This document shows positions 1 through 64,000 of a stretch of 64,000 nucleotides of DNA, piece by piece. A model generated the notes under the pieces. That model saw only the letters and a list, made by a program, of their open reading frames with translations, ran no database searches and was not told the DNA's origin. Position numbers and translations under genes: made by a program. Position 1 is the stretch's first letter; each line of letters opens with the position of its first letter. This DNA is from Lacibacter sp. H407 (GTDB lineage Bacteria; Bacteroidota; Bacteroidia; Chitinophagales; Chitinophagaceae): positions 4,154,001 to 4,218,000 of the forward strand of contig NZ_JBBKTU010000001.1 of NCBI RefSeq assembly GCF_037892605.1, written 5' to 3'.

Positions 1-767
1 TTAAAGAGTTGCACCCATTTCAGCATGTTACGATCGTGATCGTCCAGTAAATGATCGTATGCACCTTCCCGATGCCACGCATAAAACGAATGATAACGGA
101 GCATGTACAATCCTTCTTCCGGAATATGACCCTTCAGCATCTGGTACACATATTCATCGTGCCCCCAACTCATATCTACATTACGCAAACCGCAGTTGGG
201 TTTGTACACACCATATTTTGTTTGGTAAACAGCATCTTTAAAATCAGGATTGGCTGCAAAGTATTCCGGGTATACAACTTTGTCGGAATAGGCACAACCA
301 ACAGGAAACGTATCGCCCACAACAGCCCATTGCGGTTCGCCGAAGAGGCATAGCACTTTACCCATATCGTGCATCAACCCCACCAACACCATCCAGTCAG
401 GATGACCATCACGACGGATCGCTTCTGAAGTTTGGAGCAGATGTTGCAACTGATCAAGATCGGTATCAGGATCAGAATCATCCACCAATTGATTGAGGAA
501 ATCAAACGCATCCCACACCGTCATTTCCTTTTTATTGAACTGCAGAAACTCTTTCCGCTTCTCCTGTACAAACGCATAGGTTTGATAGGTATGGTTGAGC
601 CGGTAAAACTCTTTCACCGTATCTCTGGCAGGCTCTTCATAATTGCGGTATTCATCGGTTGCTTTTGCAGTTGCAATGGCTTCCGGATCGGGATAACGAC
701 GGAGAAGATCATCTTCCCATTCGTCAAGGTTATTCAATGGCACTGCCTCAAAGTTGTTTTTACTCAT
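1..767 (-). CDS. Inositol oxygenase (MIOX), 3' end cut by the window edge
   Basis: I translated this reading frame by hand from an ATG at 765-767; it stays open to base 1. The product oxidises myo-inositol to D-glucuronate with a di-iron centre, in the cytoplasm. Visible family marks are YPDPEAIATA near the N-terminus, FYRLNHTYQTYAFV, DDSDPD, then QHLLQTSEAIRRDGHPDW and VGLMHDMGK. The last two carry the first His and the His-Asp iron ligand pairs known from the family. The final readable codons, WVQLF followed by AA., match the family's usual end (an FNPYDLYSK-like tail), so probably fewer than 15 residues are missing; about 255 are present. It diverges from the LacI regulator at 1057, with 289 bp of shared upstream DNA. 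D-glucuronate would join the hexuronate pathways also used for pectin uronates. Identification is firm; a role in the pectin locus is inference. Confidence 0.93.
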   Translation of the reverse strand, partial: MSKNNFEAVPLNNLDEWEDDLLRRYPDPEAIATAKATDEYRNYEEPARDTVKEFYRLNHTYQTYAFVQEKRKEFLQFNKKEMTVWDAFDFLNQLVDDSDPDTDLDQLQHLLQTSEAIRRDGHPDWMVLVGLMHDMGKVLCLFGEPQWAVVGDTFPVGCAYSDKVVYPEYFAANPDFKDAVYQTKYGVYKPNCGLRNVDMSWGHDEYVYQMLKGHIPEEGLYMLRYHSFYAWHREGAYDHLLDDHDRNMLKWVQLF

Positions 768-979
768 AAAGCTTATTTAAAAATGATGACTGTATATGCG
801 GTTAAAAGCAAAGTGTAAGTGAGATATCTGTTCACCAACTCATACAGAGTTGATACAGAATACAGGAAAAAGCAGAAGTTGCTTCCTTGTTTCATATGCA
901 TGCAAGTCGTTGGTGATTGTAAAAGTTAAAATGACAATTTTTATTTGGATAATACCGTTAGTTTCATTCACTTTATTTA

Positions 980-993
980 CGAAACCGATTTCG
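980..993. promoter_or_regulatory. Palindromic operator candidate
   Basis: The inverted repeat CGAAA-N4-TTTCG lies in the space shared by the inositol oxygenase and LacI-type genes, 64 bp before the LacI start. The heptamer AACCGAT occurs at 983-989 and again at 996-1002, partly outside the palindrome. Size, symmetry and place fit a LacI-family operator, probably used for autoregulation. No binding data are visible. Confidence 0.45.
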
Positions 994-1003
994 CTAACCG
1001 ATA

Positions 1004-1011
1004 TATCTTTA
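1004..1011 (+). promoter_or_regulatory. Bacteroidota-type -7 promoter element candidate for the LacI-type gene
   Basis: TATCTTTA matches 7 of 8 positions of the Bacteroidota -7 consensus TAnnTTTG. It lies 46 bp before the chosen ATG and 10 bp downstream of the palindrome, so a bound repressor would cover the -33/-7 region. Confidence 0.35.
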
Positions 1012-1056
1012 CATTGCATTAGTACCATAACCAAACATTCACTTTGGCTTTCCTGT

Positions 1057-2079
1057 ATGAGTAAGCTTACAATAAAAACATTAGCCCAACAGCTTGGTCT
1101 TTCCATTGCAACGGTGTCAAAAGCCATGAAGGACAGCCACGAGATAAGTGCAGAAACAAAGAAAAAAGTAATGGCACTGGCAAACGAATTGAACTATGTG
1201 CCTAACCCTTACGCCAGCAGCCTGCGCAAACAAAAAAGCAAAACCATCGCCGTTATTTTACCGGAAGTAGCAGATAACTTTTTCTCTTTAGCTATCAACG
1301 GCATCCAGGCAGTGGCCGCTCAAAAAAATTATCATGTACTCATTTATCTGTCACATGAAAGTTTTTCCATTGAAAAAGATGTGGTGAACCATTGTTGCAG
1401 CGGACGGGTAGATGGTGTGCTGATCTCTGTATCCAGCGAGACAACCGATGCCGATCATATCCAAAAACTAAAGGACGAAAACATCCCTTTTGTTTTTTTT
1501 GACAGAGACTTCGAAAGCTTACAGGCACCCAAAGTAGTTACTAACGATTACGAAGGCGGCTATCAATCCGCAAAACTCTTATTAGAAAAAGGTTGTAAGC
1601 ATCCTGTTTTTCTTTCCACGTCACTTTCATTATCCATTTGCAGTAAAAGGGCAGCAGGTTTTGCAGCTGCACTTACTGATGCCGGTTTACCAACAGAGAA
1701 TTATCAATATGTGATCGATTGTACCGGAACGCCGGAAATGATCTTTGACCAGGTGAAAGAATTAATGGAAACACATATTGAGATCGATGGTATTGTTGCC
1801 TCGGTTGAGCGGCTTGCCATGCAGATCTATTTGGTAAGTCTTTCAAGCAGTATCAATATTCCACATGATTTGAAAGTAATTGCTTTTTCAACATTGGAAA
1901 CGGCGCCGATCTTAAATCCATCGCTCACTACTATTACACAACCAGCTTTCGACATTGGTAAAAGTGCAGCAGAAATTCTTTTTACGTTAATTGAAAAAAA
2001 GAAACATGCCATCGCTGCTGATACCAAGCTGGTATTACCATCAACATTGATCGAGCGTAACTCAACGATGAGTAATTAA
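1057..2079 (+). CDS. LacI-family transcriptional regulator
   Basis: This is a 340-residue cytoplasmic DNA-binding repressor or activator that senses a sugar-like ligand. The N-terminal helix-turn-helix reads MSKLTIKTLAQQLGLSIATV, followed by a hinge helix (YVPNPYASSLRKQKS). A periplasmic-binding-protein-like domain follows from about residue 60 (KTIAVILPEVADNFFS, RVDGVLIS, FVFFDRDF, VVTNDYEGGYQSAKLL). The frame is open upstream to 850. The ATG at 1057 is chosen because it begins exactly at the family's usual N-terminus and the upstream 69 residues resemble nothing. Usual length for the family is about 330-345. It is divergent from inositol oxygenase, which is its most obvious target. The ligand cannot be read from the sequence. 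Confidence 0.93.
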   Translation: MSKLTIKTLAQQLGLSIATVSKAMKDSHEISAETKKKVMALANELNYVPNPYASSLRKQKSKTIAVILPEVADNFFSLAINGIQAVAAQKNYHVLIYLSHESFSIEKDVVNHCCSGRVDGVLISVSSETTDADHIQKLKDENIPFVFFDRDFESLQAPKVVTNDYEGGYQSAKLLLEKGCKHPVFLSTSLSLSICSKRAAGFAAALTDAGLPTENYQYVIDCTGTPEMIFDQVKELMETHIEIDGIVASVERLAMQIYLVSLSSSINIPHDLKVIAFSTLETAPILNPSLTTITQPAFDIGKSAAEILFTLIEKKKHAIAADTKLVLPSTLIERNSTMSN

Positions 2080-2506
2080 TATTTTTTTGATTTTGCGAAG
2101 TCGGGATGACTGCCGCCAGTTCGAACTTTTTAATGGTTGATGTAAAAAGCCTCTTAGATTACAAATTTTACGGAGAATTGAATTAGATAGTTGCTTAAAT
2201 TGAAAACTTAGGTAATTCAACCTTTTGATAGCTGAGGAATAGATTAGTTTTTGCTGGAAATTAGAAGATGTTTCTGATTTATTAACCCCTAATTTCATCT
2301 CAACAAATGCAATCAAGCGGTTTAATATGCGCCAGACTATTCAATTTAGCGTTTCTGCCGGGAAGCCAAATTCCTAACGTTTGCTCGATTTGACAACATG
2401 AACGCAATAATGCCAAAATACCAGGAGAAATAGCATTTCGTCGTCAATATGTAGCAGAATTTGGAACGCAAAGATTTTTTTGATCAGTAAGTTATGCCCA
2501 GGTTGC
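2080..2506. other. 427 bp without a recognisable gene
   Basis: This AT-rich stretch lies between the convergent LacI and AraC genes. An 84-codon minus-strand frame (2062-2316) overlaps the LacI 3' end and has no family-like feature. Reading 2320-2480 on either strand gives only short frames broken by stops. It may be decayed coding DNA, but I cannot name a parent gene. I see no clear terminator hairpin, tRNA or riboswitch. Confidence 0.5.
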
Positions 2507-3445
2507 TTACATCATATTTAGTTTGGCCTCATCTACCCTTCTTGTACGGTATTTTTTAGGCGACATTCCAATAATGGTTTTGAATCGCTTGGAGAAATAA
2601 TAGGGATCGTCGAAACCCATACTAAAAGCAATATCTTTTATGGAGCGATCGCTGAAATCCAATTGCTGACAGGCTTTCTGCATTTTCATTTGCAAAAAAT
2701 AATCGATGGGGGCATAGCCTGTTTTTTGTTTGAAGAGATTGGAGAAACGGGACACTGAATAATTGTACTGTTTGCTCAAATCATTCAGCGAAATATTGTC
2801 GTTGATACGTTCCTGCATAAACAGGATGGCGCTATCCACACAATCCAGCTTATCGGTTGAAGTAGCAGTATAATGCCGGGAATTGTAAATGAACAAGGTT
2901 AGAAAATGCGAAAAGCACATGTTTGCAAACAACAGGTTATCGATACTGTAACCCAACTCCAGTGTTTTGTAAATTTTTGAGAAGATGGGAATGATCTCAC
3001 CATTATTTTTTACATATACCGGTTTGAAATTCTTTTGCACTTCCTGCACTTCATTCAACTGGGGTAATGAATCGCCGCCAAAGTGAATCCAATAAATGGT
3101 CCACGGATGGTTTGGATTACTGCCGTACGAATGCTCAACATTCTGCGGCAAAATGAAAAACTCATTGGGTCCTACCTCGTACTTCTGTTTACCGACCTGA
3201 AACCAGCCATTTCCATCTACGCAATAAAACAGGAAATTTTCGGGGAGCCCTTTTTTTCGATACGTAAAATGATCTTTTGCTTTTGGGTAATACCCGATGG
3301 AACATACATGCAAATGCTTCAGCAATGGATTCGACAATATCCTCGCCTTTAAAATTGTTTTTGGAATTTCAATCCGCTGACGGCCCAGGCCATACCAAAT
3401 ATTCTTATGTGAACCTTCTTTATTTTCGCTCATAACTGCAAGCAT
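2507..3445 (-). CDS. AraC-family transcriptional regulator with cupin-like sensor domain
   Basis: About 312 residues. The N-terminal 160 or so look like an AraC-type cupin arm (FLFYCVDGNGWFQVGKQKY, VGPNEFFILPQNVEHSYG, WTIYWIHFGG). The C-terminal 100 residues carry two helix-turn-helix motifs, ISLNDLSKQYNYSVSRFSNL and the signature SIKDIAFSMGFDDPYYFSKR followed by GMSPKKYR. These mark an AraC/XylS activator that binds a sugar through the cupin. The start could be the first Met (3445) or the Met four codons on (3433). It is divergent from the acetylesterase at 3580 with 134 bp between them, and is the regulator closest to the left end of the pectin block. No hybrid two-component regulator or ECF sigma/anti-sigma pair is visible in the window. 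Confidence 0.92.
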   Translation of the reverse strand: MLAVMSENKEGSHKNIWYGLGRQRIEIPKTILKARILSNPLLKHLHVCSIGYYPKAKDHFTYRKKGLPENFLFYCVDGNGWFQVGKQKYEVGPNEFFILPQNVEHSYGSNPNHPWTIYWIHFGGDSLPQLNEVQEVQKNFKPVYVKNNGEIIPIFSKIYKTLELGYSIDNLLFANMCFSHFLTLFIYNSRHYTATSTDKLDCVDSAILFMQERINDNISLNDLSKQYNYSVSRFSNLFKQKTGYAPIDYFLQMKMQKACQQLDFSDRSIKDIAFSMGFDDPYYFSKRFKTIIGMSPKKYRTRRVDEAKLNMM

Positions 3446-3579
3446 CTGATGATCGAAAGTGGAAATTACTAAAAAAGAACTTCATCTGTGAAATACTGTT
3501 TCCTGCTCTCATAAATCTCTCCCATTTCTCCAGATAAATAAAAGAAACAAGTACATTCGAAACTCCTTAAACAACCACT

Positions 3580-5016
3580 ATGTTTCAACTTAGCCTAACA
3601 AAGCGTTTCTGCCTGTTTTTAATTGCAGGCCTTGCTTCATTTCCTGTTTCAGCCGCTATTAAATTACCTTATTTCTTTAGCGACAACATGGTGTTGCAGC
3701 AACAAAGCGATGCAGCTATCTGGGGTTGGGCTACTGCGGGAAGTAATGTGCAGGTAACTACTTCATGGAACAAAGCAAAGTATAGTGCCAAGGCAGATGC
3801 AAGCGGCAAATGGAAATTAAAAGTGAAGACCCCTGCTGCAGGAGGGCCTTACAGCATTGTTATAAGTGATGGCACCCCTGTTACATTAAAGAATGTATTG
3901 ATTGGTGAAGTGTGGCTTTGCAGCGGACAATCAAATATGGAAATGCCAATGAAGGGTTTCCGTGACCAACCAATACTTGGAGCGAACGATGCTGTTTTTA
4001 ATTCAGCAAATGACCAGATACGTTTGTACACTGTGCCACGTTCGGTACAACGTACGCCACAGGATACAACAAAAGCTTCTCCATGGAAATTGGCAGAGCC
4101 AGAAATTGTAAACAACTTCAGCGCAACTGCTTATTATTTTGGAAAGATGCTTCACGAAAAATTAAAAGTGCCAATTGGTTTGGTAAACATCAGCTATGGC
4201 GGATCACCGGTGGAAGCATTTATGGATGCAGAAACGTTAAAACAATTTCCAGAATTAAAAGTGCCATCACCTACTGATACAGCTCGATTGAACAACCGAA
4301 CGCCAACTGTTTTATATAATGGTATGTTGAAAGGATTTCTTGGTTATACTATTAAGGGTTGTCTCTGGTATCAGGGCGAAAGTAATAACGATCGTCCAAA
4401 GCAATACGAAACATTGTTTCCTGCTTTTGTAAAACAGATCCGTGAGCAAAGCGCACAAGGCGATTTTCCTTTTTACTTTTTTCAGATCGCTCCGTACAAC
4501 TATAACAATTATGCTGCTGTGAATGCAGTCAACAACAACTCTGCTTATTTACGTGATGCACAACGTAAAGCATTAGCAAAAATTCCAAACAGTGGCATGG
4601 TGGTGTTGATGGATATTGGTGAAGAATTTAATATTCATCCGGCCGATAAAGCAAACGGCAGCAAACGCTTAGCCTACATGGCACTAGCAAAAACCTACGG
4701 ATTAAAAGGCTTTGGATATGAAAGTCCGGCTTATGAATCGATGACAGTAAGCGGCAATACAGTTACAATCAAATTCAGCGGTGCACCCAATGGTTTAACG
4801 TCGTATGGCAAATCATTACTGTTATTTGAAGTTGCCGGTGCCAATAAAATTTTTCGTCCGGCAAAAGCATTGATCAGCGGAGGCACCATTATTCTTTCAG
4901 CACCTGATGTGAAAGAGCCGGTTGCTGTTCGCTATGCTTTTAAGGATTTTGTAATTGGTGATTTGTTTAGTGTGGAAGGATTTCCTGTGAGTAGTTTTAG
5001 AAGTGATGATTGGTGA
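3580..5016 (+). CDS. Secreted SGNH-type acetylesterase (sialate O-acetylesterase family)
   Basis: A 478-residue esterase expected to remove O-acetyl groups from sugars outside the cytoplasm. A signal peptide (LFLIAGLASFPVSAA) is followed by a small beta domain (VLQQQSDAAIWGWA, typical of this family). Next come the nucleophile block GEVWLCSGQSNMEM (Ser in GQSN), the CLWYQGESN block, and the C-terminal acid-base block MDIGEEFNIHPADK with the catalytic Asp and His spacing. Family members act on acetylated sialate, xyloglucan or pectin side chains; the pectin setting favours plant glycans, but the substrate is not readable. It is the only plus-strand enzyme in the locus and converges on the DUF5703 gene with only two bases between the stop codons. 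Confidence 0.88.
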   Translation: MFQLSLTKRFCLFLIAGLASFPVSAAIKLPYFFSDNMVLQQQSDAAIWGWATAGSNVQVTTSWNKAKYSAKADASGKWKLKVKTPAAGGPYSIVISDGTPVTLKNVLIGEVWLCSGQSNMEMPMKGFRDQPILGANDAVFNSANDQIRLYTVPRSVQRTPQDTTKASPWKLAEPEIVNNFSATAYYFGKMLHEKLKVPIGLVNISYGGSPVEAFMDAETLKQFPELKVPSPTDTARLNNRTPTVLYNGMLKGFLGYTIKGCLWYQGESNNDRPKQYETLFPAFVKQIREQSAQGDFPFYFFQIAPYNYNNYAAVNAVNNNSAYLRDAQRKALAKIPNSGMVVLMDIGEEFNIHPADKANGSKRLAYMALAKTYGLKGFGYESPAYESMTVSGNTVTIKFSGAPNGLTSYGKSLLLFEVAGANKIFRPAKALISGGTIILSAPDVKEPVAVRYAFKDFVIGDLFSVEGFPVSSFRSDDW

Positions 5017-5018
5017 GA

Positions 5019-7313
5019 TTATTTCATCATCAACTCCACATCCTTCTTCCGCTCTTCCGGCAGCACAATCAACTTCACAAGCTTACCATCTTTCAACTCT
5101 GCTTCAACAGTAGTATTAGATGGCGCATGTAATTTAAAGTGTACATCTTTTTCTTTGGGCCACGCAGGAAATAAAAGAATGCGTTGCCCATCTGTTTGCA
5201 ATAACATTTCCTGCAAGCCGATCATTCCACTGCCGCCCCAGTTATGATCGGGCACCCAATCGTAACCCGGTCCCCAGAAAGCAGGAAAACGACGTTCACT
5301 GCTTTGCAGTTTCAATGAAGTTAAGCGCCATGCTTCTTCGGTTAGGCCTAACCGTGCTGCCCAGATATTATCCTGCTTCCATCCAACATGACTGCGGAAT
5401 TTGATCACTGATGTATCGTAGTGCCATGTATTTAATGCAGTATCAAAACCGGGTTTACCAATGCCAAAGATCCCCCACGGAAACACAGGATACAATTGTG
5501 GCGATTCGGTATTGTTGATGCGTTCCCATGTTTTTGCTGGAGCAATGGTTGTATGACCATTGAATTGCTGATAGCTTAATGAAGGAACACGTTTCAATAA
5601 TGACTCAACATATTGTTTTTGTTCTGCTGTAAGATTTGAAGTTTTTGTTGCAAGTATTTTTTTGATGATGGTTTGCATTGCGGCAACAGTTGTAACCGAA
5701 TTATTCGTCATCTTAAATGTTTCCGCAGCACTGCCGGGAAACAATACTAAATGCCCATTTCCATCCAATGCCTTTGCTCCTCTTTGTCTGGCGAGATATT
5801 GATAATGCTCATCAAAGAACTGCAGACAACTGATAATGAATGGAACTTTATCGCTGATGTCTCTACTTGTGTATTCGGCTTCCTGCAACATCATCAAACA
5901 AAATTCAAACACGGTATCCCATTCGTACTCGAGCCATGCATTGTATTCAACACCTTTATCAAAATAATCAGGACGTTTGGTTCCATACTCTGCATAATTC
6001 GGCAGACCAAAATTTTCCATCTGCTCGGTAAAGCATGCCCCTGCATGATTCCAATAGACTTTTGTTCTTGACTCAGCATTCTTTTGCAAGCGCAAATAAA
6101 AATTGAGTTGCGGCTGCAACAGATCCCAATCTCCATTCTTGATCATTGGAAAATAAACCAACCGTTGATTTTGTGCTGCAACCAATCCACCACCCCAGTT
6201 GCGGTAATCAGGTGTAAGTCCTTTATTGATTGTATCGGTATAAATTGGATCAACTGTTAACAATCCACCGTTGAACTTTGTAGGCCATGCTCCTTTTGCA
6301 TTACATGCAAGCATGTAACGGAAGAGTTGATAGTTACGACCTACTTCCCATGAACGTTTATCTTTTTGTGTTGGATCAACAGCAATAAAACTCCTGCTCC
6401 AGAACTCCTTCCACCATTGCTGTGTTTTCTGAAAAGAAGTTTTATCAATCTTAGCCTTTTGCTGCAAAGAATCAAGTGATTGTTTCCAGGTAGCAATATC
6501 TGAAACCTGTGCATTGTGTAAGGAGAGTTGCAATGCATGTTGTTTCGATGCTGATTTGCTTTTTAATTTCCATGCTTTGAAATCAGTATTCGCATACGAA
6601 CCTGTATCTGTTCCAACTGCGACAAAATTCTTTCCGCTGAACGAACCACCGAATGCCAATTGATTTAAGGGATTGTACAGTTGATCTTTCACCGACTCCA
6701 TTCCTTGTTGCTTCACCACTGCATCAAAAATTGTTTCGCTGCTGTTATGATGATAGAACAATACTTCATTGCTGTTAAAGTCGATCACATCTTTTTTATA
6801 CACGTTGTTCTTGGGTGCTCCCCATTTCCAGGAGTTGCCCCAGTTTTCTCTTGTTGTGATGATTCGATCACGATAGCGCCAGCTTTCGTAAGCAGCTTCT
6901 ACATTTATTTTTTTGTTACTGTTGATCTCAATATGCGCAACAGGACGAAACACATCAGCCCATATTCGTATTGTTGCTTTGACTCCGTTGTGTTCGCCTT
7001 CAACCGATACATGTCCCTCCTGTAAATGCAGTTGTTGTTGAAAGTTGGTTCCTGCAAATGGATTGGGAAACAGTTTCACTCGTATCCTACCCGTCTTCAT
7101 CAAAGCATTGTTCTCATCAAAATTTCCGCTGCGTGCAACATAGATCAACAACTCACCTTTCTCCACCCATACATTCATACCAATATCTCCAGCGCCGCAT
7201 GGCATTGATTCAGATGCGTTGATGCTTTGGCTATTCCAGATGACATCATAGCTCTGTTGCGCACTAAGAGTAACAGAACATGCAATAAAAAGGAAAAGTA
7301 TAAATGGCTTCAT
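5019..7313 (-). CDS. Secreted DUF5703-type protein, probable (alpha/alpha)6 glycoside hydrolase
   Basis: 764 residues with a clear signal peptide (FILFLFIACSVTLSAQ). The N-terminal beta-sandwich-like part begins YDVIWNSQSINASESMPCG, a hallmark of the DUF5703 N-terminal domain. A long helical part with many Trp and Tyr follows (about residues 300-650), including NAWLEYEWDTVFEFC and LFPGSAAETF. The C-terminus (residues 690-764) looks like a small beta domain. The architecture resembles GH95/GH65-type enzymes, so a glycosidase acting on a deacetylated or debranched glycan is likely; no activity can be assigned. It is the last gene of the minus-strand block, 7 bp after GH106, and so is probably co-transcribed with it. 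Confidence 0.7.
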   Translation of the reverse strand: MKPFILFLFIACSVTLSAQQSYDVIWNSQSINASESMPCGAGDIGMNVWVEKGELLIYVARSGNFDENNALMKTGRIRVKLFPNPFAGTNFQQQLHLQEGHVSVEGEHNGVKATIRIWADVFRPVAHIEINSNKKINVEAAYESWRYRDRIITTRENWGNSWKWGAPKNNVYKKDVIDFNSNEVLFYHHNSSETIFDAVVKQQGMESVKDQLYNPLNQLAFGGSFSGKNFVAVGTDTGSYANTDFKAWKLKSKSASKQHALQLSLHNAQVSDIATWKQSLDSLQQKAKIDKTSFQKTQQWWKEFWSRSFIAVDPTQKDKRSWEVGRNYQLFRYMLACNAKGAWPTKFNGGLLTVDPIYTDTINKGLTPDYRNWGGGLVAAQNQRLVYFPMIKNGDWDLLQPQLNFYLRLQKNAESRTKVYWNHAGACFTEQMENFGLPNYAEYGTKRPDYFDKGVEYNAWLEYEWDTVFEFCLMMLQEAEYTSRDISDKVPFIISCLQFFDEHYQYLARQRGAKALDGNGHLVLFPGSAAETFKMTNNSVTTVAAMQTIIKKILATKTSNLTAEQKQYVESLLKRVPSLSYQQFNGHTTIAPAKTWERINNTESPQLYPVFPWGIFGIGKPGFDTALNTWHYDTSVIKFRSHVGWKQDNIWAARLGLTEEAWRLTSLKLQSSERRFPAFWGPGYDWVPDHNWGGSGMIGLQEMLLQTDGQRILLFPAWPKEKDVHFKLHAPSNTTVEAELKDGKLVKLIVLPEERKKDVELMMK

Positions 7314-7320
7314 TTGATTT

Positions 7321-10300
7321 CTATCTCACAACTATTTTAACTGCTCCAACAATTCCCGCTGGTAATAATGATTTTCCTTTGAAACGGAAAGGTGCCGTTG
7401 TCCATGTAACTCTTTTCTCCTGTGGTAACAGCTCATCGCCTATCAAACGATTGTGCCAGGTATTGGTGACAGCTATTTCGATTTTATTTGTTCCTTGTTT
7501 CAAAGCTTTGGTGACATCAAGTGAATAAGGAAAGGTCCACACTGTACCACACTCGATACCGTTTAGTTTTACTGTGGCAATGTTGTACAGTGAATCAATC
7601 TCCAAATAAACAGGTCGGTTTATAACACCATCTTTCCACTCAAATGCCCTTGAATAAACAGCAGTGCCGGAATAGTACTTAATGGTTGAATCAACAGACA
7701 TTGTCCAGCTTTTCAGTTCTGTTGCTTCAACTGGCACAGACGGTCCACCTGTTTTTGGATCAAATTGAATTTTCCAGTCTGTAGAATTAAAAGCCACTTC
7801 CGACTCCTCTGTAATTCCATCCGAAAGTTGTTTTGCCTTTGTTTCTTTTGTTTTTCTGAATACAAGAAAATAAGCATCGCCCGGAGCCATCCCTATTCCA
7901 AATTTGTTGTCGTTGCCCAAAAAATCCCAATTCAACATTTCACCTGTTACAGGATTCCAATACTCCACATGATCATATTGCCCGACTCTGAATTTGATTT
8001 TAAAATTTTGAGTAATGTTACTTTGATTGGATAGGAAATAGATCTCCGCATCTTTTGTTGTACGATGCGTCCATGCAATTGCATGTTGATCATTTCCCTC
8101 AATCTCCACATCTTTCTTCACACCCAACTTCTCAAATGAACTTTCCATATATGGTGCTGCCACCACATTCTTATTCTTAGCAAAGAACTTTATCCATTGT
8201 TGATCCACCACCATCTTCGCTCCTGCATTCGCAAGTTGCTGTAATTTCTTCTGAAGGGTAGCACTCATCGTTGGGTTTGGATTCATCAACATCTTACCCG
8301 GTATCACCAACACGCCATAGCTTGCTCCGCCGGGCAATACTACTCTTCCATTCTTCACCTGCATTAACATCAATGCATCCGGATTAAATGAATCATAAGT
8401 ATATCCATTCAATGGGTCAATCCAGTCTTCCGGATCAGCCATATTTGCTGAGTGTGTTACGCCATCCGGTATTTGTCGCAATGGCTGATTTTTATTTTCT
8501 AATCGCTTCTTCTCTGCTTCAACTCGTTCTTTTCCAAAAATACCGGGCAATGTGTTCACCAAACGATCAGGCAAAATCGAACGACGTGGTATCTCTTCTC
8601 CTGTAAACACAGCAACATCTACAACAGGATCGCCCAATTGCAAGAGTGATTGACATCTTGTTAAATAATCGATCCATGCTTTGCTTTGCTTGAACCATGT
8701 TTGATCACGCTGAAAATACAAACCCACACCATCCAAGGTCATCCCCGGTTTTTTATCGAGCCACGGATTATGTGTAAACACATGCATCACCATTTTATTA
8801 ATACCTAATGCAAAGTTGCGATCGCCAAGTGCTTTTAAATTGCCGGGATGTTCGCCCCAGTTCATACGCACAGATGTAAATGATTCAGATTGAATAATTT
8901 TCTTACCATAGATATGTGCACCACTGATGGCATCACGCATATCATTTGGTTTATCATGTGTTGGACTGTTCAGCCAAAACTCACCCATCGGCAGATCAGT
9001 ATGTTTATAATGCAGCAACCCATCACTCACCATGGTTGGCGCAATGGCTTCTGCACTTACAACACAACCCAATGCATGTGCCTCCTTTTTTAATGTAGTA
9101 TAAAACACATCGTTCACCAATTCAGCAATGGTCGTACGAACATCGTGCAATACTTTTTCTGACTTTACTGCATTTTCAACCGGTACGCCAGCCATCACCA
9201 ACAAGTAAGGCATCAGATCGTAACCTCTTCTTTTCTTAAACTCATTTGCAAAATTTGCTCCCCAATTCTGACTGCCACATTCCCAACTATCAACGTGAAA
9301 TACTTTCAACACTTGCTTTGCTAAAGCTGCATCTTGCGCAAATGCTTTTCCAAACCAATTATCGAATTGCAACTTTACGGCCGATGCATTAAACTTATCA
9401 ACTTCTAAACCCAAGCCAGCACCACCGGTATAGTTTGTATGTCCGGTTGATGTATGACCAATACGAACAATCACCCAGTTTCCTGCTGGAGCTTTCCAGT
9501 TAAGGTTTCCATCTGCATCCATCTTACCGGTTAAATTGACGATATTCTTCATTGGTATCGCCATTGCATCCGTCACTTGTTCTTTTGTTGTTGTTTCACT
9601 GATGCGCCACACCGAACCATTTTTTGATTCGTATTGATTGATCATTGGTTCATCACTTAAATAAATTCCGATCACTTTTAATGACGGCTTCCATTTAGCT
9701 GCATCAAGATCTTCTGAGCCAGTTTCGCTTCCTTCTTTCTCATACACAAAACGAAAATATTGTGCGGTGATCTCAGGAATAGCATGTGTAACATCTTCAT
9801 CCGCATCCTGCCAGCCATGACGTGGCGCTTGTAATTGTGTGTGCTTTCTGAACTCAATACCATCATCACTCACGAGAACGGATAAACGATGTGCCTGGTA
9901 AGAATTACCACCAGTCTTTATTCGAATAGAACGACAGGTAAATGGTTTTGGATATTTGTATTGGATCCAGCAGGTACTGTCGCTTTTATAACTTTGATTA
10001 TTACTTCCCTGGAACGAAAGGAAAGATGCCCTGATGCCGTTACTGGTAGTAACAGATGGCACCAATACAACTTCGGAAAACGCAGCACTGCTTACAGCAG
10101 GGTAAGCATACACAGCAATATCTTTATAATAATCCTCTTTGCCTTCCGGTTGTGATAAGTTGATCTTTTCAATTGAACCATCAGCAATATAGGTTTTCGT
10201 CCACACCAGCTTCTGCATACTTAGTTCCGGCGTGATCCATGGACCACCAGCTAATGCAAACCCATCACTCACGTGCATGCCTAATTGTAAATTCAAACGC

Positions 10301-10620
10301 TTTGCTTCCTGCATGGCAAACTTCACCATGGCCCACCATTCAGGAGATAATTGACGAACTGTTGGTTGAAAAGGAATTTTGTGTACCGTATCCTTGATGG
10401 GCATTAAATATGCACCACCAATACCTACTTCTTTCATGGCTTGCAGATCAGCAGTAATGCCTTCTTTAGAAACTGCAGCATGCATCCAGTACCAGAATAC
10501 CCAGGGTTTTGCAGATTGAGGAGGATTGAGAAAGCGTTGCTCAATTGTTTGTGCAGAAAGCTGCATCGAAAAAATCAACGCAATCAATAGACAATATGTG
10601 TGAAGGGATATTTTTCGCAT
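7321..10620 (-). CDS. Secreted GH106 alpha-L-rhamnosidase
   Basis: 1099 residues with signal peptide CLLIALIFSMQLSAQ. The GH106 family start RFLNPPQSAKPWVFWYWM is followed by ADLQAMKEVGIGGAYLM and an incomplete TIM barrel with VFHVDSWECGSQNWG, FKKRRGYD and VVSAEAIAP. Beta-sandwich and galactose-binding-like domains lie at the C-terminus (MSVDSTIKYYSGTAVYSR, YLEIDSLYNIATVKLNGIECG). Characterised GH106 enzymes remove alpha-linked L-rhamnose from pectin side chains, including rhamnogalacturonan II. The length matches the family (about 1000-1150). It lies 18 bp downstream of the GH43-like gene. Which rhamnose linkage it cuts cannot be told. Confidence 0.9.
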   Translation of the reverse strand: MRKISLHTYCLLIALIFSMQLSAQTIEQRFLNPPQSAKPWVFWYWMHAAVSKEGITADLQAMKEVGIGGAYLMPIKDTVHKIPFQPTVRQLSPEWWAMVKFAMQEAKRLNLQLGMHVSDGFALAGGPWITPELSMQKLVWTKTYIADGSIEKINLSQPEGKEDYYKDIAVYAYPAVSSAAFSEVVLVPSVTTSNGIRASFLSFQGSNNQSYKSDSTCWIQYKYPKPFTCRSIRIKTGGNSYQAHRLSVLVSDDGIEFRKHTQLQAPRHGWQDADEDVTHAIPEITAQYFRFVYEKEGSETGSEDLDAAKWKPSLKVIGIYLSDEPMINQYESKNGSVWRISETTTKEQVTDAMAIPMKNIVNLTGKMDADGNLNWKAPAGNWVIVRIGHTSTGHTNYTGGAGLGLEVDKFNASAVKLQFDNWFGKAFAQDAALAKQVLKVFHVDSWECGSQNWGANFANEFKKRRGYDLMPYLLVMAGVPVENAVKSEKVLHDVRTTIAELVNDVFYTTLKKEAHALGCVVSAEAIAPTMVSDGLLHYKHTDLPMGEFWLNSPTHDKPNDMRDAISGAHIYGKKIIQSESFTSVRMNWGEHPGNLKALGDRNFALGINKMVMHVFTHNPWLDKKPGMTLDGVGLYFQRDQTWFKQSKAWIDYLTRCQSLLQLGDPVVDVAVFTGEEIPRRSILPDRLVNTLPGIFGKERVEAEKKRLENKNQPLRQIPDGVTHSANMADPEDWIDPLNGYTYDSFNPDALMLMQVKNGRVVLPGGASYGVLVIPGKMLMNPNPTMSATLQKKLQQLANAGAKMVVDQQWIKFFAKNKNVVAAPYMESSFEKLGVKKDVEIEGNDQHAIAWTHRTTKDAEIYFLSNQSNITQNFKIKFRVGQYDHVEYWNPVTGEMLNWDFLGNDNKFGIGMAPGDAYFLVFRKTKETKAKQLSDGITEESEVAFNSTDWKIQFDPKTGGPSVPVEATELKSWTMSVDSTIKYYSGTAVYSRAFEWKDGVINRPVYLEIDSLYNIATVKLNGIECGTVWTFPYSLDVTKALKQGTNKIEIAVTNTWHNRLIGDELLPQEKRVTWTTAPFRFKGKSLLPAGIVGAVKIVVR

Positions 10621-10638
10621 ATGGTAAACAACCGCCGT

Positions 10639-16325
<5,687 letters not shown>

Positions 16326-16339
16326 GTATGTTGATTTAA

Positions 16340-16379
16340 TCTTTGTGCTCCTTTGTGTCTTCCTGTCATTGTGGTTCAA
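16340..16379. repeat. Dispersed repeat, family 1 (half copy c)
   Basis: Only one arm is present (CTTTGTGCTCCTTTGTGTC through GTGGTTC). It fills the gap between the transporter and GH105 and contributes the VEPQ-stop end of the transporter. Confidence 0.75.
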
Positions 16380-17631
16380 CGGGTCTTCTTCTCCAATAGT
16401 TAGCTAATAAACTTCCGCTGATATTCATCCACGGACTAAACACCGCCGCTGCCAAGCCAACTGTTCCCAACTTACCCATGCTGCCTGCAATACCACTTGC
16501 CATTCCACCGTTTTGCAAACCTACTTCAAAGGCAATGGTGCGACTTGAATTTTTGTCCATCCCAAACAAACGACTCAGCCAGTAACCAAAAAAGTAACCG
16601 GCTGCATTATGAATAACCGATGCAATAAATAACAACACACCCACTTTCATCAAATTTTCTCTTCCTGCTGCAGTTGTTACCGTTGTAAAATAAATAATAC
16701 CAAACATCGAGATTAATGGCATAATGCTATCAAGCTTTGGAAACTTTACCCATAGCCAATGATACAACACACCGGCAATAACAGCACCTGCGAAAAATCC
16801 TGAGAGAGTTATACTTTGTAACAACCCCGCATCACTGATATTCTTTTGTAAGAAGAAAATAATCACAGCAATCCATAGAGCAGAAAAAATAGTAATGATG
16901 TTTACTTTCTTTTTCTGCGTTGACGAAGCCCGTTTCAGAAAATCATGCAACAACGCTGCGCCGATCGGCACCAATACGATCTTGATGATCTCCATCATCA
17001 TGTCTAAAAATTTTATTTCGATCAATGTACCTGCTAACGTTTTCATCAGTAATGGTGTTAGCAACGGCGCTACTAATGTTGCCATTGCTGTTACAATAAC
17101 ACTCAAGACAAGGTTTGCTTTTGCCAGGTATACCATTACATTACTTGCCAACCCGCTGCTACAACTGCCGATCAAAATAATTCCGGCAGCGATCTCCGGT
17201 TCAAATTGAAAAACTTTCGTGAGCAGCAAGCCCATCAAAGGCATAATGGAGAAATGACAAAACAATCCAACCAATACACCTTTACCTGTTGATGCCAATC
17301 CACTGAAGTCTTTTAAACTCATATGCGTTCCCATGCCGAACATCACGAGTTGAATAATGACAAGGATCAATGTTTTATCCCGAAGGTTTACGCCTCCCCA
17401 GTTTTTAAATGCTTCCGGAAAAACCATACCTGCAACAACAGCCGCAATGATCCATGCGGTATACTGATAACCTTTTAACGAGGGCACTGAACCCAAGCCG
17501 ATTGCTAAACAAACTGCTGTTCCAATTGCAAAAGGTTTATACAAAGCTGCATTCTGCATTGCAATGCCAACGAGCAACACAACTGCAGCAATGCCACTTA
17601 ACAGTAAAAAAAGTTTACCTGAATTTTTCAT
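16366..17631 (-). CDS. BASS-family (bile acid:sodium symporter-like) transporter
   Basis: 421 residues with about ten hydrophobic segments, an inner-membrane protein. The family signature GSCSSGLASNVMVYLAKAN followed by ATLVAPLLTPLLMK is plain, as is GMASGIAGSMGKLGTVGLAA near the C-terminus. BASS proteins import organic anions with sodium, for example bile acids, pantoate or keto acids. Directly after a kinase and a RuBisCO-like protein, uptake of a sugar acid is a reasonable inference. The ATG at 17631 is chosen over an in-frame TTG at 17640; AGGA lies about 9 bases upstream. It starts 14 bp after the racemase-fold gene. The last four codons and stop (VEPQ*) fall in a dispersed repeat, so the native C-terminus may have been replaced. 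Confidence 0.88.
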   Translation of the reverse strand: MKNSGKLFLLLSGIAAVVLLVGIAMQNAALYKPFAIGTAVCLAIGLGSVPSLKGYQYTAWIIAAVVAGMVFPEAFKNWGGVNLRDKTLILVIIQLVMFGMGTHMSLKDFSGLASTGKGVLVGLFCHFSIMPLMGLLLTKVFQFEPEIAAGIILIGSCSSGLASNVMVYLAKANLVLSVIVTAMATLVAPLLTPLLMKTLAGTLIEIKFLDMMMEIIKIVLVPIGAALLHDFLKRASSTQKKKVNIITIFSALWIAVIIFFLQKNISDAGLLQSITLSGFFAGAVIAGVLYHWLWVKFPKLDSIMPLISMFGIIYFTTVTTAAGRENLMKVGVLLFIASVIHNAAGYFFGYWLSRLFGMDKNSSRTIAFEVGLQNGGMASGIAGSMGKLGTVGLAAAVFSPWMNISGSLLANYWRRRPVEPQ

Positions 17632-17645
17632 TACAAGCAATCCTG

Positions 17646-18308
17646 TTATTTTATAATTGTTGCTAAGTATTCCATTGCAATTGGCGGACTCGCCAATATC
17701 GGCACTTTCTTTTCTGCTTCGGTTAATGTATCCACTACTCTTGCCATGCTTGCCTGCGCCAATACGATCACATCTACTTCATTGGCTAATTGTTTTAAAG
17801 CATCTCCTACTTTTTTATCGTGTGTTGCTGCATCGCCGCTCATCAATGCTTCAAATGCGCCTTCACATAAAACAGCTTTCAATTCAATTTCTTTTCCTGC
17901 AACAGCCGCTCTTCTTCTCACCAAATCGCTTGTGGGATTTAATGTCGTTGATAGTGTTGCTACTACGCCGATCTTCTTTCCTGTTGCAACAGCTTTGTCG
18001 GCCATTGGTTGATCTACCCGCAACACGGGCACACCTGTTAATGTTGCTGCTGTTTCAACTGCAGGCCCTATTGATGAACAGGTAAACAAAATAAAATCAG
18101 CGCCTGCTTCCTGTGCCGATGCTGCATAGTTCACTACCCGTTTCGAAGTATCTGGAGTTAGTTCATTACGTGCAATGGTATTCTTGATCAAACTATCGTC
18201 AACAATGTTGAATACTTTTACATTCGGTAAATATTTTTTACACAAGTCTGCAAACACAGGCACTAACGTTGCCGATGTGTGAACCAATCCTAAAGTTTTT
18301 TGTGACAT
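17646..18308 (-). CDS. Asp/Glu/hydantoin racemase-fold protein lacking the second catalytic Cys
   Basis: 220 residues, cytoplasmic. The fold is shown by GLVHTSATLVPVF, the first active-site loop DFILFTCSSIGPAVE (Cys77), VPVLRVDQPMADKAV, KIGVVATLSTTLNP and the mirror loop DVIVLAQASMAR. In racemases and maleate isomerase the second loop carries a Cys, but here that position is Ala185. Single-Cys relatives such as arylmalonate decarboxylase keep the other Cys, so this enzyme is probably not a racemase and may do another proton-transfer, isomerase or decarboxylase step. It lies between the DUF1537 kinase and the BASS transporter, after a 116-bp gap filled by dispersed repeats. A role on the same acid-sugar substrate is inferred; no function is assigned. 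Confidence 0.8.
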   Translation of the reverse strand: MSQKTLGLVHTSATLVPVFADLCKKYLPNVKVFNIVDDSLIKNTIARNELTPDTSKRVVNYAASAQEAGADFILFTCSSIGPAVETAATLTGVPVLRVDQPMADKAVATGKKIGVVATLSTTLNPTSDLVRRRAAVAGKEIELKAVLCEGAFEALMSGDAATHDKKVGDALKQLANEVDVIVLAQASMARVVDTLTEAEKKVPILASPPIAMEYLATIIK

Positions 18309-18350
18309 ATCGTTTGTTGTATGATTTAATTTTTATGTTTCGAACATCAG

Positions 18351-18424
18351 TGCTACTATCTTTCTTCTGTTGCGTCGCACTCTTCATCGTTCAGCAATTC
18401 TATTCACCATTCACAATTGACCAT
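18351..18424. repeat. Dispersed repeat family 2 joined to a CATTCA-rich repeat
   Basis: 18351-18396 contains the family 2 core GTTGCGTCGCACTCTTCA; a CCATTCA/ACTCACCATTC tract follows. The same two-part order occurs at 35891-35971. The tract continues into the kinase gene and encodes its last residues NGEL and stop. Confidence 0.75.
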
Positions 18425-19729
18425 TCATAACTCACCATTCAATAACACTTCGAAGTAATTCTCTGCACCCACTTGTCCGCCTTTGAAATTCACCTCCAGT
18501 CCGTTGATCTTTTCATTCTTCGAATAAGCTTTGCATAATGGTGCGCCACTCACCAAAGGGGCAATCATTTCAACCGCATCAATCTCCATTGCTCTTGCTG
18601 CATAACTGCTTGTATCTCCACCGGCTACTACCACACGTTTCACATTTGTGTGCATCACCGCTTGCTTTGCAATCCTGCCCAATGCAGTCCCCAGTTTCTT
18701 CGATGAAAGATTCTCCAGCTCTTTTGCTCCAGTATGAACAATTACTTTCTTCTGTTCCTGTAATAACATCGCTACATGATCCCCTATTGAAGCATCAATC
18801 GTATCCTCATTTGCAATTCTCATTGCATCCAGCACCACTTCAGCAAAACCATTTGCCTTCGCCCATTCAATTTGTGCAGCAGTAACAGGTGAGCAACTTC
18901 CTGATATCACCAACAGCGACTCCGCTTTACCCGGATGCTTCCATGCAGTAACTGGATTCAATATTTTATTTTCATTCCAGTAATTACCTAATGCCGCTTC
19001 CACACTTGAACCACCAACGCTGAACAATGTTTCATTTTCTTCAAGTGTTTCCATCCACTCTCCGATCTTTATTAATTGGAATTCGTTCATTACATCAACC
19101 AGCACCACTTCTTCATCTGTTATTGATTCAGCCCATTGTTTTATTGGTTGTTCAATTTGTGCAATATCAATCAATCCGATTTTCCTATTCGTTTGTTTAC
19201 CGATATGCAAACGCAGATCACTTTCATCAGCTGGTGTTACAGGATGTTTACTCATCGATGGATGACGATCCAACCGATAAATTTTTCCATTACTACCAAT
19301 ACCCATACGAGCAAACAAATTACCAAACACACAATATCTTCCGAGCGATGGAGCTCCACCCAACACCGGTATTAATTTATTCTGAAACACTTCAGCACCA
19401 CAATCGATCGCTTTACCAATGCTTCCAACTGCAGGTGATGAATCAAACGTTGAGCAAACTTTATAATGCACCTGCTTTGCGCCACTCGCTTTCAACTGTT
19501 CAAATGCCGGGATCAATATCTCTTTCATTTGCACAGGTGATAATGATCTTGTTTTGCCCGCCACGCCAATTACATCCAATTGCGGAAACTGTTGCAACTG
19601 TTCTGCTGTTGGCTGTTCAATGAACAGCATAGCTTTTGCACCTGCACGTGTAATAAATTCCAATGCATCGGTACTACCGGTGAAATCATCACCGTAAAAA
19701 GCGAGTAATATGTTTTGTTTTTGATTCAA
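18425..19729 (-). CDS. DUF1537-family four-carbon acid sugar kinase
   Basis: 434 residues, cytoplasmic ATP-dependent kinase. The N-terminal substrate domain begins LLAFYGDDFTGSTDALEF, the hallmark of the family. The C-terminal nucleotide domain has VVVAGGDTSSYAARAM, VSGAPLC and NFKGGQVG. DUF1537 kinases phosphorylate threonate, erythronate, denominate-type acids and 3-oxo-isoapionate (OiaK in D-apiose catabolism). The frame is open to 19810, but every ATG there lies inside the RuBisCO-like gene and gives an odd leader. A TTG at 19727-19729, just after that gene's stop and preceded by GGAAAGAAATAAA, gives the normal family N-terminus and is preferred. OiaK-like function is suggested by the adjacent RuBisCO-like protein but is not proven. 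The last codons come from a repeat. Confidence 0.9.
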   Translation of the reverse strand: MNQKQNILLAFYGDDFTGSTDALEFITRAGAKAMLFIEQPTAEQLQQFPQLDVIGVAGKTRSLSPVQMKEILIPAFEQLKASGAKQVHYKVCSTFDSSPAVGSIGKAIDCGAEVFQNKLIPVLGGAPSLGRYCVFGNLFARMGIGSNGKIYRLDRHPSMSKHPVTPADESDLRLHIGKQTNRKIGLIDIAQIEQPIKQWAESITDEEVVLVDVMNEFQLIKIGEWMETLEENETLFSVGGSSVEAALGNYWNENKILNPVTAWKHPGKAESLLVISGSCSPVTAAQIEWAKANGFAEVVLDAMRIANEDTIDASIGDHVAMLLQEQKKVIVHTGAKELENLSSKKLGTALGRIAKQAVMHTNVKRVVVAGGDTSSYAARAMEIDAVEMIAPLVSGAPLCKAYSKNEKINGLEVNFKGGQVGAENYFEVLLNGEL

Positions 19730-19730
19730 T

Positions 19731-20975
19731 TTATTTCTTTCCAAATTTTTCAACAGCTGCTGCAAACTCTTTATACTGTTTCGCTGCATCTTCCAATGTT
19801 GATCCATCAACAGCCGCTTTCCATGCCTGCTGCAAAGCCACTACGCCTGCCGCTGCTCCCATCGGGTGCGCCATAATACCACCACCGGCCATGTATAACA
19901 GATCAACTGTTTTTGTTCTTCTGTATGTTTCAAATGCCTGTCCACCCCACTGTCCTGATGATACAACCGGCACGACAGTTTTATGATCGAACATTTTTGT
20001 TAAGCATGCTTCAATTGAAGCCACCACACTATCGTCACTCTCCCAGAATTTATTTTGTATCCCGTTCACATGCATTTGATCTGCACCTGCCAATCGCCAT
20101 ATTTTTTGATAGGCTTTATAATCAATCCCCAGCAACGGATGTCTTGTCATCATTCCCCAACCATTACGGTGAGCATGAATTGCCAGCTGACGTTGATCCA
20201 TAATTTTTTTTGCACCTGCCAACCCAACACTGTTAATGCTGATCATAGCACAGGTACCGCCACTGTTAACGATCTTCTCATAACGTTTCAGCATTTCATC
20301 TACTTCACCACTCAGGTTGAATGCATACATTACTTTCTTACCTGTTTTATCTGCATGTGCATTAATGACATTCATCACTGCATCAACACGATCATTAAAA
20401 TTTGAATTGGCAGATGACGAAAGCAGTTCATCATCTTTTACAAAATCAATTCCTGCTTCCGCTAATGTTTTCACCATCGATGCAGTTTGTTCAACTGACA
20501 ATCCAATCGATGGCTTGATGATCGTACCGATCAACGGTCGATCCTGCACTCCTGTTAATGTTCTGCAACCTTCAATACCAAATGCAGGACCTTTGAACTT
20601 TTCTCCGAATGACGCAGGCAGCTCAATATCCATCAACTTCAAACCTGTGAACTGGGTGATCTCGTATAAATTTCCCTGCAATGTTGAAACCATCACCGGC
20701 AGATTGGTTCCAAAATTTTCAATACTCCACGATACTTTCACAATAGCACGGTGATACTTGCCATCCTTACTTGTTGCACCGGGAATGGCTGGTTCATTTA
20801 CTGTTTCCAATACCTCAACCGATTCCACTCTTGCTGCAAAACGTTGTTTGAGTTCTTCTGTTTCACCGGGCACCGCTACAAATGTTCCTGATGATTGTTC
20901 ACCTGCCAACACCGCTGCAGCCTTCTCCGGTGCATACGGCGTTTCAATAAAATATGTTGCTGTTATCCGTTCCAT
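19731..20975 (-). CDS. RuBisCO-like protein (form IV), candidate OiaX/OiaT-type enzyme
   Basis: 414 residues, the length of a RuBisCO large subunit-like protein. Conserved parts are GTIIKPSIGLS (Lys154, like RuBisCO Lys175), DFVKDDE (Lys180, Asp182, Glu183: the carbamylated Lys and metal ligands), IHAHRNG (His269), MHVNGIQNKFWE (His302, Lys309), VVSSGQWGG and GGGIMAHPMG (phosphate loop). The second Lys of the RuBisCO TIKPK motif is Ser156, so it should not fix CO2. Paired with a DUF1537 kinase it resembles the 3-oxo-isoapionate-4-phosphate decarboxylase or transcarboxylase/hydrolase of D-apiose catabolism. Its ATG lies one base after the arabinofuranosidase stop, and the kinase follows directly, so all three are translationally linked. 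Other RuBisCO-like roles (methionine salvage, tetritol isomerase) fit the context less well. Confidence 0.9.
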   Translation of the reverse strand: MERITATYFIETPYAPEKAAAVLAGEQSSGTFVAVPGETEELKQRFAARVESVEVLETVNEPAIPGATSKDGKYHRAIVKVSWSIENFGTNLPVMVSTLQGNLYEITQFTGLKLMDIELPASFGEKFKGPAFGIEGCRTLTGVQDRPLIGTIIKPSIGLSVEQTASMVKTLAEAGIDFVKDDELLSSSANSNFNDRVDAVMNVINAHADKTGKKVMYAFNLSGEVDEMLKRYEKIVNSGGTCAMISINSVGLAGAKKIMDQRQLAIHAHRNGWGMMTRHPLLGIDYKAYQKIWRLAGADQMHVNGIQNKFWESDDSVVASIEACLTKMFDHKTVVPVVSSGQWGGQAFETYRRTKTVDLLYMAGGGIMAHPMGAAAGVVALQQAWKAAVDGSTLEDAAKQYKEFAAAVEKFGKK

Positions 20976-20976
20976 G

Positions 20977-22983
20977 TTATCGCATTAAAGGCAACCAAAC
21001 CGTCATGTCCGCCTTCCCCCTGTTTGCCCAGGCATAGTAAGGAATGAGTTTTATGTTGACAGGTTTGAGTTTTGTATTTACTTCTTTATACAAAGTATTA
21101 TTCCATTGATTCTGATCAAGCAGTCTTGCTTCTCCGGTTAATGCCATTACATTTCCATTATCAATTTTCATCGCAACAGGTTGCAGTTTAATGTTTGAAG
21201 GAATCACCACATCAAATACTTTTTGTTGCGGCAGATCACTTGATTCGAGGCAATAAACAACTGGCCCACGCTTCACCGTTACCTGGTTTCTTGTTTCTTC
21301 TACCAATGGATTGCTTTCGATGAGTGTTGCAGGCATATCCATATTGAGCTCCAGTTTGTCATTTGCTTTTACTGTTAACTCAACAAATCCATTTTCTTTT
21401 TTAGCTGTAACAACTTTTCCATTTTGTTTTAGATCATAGCGTTTGCACCAACCCGGAATACGAATGAAAACTTTCGTTCCATTTTTTGATAACTCTTTTA
21501 CATGGAGTGAAACATTTCCACTCCATGGATAATTAGTCGTCTGTTCCAGTTTGATTTTTGTACCATCATGCAATTCTGTTGCAAGCGTATTGCCGCCATA
21601 CATATTAATGTACAAACCTTTTTCACCAATGCTGTACATATAACTGTTTACTTCTGCAATTGTGCGTACCACATTCGGTGGACAGCAATTCGATTTGCTG
21701 ATATAAGGAATACGGCCGCCTTCCCAGCGAAGATGATAAGGATAGTCTGTTGTTGATGCCAATGGGTTGGTATAAAAATATTTAGATCCATCCATGCTTA
21801 CACCGCTCAATACGCTGTTGTATAAAGTGAGTTCAACAATATCTGCATACTTGCTTTCGCCGGTTAATAAAAACATGCGCCAGTTCCATAACACATTGCC
21901 AATGTTGGCGCAGGTTTCATTGTGTGCACTGAAGTTTGGCAATTGATAATCCCGTCCATAACTCTGATGTACTTTTTGAACAGTATCCGGTTTGTAAGCA
22001 GTACCATCAACACTCACACCATCATACAACGCACCGCAACCACCGGTTACGTACATTTTTGTGTTGATGACGTTACTCCACATTTTGTTCAACGTGTTCA
22101 TTAAGGTTGCATCGCCTGTTTCTGCATACACATCGGCAACACCTGCAAATAAATAATTTGCACGTACAGCATGACCAACCACTTTATTCATTTCACGGAA
22201 TGGTGCACGGTCGCTGTTATCATCAGTCCCTTCAACCGTACCACGGATGTTGATGAGATGAATAACAAGATCTAAATACTTTTTATCGTTTGTTGTGCGA
22301 TACAATTCTGTTAAGCCCATGTAATGCGAAGGACAAATCGCATTCCTTGCTAATTCAGGTGAAGCTGAACTATAAAACCCAATAAGAAAGTCAGCAGCTT
22401 TTTTTGCAATGTTGAGCAAAGTTGCTTTACCTGTTGCACGGTAATGCACACAGGCCGCTGTCATCAAATGACCGAAGTTGTACGCTTCAAAACTCAACTG
22501 ATCATCGAACATTTTTTCTTTGCCTGATTTCTTTTGCTCAATAATATTCTTGGTATAGATATAACCATCCTGCTTTTGTGCTTTACCGATCACATCAATC
22601 GCTTCATCCATCCATTTCTCCAGCTGCGGATCTTTGGTTGATGCATACATAGCTGCAACAGCTTCCAGTGTTTTATAAAAATCACCATCATGAAACGAAG
22701 GACCACGAAAACGTCCGGTATCCAAACCTGCAGCCACTCTGAAATTCTGAAACGAATAACAGATGTCTTTGCTGGTATAAGTTTGCCAAAGCTGCGGCAA
22801 CATCGCATCTCGACAAACAGCAAAACGTTCGGCCCAAAAACCTTTCGTCCACTGTACATCACTCATTCCTACACCGGTAAGCTTTGCATAACTGCTGCCT
22901 TGCGTATTGACCAAACTTGTTTGTGCTGAAGTTTGATTCAGGAATAAAACAGTCAGTAACAAAATTGCACTTAGCCTTTTCAT
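20977..22983 (-). CDS. Secreted GH127/GH146-type beta-L-arabinofuranosidase (DUF1680)
   Basis: 668 residues with signal peptide ILLLTVLFLNQTSA. DUF1680 enzymes cut beta-L-arabinofuranose with a zinc-bound cysteine nucleophile. The Glu-x-Cys pair (Glu356, Cys358 in HNETCANIGN) and the Cys pair (Cys433-Cys434 in SKSNCCPPNV) match the spacing of the zinc site known in the Bifidobacterium enzyme. The (alpha/alpha)6 barrel (GPSFHDGDFYKTLEAVAAMYA, AYNFGHLMTAACVHYRATG) is followed by a C-terminal beta-sandwich (KVFIRIPGWCKRYDLKQNG). Pectic arabinan and rhamnogalacturonan II carry its substrate. It starts 1 bp after the rhamnosidase-like gene and is followed with one base between by the RuBisCO-like protein, tying sugar-acid metabolism to the polysaccharide operon. 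Confidence 0.92.
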   Translation of the reverse strand: MKRLSAILLLTVLFLNQTSAQTSLVNTQGSSYAKLTGVGMSDVQWTKGFWAERFAVCRDAMLPQLWQTYTSKDICYSFQNFRVAAGLDTGRFRGPSFHDGDFYKTLEAVAAMYASTKDPQLEKWMDEAIDVIGKAQKQDGYIYTKNIIEQKKSGKEKMFDDQLSFEAYNFGHLMTAACVHYRATGKATLLNIAKKAADFLIGFYSSASPELARNAICPSHYMGLTELYRTTNDKKYLDLVIHLINIRGTVEGTDDNSDRAPFREMNKVVGHAVRANYLFAGVADVYAETGDATLMNTLNKMWSNVINTKMYVTGGCGALYDGVSVDGTAYKPDTVQKVHQSYGRDYQLPNFSAHNETCANIGNVLWNWRMFLLTGESKYADIVELTLYNSVLSGVSMDGSKYFYTNPLASTTDYPYHLRWEGGRIPYISKSNCCPPNVVRTIAEVNSYMYSIGEKGLYINMYGGNTLATELHDGTKIKLEQTTNYPWSGNVSLHVKELSKNGTKVFIRIPGWCKRYDLKQNGKVVTAKKENGFVELTVKANDKLELNMDMPATLIESNPLVEETRNQVTVKRGPVVYCLESSDLPQQKVFDVVIPSNIKLQPVAMKIDNGNVMALTGEARLLDQNQWNNTLYKEVNTKLKPVNIKLIPYYAWANRGKADMTVWLPLMR

Positions 22984-22984
22984 C

Positions 22985-25267
22985 TTACAGCGCTTTATAG
23001 TTGATTGTATATTCTGTTCCGGTTTTCACTGTGATCTCGTATACATCATTTCCTTTTGCAACTGCTGTCACATTGTTGCCGGAAGGTTGTGTTTTGCTTT
23101 TGAGACGGATGGTTCCTTCACCAGTTGCAGCTTTGATCTTCACCTGCTCTTTACTTACATACAATTCAATGTCTCCGTTTGGTGTTGGCACTTTGCCCTG
23201 CATCCATTCAAGTCCGCCGAGGTTTGGTTCAACAAGGTACGCCACATAACCCGGTGCAGTTGGTTTTACACCGAGATAATACTTGCCAAGCAAATACAAC
23301 GGACTTGCGCCCCACGCATGACATAAACTTTTGCCAAACTCCCTGCCATACATCGCATAATGTTCTGTCCCTTGTTTGGCTGGATTATATTCTTCCCAGA
23401 AACTCGTTGCACCCAGCTTCAACATACCGCCCCAATAGTCTTTCATTTCTTTCAACACATAATTCTGTTCTCCCAAAGCACACAATGCTTCCAGTTCATA
23501 GAAACGCATATAAGGTGTAGTGATCTTCTGAATATTATCATTCAACAGCACCGAAGTTTTTACCTGTTGCTTTTGCTGCTGATTAAAATAATCGAAGAAG
23601 ATGGAGAACATGTTGGCGTAACGGGTTAAATTCTCTGTTTGCTTACCATCAACACGACTATGCACCAACGCTTGCTTTGTATCGTTCCAGTAAATGCTGA
23701 ATAATTTAGTACTCATATCTGCAGCCAATGTATTGTATTGTGCTGCTGCATCTTTATCATTGGCAATGTTGGCACAAAGAGCCATTGTTTCAAGACTTCG
23801 TGCCAATAGCAACTGTTCAAAACTTACTTCGCCTTTTTTACTGAGACCAGCAGCCCAGTCAATAAAGATCCAGTCGCCGGGCATCCATTCCATTAACCCA
23901 TCTTTGTTACGACGGGCCAGCACATAATCCATCAGTGTTTTCATACGATCATAGTTCTGCGAAATAAAACTCTTATCACCTGTGTAGAGATAATAATCAT
24001 AAATGCCGAGGAACCAGTAAAAGGTATAATCCATAATGGTATTGATATGACCAGTCACCGGATCTTTACCACGCAAGGCATAAATTGTTCTTGTCACTGT
24101 TTCCTTATCGAAATAGAGATAATAATTCATCAGATAGCTCTGGTAAGCATCACCACTCCATACCCAACGGTCACGTTTAATACCATCAATAAAAAACTCT
24201 CTTGTGTTCAGTTCAAATGTATATTTCGCTACATCGTAAATACGATTAATCTCTGCATCGTTACAAGTAAAGCTGCCACGTTGTTTTACGTCGGCATACT
24301 CGTAGAGCATCGAAACCGAATCGAGTATTACACCCGCATCGTATTGCACATTTACAAAACGATAGGCTTTCGACAGCTTCATGGTTTGGTCTTTCTTTAC
24401 TGCATTGCTTACATCTACCCTGTCCAACGCTTCGCAATGTTCGGTTGATAAGGCTTCTTCTTTTGATTCGCCATAGTAAACCGACAACTTACCCTTGCCT
24501 TTTACCCCATGCAGTTTAATAAAGCCGAGAGTTTCTTTTCCAAAATCAACCAGCATGGAGTTCTTTCCTTTTACGGTTGATACTGCTGATTGTTTTTTGA
24601 TCGGCAATGTAAACTGTGAAGGCAATTGTGTAGGCGAATTAAAATTCCAGCTTCCGGCATTGAGCCACTTGGTAGCAGAGATATCGGATGTTTTTCCTGT
24701 TTCATCGATCCACTCTTTGTCTTCGAATGTTACCAACCATGATGCATCCGATACAATTGTTTTTCCTTTTACATAAATGGCAGGCACGTTGGCCTGGTTA
24801 AAAACTTTGATATTGATCTTATGTTTACCTGCCGGAACAGTAATGCGTTTCGGACTTCCTTCAAATGCTTTGCCATCGAGCTTTACATTGTATTCGCCTT
24901 CTACATAAATATCAACTGTTTCAGGTGCAGGCACATCAAACACTTTATGAAAATCCATAAGCACATAATGGTTATCCATTTTCCAGAACACGGGAAAGAA
25001 CGTGCCACGTTCGGTACGACGGTTCTGTACTTTGTTTGAAAGATTTATTTCAAAATCGCCGGGATACCAGATCCAGGTTTGAGCGTTGCTTTGAACCACA
25101 GAGGCACAGAGGACACAGAGAAACACAAAGGCTTTACTTCGTGAAACTTTATGACTTTGAGTCTTAGTTGTACTATTCGCTGCATAACGAACAGAACGTA
25201 CAAGTGAGTGACACAACCGAAGTATCATAGTAGCAATAGAGCTGGTGAGCAAAATATTCTTCTTCAT
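22985..25267 (-). CDS. Secreted GH78-like alpha-L-rhamnosidase
   Basis: 760 residues. After a long leader come beta-sandwich domains (VDIYVEGEYNVKLDGK; LVDFGKETLGFIKLHG; KAYRFVNVQYDAG) and an (alpha/alpha)6 barrel with REFFIDGIKRDRWVWSGDAYQ, GLMEWMPGDWIF, ATSFWEEYNP and LCHAWGASPLYLL. A C-terminal beta domain (GLEWMQGKVPTPNGDIEL) ends it. This is the GH78 layout. The usual DCPxRE motif is altered to DGIKRD, so the general acid may be Asp, or the specificity may differ. The ATG at 25267 is 2 bp after the transporter stop. The first 63 residues are built from two repeats: RLCHSLVRSV from family 2, then STTKTQSHK and FVFLCVLCASVVQSNAQ from family 1. The signal core thus begins only near residue 47. 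Confidence 0.82.
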   Translation of the reverse strand: MKKNILLTSSIATMILRLCHSLVRSVRYAANSTTKTQSHKVSRSKAFVFLCVLCASVVQSNAQTWIWYPGDFEINLSNKVQNRRTERGTFFPVFWKMDNHYVLMDFHKVFDVPAPETVDIYVEGEYNVKLDGKAFEGSPKRITVPAGKHKINIKVFNQANVPAIYVKGKTIVSDASWLVTFEDKEWIDETGKTSDISATKWLNAGSWNFNSPTQLPSQFTLPIKKQSAVSTVKGKNSMLVDFGKETLGFIKLHGVKGKGKLSVYYGESKEEALSTEHCEALDRVDVSNAVKKDQTMKLSKAYRFVNVQYDAGVILDSVSMLYEYADVKQRGSFTCNDAEINRIYDVAKYTFELNTREFFIDGIKRDRWVWSGDAYQSYLMNYYLYFDKETVTRTIYALRGKDPVTGHINTIMDYTFYWFLGIYDYYLYTGDKSFISQNYDRMKTLMDYVLARRNKDGLMEWMPGDWIFIDWAAGLSKKGEVSFEQLLLARSLETMALCANIANDKDAAAQYNTLAADMSTKLFSIYWNDTKQALVHSRVDGKQTENLTRYANMFSIFFDYFNQQQKQQVKTSVLLNDNIQKITTPYMRFYELEALCALGEQNYVLKEMKDYWGGMLKLGATSFWEEYNPAKQGTEHYAMYGREFGKSLCHAWGASPLYLLGKYYLGVKPTAPGYVAYLVEPNLGGLEWMQGKVPTPNGDIELYVSKEQVKIKAATGEGTIRLKSKTQPSGNNVTAVAKGNDVYEITVKTGTEYTINYKAL
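25093..25170. repeat. Dispersed repeat, family 1 (copy d, right arm decayed)
   Basis: GAACCACAGAGGCACAGAGG begins the left arm; the right arm is weaker (ATGACTTTGAGTCTTAGTTG). It encodes the signal peptide of the GH78-like protein. Confidence 0.78.
25192..25238. repeat. Dispersed repeat, family 2
   Basis: On the minus strand it reads GCTACTATGATACTTCGG then TTGTGTCACTCACTTGTAC. It lies within the first 25 codons of the GH78-like gene and is also seen at 18351, 26887, 33160 and 35891. Confidence 0.65.
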
Positions 25268-25269
25268 AT

Positions 25270-26859
25270 TTAATGACCATTGAAAATAATGTAAAGAGAT
25301 AGTATAACAAGTCCTAATAAAACAAACAGAATCTTTACCTGCTTATCTGTTTTTGGTAAAGGCGCTGTTTCGATGGCGGCCGTTACTTTGTTTTTATCTA
25401 CCAATGAAATGACGATAGCTGCGACAAACAAAACAAGGAATATATAGAACGAGATGAGGAAATAATGAGGCCACCATGTGTTTTCGCCTGTTGCAGCATC
25501 GGGAGGTAATATCCACAAGTTGAGCATACCAACAAACAAGCTGAATGCAGAACCGACTGATAAAATTAAATTCACGGCCAGCTTGGTTGTGCGTTTCCAG
25601 AATACACTCAATAAAAAAGTAACTGCTAATGGCGGTGCGAGGTAACCAAGTATCGATTGAAAAATATCGAACAGCGTTTTACCTTTTACATTATCCAACG
25701 CAATAGCCATTAACACAGCAAGCACACAACCTGCAATAACAGTGTAGCGACCAACATTGATCTGTTGTTTCACAGTTGCCTTTGGATTGATATTGTTGAC
25801 ATAAATATCTTTTGTAAACACCGTGCTCAATGCATTCAAGGAGGAACCAATGGTTGCCACCAATACAGCGATCAACACACAAATCACCAACCCATTCAAT
25901 CCTGAAGGAAAGAGATTTGTTACCATCGTCATGTAGGCTAACTTATCATCAGTTAAATCGGGGAACAATGCAAAGCACAAAATGCCCGGTAGAATAAACA
26001 TGGGTAATGCCAATACTTTTAACCAGCCGATAAAGTTTACACCGAGCTGTCCCTGTTTTAAATTCTTTGCACCCAATACACTTTGCACCATACTCTGATC
26101 GGTACAGAAAAATGCAACGGCTGATACCGGATAACCCAGCAACAATGCGTGCCACGGATAACCGGGATCGGTTGCTGGATGAATTAAATTCCAGAAATGA
26201 CTAGGTGTTTTGGCAATTAAGGCAGAAATTCCACCAAGCTTTTGCAAACCGATAAACGTTAGTGCCAGAGAAACGATGATCAATAAGATCATTTGAAACA
26301 CATTCACTTTTGCAATAGCTTTTAAACCACCCATGTAGGTAAACAAACCGGAGAATGCAACGAGCACTATTGTTGATTGCCACATGGGTATACCTAATAT
26401 TTGCCGAACTAAAATTCCGCCGCTGAATAAACCAAGGCTCAGCCAGCTGATGAGAATTTTTATCAATGCATAGCCTGCTAAAATATCCTGTGTACTTTTT
26501 CCATAACGTTTGCCCATAAACTCGGGCATGGTACTTACCTTACTTGCAATGTAACGTGGAGCAAACACCATTGCCAGCAGCGTTAAAAAAACAAACGCAT
26601 ACCATTCAAAATTTCCACCCACGATACCTGCCGAAAAACCAATGCTTGCAAATGCAAGTAATGATGAAGGGCCAACATTTGTTCCCCACATGTTGAACCC
26701 AATGTTGTACCAGTTGAGCGAATTGCCAGCCATGAACAGCGTTTCATCTTTTTTCTTGTTGCGGAAACTGGCGATATAACCAATAGCCAGCAACGCAATA
26801 AGATAAATTGCGACAATGGCAAAATCAATTTGCGTAAGCTTATCGTAAATTTTATTCAT
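25270..26859 (-). CDS. Sodium/solute symporter (SSS family), first copy
   Basis: 529 residues with about 13-14 transmembrane segments, an inner-membrane sodium-coupled sugar or organic-anion importer. SSS features include DFAIVAIYLIALLAIGYIAS, MAGNSLNWYNIGFNMWGTNV, FSGLFTYMGGLKAIAKVNVFQ, FCTDQSMVQSVLGAKNLKQG and ATIGSSLNALSTVFTKDIY. The helices and QRxLxA-like loop (QSVLGAK) resemble the SGLT/sugar branch. In a pectin locus it likely imports a released monosaccharide such as rhamnose, arabinose, galactose or apiose; which one is unknown. It ends 2 bp before the GH78-like gene and follows the Gfo/Idh gene across a repeat-filled 133-bp gap. Confidence 0.9.
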   Translation of the reverse strand: MNKIYDKLTQIDFAIVAIYLIALLAIGYIASFRNKKKDETLFMAGNSLNWYNIGFNMWGTNVGPSSLLAFASIGFSAGIVGGNFEWYAFVFLTLLAMVFAPRYIASKVSTMPEFMGKRYGKSTQDILAGYALIKILISWLSLGLFSGGILVRQILGIPMWQSTIVLVAFSGLFTYMGGLKAIAKVNVFQMILLIIVSLALTFIGLQKLGGISALIAKTPSHFWNLIHPATDPGYPWHALLLGYPVSAVAFFCTDQSMVQSVLGAKNLKQGQLGVNFIGWLKVLALPMFILPGILCFALFPDLTDDKLAYMTMVTNLFPSGLNGLVICVLIAVLVATIGSSLNALSTVFTKDIYVNNINPKATVKQQINVGRYTVIAGCVLAVLMAIALDNVKGKTLFDIFQSILGYLAPPLAVTFLLSVFWKRTTKLAVNLILSVGSAFSLFVGMLNLWILPPDAATGENTWWPHYFLISFYIFLVLFVAAIVISLVDKNKVTAAIETAPLPKTDKQVKILFVLLGLVILSLYIIFNGH

Positions 26860-26886
26860 TGATTTTTTGTTACCTGCTCTTGTGCT

Positions 26887-26923
26887 TGTTGCATCTTCGT
26901 TGTGTCACTCACTTCCTCGTCTT
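26887..26923. repeat. Dispersed repeat, family 2 (diverged copy)
   Basis: GTTGTGTCACTCACTTCC matches the family 2 variant at 25192-25238. It fills part of the gap before the SSS gene. Confidence 0.5.
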
Positions 26924-26945
26924 GTTATTTATTCACCAATTATCT

Positions 26946-27018
26946 GAACCGGGATTCATGGGATTGTTTTGATTTATAGGATTTAATTCCTGTTAATCCC
27001 ACAAATCCAATAAATCAT
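26946..27018. repeat. Dispersed repeat, family 4 (GGATT/AATCC palindrome)
   Basis: GGGATTCATGGGATT on the left pairs loosely with TTAATCCCACAAATCC on the right. A half copy is at 44190-44218 (AAATCCTGTAAATCCCGG). It overlaps the 3' end of the Gfo/Idh gene and encodes its DLLDLWD-stop tail. Confidence 0.7.
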
Positions 27019-28072
27019 AGTTCTGACAAATGTCTTTGATCTTTACTGGCGCACCGGTTTTCAAACTCTTATCCATTGCCTGCAGCAACGCCACGGTTCC
27101 AATTCCTTCCTGCATGTTGGGATAAGCGGTGAAATTTTGTTCAATTGAATCAACAAAGTATTCCAGGTAATTCTGGTACTCTCCTGCATGATGACTCTGA
27201 CCTTCGAAACGGAAATAGTATTTCAATGTGCTGTCACCCCAATGAATAATTTTTTCTTCACCTGTTTTGTCGGTGATGGAATAACGCAGCTCATGATAAT
27301 CGGCCTGTGATGCTCCTAATGTACCACGCAGCACACAGCTCATGCCACTATCCCGTTTAGTTGGTTGTGTTGGGCCTGTGTAACTTCCGCTCACTCTTGC
27401 AATACGACCATCGGTTGCTTTGAAGATGAAGTGCATTGTATCTTCGTTTTTCAAACCTGCAGTTTTTCCATTGCTGCTGATCATACCATAGCCCATCACT
27501 TCTTCAATGTTGGGCAAATACCAACGGATAAAATCTACAGGATGACTTAATCCACCATACAACCATTTGAATGAATCTTCCAATGCCCATTTCTTTTCCA
27601 AAAACCAACGATGATCGGCGTTGTAATGACTTTCGATTGTGATGAGTTCACCGATCTCTCCTGCTTCAAAATCTTTGCGTTGACGTTTGTATGGTTCAAA
27701 GAAACGTGAGCTTTGTCCAACGAAAACTTTTTTACCTGTTTGCAGTTGCAACTCCAGTAATTCTTTTGCCCTGCTCAAATCATCGATAAATGGTTTTGTG
27801 CACACTACATGCTTTCCATGTAGCAATGCCTGTTTGATATGATCGGCATGCAGATGATCGGGAGTATAAATTGCAATGATGTCGATCTCTTCATCGTTGA
27901 GCAGATCTTCGTAGTTGGTTGTATAACTATTAAAATCAAATTCCTTGCAACGTTGTTTGCATAACTCTTCATTGCGATCGCAAATGATTTTGAGATGCAG
28001 CTTTTTGCTTTGCAAAGCTGCACTCATGGTACTGCGGCCTTCACCAACTCCTAAAATTCCGATAGTCAACAT
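26993..28072 (-). CDS. Gfo/Idh/MocA-family NAD(P)-dependent sugar dehydrogenase
   Basis: 359 residues, cytoplasmic, no signal peptide. The Rossmann start TIGILGVGEGRSTMSAAL is followed by DIIAIYTPDHLHADHIKQAL and HVVCTKPF (the Lys-Pro motif with the active-site Lys). The second domain contains ESHYNADHRWFLEKKWALED and GGLSHPVDFIRWYLP. This family oxidises sugars, sugar acids, inositols and lactone precursors; D-apiose dehydrogenase of the apiose pathway belongs to it. Its place in the same direction, upstream of an SSS symporter, rhamnosidase, arabinofuranosidase, RuBisCO-like protein and kinase, makes it a candidate for the first oxidation step of that module. Substrate is not proven. The last eight codons and stop come from a dispersed repeat. 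Confidence 0.87.
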   Translation of the reverse strand: MLTIGILGVGEGRSTMSAALQSKKLHLKIICDRNEELCKQRCKEFDFNSYTTNYEDLLNDEEIDIIAIYTPDHLHADHIKQALLHGKHVVCTKPFIDDLSRAKELLELQLQTGKKVFVGQSSRFFEPYKRQRKDFEAGEIGELITIESHYNADHRWFLEKKWALEDSFKWLYGGLSHPVDFIRWYLPNIEEVMGYGMISSNGKTAGLKNEDTMHFIFKATDGRIARVSGSYTGPTQPTKRDSGMSCVLRGTLGASQADYHELRYSITDKTGEEKIIHWGDSTLKYYFRFEGQSHHAGEYQNYLEYFVDSIEQNFTAYPNMQEGIGTVALLQAMDKSLKTGAPVKIKDICQNYDLLDLWD

Positions 28073-28099
28073 AATTCGTTCGATTTATATATTTCAACT

Positions 28100-28180
28100 A
28101 AACCGCTGCCGAGGTTTGCAACCGCCGTCAGGGTTACTCATCATTCATCATTCATCACTCATTATTCATTATTCATTTGC
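28100..28180. repeat. AACCGC/GGTT repeat (family 5) followed by a CATTCATCA-type tract
   Basis: 28100-28135 contains two back-to-back AACCGC...GGTT palindromes; a shorter copy is at 46044-46059. From 28136 the tract repeats ATTCATCA and ATTATTCATT and runs into the beta-helix gene, supplying its MNNE-stop end. The tract resembles those at 18397 and 35937. Confidence 0.65.
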
Positions 28181-30675
28181 TTCAAGAACACCCAAGTCTC
28201 ACCCGGCTTTGTTCCTTTAATTCCTTCCTGATATTTTTTCATGATCTTATTCCAATCATCTACCCGTGGATTGTTGACTGTTGTTCTTGGATTCAACTTA
28301 TCCAAACTCTCTCCTTTGGGTATACTGATGATCAACATCAACTTTCGTCCATTTCTGAACAGCAATAATTGTTGAAAATCGGCATTGCAAAAACCTTTTG
28401 AGATCTCCGGCCATTTTTCAAACTGTATGGCATGATAGTTTAGATATTCTTTCTGCATCTTTTCATCAGCAACAAGATTTGCAGTGAGGATGATATTCTC
28501 CCACTCCTTCGAAACTGTTTTATCCGTACAATGTTTTTTCTTGCTGTATTCGTAAAACATGTCGTGATAAACTCTTACTTCTGCTTCTGGAAAATTATTT
28601 GCAATGCGGCCCTGCATCACGCCAATGTCCTGCACTTTATCAAAGATGACATAATGATTCTGCCAATGATAAATGGCATTGCTGTCCATGTTATTCTTCG
28701 CCAGCAATTCTTTCAGTTTGGGTAAATTCAACTGCATGCCATCTTTCACCACCAGTTCAACTACTTCGTTATGTTCTTCGTTGATGATACCTGTCTTTGC
28801 AGTTTTGTTAGCGGTCAAATATTGAAAGCTCTTCCCCAGCCCTGCATTTTGCTTTACACTATCGTGCACTTGTGGACCATTATTGCTCCACACATTGCCC
28901 GGACCATTGGCATTCTGTAAATACTTCTGAGAAGGCGTCCAGTTATTTTTTACATTGAAATGCGATGAACCTTCATCTGTATAAATATAAAACCAGTGTG
29001 ATGGCAAATGAGCAATGGGCGATTTATAAATACTGTCGATGTAATTATCTTCAATAATGGAATTCTGTTGTGCACTCAATGTATAAATACCGGCGCAATC
29101 ATAATTCCATTTGCCGTAATGATGAATCTTGTTAGCAACGATCCTGTTATCCTTCATCATATTCTGATCGGGTGACCATCCCCAACCTAAACTGATACCG
29201 CTGTACGATACGTTTTCAATTTCATTATGACGGATACTTGTTCTGCTCACAAAACCACAGCCAATACCTACAGCACCCCAGTCTTCATTCGTGGCATTTG
29301 TAATAAAATTATTTTCAACAAAAATCACATCGCATTTCTCTCGGTTATCTTTCGGATCAAAGGGCAAATGAATTTCTCTACCTTCATCACCATAATTACC
29401 AGCGAGTATAGCCGTGCCACCAATATCACTGAACAAATTATTCTTCGTCATATTATCCTGCACTCCTTTTTTCAAATCAATACCAGTTGCAGCTAAGTGA
29501 AGGAAAGAACAGTTCTTGATTCTTGTACGAATAGCATAACTCAATTCCACTGCAGCTGCTTGTCTGCCCACCCATGCCTGGTTATCTAATCCCGGTTTCT
29601 CTTTTGTACCTACAGGTCTTAATTTGTATGCTTCCGTCATATACAAACCTACCTGATGCGGCACATGTCCTTGCAGCGACGGACGCAACCAACCGGTATG
29701 CTGAAAAGAAATTCCTTCGATGACCAAATTCTTAACAAGGTTATCAATTGTTCCTTCAACACTGATCAATGTTTCTGTAAATGGCGCTACTGCTTTTGCA
29801 GTTGCTAAATTTTCATTGTTGCGTGGCCAGTAATAAATTTTCTTATTGGCTTTATCTAAATACCATTCACCGGGTTCATCTAAAAACTGAATGGCATTCG
29901 TTAAATAAAAAGCCGAGTTGCCGGTTTCTTTACTCAGCCAGGGCGCAGGCCATGGATGTTCGTTTTGTATTTTACTTTCGGGTTGATGAAAAAACAGTTT
30001 CGTACTGTCGCCCATCACCTGTACTTTCTTCACCCGCAGGTTGGCAATCTCCCACCATTGATGAATAAATAATTCAAGGCCGTTTGTTTTTTCTAAGTTG
30101 ATAAATGGAAGTGTTGGTATCACACATGCCGCTTCTGCTTTGTTCCAGTTCAAAATGCGGAGCATCGCATCGCCATTGGAAGATTTAGCCCGCACTGCTT
30201 TCACATCATTCACCCACAATTGGCGAAAGTTAAAATCGCTGCCATTGACCTGCGGCACATCGGCGACCCAAATTTTTGACTGACTATTTTTTTGCAACCC
30301 ATTGACAGCAGTTGTTACTTTCTTCCAATTGCGGATTTGTACACCGCCGCTTAAAATAGGATTTTCGTTTGGGGCTGCTTCAATATAGGTGGAACTTTCA
30401 CGTGTACCGCTATCTTCCGGTTTTATAACAATGGTTTCCAGAACCTGATAATTACCACCCCGTAAAATAATATGAATACCGTCTTTAATCGTCGCATCAT
30501 TCAACCTGCGCAATTCCCTTGCTTTACGTAACGCCATGTTGAGTGTGGCAAAAGGTTTTTCTTTTGAACCATCATTACGATCGGAACCAGTGGGGGAAAC
30601 ATAAATGTCTGCAGCTGCCACAAATTGGGCAACCAGTAAAAAACAGATAAACAGGCAGGAGTGCAATCGTTTCAT
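28162..30675 (-). CDS. Secreted parallel beta-helix enzyme (GH141/GH120-like) fused to an L-rhamnose mutarotase-like domain
   Basis: 837 residues with signal peptide CLFICFLLVAQFVAAAD. The N-terminal part (about 22-620) is a right-handed beta-helix starting DIYVSPTGSDRNDGSKEKPF, with YIEAAPNENPILSGGVQIRN, DCAGIYTLSAQQNSIIEDNY and IAHLPSHWFYIYTDEGSSH. This layout is seen in GH120 and in GH141 enzymes, some from rhamnogalacturonan II loci. The last 100 residues or so look like the L-rhamnose mutarotase family: EYLNYHAIQFEKWPEISKGF (His748, Trp755-Pro756-Glu757) and KPGETWVFLKQM. A ferredoxin-like segment around 620-720 may be a second diverged copy. Mutarotases are normally separate cytoplasmic proteins, so a secreted fusion is unusual. 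Family assignment of the beta-helix is tentative. Confidence 0.78.
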   Translation of the reverse strand: MKRLHSCLFICFLLVAQFVAAADIYVSPTGSDRNDGSKEKPFATLNMALRKARELRRLNDATIKDGIHIILRGGNYQVLETIVIKPEDSGTRESSTYIEAAPNENPILSGGVQIRNWKKVTTAVNGLQKNSQSKIWVADVPQVNGSDFNFRQLWVNDVKAVRAKSSNGDAMLRILNWNKAEAACVIPTLPFINLEKTNGLELFIHQWWEIANLRVKKVQVMGDSTKLFFHQPESKIQNEHPWPAPWLSKETGNSAFYLTNAIQFLDEPGEWYLDKANKKIYYWPRNNENLATAKAVAPFTETLISVEGTIDNLVKNLVIEGISFQHTGWLRPSLQGHVPHQVGLYMTEAYKLRPVGTKEKPGLDNQAWVGRQAAAVELSYAIRTRIKNCSFLHLAATGIDLKKGVQDNMTKNNLFSDIGGTAILAGNYGDEGREIHLPFDPKDNREKCDVIFVENNFITNATNEDWGAVGIGCGFVSRTSIRHNEIENVSYSGISLGWGWSPDQNMMKDNRIVANKIHHYGKWNYDCAGIYTLSAQQNSIIEDNYIDSIYKSPIAHLPSHWFYIYTDEGSSHFNVKNNWTPSQKYLQNANGPGNVWSNNGPQVHDSVKQNAGLGKSFQYLTANKTAKTGIINEEHNEVVELVVKDGMQLNLPKLKELLAKNNMDSNAIYHWQNHYVIFDKVQDIGVMQGRIANNFPEAEVRVYHDMFYEYSKKKHCTDKTVSKEWENIILTANLVADEKMQKEYLNYHAIQFEKWPEISKGFCNADFQQLLLFRNGRKLMLIISIPKGESLDKLNPRTTVNNPRVDDWNKIMKKYQEGIKGTKPGETWVFLKQMNNE

Positions 30676-30729
30676 TCCAAATACAGTTGGCGCTTTCTAA
30701 CCTGCCTCAAAAGCAGGCCTTTACGCTGA

Positions 30730-30737
30730 TAAATGTA
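30730..30737 (-). promoter_or_regulatory. -7 promoter element candidate upstream of the beta-helix/mutarotase gene
   Basis: On the minus strand TACATTTA matches 7 of 8 of TAnnTTTG. It lies 55 bp before the ATG at 30675, in a 193-bp gap, the longest inside the minus-strand block. A new transcript for the genes to the left could start here. Confidence 0.3.
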
Positions 30738-30868
30738 CCCTTGTTTGCGCCCCTTAAAAATGTGTGTATTTGCTATAATGATGGACGATTTTCCTGTTTT
30801 GGGGCTCGCCGGGAAGTTGGTAAGGCGTGAAGAAAACAATTCAGCCCGGTAGCGCCCTGCTAAATGTA

Positions 30869-33214
30869 TTACTCACCTTGGAAAACCTTCTTCAAATAAG
30901 CCGTATTCGCTCCGTAATTAAACTTGGTATCGGAGGGTTTCTTTGCATCCCTGCTACGTTCAATCACCAACCAACCACTCCAACCAATTTCATCCAATGT
31001 CTTTTTCACTTTGTACATATCTATTTGCGGATCGTTCTCTAACCAAACACTGTCTTTATTAGTAGCATGGATCATGCTGATACGGTCTTTACCGAGAATT
31101 TTTATTTCGCTGATGAGGTCTCTGCCTTCTTTTAAAGGATTGGAAAAGTTGAAATAAATTTTAATTGCTGGTGAACCGATCTGTTTCAGCAACTCCACTT
31201 CTTCTTTTGCAGTGAGTGAAGTTTCAATACCGATGATAACACCTGCTTCTTCAGCCAGCTTACCTGCAACTTTTAATCGTGCAATCACTGAATCACGAAT
31301 GGCTGGATTCTTTTTGATATCACACTGCACACCCAATGGCAGGAATGCATGTTTTACATTCATCAGCTTCATGGTTTTGATACAGTCTTCAATGCTGCGG
31401 ATATATTCTGCACGGCCGCAAAATGATTGTGCATAGTAACCCGTCATTGCCAGACAGAATATCTCAACTTTATTTTCTTTAGCTGTTTGGATGAATTGAT
31501 TGCGGACGCTATCGATCAATAATTGATTATCGAATGTTGGACGATTGCCCAATCCTCCCATATCCACTTCTACTCCATCTGCTTTCAGTTGCGCAGTTAA
31601 AGTAATGGCTCCAAGTTTCTGGCGCTTGAGTAACATCAAATCGATCAAACCGATTTTATAACGCTGATTGGTTCTTGCCATTTCTACTTCATTTGCAAAT
31701 ACACGTTCTAAATTTTCAAACCCTTTTACAGCATATGCAGGAAGTTTTTCTCCATTGTCACCAAACACAAACAAACTATTCTCCGGCTCGATGGTGATTT
31801 TTGATTCATCAATGTTGCCTTTTGCATCCTGGATGGCTTTGATATTTAAACCCAGCTGTTTTGCCATGAACTCATATACAGGTGTACGTTTGGTAATACC
31901 GAAATCATGCTTGTCTTGCGGCAAGTGAACATTGGTTACATTTTCTTTTTTGTTGTACCAACTGTACATGGTTTGCAAATAAGGAAAATCATGTTCAGGC
32001 ATTTTATCTGTCCAGTCGCCACCATCACTTACAACCAACTGGGGACGAGGCGCTGCCATTGCCGAAATCTCTACATTGTTTGTACGTCCACCGCAAGCAT
32101 GAATATTCATTCCGCTTTCGCAGGGACAACCGCCATAGAAATAAGACGACAATGAAACAACAGGTGCAGAAACTTTGATCCGATCATCCAATGCTGTCAT
32201 TAACACAGTGTGACTGCCACCACCTGAGCCACCGGTAATGGCTACACGATTTGTATCTGCATTCTTCTGTGCCAGTAAATAATCAAGAATACGGATAGCG
32301 CCTAATGCCTGTATGGTCATTGCTAAACTTCTGCGATGATCTTCAATATTGAATTGCAATAATGATTCGCCCCATGCAAACAGATCGTAACTGAATGCCA
32401 TTGCCCCCATCTTTGCCATTGCTGCACAACGGTATTGACAATCGGCACGATAACGTTGTTTTTCCCAATGACCATCGGGATTTAAGATAACAGGGATTTT
32501 GCCTTTATACTTTAATGGTTTGTATAATGATCCGTTGATCCATACACCGGGTAAAATTTCGATAGCGATATTTTCTACTGTGTAACCATCGAAGATGCGT
32601 TTAGCTGTAACGATTGGCTTACTGTTTGGTGCTGCCGGTAAATGATCTAACTGCAACGCTTCTTTTAAACAGGGTTTTAATTCTGCTTTTCGTTTCTCCC
32701 ACTCTTCCACTGTTTTGTATTGTGCGGCAATACGATCCATTTCTGCCCATCCCTCTTCGACCGGCCAGCGGTAATATTCATAAGCACTTAACTTGTATTG
32801 CTTGTCTTTTTCCTTTTTTACTTTTAGTTCAAGCGGCTTCAGAATATTATCAAGCGTTACTTCTACATCGGGACGATATTTCCATTCGGCATAGGTAACC
32901 ATTTTGTTCTTTACCATACTGTCAACAAACTTGATGGTAACGCCGTATTTCTTTTGTACATCGTTCAATACTTCCTTTAAAGGTTTGCTGTATTGATTAT
33001 CGGTGTTGAGTTGTGCGAAGGAGTTAAACCACAGAGACACGAAGGCACAGAGAAGAAGAAAGGGTTTCACGCAAAAGTGCAAATTAGAAAAGGGCTTGTG
33101 CGCTTTGTGGAAAATCGTTGTGTTCCTTGGAATTGAAAAAAAGGATGAGTCATGTATTTCAGTACAAGAGTGCGACGCAACGATGTTGCTATAAAAAACT
33201 GAAGCTTGTCCCAT
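30869..33214 (-). CDS. Secreted STN-like / alpha-beta hydrolase / TIM-barrel isomerase fusion
   Basis: 781 residues from ATG 33214, the first after the upstream gene's stop. A GTG at 33070 would instead give a compact signal peptide, VKPFLLLCAFVSLWFNSFAQ, and may be the real start. Domains, numbered from the ATG: an STN-like domain at about 72-143 (LKEVLNDVQKKYGVTIKFVD; TLDNILKPLELKVKKEKDK). Next an alpha/beta-hydrolase esterase at about 205-455 with nucleophile Ser330 in TGGSGGGSH and His436 in PQDKHDFGITK. Last a xylose-isomerase-like TIM barrel at about 525-781 (KADGVEVDMGGLG, AGVIIGIETS, IKIYFNFSNP, GWSGWLVIERSRD). The esterase probably removes acetyl or methyl groups. The barrel resembles sugar isomerases/epimerases, odd for a secreted protein. 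The leader is derived from repeats. Confidence 0.75.
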   Translation of the reverse strand: MGQASVFYSNIVASHSCTEIHDSSFFSIPRNTTIFHKAHKPFSNLHFCVKPFLLLCAFVSLWFNSFAQLNTDNQYSKPLKEVLNDVQKKYGVTIKFVDSMVKNKMVTYAEWKYRPDVEVTLDNILKPLELKVKKEKDKQYKLSAYEYYRWPVEEGWAEMDRIAAQYKTVEEWEKRKAELKPCLKEALQLDHLPAAPNSKPIVTAKRIFDGYTVENIAIEILPGVWINGSLYKPLKYKGKIPVILNPDGHWEKQRYRADCQYRCAAMAKMGAMAFSYDLFAWGESLLQFNIEDHRRSLAMTIQALGAIRILDYLLAQKNADTNRVAITGGSGGGSHTVLMTALDDRIKVSAPVVSLSSYFYGGCPCESGMNIHACGGRTNNVEISAMAAPRPQLVVSDGGDWTDKMPEHDFPYLQTMYSWYNKKENVTNVHLPQDKHDFGITKRTPVYEFMAKQLGLNIKAIQDAKGNIDESKITIEPENSLFVFGDNGEKLPAYAVKGFENLERVFANEVEMARTNQRYKIGLIDLMLLKRQKLGAITLTAQLKADGVEVDMGGLGNRPTFDNQLLIDSVRNQFIQTAKENKVEIFCLAMTGYYAQSFCGRAEYIRSIEDCIKTMKLMNVKHAFLPLGVQCDIKKNPAIRDSVIARLKVAGKLAEEAGVIIGIETSLTAKEEVELLKQIGSPAIKIYFNFSNPLKEGRDLISEIKILGKDRISMIHATNKDSVWLENDPQIDMYKVKKTLDEIGWSGWLVIERSRDAKKPSDTKFNYGANTAYLKKVFQGE
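33026..33110. repeat. Palindromic dispersed repeat, family 1 (copy e)
   Basis: AAACCACAGAGACACGAAGG on the left pairs with GCGCTTTGTGG on the right. It encodes the LLLCAFVSLWFNSFAQ signal core of the STN-esterase-barrel protein. A family 2 copy lies next to it at 33160. Confidence 0.8.
33160..33192. repeat. Dispersed repeat, family 2
   Basis: The minus strand reads GTTGCGTCGCACTCTTGTAC, the family 2 core. It lies between the ATG at 33214 and the signal-peptide core and encodes NIVASHSCTE. Confidence 0.7.
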
Positions 33215-33239
33215 ATTCACTTTCTTGCAATTTATTATT

Positions 33240-34226
33240 TTAAAACACACTTTCTTCATTAAAACCTGAACCGGCAAATGATTGCACATCCACTTTCTGA
33301 ATCTGTAACCGTTCGCACCAATGTTCAAAGCGGCTATGTATATCATCAAGCGTATTGCGTTGTTCTGGTGTTAACTTGGCTGCAACGGCACGACTGATAG
33401 TTCTTACAGGCAAGCCCCGCTTTTGTAAAAAATATTTTGCACTCATGGGATATGCAATATGAATGAGCGGATCGACTTTTGTCAACTCTTCCTGTAACCA
33501 TTTCACTTCTTCCTGTTTATCGGGATTGGTTGCATTGTTCACCATCCACACCATTACTTCTGGATAAAAATTACCAGAAATGGATGACATGCCTTTCGCT
33601 CCCTGTTGCAGACTGAATGATGCATTGGGCGTATGTGCATCATAAAACTCCATACTGTTATTCGTCTCTTTCAATATCGCAAGTTTCGCTTGCACATTTT
33701 CATGTGTGATCGAAGTATCCTTATGATAAGTCAATCGATTTGCTGAAAGTAATTGGCGGAACACATCTGGACTGATGATACGTTTGTATGGTGCCGGACA
33801 TTCGTACATACCCAAAGGAATATTACCTGTAGCCTGGAACAGTTGCTCAAAATTGCGTAACAACACATCATCACTATCTTCTTCTTTTGCAAAGTGCCCC
33901 GTGATCATGATCGCAGCATCAATACCCGTATCATAAATTTTACGAATGAAAAGTGCTTTGTCTGCAATGGTGAGCCCAAACGAACCTGTTGCAACAACAG
34001 GCACACGCCCTCTCACCTGTTTTACAATATGTGCAGTCAGGTTCAATCGTTCATTTTCTGTGATGCTGAACATTTCGCTGCTGAGACAGTTGGCGAAGAA
34101 ACCTTTTACACCGGCAGCTAAATAAAATTCGATCAATGTAGTTACCACATCCAGGTCAACCTCTGCTTTGAGATCGTATGGAGTGATCATAACCGGGACA
34201 AACTTTTTATCAGGCATAACAACCAT
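33240..34226 (-). CDS. Dihydrodipicolinate synthase/N-acetylneuraminate lyase-family aldolase
   Basis: 328 residues, cytoplasmic TIM-barrel class I aldolase. Motifs are VPVMITPYDLKAEVDLDVV, GVKGFFANCLSSEMFSIT (in place of the usual GTTGE loop), VPVVATGSF, the Tyr region LGMYECPAPYKR, and the Schiff-base Lys in LTYHKDTSITH. The family cleaves or dehydrates 2-keto acids such as sialic acid, 2-keto-3-deoxy-gluconate/galactonate and related acids. The ATG at 34226 is preferred over an upstream one at 34253; 34217 is also possible. It lies 73 bp downstream of an SSS symporter, the same pairing as in sialic acid loci. In a pectin locus the substrate may be a 2-keto-3-deoxy acid (Kdo, Dha or a uronate product); this is inference. 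Confidence 0.87.
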   Translation of the reverse strand: MVVMPDKKFVPVMITPYDLKAEVDLDVVTTLIEFYLAAGVKGFFANCLSSEMFSITENERLNLTAHIVKQVRGRVPVVATGSFGLTIADKALFIRKIYDTGIDAAIMITGHFAKEEDSDDVLLRNFEQLFQATGNIPLGMYECPAPYKRIISPDVFRQLLSANRLTYHKDTSITHENVQAKLAILKETNNSMEFYDAHTPNASFSLQQGAKGMSSISGNFYPEVMVWMVNNATNPDKQEEVKWLQEELTKVDPLIHIAYPMSAKYFLQKRGLPVRTISRAVAAKLTPEQRNTLDDIHSRFEHWCERLQIQKVDVQSFAGSGFNEESVF

Positions 34227-34299
34227 TTTTTGAGTGCATAAATGTGCAATCATTCAAACCTTTATAAAATGCTGCATTTAACTATTCTGCTGTACAATT

Positions 34300-35856
34300 T
34301 TACTGTTTCGAGGGTCGGAGTTTGGCTATGAGCAAACCTGTAAGGAAAATGCTCAGCGTTCCCACCACAATGATCATGTTTTTATGTAACGGATTGCGGA
34401 GAAATGCATACTCTCCTTCCAATCTGCCGGAGAACGTCATCCATAAGATAACAATAATACCAATGATAACGGCCGTTATTGCTGCAGCGTTTTTTGCCTG
34501 ACGGCTGATAAGTCCCAACAAAAACAAACCCAGCATACCGCCTGCGAAAATGCCGCTCAGCTCCCACCAGATATCGAGGAGACTTTTTGCGCCGATCATT
34601 GCCAAACCTGTACACAAACCAACCACACCGAAAGCGATTGTTGACACATGTAGTAAGTACAACTTTCGTTTATCCGTAATATCAGGCTTAATATATTTCT
34701 GATAAATATCAACGGTGAATACAGTTGCTGATGCATTCATATTACTGCTAATGGTACTCATAGCGGCTGATAATAAAGCAGACACAATTAAACCAACCAA
34801 ACCTGTTGGAATATTATTCACCATAAAAAACGGCAATACCTTGTCACCATAATCAGCGGCGGTTAAAGATGCAGCGAGTTGTTTTACTTCTGCTGATGTT
34901 GCAGCTACACCTAAACGTTCAGCCGCTACCTGCAATTTCACCGGATCGATCAATCCCGGTTGTGTTTGATAAAATGCATACAAGGCTGTGCCGATCACAA
35001 AAAATAAAAACGAAGCAGGTACATAGATCCATACACAAAGCCAAACTGATTTACTCGCCTGCATTGATGTTTGGGCAGTGTGATAACGTTGAATATAATT
35101 CTGATCCATCCCGAAATTATTCAGGTTGATGAAGAAGCCATAAAACAACACTACCCAAAAAGTTGATTCAGTAAAGTTGGGTGAGAAGCTGCCAAGACTT
35201 GTTTTATGATCAGTTGTTGCTACATCAATGATCGTTGAGAAACCACCGGGAATTTCTTTCACCACCAAAAACAAGATCAACAACGCACCCAATGTTTTAA
35301 TGATGCCTTGTGCTACTTCTGTCCAGATCACCGCTTCAATACCACCAAGCACTGTGTAAATAATAATACAGATGCCCATCACGATCATGATCGATTGCAT
35401 GCTGAAACCTGTGAGTGCCTGCAGACTTAATGCAATACCAAAAAAGATAGAGCCCATTCTTGCAAACTGCGTGAGCAAAAAACAAATCACGGTATAGGTT
35501 CTTGCCCATGGGCCGAAACGTTTTTCCAGATGTGTGTACGCTGATATTTCTCCGGTGTTGCGATAGAACGGTACAAAATATTTTGATGCGAGCCATGCTG
35601 CCAATGGCATAGAAATACTGAACACAAATGCATTCCAGTTACTGCCGAATGCTTTGCCTGGTACGCCTAAAAAAGTATTGCTGCTTAAAAATGTGGCGTA
35701 GATGGAAAGACCGATCGCCCAGCCAGGAATTTTTCCGGATGCTTTGGTAAACTGATCGCTGTTTTTATTCTTGCGTGAAAAATACATGCCGATGCCGATC
35801 ATGGCAAGCATGTATACGGCAATCACCGCAAGATCAATAAATGGCAAATTGTGCAT
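34300..35856 (-). CDS. Sodium/solute symporter (SSS family), second copy
   Basis: 518 residues, about 13 transmembrane segments. Marks are DLAVIAVYMLAMIGIGMYFS, SRKNKNSDQF, GWAIGLSIYATFLSSNTFLG, YTVLGGIEAVIWTEVAQG, GMDQNYIQRYHTAQTSMQA and SAAMSTISSNMNASATVFTVDIY. The DQNYIQRY loop and the pairing with a neuraminate-lyase-like aldolase recall NanT-type SSS symporters for acidic sugars, whereas the symporter at 25270 looks more like the neutral-sugar branch. It is separated from the upstream GH78 fusion by a 115-bp gap full of dispersed repeats. Confidence 0.9.
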   Translation of the reverse strand: MHNLPFIDLAVIAVYMLAMIGIGMYFSRKNKNSDQFTKASGKIPGWAIGLSIYATFLSSNTFLGVPGKAFGSNWNAFVFSISMPLAAWLASKYFVPFYRNTGEISAYTHLEKRFGPWARTYTVICFLLTQFARMGSIFFGIALSLQALTGFSMQSIMIVMGICIIIYTVLGGIEAVIWTEVAQGIIKTLGALLILFLVVKEIPGGFSTIIDVATTDHKTSLGSFSPNFTESTFWVVLFYGFFINLNNFGMDQNYIQRYHTAQTSMQASKSVWLCVWIYVPASFLFFVIGTALYAFYQTQPGLIDPVKLQVAAERLGVAATSAEVKQLAASLTAADYGDKVLPFFMVNNIPTGLVGLIVSALLSAAMSTISSNMNASATVFTVDIYQKYIKPDITDKRKLYLLHVSTIAFGVVGLCTGLAMIGAKSLLDIWWELSGIFAGGMLGLFLLGLISRQAKNAAAITAVIIGIIVILWMTFSGRLEGEYAFLRNPLHKNMIIVVGTLSIFLTGLLIAKLRPSKQ

Positions 35857-35890
35857 CGTCTGGAATAATATTTTTATGTAGCCATCAGCA

Positions 35891-35971
35891 TTGCTACTAT
35901 CATCTGCGGTTGCGTCGCACTCTTCAACTTACTGCAATCCTACTCATCATTCATTACTCATCACTCATTCT
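35891..35971. repeat. Dispersed repeat family 2 plus CATTCA-rich tract
   Basis: TTGCTACTATCATCTGCGG then TTGCGTCGCACTCTTCA (family 2), followed by ACTCATCATTCATTACTC. It is the same composite as 18351-18424 and fills the gap between the GH78 fusion and the SSS gene. Confidence 0.75.
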
Positions 35972-38900
35972 TTAATCATCCGTTGTTTTTCCTACAGTCT
36001 CTTTCGCTCCCGGCCATTGCTTATTTACAATTTCTTTTAACTCCAGTTTACTCGGATCAACCACTACATGTTTGATCTTTTCTCTTCTCCATGTATAAAC
36101 AATATGCACCATTCCATCTTTTGTTTGTATCACCGATGGATACGAATATTGACTGATGGGTGAATCTTCCAATATCAATGCGGCACTCCACACTTTACCA
36201 TCTTTGCTGATGGCAACGTTCAATGGCGTACGTGGACCTTTTCCATTTACCCATGATGCATTTGGCAAATTATGATTGTACACCAACAACTGTCTTCCAT
36301 CTTTCAATGTTACGGCATCTGTACCTGAATTATTATTTGGCAATGCTGATGCCTTCATTTCACTCCATGTTTTACCACCATCGCTGCTCCAACTTTCATT
36401 CAATGTTGTGTTTCTGCTGCGACAAAGAATCTGTAAACGGCCATCAGCATACTTTAAAATACTTGGCTGAATAGCTTGTAATATTTTAGGATCATTGATG
36501 GCTTCGGTCTTCGTCCATGTTTTTCCAAAATCTTTTGTGAATTCAATATGTGCTTTCCAACCCGTTTTTTCTGTACTGCTCGGGCAAAACAACACACCGT
36601 TGATCAATTCAGGTTTGTTTTTGATGGGGCCAAGAAAACCTTCAGGCAAGGCTTCCCTTTCGCTCCATGTGTGACCATTGTCTTTGCTGCGTTTCATCCA
36701 GCCCGTCCAGCCTGCTACATTAGGTCCTATTTTATAAAATAACAACAGTTCACCATTTGGTGCATAAAACAAAACAGGATTGTAAGTAGGATAGCGCAAT
36801 GTATCATTCATTACACCGTCAGCAACTTTTGCAGGTGCTGTCCATTGGCCGTTCTTGAAATGACTTGTCCAGATGCACACATCTTTGTAGCCTTCTTTTG
36901 TACCGCCAAACCAGGAAGCAATTAAACCTTCCGGTGTTTCTGCAATTGTTGCAGCATGACTTTCAGGAAAACTTGCACGATCGAAAATGAATTCATCTTT
37001 TACTATTCCTTTTCTGAATTTCTTATTGCGGATAAATGTGTAGTTGCCGGATGCTACTTCAAGTATAATTGATCCTTCATCTTCTTTAATGAATTTAATG
37101 TCTTTGCTGTTTGTAATCGACAATCCACTTTCAGTAATTTCTTCCATACTGTTTGCTGGAATATAAACCGTTGCTGATGTATTGGCCGGTATACTGATCT
37201 TCCATTCAAATTTGTCTACTGAGTTATTCCATTCGCTTTTGATCAATCCATGAAAACTATTGTACGATGCTTTTACAAAATCCAAACCTGCAGGATTGGT
37301 TGGTTTCATGATGATCTTCTTGAATGCCACATCTGTTTTGTTTGTTCTGATGCCTGCAAGATTTTCATAGAACCAGGTTAGCAGATCTCCCAACAACATT
37401 ACATGATTCTGGCTGTTCATATTGGGATCGGCTGTGTTACCATTCCACAATTCCCAGATAGTGGTTGCACCATTCTCTGCCATATAACCCCAGCTGGGAT
37501 AGGTTTTATTTGATGCCATGATGTAAGCAAGATCAGGATAACCATACTCCGTTAAACCACGCATGATCCACTGTGAACCAATTAAACCGGTACTGATATG
37601 TCCATGATTTTCTACATGCGTTTTGATCCTGATCTTTTCAAACACTGCTGTGCGTAGCGAATCTGGACAAATACCAAAATACAACGGCAACAAATTAGCA
37701 GTAACCGTATTGTTGCTGTATTGTTTCAATTTCGGATTGTAGAATGTTTGTTGAAATGCATTGCGGATGCTATCGCTTAACAAACCATAATACGTTGCGT
37801 CTTCTTTGTTGTTAGTGATATTGGCAAAACGCTGCATGTATGAAAGCAACTTGTAATAGTAAGCCGTTGCAATCAACTTGCCATCCGTTAAACGATTGGT
37901 ATCTTTTGCATGAATGAGATTCAGGCTTTCAGGTGGCACACACCAATCACCATATTTATCACGGGTAACAATATAATCTTTCATGTATTTCGCTTTCATG
38001 TACATCATCCATTTCTTCATCGATGGATAATGCTTTTGAATCGGCGTAACATCACCAAACTGGTTGTACAAATTATTAGTGACAAAGAAATATGCAGCAG
38101 GCCATGTCACATCATCGCTGTAATAATTCCAGAATGCAGGTGCTACATCGGGAATGCTTCCTTCTTCTGTTTGACTGTCTTCAATATCCTGCATCCACTT
38201 TGCATACAGTGTTGCATTATTGAACACATAACTTTCGCCCTGCGAACCAACTGTACGATCGCCTAACCAAGGTTGACGTTCGTTGCGTTGCGGACAATCA
38301 ACCGGCATGCCTTTATAATTCGATGCAATGCCCCACCATGCATTTTGATAAATGCGGTTGAGTGTTGCGTTCGCCGTTTGAAATGATCCAGTTGTTTCAA
38401 TTGCATCATACACTAAGTTTCCTTCAAACTGGTTAATGGTTGGTATACCGGGAAATGTTGATACTTCCACATAGCGGAAACCATTGTACACAAAAGAAGG
38501 TTGCCAGCTTTCATTGGCTATTCCTTTCAACGTATAAATATTCGTCACCTTTGCATCTCTTAGGTTGGCGACAAACACTTCTCCATTTGATTGTAAACTC
38601 TCAGCAAAACGTAGTGTGACCTTCTCTCCTTTTTTACCGTTGATGTTTTGCAGTTTGATCCATCCTGCGAAATTCTGTCCCATATCAAGGATATATTTTC
38701 CGCTGGCAGTTTTTTTAATAGAAACAGGCTTGATGGTTTTCATTACTTTCATTGGCTCACTCATTTGCGCTACCATCTTTCCTGCTGGCGCTTCTACTAA
38801 TTCAGGCTGCATCCATTTACTGTCGTTAAAGCCTGCATTCGCCCAGCCATTGAATTCTTTTGTTGCATCATATTCTTCACCGTCGTATTCGTTGTTGGTG

Positions 38901-39763
38901 CGGATCGGGCCATCCACATTTAATTTCCAGCTTTCATCACTCACCACCGTTTTCTTTGTTCCATCTGCATATTCAATTTCCAGTTGCAATAACAATTTGG
39001 GAAAACCGAAGGTGTTATGCTTTTGTGTTTTATAATTCTGACGCATAGTGAAAAAACGACCATTGCCTAATACAGTAGCAATTGCATTATTTCCTGCTTT
39101 GATCTGTGACGTTACATCATATGTGTTGTAGAAATAAGTCTTGCGATAATCAGTAGGGTTTGGTGCCAGCACCTGGTCGCCAATCTTTTTACCATTGATA
39201 TATAATTCATACATACCTAAGCCGGAGATATAAACAGTTGCACGTTTTACTGCAGGCTTGCTTGTAAATTCTTTACGCAGATATCTTGCGCTTAATCTGC
39301 TCCATTGTGTAATACTATCCCATGCAGAACCTTTATCATAGCCGATCCATTTGGCAGTCCATTGTTCTTTAGCTAACCCTGTTGAGAAGAACGCCGTTTG
39401 TGTTGACTGCGCCTGTCCTTTATTGGTTTGTACAATTACTTTCCAGAAATATTTTTTTTCTGCCTGCAACGCTGCTCCATTGTATTGCACATGCAGTGAT
39501 TGATTGCTGTTGATGCTACCGGAATTCCATACATCGCCTTTATTCAGTTGCAGGTTTTGTGCAGAACTGCTTACCAATATCTGATAGCTCGTTTGCACAA
39601 CATTGCGTTGGTTGCTTTGCAACTGCCAGCTTAATCTTGGTTGCTTTACATCAATGCCTTGCGGATTCAGCAGCATTTCGCAACGGAGATTACTCACTGT
39701 TACCTGTGCAGTTAATTGCTGAATAGAAATAATCAGAACAAGTATCGTTAATATGCGTTTCAT
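35972..39763 (-). CDS. Secreted GH78 alpha-L-rhamnosidase fused to a sialidase-fold beta-propeller
   Basis: 1263 residues from ATG 39763 (an in-frame GTG at 39769 is less likely), signal peptide ILVLIISIQQLTAQ. Residues about 20-900 are a full GH78 rhamnosidase: LRCEMLLNPQGIDVKQPRLSW, YISGLGMYELYINGKKIGD, MGQNFAGWIKL, the catalytic-region motif VDCPQRNERQPWLGD, ENGATTIWELWNG, and C-terminal SFHGLIKSEW. From about 918 to the end is a BNR/sialidase-like propeller, FPESHAATIAETPEGLIASW then WFGGTKEGYKDVCIWTS, with Asp boxes SKDNGHTW, TKDFGKTW, SSDGGKTW and SKDGKVW. Two activities in one secreted chain suggest consecutive cuts on one side chain. The propeller's activity (sialidase-like, rhamnosidase or lyase) is unknown. 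It starts 2 bp after GH2. Confidence 0.88.
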   Translation of the reverse strand: MKRILTILVLIISIQQLTAQVTVSNLRCEMLLNPQGIDVKQPRLSWQLQSNQRNVVQTSYQILVSSSAQNLQLNKGDVWNSGSINSNQSLHVQYNGAALQAEKKYFWKVIVQTNKGQAQSTQTAFFSTGLAKEQWTAKWIGYDKGSAWDSITQWSRLSARYLRKEFTSKPAVKRATVYISGLGMYELYINGKKIGDQVLAPNPTDYRKTYFYNTYDVTSQIKAGNNAIATVLGNGRFFTMRQNYKTQKHNTFGFPKLLLQLEIEYADGTKKTVVSDESWKLNVDGPIRTNNEYDGEEYDATKEFNGWANAGFNDSKWMQPELVEAPAGKMVAQMSEPMKVMKTIKPVSIKKTASGKYILDMGQNFAGWIKLQNINGKKGEKVTLRFAESLQSNGEVFVANLRDAKVTNIYTLKGIANESWQPSFVYNGFRYVEVSTFPGIPTINQFEGNLVYDAIETTGSFQTANATLNRIYQNAWWGIASNYKGMPVDCPQRNERQPWLGDRTVGSQGESYVFNNATLYAKWMQDIEDSQTEEGSIPDVAPAFWNYYSDDVTWPAAYFFVTNNLYNQFGDVTPIQKHYPSMKKWMMYMKAKYMKDYIVTRDKYGDWCVPPESLNLIHAKDTNRLTDGKLIATAYYYKLLSYMQRFANITNNKEDATYYGLLSDSIRNAFQQTFYNPKLKQYSNNTVTANLLPLYFGICPDSLRTAVFEKIRIKTHVENHGHISTGLIGSQWIMRGLTEYGYPDLAYIMASNKTYPSWGYMAENGATTIWELWNGNTADPNMNSQNHVMLLGDLLTWFYENLAGIRTNKTDVAFKKIIMKPTNPAGLDFVKASYNSFHGLIKSEWNNSVDKFEWKISIPANTSATVYIPANSMEEITESGLSITNSKDIKFIKEDEGSIILEVASGNYTFIRNKKFRKGIVKDEFIFDRASFPESHAATIAETPEGLIASWFGGTKEGYKDVCIWTSHFKNGQWTAPAKVADGVMNDTLRYPTYNPVLFYAPNGELLLFYKIGPNVAGWTGWMKRSKDNGHTWSEREALPEGFLGPIKNKPELINGVLFCPSSTEKTGWKAHIEFTKDFGKTWTKTEAINDPKILQAIQPSILKYADGRLQILCRSRNTTLNESWSSDGGKTWSEMKASALPNNNSGTDAVTLKDGRQLLVYNHNLPNASWVNGKGPRTPLNVAISKDGKVWSAALILEDSPISQYSYPSVIQTKDGMVHIVYTWRREKIKHVVVDPSKLELKEIVNKQWPGAKETVGKTTDD

Positions 39764-39765
39764 TT

Positions 39766-42597
39766 TCACTGTGCAGAGAAGTTAAAGTATAAATTGATAT
39801 GCAAAGCCCTCGACGGATCTTTTTCGTAATCGTAAAAAATATTCTTGCTGCCCATCGGGCCTGTTGTTTCGTTGCGTTGTGTTTTACTGCCGATGCTGCT
39901 GATGCCATTCATAAACGAAATGTCACCAGTTGGAAACAATGGTTCATAATTATGCCACTGATCGGTTTTCCATGCAGGTGTAAACAGTCGCAGGAACAGT
40001 CCTTCGTTTTCGGTTACAACTGTAAAGCGATTTGTTTTGTTGAAGAAATAACCACCATAGAAATTGGAATGATAACCTTTGAACTCCGGATAGATCCAAG
40101 GCGATTCTCCAGTTTCGGTATTATTATAGGTTTTACTCCACACACCAAATTGATTTCCTTTCAGACGGTTCTTCCAGACACGATATGGACCATCGCCCAT
40201 ATAAGTGACTGACTGAATTTCTTTTTCAGGGAATGAAAAATTGATACCAGCGAAATTGGTGAAATAGGCAGCAGGAAAATAACTCACCTGCATCTGCACC
40301 CACCCTGACGGATAGATCGTCCACTTGAGTGTGTTGTAACTTTCCTTCTGATTGAAAGTTGATTCCAACACAAGATTGTTTCCATCTTTATATTGTTTAA
40401 ATGATTTGAAATTATTCACGCCTTCCTGCAATACCGGGCCATTGTTAAATGGCAAGGCTCCTTTTGCATTCTTCACCGAAACAAGCAAGCCATTATTTTT
40501 ATTCAGCACAACCGTTACATCTTTTACCGAAACAGTCAGCAACGAATCTGCGTCTGAAGTATTGATGATATTGTTGCCTTCTTTTACGATCATTCTTGCT
40601 CCTGTTGTTGCAGGGCTGCTGATCGGGAAACTCCAGGTTAACAATTCTTTTTGGTAACGGTCTTTGACTGTTACATACAGCACATCATAATTTTTCCAAT
40701 CGGTTGGCAAGGGAATTTGTACAAAGCCTTTTGCGCCGGGTGGAATATCGGGTGCTGTTGCTTTGCCTTCTGTTTCTTTTGAAGTGGTGATATCAAAGCG
40801 TTTCAGCTTCCAGCTGACACTGCATTCGTTTGTATTGGTGAAGTGATAACGATTCTCAATGTTGAGCTTTCCATCAAAACTTTCAGCAATTTCTCTGCGT
40901 TCAAAAAACACCGGGCTCCACACTTCTTTAATGGTATAAAAGCTTGCTTCTTTTTCGTGATGCGGACCAACAATACCATCTGCTGCACGATGCTTATCAG
41001 TATCCAAAGAATCGTTCTTGTCTTTTCGTACAACTGCATTGTCTGCAAAGTCCCAAAGAAAACCACCCGCACTTAACGGGTTGTGCCACATCTTTTCCCA
41101 ATAGTCTTCAATGCCTGCGCCATGACCACCATCAAACTGTCCGTGTAAAAATTCTGTTGGCATCACGATCTCTTTCCCGTTCTCATAATTACCAATGCCG
41201 TAGTTATATTCACGGTAATGCTGCGTATCAAAGCCGCCAAACAATTGCCAGGGATGCACTACAGGACGATGTTGAAAATCAAACTCCGTAAAGTATTTAT
41301 CGAGTGCAAGATTGTGACCGCCTTCATTTCCATTTGCCCAGAAGATGATGGAAGGATGATTGACGTCATGATCGATCATCTCTTTTAGCAACTTTTTCCC
41401 TGTCGGTTCATCATAATTGCCATGCCATCCTGCGAGTTCATCCATTACAAACAAACCAAGGGAATCACACACATCTAAGAAATGATCATCTGGCGGATAA
41501 TGACTCATCCGCACTGCATTCATGTTCATTTCTTTCATAAGCAATACATCTTCAATACTGATCTGCTTGCTAGTGGTTCTTCCAGTTTCTGGACGAAAAG
41601 CATGACGGTTCACACCTTTCATTTTTACTTTCACACCATTGACATAAATACCATCTCGTTGTTTTACTTCTACTGTGCGGAAACCGAATTTTTGAGAGAC
41701 TGTATGAAGTGGTTTTTCATCTTGATAGAGAGTAAATACTGCCGTATATAAATTTGGAAATTCAGGACTCCATTGCAAGATATCCTTACAAAAAATTTCA
41801 ACACCATATATGTCAGTATAATCACCTATAGCCAAATTTTGTTTTACTATAGTTTTAGCGTTCTTGTCAAGCAATTCAACTGTAAAAGAATTTGCTCTTC
41901 CATATGTTTTAGTCTTTAGATTAGCATAAAATCTCCCATCAGCTTTTGCATCAATTAAAACTTGACTGATATGGAAAATCGGCATTACTTCCAACCATAC
42001 CGGCCGAAAGATGCCGCCAAATATCCAGAAGTCTGCTTTTCGTTCTGCTTCATTCACCGATTGATTGGATGAATGTTTGGCAACTGTTACCTCAAGCAGA
42101 TTTTCTTTTCCGTAATTGAGCAATTTACTGATATCATATTTGAATGCATAGAAAGCACCTTGATGCACCTCACCGACAGACTTACCATTTACTTTTACCT
42201 CTGCATCGGTCATCACTCCTTCAAATACAATGTTGATGACTTTACCTTTCCAGTTGGCAGGCACATTGAACCGATGTTTGTACAAACCTTTTTCCTTTCC
42301 ACGTACACTGTCTTTTGCGAAACCATAATCGTATTTGCCAAAGCCCTGCAATTCCCAGCAACTGGGCACAGCAATCTTTGTCCACTTGTTGGCATTCATT
42401 CCACCGGTGCAAAAGAAATCCCATTGCACGGTTTGATCGCTCCCTGTTCCGGAGAGGTAGACTTTTTCTGTTGTTTGAGCAGAAGAAAACAAAGGGAAGA
42501 AGAGAACCACGGAGATACAAAGAGCACAGAGATGCGCAAAGAATTTACTTTGTGCTGCTTTCTGTCTTTCTGTCTTTGTGGCAAATAAACCAATCAT
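39766..42597 (-). CDS. Secreted GH2 glycosidase, second copy
   Basis: 943 residues. The start is the ATG at 42597, which forms an ATGA overlap with the upstream gene's stop; a longer frame to 42657 is rejected. Domains are a jelly roll (WTKIAVPSCWELQGFGKYDYG, VINIVFEGVMTDAEVKVNGK), an immunoglobulin-like domain and a TIM barrel. The acid/base Glu is in IIFWANGNEGGHN and the nucleophile Glu in MPTEFLHGQFDGG. Long C-terminal beta domains include TYMGDGPYRVWKNRLKG. The VxxNGNEGGH form differs from classical LacZ and suggests a different beta-glycoside (galactoside, glucuronide or arabinoside). The signal-peptide core FFAHLCALCISVVLFF is encoded by a family 1 repeat. It is closely coupled to the GH78 fusion downstream. 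Confidence 0.88.
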   Translation of the reverse strand: MIGLFATKTERQKAAQSKFFAHLCALCISVVLFFPLFSSAQTTEKVYLSGTGSDQTVQWDFFCTGGMNANKWTKIAVPSCWELQGFGKYDYGFAKDSVRGKEKGLYKHRFNVPANWKGKVINIVFEGVMTDAEVKVNGKSVGEVHQGAFYAFKYDISKLLNYGKENLLEVTVAKHSSNQSVNEAERKADFWIFGGIFRPVWLEVMPIFHISQVLIDAKADGRFYANLKTKTYGRANSFTVELLDKNAKTIVKQNLAIGDYTDIYGVEIFCKDILQWSPEFPNLYTAVFTLYQDEKPLHTVSQKFGFRTVEVKQRDGIYVNGVKVKMKGVNRHAFRPETGRTTSKQISIEDVLLMKEMNMNAVRMSHYPPDDHFLDVCDSLGLFVMDELAGWHGNYDEPTGKKLLKEMIDHDVNHPSIIFWANGNEGGHNLALDKYFTEFDFQHRPVVHPWQLFGGFDTQHYREYNYGIGNYENGKEIVMPTEFLHGQFDGGHGAGIEDYWEKMWHNPLSAGGFLWDFADNAVVRKDKNDSLDTDKHRAADGIVGPHHEKEASFYTIKEVWSPVFFERREIAESFDGKLNIENRYHFTNTNECSVSWKLKRFDITTSKETEGKATAPDIPPGAKGFVQIPLPTDWKNYDVLYVTVKDRYQKELLTWSFPISSPATTGARMIVKEGNNIINTSDADSLLTVSVKDVTVVLNKNNGLLVSVKNAKGALPFNNGPVLQEGVNNFKSFKQYKDGNNLVLESTFNQKESYNTLKWTIYPSGWVQMQVSYFPAAYFTNFAGINFSFPEKEIQSVTYMGDGPYRVWKNRLKGNQFGVWSKTYNNTETGESPWIYPEFKGYHSNFYGGYFFNKTNRFTVVTENEGLFLRLFTPAWKTDQWHNYEPLFPTGDISFMNGISSIGSKTQRNETTGPMGSKNIFYDYEKDPSRALHINLYFNFSAQ
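42504..42581. repeat. Palindromic dispersed repeat, family 1 (copy f)
   Basis: GAACCACGGAGATACAAAG pairs with CTTTCTGTCTTTGTGGC. It encodes residues about 6-31 of the second GH2, TKTERQKAAQSKFFAHLCA. Confidence 0.85.
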
Positions 42598-44189
42598 AGT
42601 TTTCCTGTAATTTTTTCCAGCTTCAGCGATGAAGCCACTTTCTTTCCATTCACCCACACAGTTAATCCTTTTCCTTTTTTGTATTTCAATCCGTCTTTAT
42701 CCCAAATAATCGTAACGATCTTGCCGTGGTACAACACATTGTCAAGACAGAACCAATTCCATTTATTAACGGGCAGCAAAGGATTTACTTCAATAGTATT
42801 ATCAGCTCTTGGGCGCAGACCAACAAGTCCGCTAATGATGAGATCATTAAACGTTGAATGATTATAATAACGGCTGCGTTCTTCATCACCCTTCAACCAG
42901 TAACCGGTTTTCTCATCAAGATATTCACCAATGTATGGGCGGCCACGATAGTATTGCGATTCAACATAAGTATTCAACAAACTGAAGTAATTACTATCGG
43001 CTACATAATCCTGTTTGTAATTATTCAGCAGGTTCGCCATGCCTGTTAATGTTTGTGCTGTTGCGAATGGCCATACCGCACCATCCCACTCACATTTACA
43101 ACAACCATGTGTACGGAACTCCGGATGACTGCGATCGGCAGTTGTAATACCGAATGGTGCACAGAATGTTCTTGTGTCCATCAAACTTCTCCATGCAACG
43201 TTGTACGTATTATCGGGCATATTGAAATACCAGGGAATAAAACCAATCTCTTCTTTTACATTCGCTGCTGTATCGCCTTTCTCTTTTAACACTTCAAAGA
43301 AAGCATGTTTGCTGTTCCAAAGTTTGGTTTGGGTAAGTTGCTTTACCGAATCGGCTTTACGGTTATACAAAGCTGTAACGTCTGCATCGCCTTTCATCGC
43401 TGCCATTGCTGCAATGGCTTTGGCATTGCCAAACATATAGCCGTTGATGGAAGGCCGTGAATTTTTTTCTGTTCTGCCGCCGCTGATAGTTTCTTCCATT
43501 GCATCACGCACATCATACTGCCAGAATAAACCATCTGCTCTTTTCCGTTCGGTTTCCCAAGCTGCATAATTGATTTGCAGATCAGGCAACAGATCAAGTA
43601 TAAACTTCATATCGCCGTTTACGAGATATCGATTGTAAATCGCATCTTCATTCCATCCGCTATAAAAACGTAGTTTCTTTAAGGGCTTACCCTCGTTGCC
43701 ACGGTACCACACATGCAGGTTGTTATCCATGTAGGTTTTATCGTGCAGCCAGCGACTTTCGTAAATATGATGACCAAGTCCACTGGAGATGAGATTGTAT
43801 TTATCAGCATAACTGCGTTGGATCAGGAACTCCGTAAACACAAATCCTTTTTCTGTTTTCTTGATGTGCTTACGTAAGGTCCACCAACGGTAATAAAAGA
43901 TCTCTTCAAAATTCTGTTGCGGACATTCAAACAAAGGAATATTCTTCTTCATCCATTCCCAGCTTTTTGCATTGGGGATGGCCTGCTCAATATTCGGTTC
44001 CTCCATTTTGTTGAAATAATCAACGTAGTGTTTGAACTGATCCTGTTTGAGGACAAGTGGCTTCAGTTGTGCGGATGAATTGAACCACAGAGACACAGAG
44101 ACACAGAGAAATACAAAGAATTTTCTTTTCACATCAATGTTTCTGCTTGTATTTAAGTTATTTGGCGACATGCATTTCATCTTCTTCAT
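42594..44189 (-). CDS. Secreted (alpha/alpha)6-barrel glycosidase (MGH1-like, family unsettled)
   Basis: 531 residues. The motif FECPQQNFEEIFYYRWWTLR and KGFVFTEFLIQRSYADKYN are typical of a group of Bacteroidota proteins with an MGH1-like (alpha/alpha)6 barrel. Further barrel marks are LGHHIYESRWLHD, GLFWQYDVRDAMEETISGG, CKCEWDGAVWPFATAQTLTG and YNHSTFNDLIISGLVGLRP. The C-terminus is a small beta domain (LDNVLYHGKIVTIIWDK). Such folds occur in GH63, GH65, GH78 and GH142-type enzymes; I cannot place it. Start options are ATG 44189 (or Met 4 or 7) or a GTG that would give VKRKFFVFLCVSVSLWFNSSAQ as a compact signal peptide. That peptide is encoded by a family 1 repeat. It overlaps the downstream GH2 by 4 bp. 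Confidence 0.75.
   Translation of the reverse strand: MKKMKCMSPNNLNTSRNIDVKRKFFVFLCVSVSLWFNSSAQLKPLVLKQDQFKHYVDYFNKMEEPNIEQAIPNAKSWEWMKKNIPLFECPQQNFEEIFYYRWWTLRKHIKKTEKGFVFTEFLIQRSYADKYNLISSGLGHHIYESRWLHDKTYMDNNLHVWYRGNEGKPLKKLRFYSGWNEDAIYNRYLVNGDMKFILDLLPDLQINYAAWETERKRADGLFWQYDVRDAMEETISGGRTEKNSRPSINGYMFGNAKAIAAMAAMKGDADVTALYNRKADSVKQLTQTKLWNSKHAFFEVLKEKGDTAANVKEEIGFIPWYFNMPDNTYNVAWRSLMDTRTFCAPFGITTADRSHPEFRTHGCCKCEWDGAVWPFATAQTLTGMANLLNNYKQDYVADSNYFSLLNTYVESQYYRGRPYIGEYLDEKTGYWLKGDEERSRYYNHSTFNDLIISGLVGLRPRADNTIEVNPLLPVNKWNWFCLDNVLYHGKIVTIIWDKDGLKYKKGKGLTVWVNGKKVASSLKLEKITGKL
44082..44130. repeat. Dispersed repeat, family 1 (half copy g)
   Basis: GAACCACAGAGACACAGAGA starts an arm with three ACACAGAG units; no full right arm is seen. 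It encodes FFVFLCVSVSLWFNSSAQ in the minus-strand gene. Confidence 0.8.
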
Positions 44190-44218
44190 CCTTAAATCCT
44201 GTAAATCCCGGTTCAGAC
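44190..44218. repeat. Dispersed repeat, family 4 (half copy)
   Basis: AAATCCTGTAAATCCCGG followed by TTCAGAC. It separates the propeller gene from the barrel gene and abuts the propeller's stop codon. Confidence 0.6.
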
Positions 44219-46029
44219 TATTTTGTTTTTACGCTATGAATAAAATAAACTGCTTCCTTCGCTTTTGCATCAGCTCCCGGCAAATCATAATCCTGGTCGG
44301 TTGGTGTATCTGCATTGGGGAAGCGACGCACAGCTCCTGTACGGAACGATAACCGATCAACAGACTCAACCGGCTGGAAAAAAAGATTCAGATTAGGTTT
44401 ACCGTTGTTAATCGTTACTGTATAGAAACGGGTTGTCGTATTCAGTTCGATTTTGATATTGAGCTGTTCGCCTGCATTGTATTTACCCAGACTCTTGTTT
44501 CGATAACCTTGTTTGGTTAAAATACTTCCGGTAGAATCGAGCATTAAACGAAGTGTAGCTGTTCCTTTTTTATCGAGCAATTCAATTTCAAGATTACCGG
44601 TGTTTGTTTGTTGTGCACTTACAGTAAACTCAACTGTTAGATTTTTTGATTCAGGAAAAATACGTTCTGCTTTTGCATAGTCAAACGGATCGCTATCGTG
44701 CAAGGCAACAACTTTTTGATTATTGATAGTCTCCACATTCACCCTGCACCAAAGCGGACTATAAATATTCCATTCATTCAGTTCTTTTCCTGCAGACATA
44801 TTGTTGAATACATCATTCACATGTGATGATACTTTATTTTTTACAGGAACAGGAACACGACTCACCCACATATCTTCTTTGTTCATGCTGTAGGTCACCC
44901 ACATGTTATTATCAGCAGGTTTGCCATCCATTTCCTGTATGCCACGTACATACTGCGGCCCATAACTTTTATAAGCACCCCCATAGCGCATGGAAGTGAT
45001 CTCACCATTCACCAACAGAAGATTTTTATACTTCAATCCATCATCACTTACACTAACGGCCAAAGGCCAGCGAAATTCAGAAGGGTTGTACACTGTTGCA
45101 TATTTCCCATCGCTGGTTTTCTGTCCCCATATCTTCGCATTGGAATTGACAAAACCCGGCGCCCTTGTTGGGTTGTATTGCCAGGTCTTCCCTTCGTCTT
45201 TTGAAATGCTTGTTAATGCAGACTTCCAAAGTCCCACTATATTGCCATTTGGTAAATGATAATAGTTGAATGCTTTAAAATCTTTTTGCAAAGGAATCAA
45301 CGGATCGTTGCGATCGCCTTCTTCTACGGTTTGCATCATCAACAATGGAGTATTTAGAATTTCATCACAAACTGCAACAAAACCTTTGTCTTTTGATGAT
45401 TTATAAAATGGATACGATGTATTCTTTTCACTGAAGGAATGATTATATCTCAAAAAGTGAATGGGGCCGAATGAACCATCAGCTTTTATTTCCCTGATTA
45501 CACGACCAATACCATTCCCATCATTTGGATCATCTTTTTGTCCCAATGCAATTCCATAAAACGCCAATGCAAATAATCGTTTTGATTTTGATGTATAAAA
45601 ACCAAATCGCTGATGCATAACTGCATAGCTATTCTTTGCTGTATCTGTCTTGCCTTCTTTTACAAAACCATCCGGTATTTTATATGGTGGGAAAATAACA
45701 ACAGGATAAGTCCAGTTGTAGCCATCTTTTGAACTTTGCAATAGTGTTTGTCCTGGTGGAATATGTTCACCAACAGGATCGCTTAAATATTCCAAATAGA
45801 AAGTGTTGTTCCAATATGCCAGCATAGGCGCATGGTTGTATGTCCATGATGCAGCACCTGTGTCTGAACGATTGGCACGCATGGTTTGAATATTATGCAC
45901 ACCAACTGCAGGTGATAATTGTCCGTGATGATAATCAACGTTTGATAAGGTTGTACCAGTGTAGCGAACTGTATCTTGCGCCGTTACATTCGCACAGATC
46001 AATAATAATATTGAAGTAATTCTTTTCAT
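44218..46029 (-). CDS. Secreted Asp-box beta-propeller enzyme of unknown activity
   Basis: 603 residues with signal peptide ITSILLLICANVTAQ. The first 420 residues look like a sialidase-type propeller: HNIQTMRANRSDTGAASWTY, NHAPMLAYWNNTFYLEYLS, QSSKDGYNWT and SISKDEGKTWQ (Asp boxes), KYATVYNPSEFRWPLAVSVS. The C-terminal 170 residues are a laminin-G/concanavalin-like beta-sandwich (LTVEFTVSAQQTNTGNLEIE, YTVTINNGKPNLNLFFQPVE). Propellers of this sort act as rhamnosidases or rhamnose-uronate lyases in families such as GH145 and PL42, but I cannot assign one. It lies between a GH43 lipoprotein and the (alpha/alpha)6 enzyme, in the same direction, so a side-chain activity on pectin is likely. Confidence 0.72.
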   Translation of the reverse strand: MKRITSILLLICANVTAQDTVRYTGTTLSNVDYHHGQLSPAVGVHNIQTMRANRSDTGAASWTYNHAPMLAYWNNTFYLEYLSDPVGEHIPPGQTLLQSSKDGYNWTYPVVIFPPYKIPDGFVKEGKTDTAKNSYAVMHQRFGFYTSKSKRLFALAFYGIALGQKDDPNDGNGIGRVIREIKADGSFGPIHFLRYNHSFSEKNTSYPFYKSSKDKGFVAVCDEILNTPLLMMQTVEEGDRNDPLIPLQKDFKAFNYYHLPNGNIVGLWKSALTSISKDEGKTWQYNPTRAPGFVNSNAKIWGQKTSDGKYATVYNPSEFRWPLAVSVSDDGLKYKNLLLVNGEITSMRYGGAYKSYGPQYVRGIQEMDGKPADNNMWVTYSMNKEDMWVSRVPVPVKNKVSSHVNDVFNNMSAGKELNEWNIYSPLWCRVNVETINNQKVVALHDSDPFDYAKAERIFPESKNLTVEFTVSAQQTNTGNLEIELLDKKGTATLRLMLDSTGSILTKQGYRNKSLGKYNAGEQLNIKIELNTTTRFYTVTINNGKPNLNLFFQPVESVDRLSFRTGAVRRFPNADTPTDQDYDLPGADAKAKEAVYFIHSVKTK

Positions 46030-46043
46030 TTTTATAAATATTC

Positions 46044-46059
46044 AACCGCTGTCAGGTTT
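46044..46059. repeat. Short AACCGC/GGTT repeat (family 5)
   Basis: AACCGCTGTCAGGTTT, related to 28100-28135. It supplies the LKT-stop end of the GH43 gene. Confidence 0.5.
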
Positions 46060-47020
46060 TCAATAATCTCTTAATCACTTTTTTCTTCACCGGAACAATC
46101 GTTCCATGTTTATGCCCCTCCGGCACTTTTACTTTTGTTGTCACATTTTCAAACTTTACAAAGTCTTTTGTTGCAACCGCTTCATATATTTTCTTCCGAT
46201 ACGAATCAAAATAGATCAGCCATTCATCTTTCAGCTTCACCACCGAAGGACCTTCGGTGAAATTATCCGAGAAGGGTTTTGAAATATTCGTCCAAGGACC
46301 AAGTGGCGATGTGCCAAATGCCACTTTAATATTCCGTTCAGGTCTTGTATTATCTTTCAATACCAACACATAATCATCTTTCTTCCGTTTTACAATTACC
46401 GCATCAATAACGCTGAATTTCGGATCGATAAATAATTTTGTATCACTGAATGTTTTAAAATCAGGCGTTGTAGTAACATACATGCGATGATTGTTACTGT
46501 CTTCTTCAATCCCTCTCTCAAACCTGCCTGGGATACAACTTGCCCAGATAATGATGTATTGCTTTGCTTCGTCATCGTAAAACAATTCAGGCGCCCACAC
46601 ATTCACGGTTGTTGGTTCATTCTTCATTACCGGAATAAATTGCTGTTCACTCCAGTTGAATAAATCTCTTGATGAAGCATATCCAAAACCAAGATCACCA
46701 CGCCAACTGCTTGTCCATACCAAATGAAAAGTACCATCGGGCCCTTGCACCATGCTTGGGTCACGCATCACTTTCTGATTACCCACTTTCGGTTGTAAAA
46801 GAACTGTATCAAGATCCGTCCAGTTTTTTCCATCATAACTGTACAACATCCGCAAACCTGCGTCGGCAGGTTCATGAAAGGATGTGAACAGGTATGCTTT
46901 TCTTGAACAGGAAGAAAGGAATAACAATAAAACAAAGCCCCATACTCCTACTCTTTCCCCGGAGGGAAAAGAGCGGCACACTCTTGCAAACACCAACTTA
47001 AAGTTCTTCCACATCATCAT
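46052..47020 (-). CDS. GH43 glycosidase, predicted lipoprotein
   Basis: 322 residues. The lipobox LSSCSRKAY indicates a lipoprotein, likely at the outer membrane or cell surface. The five-bladed GH43 propeller shows the expected acidic triad: Asp in VMRDPSMVQGPDG, Asp in FSVIDAVIVKRK and Glu in FTEGPSVVKLKDEW; WAPELFYDDEAKQYIIIWAS is also typical. GH43 enzymes remove arabinofuranose, xylose or galactose. The leader before the lipobox (FPSGERVGVWGF) is encoded by another dispersed repeat (46930-46985), and the last codons by a family 5 repeat, so both ends carry repeat sequence. Start may be 47020 or the third Met at 47014. It lies 27 bp after GH140. Confidence 0.88.
   Translation of the reverse strand: MMMWKNFKLVFARVCRSFPSGERVGVWGFVLLLFLSSCSRKAYLFTSFHEPADAGLRMLYSYDGKNWTDLDTVLLQPKVGNQKVMRDPSMVQGPDGTFHLVWTSSWRGDLGFGYASSRDLFNWSEQQFIPVMKNEPTTVNVWAPELFYDDEAKQYIIIWASCIPGRFERGIEEDSNNHRMYVTTTPDFKTFSDTKLFIDPKFSVIDAVIVKRKKDDYVLVLKDNTRPERNIKVAFGTSPLGPWTNISKPFSDNFTEGPSVVKLKDEWLIYFDSYRKKIYEAVATKDFVKFENVTTKVKVPEGHKHGTIVPVKKKVIKRLLKT
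46930..46985. repeat. Dispersed repeat, family 3 (CCCATACTCC / CCGGAGGG type)
   Basis: GCCCCATACTCCTACTC then TTTCCCCGGAGGGAAAAGAG. It contains an internal hairpin (TTTCCC/GGGAAA) and codes for part of the GH43 leader. A related stretch is at 47060-47092. Confidence 0.65.
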
Positions 47021-47047
47021 CTTATTATCTATCGACTTGTTTATGGC

Positions 47048-48454
47048 TTAGGGTTTTAAAGTCCCTCCTTTGGAGTGGTTTGGGGAGGCCTCAAGAATTA
47101 ATACCCAATCGTTTCCGTCTTTCTGTTCACCGGGAGGATCAAAAGTGGTTGTACCTTTTTTATATCCCACAACCGGTTGTTGTTTACCGTTAGCCGGATT
47201 GAACCAGTTTGCTTTTGATGCAGCAAACTTCAGCTTCGTTGCATCAATCGTAAATGAGCTTCCGTTGTACACATAAAACATTGCATAGTTTGTCCCCCTT
47301 GTTGCAGCAACACGATTGTAACGTTCGCCACAGTCAACCACTAATTCCTGCGCAGGCACACGATCGAAATACGATTTACTCAACATAAGTTTTTTCAAAT
47401 GAACCATTTGTGTTGCACCCGGAGATAACAACGCCTGCTTCCAGTTCATGGTGACACCATAGTTGGCTGTCCAATCGCCCATTTTATTAAACTGCATAGT
47501 TGCATTTTCACCATAGGTAAAACCTGCACCACCTGCAAACACACTCCAGTATGCATAGCGGCGAATATCTGCATCCGTCCAGCGGGGCTGTAAACTGTCG
47601 TGCAAACCATGTGGAATATTCTCGTATGAAGGTTCTCCATCCAATGTTGGCTTCACCGGTTTTAAGTTGTAATCAACAGCAATGAACTTCCAGTTGTCTT
47701 CGCCGTAATGATTTGTTTCGTTGCTGCTGGTATCCTGCGCATAATCTTTGTGCCCGCTTTGGAACATATTAAAATCAAGCCATGATTCGTTATGAAACCA
47801 ATCGCTTGAAGATGTTCTGCCACGTGGATGATACGTCACTAAATGTTTCGGATCGTATTTCTTTAATGTGGGACCAATCACTTTCCACACATCCATTCCT
47901 TCTGTTCCCTTAACATCACCACCATTAAGCCAGATAATGTTTGTTTTGTTTTTATAACGATTTGCTAAAAACTTTGCATACGCTTCACCCTGCTGTGCAT
48001 TTACTTTTCCTCCTTTTACATTGCTGCCCCAAACAGGAACCATCGCCATATAAATACCACGTTTCGCAGCTTCGTTCACAATAAAATCCACATGATCCCA
48101 ATAATCGTAAGCAGTAGTATCGGCAAAATTATTTCCGGGAGTAACATTCGGCTTCGCTGCATCTTCATTGATCAACGCATAATCACCATAAACATTCTTT
48201 GTATTGTTCATGTCATGCAACACCATTACCTGCACTACATTAAAGCCTTGCTGCTTTCTTGTTTCGAGATATTTAATCGCATCTTCACGGCTGCACTTTA
48301 CAAATAACAACCAACCGGTATCACCTATCCAGAAAAATGGTTTTCCATCTGCTGTTTGAAAAAACCGTTTGTTGGCAGATACTTTCAACTGTTGTACCTG
48401 CGCATTTGCAAACAATGAAAGCAATACAAACACTATCGTTAATCTATTCTTCAT
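47048..48454 (-). CDS. Secreted GH140-type apiosidase (DUF4038)
   Basis: 468 residues with signal peptide TIVFVLLSLFANAQ. The DUF4038 barrel is clear: FFQTADGKPFFWIGDTGWLL, ETRKQQGFNVVQVMVLHDMN, DYWDHVDFIVNEAAKRGIYM, KTNIIWLNGGDVKG (candidate acid/base Asp180) and PTLDGEPSYENIPHG (candidate nucleophile Glu274). A C-terminal DUF5060/PF12904-like beta domain follows (VVDCGERYNRVAATRGTNYA, WFNPANGKQQPV). GH140 enzymes cut the D-apiose linkage to homogalacturonan in rhamnogalacturonan II. Some DUF4038 proteins may act on other sugars, so the activity is likely rather than sure. The last 13 residues (ASPNHSKGGTLKP) come from a dispersed repeat. It pairs logically with the RuBisCO-like/kinase module at 17.6-21 kb. 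It starts 3 bp after the DUF6298 gene. Confidence 0.86.
   Translation of the reverse strand: MKNRLTIVFVLLSLFANAQVQQLKVSANKRFFQTADGKPFFWIGDTGWLLFVKCSREDAIKYLETRKQQGFNVVQVMVLHDMNNTKNVYGDYALINEDAAKPNVTPGNNFADTTAYDYWDHVDFIVNEAAKRGIYMAMVPVWGSNVKGGKVNAQQGEAYAKFLANRYKNKTNIIWLNGGDVKGTEGMDVWKVIGPTLKKYDPKHLVTYHPRGRTSSSDWFHNESWLDFNMFQSGHKDYAQDTSSNETNHYGEDNWKFIAVDYNLKPVKPTLDGEPSYENIPHGLHDSLQPRWTDADIRRYAYWSVFAGGAGFTYGENATMQFNKMGDWTANYGVTMNWKQALLSPGATQMVHLKKLMLSKSYFDRVPAQELVVDCGERYNRVAATRGTNYAMFYVYNGSSFTIDATKLKFAASKANWFNPANGKQQPVVGYKKGTTTFDPPGEQKDGNDWVLILEASPNHSKGGTLKP
47060..47092. repeat. Dispersed repeat, family 3-like (CCTCCTTTGGAG type)
   Basis: CCCTCCTTTGGAGTGG then TTTGGGGAGGCC: an arm pair that encodes the C-terminal tail of the GH140 protein. 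Confidence 0.6.
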
Positions 48455-48457
48455 CTA

Positions 48458-51430
48458 TTATCGTCTTTCGAGTTTTCTTGTAACTGTGTTATAAATAATA
48501 CTGTTCTTCCCGTCGCTTAATACATACTCACTCGCATTGGCTGATGCAACAGGTTTCATTCCAACAGCAGCTTTTAAAATTGCTGCGTCAATGTTTTCAG
48601 ACATTACAGGCAAACTTCCGCCTGCCATGAATGCCGCCATACCGAATTCAGGATAATTATCACCACTATAGATCACTGCTTTTGTTGGATATTTTGTGCG
48701 GTATTCTTTCACTGCACGATACACTTGCTCAAAGCTTGTTTTCTTTGGTTTCAGTAAACGTGCATGCTGACGTGGGGCCAAGTTCTCACCGCCTTTTGGT
48801 GCATAAGCTGTACCGTCGGTCTGGTAATGCCAGTAACGGATATCAATCAAATCAACAACGGAAGCATAAGCAGGTATATTTAAAATAGAATCCTGTATAT
48901 CTTTTGTTACACTCAATCCAACGATCGGATGCTTGCCTGTTTCTTTCTCCCATTCACGAATTACATCGAGCCAGAACTTTACAAAATGTGTTGGGCCTGT
49001 AAATTCTTCACCAATCAATTGTATAACTCCGTTATTATCCTTGAAATTATTCAGGCATTGACGGATATACTTTTTATGCAATTCTCTGCGCACTGGATTG
49101 GAGATATCATAAAACTGCTCCGCATAAAAAATACGTTTGTCACCAGCATAATTTACCGGTTCAACAAATCCCGTGTTGTTGATATTGTTTGCAGTGCGCC
49201 ATGGGAAATCGGCATAGTGTGCGCCTGCTTCAATAATGTTGTGCTGAAAATAATTCTGATGTACCAGTAACAATCCATTCTGATCAGCGAGATCAGCAAA
49301 CTGTTTTAATCGACTCCAGTAAAACAAATTGAACTTCGTTAAATCATATTTACTCAATCCATCCCATGCTGTTTCTTTTCCACTTCTTGCATAAGGCAAT
49401 TCATAAAACGGCGGCCATACTTCGCCATCCATTCTGCGGACACGTTGATGATCGTCTCTTCTTCTATCGTACCACAAACCATAGTTGTGTTCAATCGCAA
49501 TAGTCTTTGAAATTTTCATTTCACTCACTACTTCGTTCAAATCATCCGTTAAACCTTTTCCAGAACGACCGGGAACAAAACGGGTGATATGCCATTTGGA
49601 CTGTTGAATATCTCGACCCTGTACACCTCCATTCCACCATTGCACATTTGAACGTTTACCTGTGATGAGTTCATCTCCTCTAACTAATACACCGTTCTTG
49701 ATTTGTAATGAAGGCGCAAGTGTTGGAACAATTGGTTTCTTAATTCCGATCTGATCAATTGTTTTACTGCTTCCTGCATCAACAGGGATTTTATTGCGAC
49801 CTGATGCCTGTGCAATGAATTCTTTCAATTGTAATCTCGGCTTTGCTGCTTCTTTTGTAAGTGCCTGTGCTACTTCAACCGATGGACTGCTGCTTGCTTC
49901 TGTTGGCACATCCATGATCTGCCCTTGCTGATCAATATTTTTATTCAGTCGTTCATGCAACTGTGCATAGTACAAACTTCTTGGACTGATGGTATTATTC
50001 GATTCGTTCCAGTAGCCATCGCCTGCAAACTGGCTCCAGCTGCCGAATGCCCAGTTTTGTGCAGTTGGTGGTTTGTAACAATCGATGCGTGCTGCACTAC
50101 AGTTCCAGAATAAACTATTGGCAGCGCTCCACCCTGCGCCATTTGCATCCTGCCAACGATTACCAAAACGCAATGCGTTGCCATCTACATTCACCACATC
50201 AAACAAAACGCCGCTTGCCCAGCTGTCAATTGTTCCGCTGAAACTATAAGACAACATTGATTCGCATTGTACAAATGCATTGGGACCTGGTGCGCAAAAA
50301 CCAACAGCAAAATCATGGTAACCATTTTCAGCATAACAACGTTGAAACAAAGTTTGCTGACCGGTTGTTAAAAACGTATAACGACGTTGACCGCCGATTT
50401 CAGAAACTGGTGCCAGCGAAATACAGTCTTCAACAGTAACACGCTTGGAAGTTTCCAATACACTCACTGCACTTCCGGCAAAATGCTGAAAGGTTATTTG
50501 ACGTACCCAGCAGTCTTCTGCATTTTCAATATTGATAGCATTCCAGCGATGATCTTCATCTTTTGGATTTGTTTTATCGAAAGTGGAAATCAACTTGATA
50601 TTTTCAATGCCGCAATTATTAATACGGCCATCATTGTTATAGAAATACATTGTTGCTCCACCATAAGTTGTATCGAACGCAGTTGTAAGTGGTGCATCAA
50701 TGTAAACTGTATTGCCTTCGATCTTTGTAATAGTGCGATCAAAATACAAGTCTCTGTCACCGGGTTTCCAACCCAATGCAGTAATACCTCCACCAAAATG
50801 ATCAGTACCTAACAAGTTGATCCAGTTGGCTGTTGAAGGACGACGGATAATAATTTTATTTGAGTGATCTTTAAAATTTATCTGATCAACATGAAAACTC
50901 ATAGCGTTTACCGGCACAAACGGATCGGTAATTTTTAAGCCGGTGAGTTCTTTTGAAATCGTATTCTTTCCAACGATCTTGATCAATGCTAACCGCCCTG
51001 TTCCTGCACCAACAATGGTTGTTGCATTGATGCCGCTTCCACGCAATACCACACCTGATGCAGCAATACGTAACTGTCCCAACACTTCATAAGTTCCTTT
51101 TTGTAATAACACTGTTCCACGAAAACCTTTTGCGTCTGCAGGCAGTGAAGCCACATAATCCAAAGCCGATTGAATGCGAAGTGTTGCATCACCTGCTTTC
51201 ACAGGTACCACAACTTTCACATCAACATCGGGTATTGATTGTTCAGATGCTTTGTAACCACAATAAGAAAAATCAGGAATGCGATTCCCCTGCGCATCTG
51301 CCGTGTAGATCAATTTTCCTTTCTCACTATATAAAGGAGGAACAGGCTTTACCTGCTTTTGCGCAAGTAAAGCCTGTTGTATAAATAAGCAGAATAGAAA
51401 TAGAATTTTGTATGCGACTTTTTTATTCAC
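48458..51430 (-). CDS. Secreted beta-helix/DUF6298 two-domain protein
   Basis: 990 residues, signal peptide ILFLFCLFIQQALLAQ. The N-terminal half (about 25-500) is a pectate-lyase-like parallel beta-helix: IPDFSYCGYKASEQSIPDV, GTVLLQKGTYEVLGQL, GVVLRGSGINATTIVGAG, ENAEDCWVRQITFQHFAG. The C-terminal half (about 620-990) matches the DUF6298 pattern, probably a TIM barrel: WHITRFVPGRSGKG, IEHNYGLWYDRRRDDHQRVR, LLLVHQNYFQHNIIEAGAHY, VIQLIGEEFTGPTHFVKFW and DLIDIRYWHYQTDG. Two potential catalytic domains in one chain suggest a lyase or hydrolase paired with an exo-enzyme. Activity is unknown. It sits between PL1 and GH140 in the operon, with its own candidate promoter. Confidence 0.8.
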   Translation of the reverse strand: MNKKVAYKILFLFCLFIQQALLAQKQVKPVPPLYSEKGKLIYTADAQGNRIPDFSYCGYKASEQSIPDVDVKVVVPVKAGDATLRIQSALDYVASLPADAKGFRGTVLLQKGTYEVLGQLRIAASGVVLRGSGINATTIVGAGTGRLALIKIVGKNTISKELTGLKITDPFVPVNAMSFHVDQINFKDHSNKIIIRRPSTANWINLLGTDHFGGGITALGWKPGDRDLYFDRTITKIEGNTVYIDAPLTTAFDTTYGGATMYFYNNDGRINNCGIENIKLISTFDKTNPKDEDHRWNAINIENAEDCWVRQITFQHFAGSAVSVLETSKRVTVEDCISLAPVSEIGGQRRYTFLTTGQQTLFQRCYAENGYHDFAVGFCAPGPNAFVQCESMLSYSFSGTIDSWASGVLFDVVNVDGNALRFGNRWQDANGAGWSAANSLFWNCSAARIDCYKPPTAQNWAFGSWSQFAGDGYWNESNNTISPRSLYYAQLHERLNKNIDQQGQIMDVPTEASSSPSVEVAQALTKEAAKPRLQLKEFIAQASGRNKIPVDAGSSKTIDQIGIKKPIVPTLAPSLQIKNGVLVRGDELITGKRSNVQWWNGGVQGRDIQQSKWHITRFVPGRSGKGLTDDLNEVVSEMKISKTIAIEHNYGLWYDRRRDDHQRVRRMDGEVWPPFYELPYARSGKETAWDGLSKYDLTKFNLFYWSRLKQFADLADQNGLLLVHQNYFQHNIIEAGAHYADFPWRTANNINNTGFVEPVNYAGDKRIFYAEQFYDISNPVRRELHKKYIRQCLNNFKDNNGVIQLIGEEFTGPTHFVKFWLDVIREWEKETGKHPIVGLSVTKDIQDSILNIPAYASVVDLIDIRYWHYQTDGTAYAPKGGENLAPRQHARLLKPKKTSFEQVYRAVKEYRTKYPTKAVIYSGDNYPEFGMAAFMAGGSLPVMSENIDAAILKAAVGMKPVASANASEYVLSDGKNSIIYNTVTRKLERR

Positions 51431-51458
51431 TGTTTGCCGGTTGATTTTAAATACACTC

Positions 51459-51466
51459 TAAAGTTA
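51459..51466 (-). promoter_or_regulatory. -7 promoter element candidate upstream of the beta-helix/DUF6298 gene
   Basis: The minus strand reads TAACTTTA, 7 of 8 of TAnnTTTG, 29 bp before the ATG at 51430 in a 92-bp gap. Confidence 0.28.
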
Positions 51467-51522
51467 CTGTTGAGTCATTGCTTACTAAAAGATACAAAAC
51501 AGAACTTTATAACCGGTGTTGA

Positions 51523-53169
51523 TTATTTTTTCACCGCTGGTATTGGTTTTACATTCTTTACATCTACGACGCTATTGAGATAATTTTCAATATTGCTATA
51601 ACCGTTCTTTGCAATTCTGGCGGCATCTGTTGCATCTTTTGAATTCAATCCAATCTTTACTTCGTATGCATCAGGTATACCGTCGTTATCGCTGTCGATA
51701 TAAGGTGTGCCTTTGTATTCAGGATAGCCCCCCACCTGTGCTGGATCTGTGATGATGCCGATCTTGTATGAATCGATCGGCATGCGACGATGCTTGAATT
51801 GCGTTGCCGGTGGTTTCACGTTCGGATCTACTTCAACTTTACCAGTTGCAACCTGCTTTACAATCCGTGCATCCACTGCATCACGCCTTGGCAATGTTGC
51901 CCCTGCGTTAGCCAATACATATGTTTTTGCTTGCTCCGCTGACAAAATTGTAATTGGTGCCATTGGTAATGGCTTCGGCCATTTCATACTAGTATCAATT
52001 TCCACCTTATCATTTTCCCCTTCTACCTGTACGCCACCTTTCCAGTTATCTTTGGTTACTACAGGATAACCTTCCACAATATTTCCATTTACATAAGCAC
52101 GTCCGTAATATTTTTCTTTCAGCTTGCTTCGTCCGCTTTCCGGTTTCAGTATGCGATAAGCAATGGCTGTTTTCGGTGTTGCAGGACCGGGCTTAAAATA
52201 ATTATTGATGATGTTGAACTGAGCTCTGTAATCGCCACCATCAATGCTTCTGTGTACCCAATTAAAAACAACATTGTTTGCAAAGTTGAATATTCCATTC
52301 CAACCAACCGATGGGTTACGTCCGGCATTGCTTGCCCAAAGATTACGCATGAAGGTACAATTCTCACCACCAAGCGTACTACCGAATGCATGATTCCATG
52401 TATCGAGTGCTTCACCAAAAATTGAATTCTGAATTGTAATATTTACAGTACCGAATTTATCCTCAATTTTTCCTGTGCTGTCGTTATACATGTGGCGATA
52501 CATGCTCATGTTCTCATCCAATCCCCATGTTGCACTTACATGATCGATGATGATATTACCAACCGGGTTTCCACCAATAGCATCATCTCTTCTTCCAACC
52601 CATGTTTCACCGCGGCGGAAACGCATGTAACGGATGATCACATCATGCGTATTGATCCACACACTTTCGCCAGCAATACATACTCCATCGCCCGGGGCTG
52701 TTTGTCCGGCAATGGTAATATACGGTGCACGGATCATCAACGGGGTTTTTAAACGGATAATACCAGCCACATTGAACACAATAATTCTTGCGCCGCCTTG
52801 CTCACAAGCCCAACGTAAACTACCGGGACCATCATCATTCAAATTTGTAACAACATATACTTTACCGCCACGTCCGCCGAAGCTGTAACGGCCACCACCT
52901 TCTGCACCTGGAAATGCAAGGATGTCTGATTGCGGCAATTCATCCACACGTGAAGCCCATGGAATATAAGGTTTGCCTTCTCTTGCTTCTTTTTGAATGA
53001 TGGGCCATGCTATAGCCCACGCCGAATCGGAATGTTTATTTGCTGCACGCATCAATGAATCGGATGCCTGTTGAACATCTTTTGGAATATCAGGATACTG
53101 TGCAAACACCGTTCCTGCTGCTACGAAACAAACCACTGCTGCGAAAACTCTTTTAGAAAGGAAATTCAT
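51523..53169 (-). CDS. Secreted PL1 pectate lyase
   Basis: 548 residues, signal peptide VFAAVVCFVAAGTVFAQ. The beta-helix starts at about residue 82: DILAFPGAEGGGRYSFGGRG, KVYVVTNLNDDGPGSLRWA, IIVFNVAGIIRLKTPL, IRYMRFRRGETWVGRRDDA, IIDHVSATWGLDENMSMY, QNSIFGEALD and NLWASNAGRNPS. This is the PL1 pattern of Bacteroidota. Near the C-terminus is a calcium-type DSDNDGIPDAYEVKIGLN motif, common in these lyases. It cleaves de-esterified homogalacturonan by beta-elimination, making the unsaturated oligomers that GH105 finishes. It is the first gene after the SusCD-lipoprotein set, separated from it by a strong hairpin. Confidence 0.92.
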   Translation of the reverse strand: MNFLSKRVFAAVVCFVAAGTVFAQYPDIPKDVQQASDSLMRAANKHSDSAWAIAWPIIQKEAREGKPYIPWASRVDELPQSDILAFPGAEGGGRYSFGGRGGKVYVVTNLNDDGPGSLRWACEQGGARIIVFNVAGIIRLKTPLMIRAPYITIAGQTAPGDGVCIAGESVWINTHDVIIRYMRFRRGETWVGRRDDAIGGNPVGNIIIDHVSATWGLDENMSMYRHMYNDSTGKIEDKFGTVNITIQNSIFGEALDTWNHAFGSTLGGENCTFMRNLWASNAGRNPSVGWNGIFNFANNVVFNWVHRSIDGGDYRAQFNIINNYFKPGPATPKTAIAYRILKPESGRSKLKEKYYGRAYVNGNIVEGYPVVTKDNWKGGVQVEGENDKVEIDTSMKWPKPLPMAPITILSAEQAKTYVLANAGATLPRRDAVDARIVKQVATGKVEVDPNVKPPATQFKHRRMPIDSYKIGIITDPAQVGGYPEYKGTPYIDSDNDGIPDAYEVKIGLNSKDATDAARIAKNGYSNIENYLNSVVDVKNVKPIPAVKK

Positions 53170-53223
53170 ACTTCTTGATTATAACTTATTATGACGATTT
53201 CTCACACCGAAAACTGCTCTAAT

Positions 53224-53255
53224 GAAAAGAGAAAGTGATAACACTTTCTCTTTTC
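53224..53255 (-). terminator. Strong hairpin after the SusC-SusD-lipoprotein genes
   Basis: A perfect 14-bp inverted repeat (GAAAAGAGAAAGTG, loop ATAA, CACTTTCTCTTTTC) lies 23 bp after the lipoprotein stop and 55 bp before the PL1 ATG on the minus strand. The downstream arm ends in CTCTTTTC. It could terminate or attenuate transcription, or stabilise the SusCD mRNA 3' end, lowering expression of the enzymes relative to the transporter. Confidence 0.7.
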
Positions 53256-53277
53256 AAATTTTGTGTTATTCTGAAAC

Positions 53278-54216
53278 TTATTTCTGCACTTTTACATCTA
53301 CTTCAATTGATGTTTCTTTATTTGGCGAATCACCATTTACAAAACGGATCAGTATAGCACCATATTTACCAGTAACCGTTCTAAAACCAATAACGTTGCT
53401 GCCTCCTGTAGTAGATACTGTTGTTACTTTTGATGCCGTACCCGAAGTCATATTACCAGCGATCAATCGTTGAATAGCTCCGGCAGAAGTTAACTGTGAT
53501 ACAAAGTTTACTGAAGTCGGCATTTTCTTGAAGATGGTTGCATTTTTGGTCCAGGAAGCCAGATCATAAAATGGCAATTGAGGTTGTGCTGCACTTAATG
53601 CATAGATCGTATGCTTTAAGTCGTCACCTGTTGCTGTGGTCCCACGCCCTGTAGTATCCCAATAATAACCAAAATCAATAGTCGCTGAATTAGCTGCACC
53701 ATCGCTGTAGCTATAGGTTTTACCATCAATACTTGAATAGTAGCTTTTATTAGTTTTAGCAACTGAATCGGGAACAGACAATATTCTGTACGACCAGAAA
53801 TGAAAATCAGGCTTCACTGTTATTTTTAATACTTTATCTCCATCGCCCAGAAACACCGCCTGACTGTTTCTTGCTAATACACGATAACTATAAGTACCGG
53901 CAGTACTATCAATCCGATAGCCTTTTGATCCGGAAAATGTATTCTTACTTCCTGTTACATTGAAGGTGTCAATGCGTACTCCGTTTCGCTGTATTTCTAC
54001 ATACGTCATTGGTTCTGTTGAGGTAATGGTGAAATCGAAGAAAATACTATCCTTCGGATTTACCTCAACATCCTGTGTAACAGCAAACGGGTTACCTGTT
54101 TTATATTGCACGGTAACTTTATACGCATCGATCGGCTCACGCTTTTTTTCGCAGGCAGCAATCAATACCAACAGCATACCCAGTGCAGTTATATTTTTCA
54201 GAAAACTGAATTTCAT
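53278..54216 (-). CDS. Surface glycan-binding lipoprotein candidate (SusE-position)
   Basis: 312 residues with a lipoprotein signal (LGMLLVLIAACEKKREP, Cys at about 22). The rest is beta-rich: an immunoglobulin-like segment (KVTVQYKTGNPFAVTQDVEV, YVEIQRNGVRIDTFN, GTYSYRVLARNSQAVFLG), then a region with YSYSDGAANSATIDFGYYWD and HTIYALSAAQPQ. No catalytic motif is seen. Placement directly after SusD, where Bacteroidota loci usually encode a surface glycan-binding protein, supports that role; the sequence is not recognisably SusE or SusF. It starts 29 bp after SusD. Confidence 0.75.
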   Translation of the reverse strand: MKFSFLKNITALGMLLVLIAACEKKREPIDAYKVTVQYKTGNPFAVTQDVEVNPKDSIFFDFTITSTEPMTYVEIQRNGVRIDTFNVTGSKNTFSGSKGYRIDSTAGTYSYRVLARNSQAVFLGDGDKVLKITVKPDFHFWSYRILSVPDSVAKTNKSYYSSIDGKTYSYSDGAANSATIDFGYYWDTTGRGTTATGDDLKHTIYALSAAQPQLPFYDLASWTKNATIFKKMPTSVNFVSQLTSAGAIQRLIAGNMTSGTASKVTTVSTTGGSNVIGFRTVTGKYGAILIRFVNGDSPNKETSIEVDVKVQK

Positions 54217-54245
54217 GTGATGTTGTTTAATTTGTTAGAATTGAT

Positions 54246-56063
54246 TTATTGCAATGGATCAAATGTGCCACCAGCCCATCCAATGGTTTGTGCCATTACA
54301 TAGCTCGACTGATTAAAGATATTCGGCAACGCATAGAAATAATAACGATCCGGAATACTAATCACATTTGAACCTTCAAGTGTTGCTGTGGTAACTGTAA
54401 AAATAGAAGTGTAAACAGATGGATTATTCAAGTTGGCAGTGTCTCTTGGCCGAACACCAAACGCATCCGGTTTATCAAGATAAATACGACCAGCTACAGT
54501 ACCCGTTCCAGCGAAATAAGGAGACTTTGGTGCCCAGCGTAATGCAAATCTGGAGCTGATCAAGCCATAATTTCGTGTTCTTCTTAAATCCCAATAACGC
54601 TTTCCTTCCATTGCAAATTCAATCATCCGCTCATCTAAAATGAGTGAACGCATACTTGCCGCATCGGTTGCAACATCTAATCCATAATCAAATGACCCCT
54701 GAACGATACCTGCACGCTGACGTATTTTGCGCACCATATCTTTTGATTCTGCAATACGGCCTGTTTCATTTGCACACTCAGCAAGATTCATGACCAACTC
54801 AGCAAAACGGAACTCAACCCAATCCATGCCGCTGCCACCGCCTGTATTACTGTTATACAGTGCCTGTGTTGCAGCCAATGTAGGGTTGGTGATCTTTTTA
54901 GAATAGAATCCGGTAACGATCGATGAAGCTGATTCATCAAGCACACCGGTATAATTCCACTGCTTACGACCTACTTTATTACTTAAAGGCCAGATAGCAC
55001 CATTGTATGCGATTGACATATCAAACCGTGGGTCTCTGTTCTGCCAAAATAATGTTGTATTGTGATCGGCCGAAGGATGCGTTATCGGCAACCCATCTTT
55101 TGTTGTGTACTTCTGTACTAAATTCCAGGTAGGCTGATTGGATCCGCCGCCTCCATTTGATTCAGAAAACGGACGGGTAATATATTCTGTATTTGTACCA
55201 CGGCCGGGGCTGATGGAAACCGCATCATGCTTACGAACCAACATTACTTCTGCATTATTTTCTGTAACAAAAATGTTTGCATAGTTGGCAAATAACATGT
55301 AACCGTTTGCAACCGCTGTATCATACGCAGCCTTATTTGCTTCATATGCTTTCTCCCAACGATCTGTAATATTTGTTGGATTAAATTGCGGACTTGCCCA
55401 ATACATTAATACTTTGCCTTTGTATGCAAGCGCTGTTGCTTTTGTGATACGTCCAATATTTGTGCTGTTCCAGGAAATCGGTAAATAAGCACCCGCTGAA
55501 TCAAGATCATTCACAATAGCTGCAATACATTCACTTGTCTTAGCACGTGGTACATTTAAATCATCTCCATTTAGATCCTGTGATTTTAAGATGAGGGGAA
55601 CGCCTCCATAAAGATTTACCAAACGGAAATACACAAGCGCCCGCAGGAAAAAGAACTGTCCTTTCAACGTACGTTTTGTTGCTTCAGGTAAACTGCCTGC
55701 ATTGATCCCTTCAATGGCAGTATTGCAACGGCGTATATCAAAATACCTGTTTGTATTAATGGATGTGCCTGTACCAATATCTGTTACAGAGTTCTCCACC
55801 AATGTACCGTACAGAAAAGCGGTATTGGCATTATTCAATTCATCGGATGTATTGTGGATATTTCCGGGAGCAGGCCATACAGGCATCATCAGATCATATC
55901 CTTTATTCAGGAACAGATTTACAGCACCTTCATCATCCCATATTTTAGAATCGATACCGTTTGGATCTTCCAGATCAAAAAAGTCTTTTCTACAGGCTGA
56001 TAAAACAACCGAGCCAATGCAAAGCATTAAAGCAAACCTGGTAAACTTATTTTTTATTGACAT
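54246..56063 (-). CDS. SusD/RagB-family outer-membrane glycan-binding lipoprotein
   Basis: 605 residues. The lipobox VVLSACRKDFFDLEDPNG puts it on the outer membrane as the lid of the SusC channel. Family marks are NRYFDIRRCNTAIEGI, LKGQFFFLRALVYFRLVNLY, GGVPLILKSQ, RITKATALAYKGKVLMYWAS, WVEFRFAELVMNLAECANET and MIEFAMEGKRYWDLRRTRNY. It binds oligosaccharide for import; pectin fragments are the likely ligand from the gene set. It lies 23 bp downstream of SusC. Confidence 0.96.
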   Translation of the reverse strand: MSIKNKFTRFALMLCIGSVVLSACRKDFFDLEDPNGIDSKIWDDEGAVNLFLNKGYDLMMPVWPAPGNIHNTSDELNNANTAFLYGTLVENSVTDIGTGTSINTNRYFDIRRCNTAIEGINAGSLPEATKRTLKGQFFFLRALVYFRLVNLYGGVPLILKSQDLNGDDLNVPRAKTSECIAAIVNDLDSAGAYLPISWNSTNIGRITKATALAYKGKVLMYWASPQFNPTNITDRWEKAYEANKAAYDTAVANGYMLFANYANIFVTENNAEVMLVRKHDAVSISPGRGTNTEYITRPFSESNGGGGSNQPTWNLVQKYTTKDGLPITHPSADHNTTLFWQNRDPRFDMSIAYNGAIWPLSNKVGRKQWNYTGVLDESASSIVTGFYSKKITNPTLAATQALYNSNTGGGSGMDWVEFRFAELVMNLAECANETGRIAESKDMVRKIRQRAGIVQGSFDYGLDVATDAASMRSLILDERMIEFAMEGKRYWDLRRTRNYGLISSRFALRWAPKSPYFAGTGTVAGRIYLDKPDAFGVRPRDTANLNNPSVYTSIFTVTTATLEGSNVISIPDRYYFYALPNIFNQSSYVMAQTIGWAGGTFDPLQ

Positions 56064-56086
56064 AATATTCTTGTTTTAGCAATACT

Positions 56087-59000
56087 TTATAATGACACGT
56101 TAACACCAAGTGAAATTGTACGCAACGTTGGGTAACTTGCAAAGTTGGATGTATAAGGGTCTTTATACTTTAACGGGTTAACAATGTTCCAGAGGTTGGT
56201 ACCGGTGAGGAATGCTCTGAAATCCGGTATACGCAGTTTCTCTGAAATATGTTTTGGCAATGCATATGAAAGCACCATATTGTTGATCCGGCTTTGTGTT
56301 CCGTTAACTGCCCAGAACGTAGAATTCTCTCTTGCCAATGGCGCATCAGCACGTGGATATTTTGCATTGGTGTTCTCCGGTGTCCAATGATCGTTCCAGA
56401 ATGAAGCAGCATTTTGAGTAGTTGTTGGTACTTTTCTTGCTTCACCATCATAGAACACTTTACCACCTACACGAAGGTTCATATTCATCTGCAATTTGAA
56501 GGTTTTATAAGTAACCCCGAACGTCATACCAAAACCTACTAACGGTGTTGTGCGGTTGAACATGATCGTTTCATCATTATCATCTATCCTGCCATCTCCG
56601 TTAATATCTTCAAAGTCCATAAACCCTACCTGTGGCTTTGCTCCACCGATCAGATAGTTTGGATTTTTTGCAAGGATGGCATCTACTTCTGCCTGTGTAC
56701 GTAAAATACCTTTTGCGATATATCCGATGTTACTTCCATTATACTTACGTGGATCACGACCCAATGAAATTTCCAATTGGTCTGAACCGTAAGTACCTAA
56801 ACGTGAAGAATTATAATACGCCTGTAATATCTGACTGTTGGAAAATCCAAAGTTCACATCGGCAGTAAAGCCCCAATCGTTTTTGAAATTGGCCCGGTAG
56901 CCGATCGAAAATTCATTACCCCAACTGATGCTTCTGCCATAATTCACAACAGCAGTGTTGATACCAGCTGTAGGTGGTAATACACCGTTCTCTAAACGAT
57001 CAAATGCATCATAATTATAGCGGTGAAAGAAATCGTAGGTGAAATTGAGTTTTCCGCTCAACAGGTTCATATCGAAACCAATATTGAATGTGCGGGCTTT
57101 TTCCCATGTAATATTTGGATTGGGCGACACGTTAGGATCCAACCCGCTTGTAACTGTTGTTCCAAATAACATTCCTGTAGTTTGGGTAAACCGTGATTCC
57201 CATAAGCGGTTGTTTACACGATCTTCACCCACCAACCCGTAGTTTGCACGGATCTTCATAAAGTCGATGAAACCAAGACGGTCTCTAAAAAACTTTTCAT
57301 CGCTGATCTTCCAACCCAAACCTACTGAAGGGAATAAACCCCAGCGTGTTTCAGGCGGAAAGTTGGACGATGCATCATAACGTGCAATTACTTCCAGCAA
57401 ATAACGGTCAAGGAATGAATAGTTGAAACGACCCAGAAACGAGCGCTTGGCCGATTGTGTGTAACTGGGGTTACGAATGGTTTGTCCATCGTTACTAAAT
57501 GCCCAGAACTGATCAACACCACCAACTAACTGTGTGTTTTTATAAAAGAAAATATTTTGTGCGTTCGCTTCGCTTTGATCAAAACCCACCATGATATCGA
57601 AATCATGATTGTCGATCTTTGTACCATAACCGATGGTTGATATTAACTGATAGCTTCCGTTAATGTCGGAACCTTCGGCCAACTGATCGGAGTTAGCAAC
57701 ACGCTGAAAAGGTGTGCCGGCATTTAAATTCTCTGTAAACAACAAACCATTTTGACCTCCGCGGATAAAGTTGCCTACAAAATAAGGAGGGAAATATTCT
57801 CTTCCTGTTGCGTTACGGTTGAGCCTGCCGAATTGAAGTCGTGCAGTTAAGCCTTTCAGGAATGTAGGTTTATATTCCAAAGAAGCGTTTACACTTAAGC
57901 CTTGTGAGTTTCCTCTTTTATAGTTTCCTGAATTAAACAGTGCAAGTGGATTCCAGTTGCCGGGAGGGTTAATACCGCTCCAGCCAACATAGTTTCCATT
58001 GATGGTTAACGGCACCCACTTTGGTGTTAAATAAATAGCACGTATAGAAAGATCATCTGTTTCATTATTTGCACCTTTTAACGTGTTACGGTTGTCGGCA
58101 CTAAAGTCGGAAGCAAAAATTACGTTGGCTGTAAGTCCGTCAATGATCTTGGCAGTTGTACCCATTCTGAAACCATACTTCTGGATACTGATATCTCCGT
58201 AGTTACCGGTTTCTCTGAAATAGTTACCACCAGCAAAAAATGTAATTCGTTCAGTACCGCCACTTACGTTAAGGGTATGACGCATTAACGTTGTTGGCTT
58301 CCACATTTCATCATACCAACTTTGATATGGATTTGTTTTTAGAAAATCAAGGTCGGCCTGTGAAAAACGTTGATTCGTAGCAGCGCCGGTAAGTTCATAT
58401 CCGTTGTTGAGCATTTTTGCATGTTCGTATGCACTCATGATCTCTGGCTTTACTGCTTCAGTAGAAGATCCAAAGTAACCCGAGTAAGAAATGCGTGGTT
58501 TGCCCGGTTTGCCTTTTTTGGTTGTAACCAACACCACGCCCTTTGCACCCGCTGCACCATAAATGGCAGCAGCCGCATCTTTCAGGAAACTGATATCTTC
58601 AACCAAACTCGCATCGAGGTTATCAAAATAGTCTTTCGTTGCTATGATTCCGTCAATTACATACAAAGGATCGGCAGTGGCACCCACTAAAGAAGCACCC
58701 GGAAATATACTTGCACCCCTGATATTGATCGATGTAGGAGAACCTGGTTTACCCGAGGCAAAATTGACTCCCACACCTGGCAACCGGTTGATCAATGCAG
58801 CACCAAGATTTGCCACCGGCAAATCTTCTATCTGAGAAGGTTTAATATTGCCAACCGACCCCAGTACATTCACTTTCTTTTTTGTACCGTAGCCAATTAC
58901 AACAACTTCTTCCATTTGCTCACTGGTGCTCTTTTCCATTGTAATCGCAAGCGTGCCTGAAGCACCTGCTTTACGCTCATACACAGTAAACCCTACATAT

Positions 59001-59233
59001 GAAAAGGAGAGTATGGATTCTGACGAAGGTGCCTTAATTGTAAACTGGCCTAGACTATTTGTGGTAGTACCCGTGTTTGTGTTTTTTACACGCACAGATA
59101 CACCCTCAAGTGGGTCGCCGTTTTCTTTATTTGTTACCGTACCGCTTACAGTAACTTCCTGTGCAAATAATGTTACTGCAAATAATGAAAATACAGTCAG
59201 TAACAGCAGTTTTGGTTGTCGCAAATACTTCAT
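56087..59233 (-). CDS. SusC/RagA-family TonB-dependent outer-membrane transporter
   Basis: 1048 residues from ATG 59233 (MKYLRQP; an ATG four codons upstream at 59245 is also possible), signal peptide LLLLTVFSLFAVTLFAQ. A carboxypeptidase-like regulatory domain (VTVSGTVTNKENGDPLEGVS) is followed by a TonB box region EEVVVIGYGTKKKVNVLGSV and a plug domain (INIRGASIFPG, YVIDGIIATKDYFDNLDASL, AAAIYGAAGAKGVVLVTTKKG). A 22-strand-type barrel follows and ends in TISLGVNVSL. It imports pectin oligosaccharides in partnership with the SusD next to it. No N-terminal STN domain is present, so no sigma/anti-sigma signalling is expected from this copy. It follows DUF3826 by 52 bp. Confidence 0.96.
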   Translation of the reverse strand: MKYLRQPKLLLLTVFSLFAVTLFAQEVTVSGTVTNKENGDPLEGVSVRVKNTNTGTTTNSLGQFTIKAPSSESILSFSYVGFTVYERKAGASGTLAITMEKSTSEQMEEVVVIGYGTKKKVNVLGSVGNIKPSQIEDLPVANLGAALINRLPGVGVNFASGKPGSPTSINIRGASIFPGASLVGATADPLYVIDGIIATKDYFDNLDASLVEDISFLKDAAAAIYGAAGAKGVVLVTTKKGKPGKPRISYSGYFGSSTEAVKPEIMSAYEHAKMLNNGYELTGAATNQRFSQADLDFLKTNPYQSWYDEMWKPTTLMRHTLNVSGGTERITFFAGGNYFRETGNYGDISIQKYGFRMGTTAKIIDGLTANVIFASDFSADNRNTLKGANNETDDLSIRAIYLTPKWVPLTINGNYVGWSGINPPGNWNPLALFNSGNYKRGNSQGLSVNASLEYKPTFLKGLTARLQFGRLNRNATGREYFPPYFVGNFIRGGQNGLLFTENLNAGTPFQRVANSDQLAEGSDINGSYQLISTIGYGTKIDNHDFDIMVGFDQSEANAQNIFFYKNTQLVGGVDQFWAFSNDGQTIRNPSYTQSAKRSFLGRFNYSFLDRYLLEVIARYDASSNFPPETRWGLFPSVGLGWKISDEKFFRDRLGFIDFMKIRANYGLVGEDRVNNRLWESRFTQTTGMLFGTTVTSGLDPNVSPNPNITWEKARTFNIGFDMNLLSGKLNFTYDFFHRYNYDAFDRLENGVLPPTAGINTAVVNYGRSISWGNEFSIGYRANFKNDWGFTADVNFGFSNSQILQAYYNSSRLGTYGSDQLEISLGRDPRKYNGSNIGYIAKGILRTQAEVDAILAKNPNYLIGGAKPQVGFMDFEDINGDGRIDDNDETIMFNRTTPLVGFGMTFGVTYKTFKLQMNMNLRVGGKVFYDGEARKVPTTTQNAASFWNDHWTPENTNAKYPRADAPLARENSTFWAVNGTQSRINNMVLSYALPKHISEKLRIPDFRAFLTGTNLWNIVNPLKYKDPYTSNFASYPTLRTISLGVNVSL

Positions 59234-59285
59234 GTTATATGGCATTTTGCTTTTGGGATGAATGATGATGAACAGTAGTTATTGT

Positions 59286-60032
59286 TTATTTAGAAGACTC
59301 TTGTTTTGCTTTGATTCGTTTCTGCCATTCTTCTCTTTCTTTCGTTAGATCGTAACCGGCGGCAGATAAATAATTATTGATGCGGCCTTTGTATTTTCCA
59401 AAGATGGCGTGTTTTTTATCAGACGATTCGCCGTCCATAGCCAATTCTCTTGCCTCTGTCAGCCAATCATAGATTTTCTTTTTTTGGTCTTCTTTAAGGG
59501 TGGGGATCATATCGAGGTAGGCAGTGTAAGTAACATGCAGCACATTGTAAGTCATAGCATTTTTCACCAGCTCAATCTGCTCTTCAGAAATAAACTGTTG
59601 TAACCCGGCAAGAAAGGATGTATGCAATTGCTGAAGTTGCGCCATCTTTTTTTCTTCCTGCTTTTGTACCTGAAGAGCAGATTCCTGAGCGGTGATCGAT
59701 TGCTGTTTGATTGCTGCTAAAGCGAGTTTAGTTTCTTCGTGTATATTATTAATACTGTTATACTGATTTACAAGTACTGCTAAAACATTTTTATACTGCA
59801 CAGAATCTTTAATGGAAAGTGTGTTAACGATCTTTGCTGAACGCTCTGTTATTACCTTGATGTAAGCAAGGTCGGCCTGTTTATTTTCCTGTGCGCATGT
59901 AAACGAAACTGATGCGATGCTGATAAGGGAAAGTAGAATTTTACTTGCAGAAAATGAAGTGAATGTTTGAAAGAAGCTCTTAACGGGCAGCTTTGAAATA
60001 GCACTATTATATACAAGCAAATATCGTTTCAT
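59286..60032 (-). CDS. DUF3826-family secreted protein
   Basis: 248 residues from the ATG at 60032 (MKRYLL); a longer frame to 60092 is rejected. A signal peptide-like stretch (ILLSLISIASVSFTCAQ) ends at about residue 48. The mature part is mainly helical: AYIKVITERSAKIVNTLSIK, QYKNVLAVLVNQYNSINNIH, a coiled segment with QKQEEKKMAQLQQLHTSFL, and the C-terminal KHAIFGKYKGRINNYLSAAG followed by YDLTKEREEW. DUF3826 genes are common beside SusCD in pectin loci; their role is not known. It is the first gene of the SusCD unit, just downstream of a candidate promoter. Confidence 0.85.
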   Translation of the reverse strand: MKRYLLVYNSAISKLPVKSFFQTFTSFSASKILLSLISIASVSFTCAQENKQADLAYIKVITERSAKIVNTLSIKDSVQYKNVLAVLVNQYNSINNIHEETKLALAAIKQQSITAQESALQVQKQEEKKMAQLQQLHTSFLAGLQQFISEEQIELVKNAMTYNVLHVTYTAYLDMIPTLKEDQKKKIYDWLTEARELAMDGESSDKKHAIFGKYKGRINNYLSAAGYDLTKEREEWQKRIKAKQESSK

Positions 60033-60096
60033 TCTACAGCATTTAATCGTTTTTATGAGTGATGTTGGAGGAGACCCAATCAATTCATTCACGAAC

Positions 60097-60104
60097 TAAA
60101 GGTA
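60097..60104 (-). promoter_or_regulatory. -7 promoter element candidate for DUF3826-SusC-SusD
   Basis: The minus strand reads TACCTTTA, 7 of 8 of TAnnTTTG, 65 bp before the ATG at 60032, in a 176-bp gap after the GH2 gene. A T-rich -33-like stretch (CATTTTTATGG) lies about 20 bp upstream of it. Confidence 0.38.
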
Positions 60105-60208
60105 CATTCACCACCAGCCATAAAAATGTAAGGTTTTGCTATATTGATGGAACATTTTACTATTCACCAAATAACTACGGAAACGTTCCCGGAATTTTTT
60201 TTCGCCTG

Positions 60209-62629
60209 TTAATTCCCGGTTTGCAGCGTAAGGCTGGCTTCTTTAAATCCGGCAGCTTTTGCTATTACTGTAATATTTCCCTGTTTTTTGGTGGATTGGA
60301 TAATGGCTATTGCAAGCCCCTTCCATGTTTTACGTTGCGGACTTTTAAGCGAAAGACTATCGGCCGGAAAACCGTTATCTGTTCCTGCAAGAAACCCCGT
60401 GCCGGTAACAGAAAATTCAAGAAGTTGATCGGAATCGGGAACAGGGTTTCCATCTTTATCTAAAAGCCTCGCTGTAATGAAAGAGATATCTGTTCCATTG
60501 GCTTTAATTTTAGTTCTGTCTGCAATCAGTTGAATTTTTGCGGGTGCATCTGCCGTTCTTATTTCTTTCGTCAATACTACCCTTCCGTTCTTTTTCGATA
60601 CAACTTTTATTGCTCCAGGTTGGTAAGGCACTCGCCACATAACATGTAAGACATCTGTTGTTTTCGATTTGCTGCCTACCGATTTCCCATTGATAAATAA
60701 TTCCACTTCATCCGCATTATTGTAATAAGACCACACATCAACCGTGTCGCCTTTGTTCCAGTTCCAATGCGGGAATAAATGCAAAACAGGTTTTGTTGTC
60801 CATTCACTTTGATAGAGATAGTAAACATCTTTTGGAAAACCGGCCAGATCAATTATACCATAGTATGAACTACGTGCAGGCCATGCATACGGAACAGGTT
60901 CACCAATAAAATCAAACCCACTCCACACAAACATGCCCGACATGAATTTGTATTTGTTCACAGCAAGTAATGCAGCTTCATGCGACGAACCCCAGTATGC
61001 ATACACATGATCATAGGCGGATACACTCATATCTGCATTGCCTTTTACTGTAGGCGTTTTACCATCGGGAGGCCAGAGACGATTGCTATCACTGGGCATA
61101 TCGTAAGAGCCTCTTGATGATAATGCAGATGCTGTTTCTGTTGCAACAAATGATTGACCGGGAAAACGTTTCGGCAAGTCTGCATAATCGTACAACTTAT
61201 AATTGAAGCCGAGTACATCCAATGCTCCTGACTTCCAAATAAAGTTCTTCTCAGGAAAGTTTTCGGTAAGTGCACAGGTAACAGGTCTTGTTGTATCAAT
61301 TGCTTTTACCAATTCAACCAAACGTTTGGCAATGGTTGTACCGGTGCTGTCGAACTGTTCTCTTATTTCGTTACCGATGCTCCACATAAAAACAGAAGGA
61401 TGGTTACGATCACGCAACACCATTGCCTGTATATCACGTGCATGCCATTCATCGAAGTAAAGATTATAGTCAAATCTGTTTTTCCTTTTCTTCCACATAT
61501 CGAATGCTTCCACCTGAACCAAGAAACCCATTTCATCGCAGAGATCAAGTATGGCAGTTGCAGGTGGATTGTGTGAGAAGCGGATAGCATTCACGCCCAT
61601 CTCCTTTAATATGTTCAACTGGCGTTTTGCTGCTGCATGATTATAGGCTGCACCTAATGCACCCAAATCGTGATGCATACAAACGCCTTGAATTTTTAAC
61701 GGTTGATTGTTGAGAAAGAAACCATTTGCAGCATCGAAGCGGAATGAACGAATGCCGAAAGTTGTATTAATCTCATCAATTAGCTGGCCGTTGCGTTCAA
61801 TTCGTGTAACGGCTTTGTACAAATATGGTTTTGTTGTTGACCAGAGTATTGGTGTGTTGATTTGCAATTGATCAGCATACGAATAACCACCAACAGGTAT
61901 TGTACGCAATAACATATGTTTTGATGTAGCGATCTTCTTCCCTGCTGCATCATACACATCGGTGTACAGTTTTACAATTTCTTTTTGATTGCCTGTATTT
62001 GAAACCTTGTATTGAACAGAAACTGTTGCTTTGTTTTTGCTGATGACGGGTGTTGTGATGAAGACGCCTGCTTCTGCAATTGCTACATTATTTGTTGTAA
62101 CCAATTTCACATTCCTGTAAATGCCGCTACCGCTGTACCATCTTGAATCGGGTTGCAGACTGTTATCAACTTTCACCGCAATCACATTGGGTTTACTATA
62201 AATTAAATGTGCTGTGAGATCATAAGAGAAATTAATATAACCGTAAGGACGCTTACCTAAATAATGTCCGTTGATCCATACTTCACTGTTCTTATAAACG
62301 CCATCAAATTCAATACGTGTTGTTTTGCTTTTTGAAGCAAGAGGAAGAGTGAATGTTTTACGATACCAGCCAATCCCGCCCGGCAATGCACCACCCTGGT
62401 TGGTTGCAGGAAATACAGATGAGAAATTGCTTTCAATACTCCAGTCGTGTGGCAGGTTTAAACTTCTCCATTTTTCATCGTTATAGTTTGTATTCCTTGC
62501 AAGACTATCGTTACCCAACAAGAATTTCCAGCCGTTGTTGAAATCAACTAACGAACGAACCTGTGCGGTTGAAAATAAATTCAACAACAGGAAAGTAACA
62601 ACGAGTAAAGTATTTCGATTCAACTTCAT
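60209..62629 (-). CDS. Secreted GH2 glycosidase, third copy (DUF4982-type)
   Basis: 806 residues from ATG 62629, which gives signal peptide NTLLVVTFLLLNLFSTAQ. The longer frame to 62725 runs through a family 1 repeat and is rejected. Domains: jelly roll (LNLPHDWSIESNF, GGIGWYRKTF, VWINGHYLGKRPYGYINF), immunoglobulin-like, and TIM barrel with acid/base Glu in VFMWSIGNEIREQ and nucleophile Glu in SFVATETASALSSRG. Next are DUF4982-like (VDVWSYYNNADEVELFINGK) and C-terminal immunoglobulin-like (FITARLLDKDGNPVPDS) domains. This architecture is typical of Bacteroidota beta-galactosidases. It lies 64 bp after the dehydrogenase. Confidence 0.9.
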   Translation of the reverse strand: MKLNRNTLLVVTFLLLNLFSTAQVRSLVDFNNGWKFLLGNDSLARNTNYNDEKWRSLNLPHDWSIESNFSSVFPATNQGGALPGGIGWYRKTFTLPLASKSKTTRIEFDGVYKNSEVWINGHYLGKRPYGYINFSYDLTAHLIYSKPNVIAVKVDNSLQPDSRWYSGSGIYRNVKLVTTNNVAIAEAGVFITTPVISKNKATVSVQYKVSNTGNQKEIVKLYTDVYDAAGKKIATSKHMLLRTIPVGGYSYADQLQINTPILWSTTKPYLYKAVTRIERNGQLIDEINTTFGIRSFRFDAANGFFLNNQPLKIQGVCMHHDLGALGAAYNHAAAKRQLNILKEMGVNAIRFSHNPPATAILDLCDEMGFLVQVEAFDMWKKRKNRFDYNLYFDEWHARDIQAMVLRDRNHPSVFMWSIGNEIREQFDSTGTTIAKRLVELVKAIDTTRPVTCALTENFPEKNFIWKSGALDVLGFNYKLYDYADLPKRFPGQSFVATETASALSSRGSYDMPSDSNRLWPPDGKTPTVKGNADMSVSAYDHVYAYWGSSHEAALLAVNKYKFMSGMFVWSGFDFIGEPVPYAWPARSSYYGIIDLAGFPKDVYYLYQSEWTTKPVLHLFPHWNWNKGDTVDVWSYYNNADEVELFINGKSVGSKSKTTDVLHVMWRVPYQPGAIKVVSKKNGRVVLTKEIRTADAPAKIQLIADRTKIKANGTDISFITARLLDKDGNPVPDSDQLLEFSVTGTGFLAGTDNGFPADSLSLKSPQRKTWKGLAIAIIQSTKKQGNITVIAKAAGFKEASLTLQTGN

Positions 62630-62655
62630 TTTATTTTTTGTCGGAAGACGGAAAA

Positions 62656-62697
62656 TTTCTTTGTGCTTCTTCCTGCCTTTGCGTCTTCGTAGTTCAA
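62656..62697. repeat. Dispersed repeat, family 1 (half copy h)
   Basis: CTTTGTGCTTCTTCCTGCC then TTTGCGTCTTCGTAGTTC. It lies between the dehydrogenase and the third GH2 and holds the dehydrogenase stop codon. Confidence 0.7.
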
Positions 62698-63707
62698 ATT
62701 TCCACCATTGCTTTGATGACGCCATTCTTTGGATCGAGCCAGCTTTTGAAATGATCTTTCACTTCATCAAATTGTACACGATGGGTAATGTAGGTTGCAG
62801 GATCAACGAGTTTGTTGCGCATGCACATCATTACATGATCAAAATCTTCTTGTGTGGCATTGCGGCTGCTCATGAGTGTTGCTTCACGTTTGTGAAACTC
62901 AGGATGACTTACGATCAACTCTCCTTTCTGTAAACCAACCAACACATATCTTGCGCCATGCGCCATATACAAGAATGCACTGTTGATGGCTTTTTGATTG
63001 CCGGTTGCATCAATTACCACTGTTGGCATATCGCCATTGGTAATTTCTTTTAAACGTTGCAGCACATCTTCGTTTAATGGATTGATGGTATGCTGCACTT
63101 TTAGTTTATCCTTACAGAAATTCAAACGTGTATCATTTACATCCATGGCAATTACCTGTCCGCCTGCAATGCGACCAAACTCCATAATGCCCAAACCAAT
63201 GGGGCCAGCACCAATTACCAATACAAATTCACCTGTACGAACGCCTGCCCTGCGGATGCCGTGTGCACCGATAGCTAAAGGCTCCACCAATGCGAGTTCA
63301 TCAAAACTCATATCGCCGCCATGCAGCAATGCAGAAGTGGGAACAGAAATAAATTCCATCATACCACCATCTACATGCACGCCAAATACATTGATGGCTG
63401 CACAACAGTTAGGTAAACCATTGCGACAGGCAATACATTCGCCGCAATGAAAATATGGGATGAGTGTTACACGCTCTCCTACTTCAAATTCTGCATCGGC
63501 ATCAACCTGTACAATTTCGCAACCCAACTCATGACCGAGTATGCGTGGATAAGCAAAGTAAGGTTGCGTTCCTTCAAATGCATGAAGATCGGTTCCGCAG
63601 ATACCGATGCGTTTTACTTTTAATATTGCACGACCGGGTTGAATTTCGGGTCTTTCTTTTTCTACATATTCAAATGAACCCGGTTGCTGACACACTAATG
63701 CTTTCAT
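62694..63707 (-). CDS. Zinc-dependent medium-chain alcohol/sugar dehydrogenase
   Basis: 337 residues, cytoplasmic. The catalytic zinc site begins with Cys in GICGTDLHAFEG and GHELGCEIV. The structural zinc has four Cys in HCGECIACRNGLPNC. The Rossmann motif is VLVIGAGPIGLGIMEFGR. The closest general type is the sorbitol/L-idonate/galactonate dehydrogenase group. In this locus it may oxidise a released sugar or sugar acid (rhamnose, fucose, galactose or apiose product). It is an alternative to the Gfo/Idh protein as the first oxidative step. It follows a rhamnosidase gene by 11 bp. Its stop codon lies at the edge of a repeat. Confidence 0.88.
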   Translation of the reverse strand: MKALVCQQPGSFEYVEKERPEIQPGRAILKVKRIGICGTDLHAFEGTQPYFAYPRILGHELGCEIVQVDADAEFEVGERVTLIPYFHCGECIACRNGLPNCCAAINVFGVHVDGGMMEFISVPTSALLHGGDMSFDELALVEPLAIGAHGIRRAGVRTGEFVLVIGAGPIGLGIMEFGRIAGGQVIAMDVNDTRLNFCKDKLKVQHTINPLNEDVLQRLKEITNGDMPTVVIDATGNQKAINSAFLYMAHGARYVLVGLQKGELIVSHPEFHKREATLMSSRNATQEDFDHVMMCMRNKLVDPATYITHRVQFDEVKDHFKSWLDPKNGVIKAMVEI

Positions 63708-63718
63708 AAAATCTTTTA

Positions 63719-64000
63719 TTAGTTAGTTGCTACACTAAATTGATAATTACCTGAACCAATTTTCACGACGGCTCTTCCTTTTTCATAAACAGCCGTTACC
63801 TTTTTCCCATTCAGCAATACAGTTTGCCCCGGCTTTGCAGGAACGTACACAACTGCTGTACTGTTTGCAGGTATTTGCAGCTGCAAGTTAAATGATGAAG
63901 TTGTTTTTACCCATTCACTTTTAATTAAACCATAAGGCGATTCAAACGTTGCTTTTGCATTTGTTACGTCACCCACCACTTCAGGCTTGATCATAACTTC
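63719..64000 (-). CDS. 3' end of a GH78 alpha-L-rhamnosidase, cut by the window edge
   Basis: The frame is open to base 64000 and carries 93 codons. It aligns by eye with the C-terminus of the GH78 part at 35972: MIKPEVVGDVTNAKATFESP and YGLIKSEW against MKPTNPAGLDFVKASYNSFH and GLIKSEW. Both share IPANSTAVVYVPA-type and SGNYQF-type endings. That makes it the C-terminal beta-sandwich of a third GH78 enzyme. The catalytic part is outside the window. Confidence 0.85.
   Translation of the reverse strand, partial: EVMIKPEVVGDVTNAKATFESPYGLIKSEWVKTTSSFNLQLQIPANSTAVVYVPAKPGQTVLLNGKKVTAVYEKGRAVVKIGSGNYQFSVATN

Follow-up and report, generated by a model that had tools for sequence, protein, structure and literature searches.

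What does a RuBisCO-like protein act on in a locus for the breakdown of pectin? The window, which is the whole stretch of 64,000 nucleotides of Lacibacter sp. H407 DNA that was analysed, contains a gene for such a protein (RLP) followed by genes for a DUF1537 kinase (KIN), a racemase-fold protein (RACE), and a BASS transporter, all of them directly downstream of a GH127 hydrolase gene. These four genes are here called the cassette, and their substrate is probably aceric acid, a sugar of rhamnogalacturonan II (RG-II).

Table 1. Features of the cassette and its surroundings in the 64,000-nucleotide window. Bit scores are given with model cut-offs where these apply.
Feature	Position	Strand	Basis
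AceH, GH127 aceric acid hydrolase, probably secreted	20977..22983	-	NF049879 1152.9 bits (cut-off 950); GH127 domains (catalytic, middle, C); CCPPN motif
RLP, RuBisCO-like protein, proposed transcarboxylase/hydrolase	19731..20975	-	PF00016 (RuBisCO_large) 216.6 bits; best NCBIfam match OiaX 517.4, cut-off 700
KIN, DUF1537 (four-carbon acid sugar) kinase, TTG start	18425..19729	-	PF07005 and PF17042; OiaK model 411.6, cut-off 700
RACE, single-cysteine protein of the Asp/Glu-racemase fold, proposed aldose-ketose isomerase	17646..18308	-	PF01177 (Asp_Glu_race) 87.8 bits
BASS/SBF transporter, proposed aceric acid importer	16366..17631	-	ATG at 17631, reading frame open to 17640; PF01758 (SBF) 112.2 bits
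Alpha-rhamnosidase-like protein, conserved upstream neighbour	22985..25267	-	PF21209/PF17389; in 23/28 stretches compared
SSS sodium:solute symporter, frequent non-core neighbour	25270..26859	-	PF00474; in 21/28 stretches compared
Gfo/Idh/MocA oxidoreductase, frequent non-core neighbour	26993..28072	-	PF01408; in 20/28 stretches compared
GH88/GH105-type hydrolase, downstream neighbour	15114..16379	-	PF07470 (Glyco_hydro_88) 343.9 bits; in 7/28 stretches compared
Apiosidase-type hydrolase, same RG-II locus, outside the cassette	47048..48454	-	PF13204 378.3 bits

One base separates the TAA of the hydrolase reading frame from the ATG of RLP, and a TTG one base past the RLP stop opens the kinase reading MNQKQNILLAFYGDDFTG. 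The listed kinase open reading frame opens further upstream; the start in Table 1 was chosen because homologues begin at about the same place. There are 116 bp between KIN and RACE, and 5 bp between RACE and the BASS open reading frame. No terminator-like sites were found between the cassette genes, a result of little weight since the whole scan returned 15 sites against 11.7 in shuffles. The first-pass annotation had described this same layout, down to a GH105-type gene at its end, and it is borne out by the coordinates and the Pfam matches, the Glyco_hydro_88 gene being presumably of the GH105 type.

The hydrolase had been called a beta-L-arabinofuranosidase. It matches instead, with a whole-protein score above the cut-off, the aceric acid hydrolase model NF049879, and is by this score predicted to be an aceric acid hydrolase (AceH); in meeting this equivalog model it resembles the BT1003-type aceric acid hydrolase of Bacteroides RG-II loci. 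It also has a CCPPN motif, which is meaningful for GH127. The locus also contains apiosidase, BT_1020-like, GH141, and GH106 families and the N-terminal part of the glucuronidase/arabinofuranosidase model NF049877, all of which we take to have RG-II roles. RG-II is present in primary walls throughout land plants, and aceric acid is among the rarest of the plant cell wall sugars. It is described as 3-C-carboxy-5-deoxy-L-xylose, a sugar of RG-II (PMC5698469). Matches to the AceH model were found in three of 14 control genomes, one of the three being over the cut-off. Among these controls, Bacteroides ihuae contrasts with the window in matching the AceH model without a match to the RLP model. Three verrucomicrobial AceH proteins score 875 to 917 bits, under the cut-off.

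The best NCBIfam match of RLP is to the OiaX model NF042437, although the score is under the cut-off that two rhizobial OiaX pass with 784.7 and 774.9 bits. No protein is over this cut-off in the 294 genomes of the family sample or in the 395 genomes of the phylum sample. OiaK and OiaX belong to the D-apiose pathway, in which OiaX is the 3-oxo-isoapionate-4-phosphate decarboxylase (Carter et al. 2018, cited in PMC6302742). The cassette is like this system in having an RLP and then a DUF1537 kinase. A phylogeny with OiaX, as suggested at first pass, places the cassette RLPs in a clade of their own (100/99), sister to the OiaX decarboxylases (support 99/90). This position beside OiaX would permit plain decarboxylation. 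The active sites, however, differ at five positions: E60, N123, S177, H327, and S379 are present in 106/106 cassette RLPs, where the two rhizobial OiaX have D, G, A, Q, and G. The last of these positions corresponds to S339. The catalytic residues of RuBisCO are retained in the cassette RLPs except for K177, which is S in all 106; an M in the K334 column of the form II row is a local misalignment. Two loci, L104 and L159, were left out of this alignment, the simple ORF caller having given no RLP there. Assignment of RLP to RuBisCO forms I to III was rejected on its TIGR03326 score (253.7, below 497.45), on S at position 177, and on its place in the tree. Assignment to the methionine-salvage enolase MtnW was rejected on its TIGR03332 score (159.7, below 513.6) and the tree, so the grouping with methionine-salvage enzymes that the first-pass annotation had named as speaking against its reading does not occur.

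KIN contains both halves of DUF1537, SBD_N at 180.9 and NBD_C at 100.4 bits, each over its gathering score. It is below the cut-off of the OiaK model NF042436, as are the kinases beside the two true OiaX (473.5 and 433.0). A structure model of RACE (pLDDT 95.7) has the racemase fold. RACE shares this fold and the first catalytic cysteine with the Asp/Glu and hydantoin racemases and arylmalonate decarboxylase, and differs from them in having Gln185 at the position of the second cysteine. RACE therefore does not have both catalytic cysteines of the two-cysteine Asp/Glu racemases: C77 is kept in 102/102 sequences, and Q185 lies inside a conserved LAQASMAR stretch. The transporter is over the SBF gathering score of 24.3 and scores 210.1 on the PanS model, under the cut-off of 400. 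BASS proteins transport anions, and an acid substrate thus fits better than neutral apiose. Where the cassette has BASS and RACE, one Rhizobium OiaX locus has genes of a ribose-type ABC transporter together with an ApnO candidate, a TIM, and an RpiB-type isomerase.

Conservation of the neighbourhood, a check named at first pass, is extensive. The order RLP, kinase, RACE, BASS is present in all 27 family-sample genomes with an RLP (that of the window included) and in 61 of the 69 loci judged in a wider contig scan, and an arrangement kept to this extent is not due to chance. The scan returned 80 loci, of which 11 were too short downstream to be judged; L104 and L159 are counted among the exceptions. 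At least seven of the 80 loci are from family-sample genomes (L088, L092, L098, L105, L108, L122, and L163), so that there is some duplication among the 106 RLP and 102 RACE sequences. In Dyadobacter, four loci have all four genes with BASS and RACE inverted. Two Flectobacillus-type loci, L099 and L100, have no kinase nearby, and a kinase 51-52% identical is found elsewhere in both genomes; RACE and BASS are also not seen near RLP in L099. The cassette can stand alone, as between genes for Hsp70 and a class II tRNA synthetase (L066) or among inositol-phosphatase, glutamate-dehydrogenase, and binding-protein genes (L063), which suggests that the four genes may suffice.

The RLP occurs with AceH. 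In the family sample 27 genomes have RLP and 49 have AceH over the cut-off, with all 27 being within the 49 (Fisher p 4e-25). With kinship handled by genus collapse alone, the figures are 16 of 16 RLP genera against 23 of 101 (p 1.5e-13). In the phylum sample, a cassette-type RLP (491-517 bits) is present in eight genomes, three of which are also in the family sample; AceH is over the cut-off in all eight and in 20 of the 395 overall, and in none of the 117 phylum-sample genomes with weaker RuBisCO relatives only (225 bits or less). RACE follows the same pattern, being present in 27/27 RLP genomes of the family sample against 0/22 AceH genomes without RLP, and its eight strong matches in the phylum sample (374 bits or more) are in the same genomes as the eight RLP. 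Among plasmids, an RLP more than 60% identical (74%) is present in a single record, which also has the closest plasmid AceH (59%). Croceibacterium was considered as independent proof and set aside: a GH127-like gene, RLP, and kinase are in a row there, but the AceH model gives only 87 bits.

Families, cassette integrity, active-site letters, and the co-occurrence and adjacency of AceH were computed directly; from these we infer the substrate, every reaction, and the order of the steps below, with the function of AceH being assigned by homology. Aceric acid would be released outside the cytoplasm by AceH and its anion imported by BASS. RACE would convert the aldose to the 2-ketose HOCH2-CO-C(OH)(COO-)-CHOH-CH3, which is 3-oxo-isoapionate with a CH2OH branch swapped for CHOH-CH3. 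KIN would phosphorylate the CH2OH of this ketose. In the RLP the tertiary carboxylate would leave as CO2 and be re-added to the adjacent enediolate carbon, after which hydration of the ketone and cleavage would give 3-phosphoglycerate and lactate. OiaT has the products 3-phosphoglycerate and glycolate. In Xanthobacter it is described as carrying out transcarboxylation and hydrolysis of 3-oxo-isoapionate-4-phosphate (PMC6302742), and the chemistry proposed for RLP would be alike on a different substrate. If 3-phosphoglycerate is the product, pyk would be expected near RLP-kinase pairs. It is near two of seven annotated pairs with the same active-site letters (L180 and L181, the latter also with eno), and none was seen in the stretch read for the other five. 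The SSS transporter and the Gfo/MocA oxidoreductase, although frequent neighbours, have no role in the proposed pathway.

The mechanism in full, from import through to the carboxyl shift and split, stands at about even chances. Its weakest step is RACE as an isomerase; the Asp/Glu-racemase fold is not known to us from any aldose-ketose isomerase. That the four genes form a complete aceric acid pathway, without net CO2 exchange and fed by the first such racemase-fold isomerase, is a tentative proposal and falls somewhat short of even chances. An unlikely alternative ending for aceric acid is that RLP only decarboxylates, giving a 5-deoxy-pentulose 1-phosphate that an aldolase of the rhamnulose/fuculose-1-phosphate type would split to DHAP and acetaldehyde. 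OiaX being both the sister group and the best NCBIfam match is consistent with this, while the five active-site differences from OiaX argue against it, as does the lack of an aldolase among the four cassette genes, though a housekeeping one could serve.

The first-pass annotation had assigned the module to apiose and 3-oxo-isoapionate, and since an apiosidase is present in the window locus and in 49/49 AceH genomes, co-occurrence alone cannot tell apiose from aceric acid. OiaX and OiaK are also the best-scoring models, and a Gfo/MocA oxidoreductase often adjoins the cassette. Action on 3-oxo-isoapionate from RG-II apiose is nevertheless very unlikely, and the assignment was not upheld. Adjacency points away from apiose, with AceH within 150 bp of RLP in 15/27 family-sample genomes and apiosidase in 0/27. 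Some genomes weigh against the aceric acid reading: AceH is more than 25 kb from RLP or on a different contig in 6/27, and apiosidase is closer than AceH in three (G004, G018, and G172). RLP is under the OiaX cut-off, the OiaX letters are in 0/106 cassette RLPs, and an ApnO (apionate-oxidoisomerase) candidate query is without a match in 26 of the 27 genomes, with one marginal fragment in the other. The four genes include neither a dehydrogenase nor a lactonase, and 22 genomes have apiosidase and AceH without the cassette. A non-oxidative apiose route has been described for E. coli SE15 (PMC13001218). With its AptA and AptB as queries, the genome of the window gave, besides full-length transketolase genes, two split ones that lie unlinked at a distance of about 190 kb (40% and 31% identity); the three E. 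coli apiose-route proteins matched no apiose-specific NCBIfam model at E 1e-10 or better. It is also quite unlikely that another RG-II acid (Dha, Kdo, or uronate-derived) is the substrate, with AceH a mere neighbour in a locus that handles several acids. This would suit those loci of the contig scan that show no AceH nearby. Using a purpose-made profile on the 60 loci having more than 9 kb on each side (L104 and L159 left out), AceH was found in 31, within 300 bp in 19, and an apiosidase-like gene in three, within 300 bp in none. AceH was not seen within the flanks of about 10 kb in the other 29, which we take to be 11 from Flavobacterium, seven from genera of Sphingobacteriaceae, and 11 others including three Verrucomicrobiota. 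Against another acid are the presence of AceH in 27/27 and 8/8 cassette genomes and the chemistry, by which aceric acid alone of the RG-II acids would have a tertiary carboxylate giving, on isomerisation, a beta-keto acid of the kind used by enzymes of this type.

To our knowledge no catabolic route has been described for the aceric acid of RG-II, and among the matches listed from CC-licensed PMC papers there was no description of such a route or of the cassette route. If the aceric acid reading is correct, the cassette would supply this missing route, the RuBisCO superfamily would have a carbon-cleaving role in catabolism on a substrate new to it, and the racemase fold would gain a role in sugar isomerisation. 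The broader claim of the first-pass annotation, that an RLP and DUF1537 kinase module for branched acid sugars is integral to Bacteroidota pectin loci, has held, the module being here a standing part of RG-II loci. Neither RLP nor RACE is present in 22 of the 49 AceH genomes of the family sample, and the cassette, which is carried by some bacteria of soil and water, may set apart RG-II degraders that use aceric acid from others that do not.

The genome that holds the window (4.87 Mb; G000:C1:4154001-4218000) has there a long minus-strand gene run with a SusC-like receptor and pectin enzymes, including apiosidase, BT_1020-like, GH141 and GH106 proteins and a partial match to the glucuronidase/arabinofuranosidase model NF049877. 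Within the run, transcription order is a rhamnosidase-like protein, a GH127 aceric acid hydrolase (AceH), a RuBisCO-like protein (RLP), a DUF1537 kinase (KIN), an Asp/Glu-racemase-fold protein (RACE), an SBF-type transporter (BASS) and a GH88/105-type hydrolase. The first-pass annotation was right in the order from the GH127 gene onwards and in the spacing: a single base lies between the upstream hydrolase stop and the RLP start, and again one base separates the stop codon of the RLP from the TTG with which KIN begins. It had called the upstream gene a beta-L-arabinofuranosidase, which does not stand, as it scores 1152.9 bits on the NCBIfam aceric acid hydrolase model (cut-off 950). The KIN-RACE gap is 116 bp here (18309-18424) and varies among the family loci from overlap to over 200 bp; short repeated GAATGGT words are present in it and at the kinase end.

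The four-gene cassette is conserved in other genomes. In the family sample of 294 genomes the OiaX (3-oxo-isoapionate-4-phosphate decarboxylase) model identified an RLP in 27, at 488 to 534 bits, none of the 294 reaching the cut-off of 700, and all 27 have RLP, KIN, RACE and BASS in that order. The best 80 of 560 RLP relatives in a genome_contigs scan came from Chitinophagaceae, Cytophagales, Sphingobacteriaceae, Flavobacterium, Fodinibius and Verrucomicrobiota, the nearest named among them being Chitinophagaceae MAGs (96%). From these, 61 of 69 judgeable loci keep the order; the exceptions are four Dyadobacter loci with all four genes, two inverted, two Flectobacillus-type loci whose genomes encode a kinase at another site, and two where the RLP ORF was not called. 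Two family cassettes stand away from rhamnogalacturonan-II (RG-II) genes, based on ten annotated neighbours. One (L066) has Hsp70 on one side and a class II tRNA synthetase on the other. The second (L063) is set among genes for an inositol-phosphatase family protein, glutamate dehydrogenase and a binding protein; a 3-keto-disaccharide hydrolase family gene and an alpha/beta hydrolase are close by as well.

AceH is above cut-off in 49 of the 294 genomes, including all 27 with RLP; by genus, it is in 16/16 with RLP versus 23/101. A second sample, taken from the phylum as a whole (395 genomes, three RLP genomes shared with the first), has AceH above cut-off in 20 genomes, including all 8 with cassette-type RLP, and in none of the 117 with only weaker RuBisCO relatives. 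RACE is in 27/27 RLP genomes and 0/22 AceH genomes without RLP; in the phylum sample its 8 strong matches are the same 8 RLP genomes, with 4 weak matches (<26 bits) elsewhere. The first-pass annotation proposed a module of apiose type, and since apiosidases are present in all 49 AceH genomes, co-occurrence alone cannot exclude an apiose-derived substrate. Gene distance argues against it, however: RLP lies within 150 bp of AceH in 15/27 genomes and within 15 kb in 21/27, versus 0/27 and 1/27 for apiosidase, and where a single contig carries all three genes (23 genomes), AceH is the closer in 20. Furthermore, a candidate apionate oxidoisomerase (ApnO) query had no match in 26 of the 27 and a marginal fragment in one.

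Compared with two OiaX, the RLP is 46-50% identical; with RLPs that directly precede a DUF1537 kinase, from Rhizobium Kim5, Bradyrhizobium, Haloterrigena, Roseibium, Azospirillum and Paracoccus, identity is 45-55%. In the tree the cassette RLPs group as a single clade (100/99) next to OiaX (99/90), which itself has a long branch. A repeat tree with fewer rows gave this again (97/93). In spinach RuBisCO numbering, all 106 cassette RLPs keep E60, T65, N123, K175, K201, D203, E204, H294, R295, H327, K334, S379, G403 and G404, and have S for K177. The two OiaX differ, with D60, G123, A177, Q327 and G379, whereas other RLP-kinase pairs share E60, N123, H327 and S379; their residue at 177 is S or N. 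Pyruvate kinase, expected nearby, like enolase, if the product is 3-phosphoglycerate, is near two of seven annotated pairs with these letters (L180, L181), one also with enolase; five show none. ApnO-like genes are near L181 and L183, which may therefore be apionate loci. We infer that the cassette RLP is of the OiaT type (transcarboxylation/hydrolysis, described for Xanthobacter in PMC6302742); the comparison with OiaT is one of chemistry.

The RACE AlphaFold model is confident (pLDDT 95.7), and its best PDB matches are glutamate, aspartate and hydantoin racemases, with arylmalonate decarboxylase lower. Two-base racemases need both catalytic cysteines, but RACE has only the first, C77 (102/102), with Q185 aligned at the second. 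A single base would suffice for aldose-ketose proton transfer, unlike the racemase reaction. Aceric acid could be isomerised to HOCH2-CO-C(OH)(COO-)-CHOH-CH3, the 3-oxo-isoapionate skeleton bearing a CHOH-CH3 branch. Its CH2OH would then be phosphorylated, and OiaT-type chemistry would yield 3-phosphoglycerate and lactate. Four proteins are required in all, one each to import, isomerise, phosphorylate and cleave, in agreement with the cassette and with those copies of it that stand alone. This model is weakest on the part assigned to RACE, on transcarboxylation versus decarboxylation by the RLP, on what the frequently neighbouring Gfo/MocA and SSS genes do, and on the absence of AceH within ~10 kb in 29 of 60 long-flank loci (genome_contigs).

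RLP-DUF1537 acid-sugar pathways are already known; it is the substrate that is probably new. In the mainly open-access literature, covered largely by title, no paper describes how aceric acid is catabolised or places an RLP within a polysaccharide utilisation locus, and the passages about aceric acid in PMC7939467, PMC12168206, PMC6353982, PMC12282258, PMC5698469 and PMC10850190 contain no catabolic route for it. Apiose degradation has been demonstrated for Bacteroides and Clostridia, according to PMC13001218.

Features of the window and of related loci
Feature	Location	Remarks
NF049877 partial match	window 10639-11805	388-aa stand-alone protein; positions 4-358 of the 1400-position model (N-terminal part)
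Esterase-like region + xylose-isomerase-like TIM barrel	window 30869-33349	826 aa
DHDPS-family aldolase	window 33240-34253	adjoins the 826-aa protein
SSS transporter	window 34300-35856	near the 826-aa protein and the aldolase
CoA-transferase III/MaoC-type clusters	L110:2401-9994; L113:161-4298; L192:143-10018	
GH127-like gene, RLP, kinase (Croceibacterium plasmid)	L192:18166-22519	overlapping, in this order

Among plasmid records, just one, from Rufibacter tibetensis (L177, NZ_CP012644; typed as mobilizable), has an RLP above 60% identity. It bears the cassette and the closest plasmid AceH, ~140 kb from the RLP, and the RG-II trait may therefore move between strains. In Mucilaginibacter, CoA-transferase III, MaoC hydratase, solute-binding-domain, Gfo/MocA and transporter genes (Pfam) are beside the cassette; Pedobacter loci have genes of comparable size. 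A similar gene set is near an RLP-kinase pair of the Croceibacterium plasmid. All these clusters are perhaps a second RG-II acid pathway, not yet described. The GH127-like gene of the Croceibacterium plasmid is not AceH by its model score. Elsewhere this plasmid carries a RACE relative (56%) and an MFS gene.
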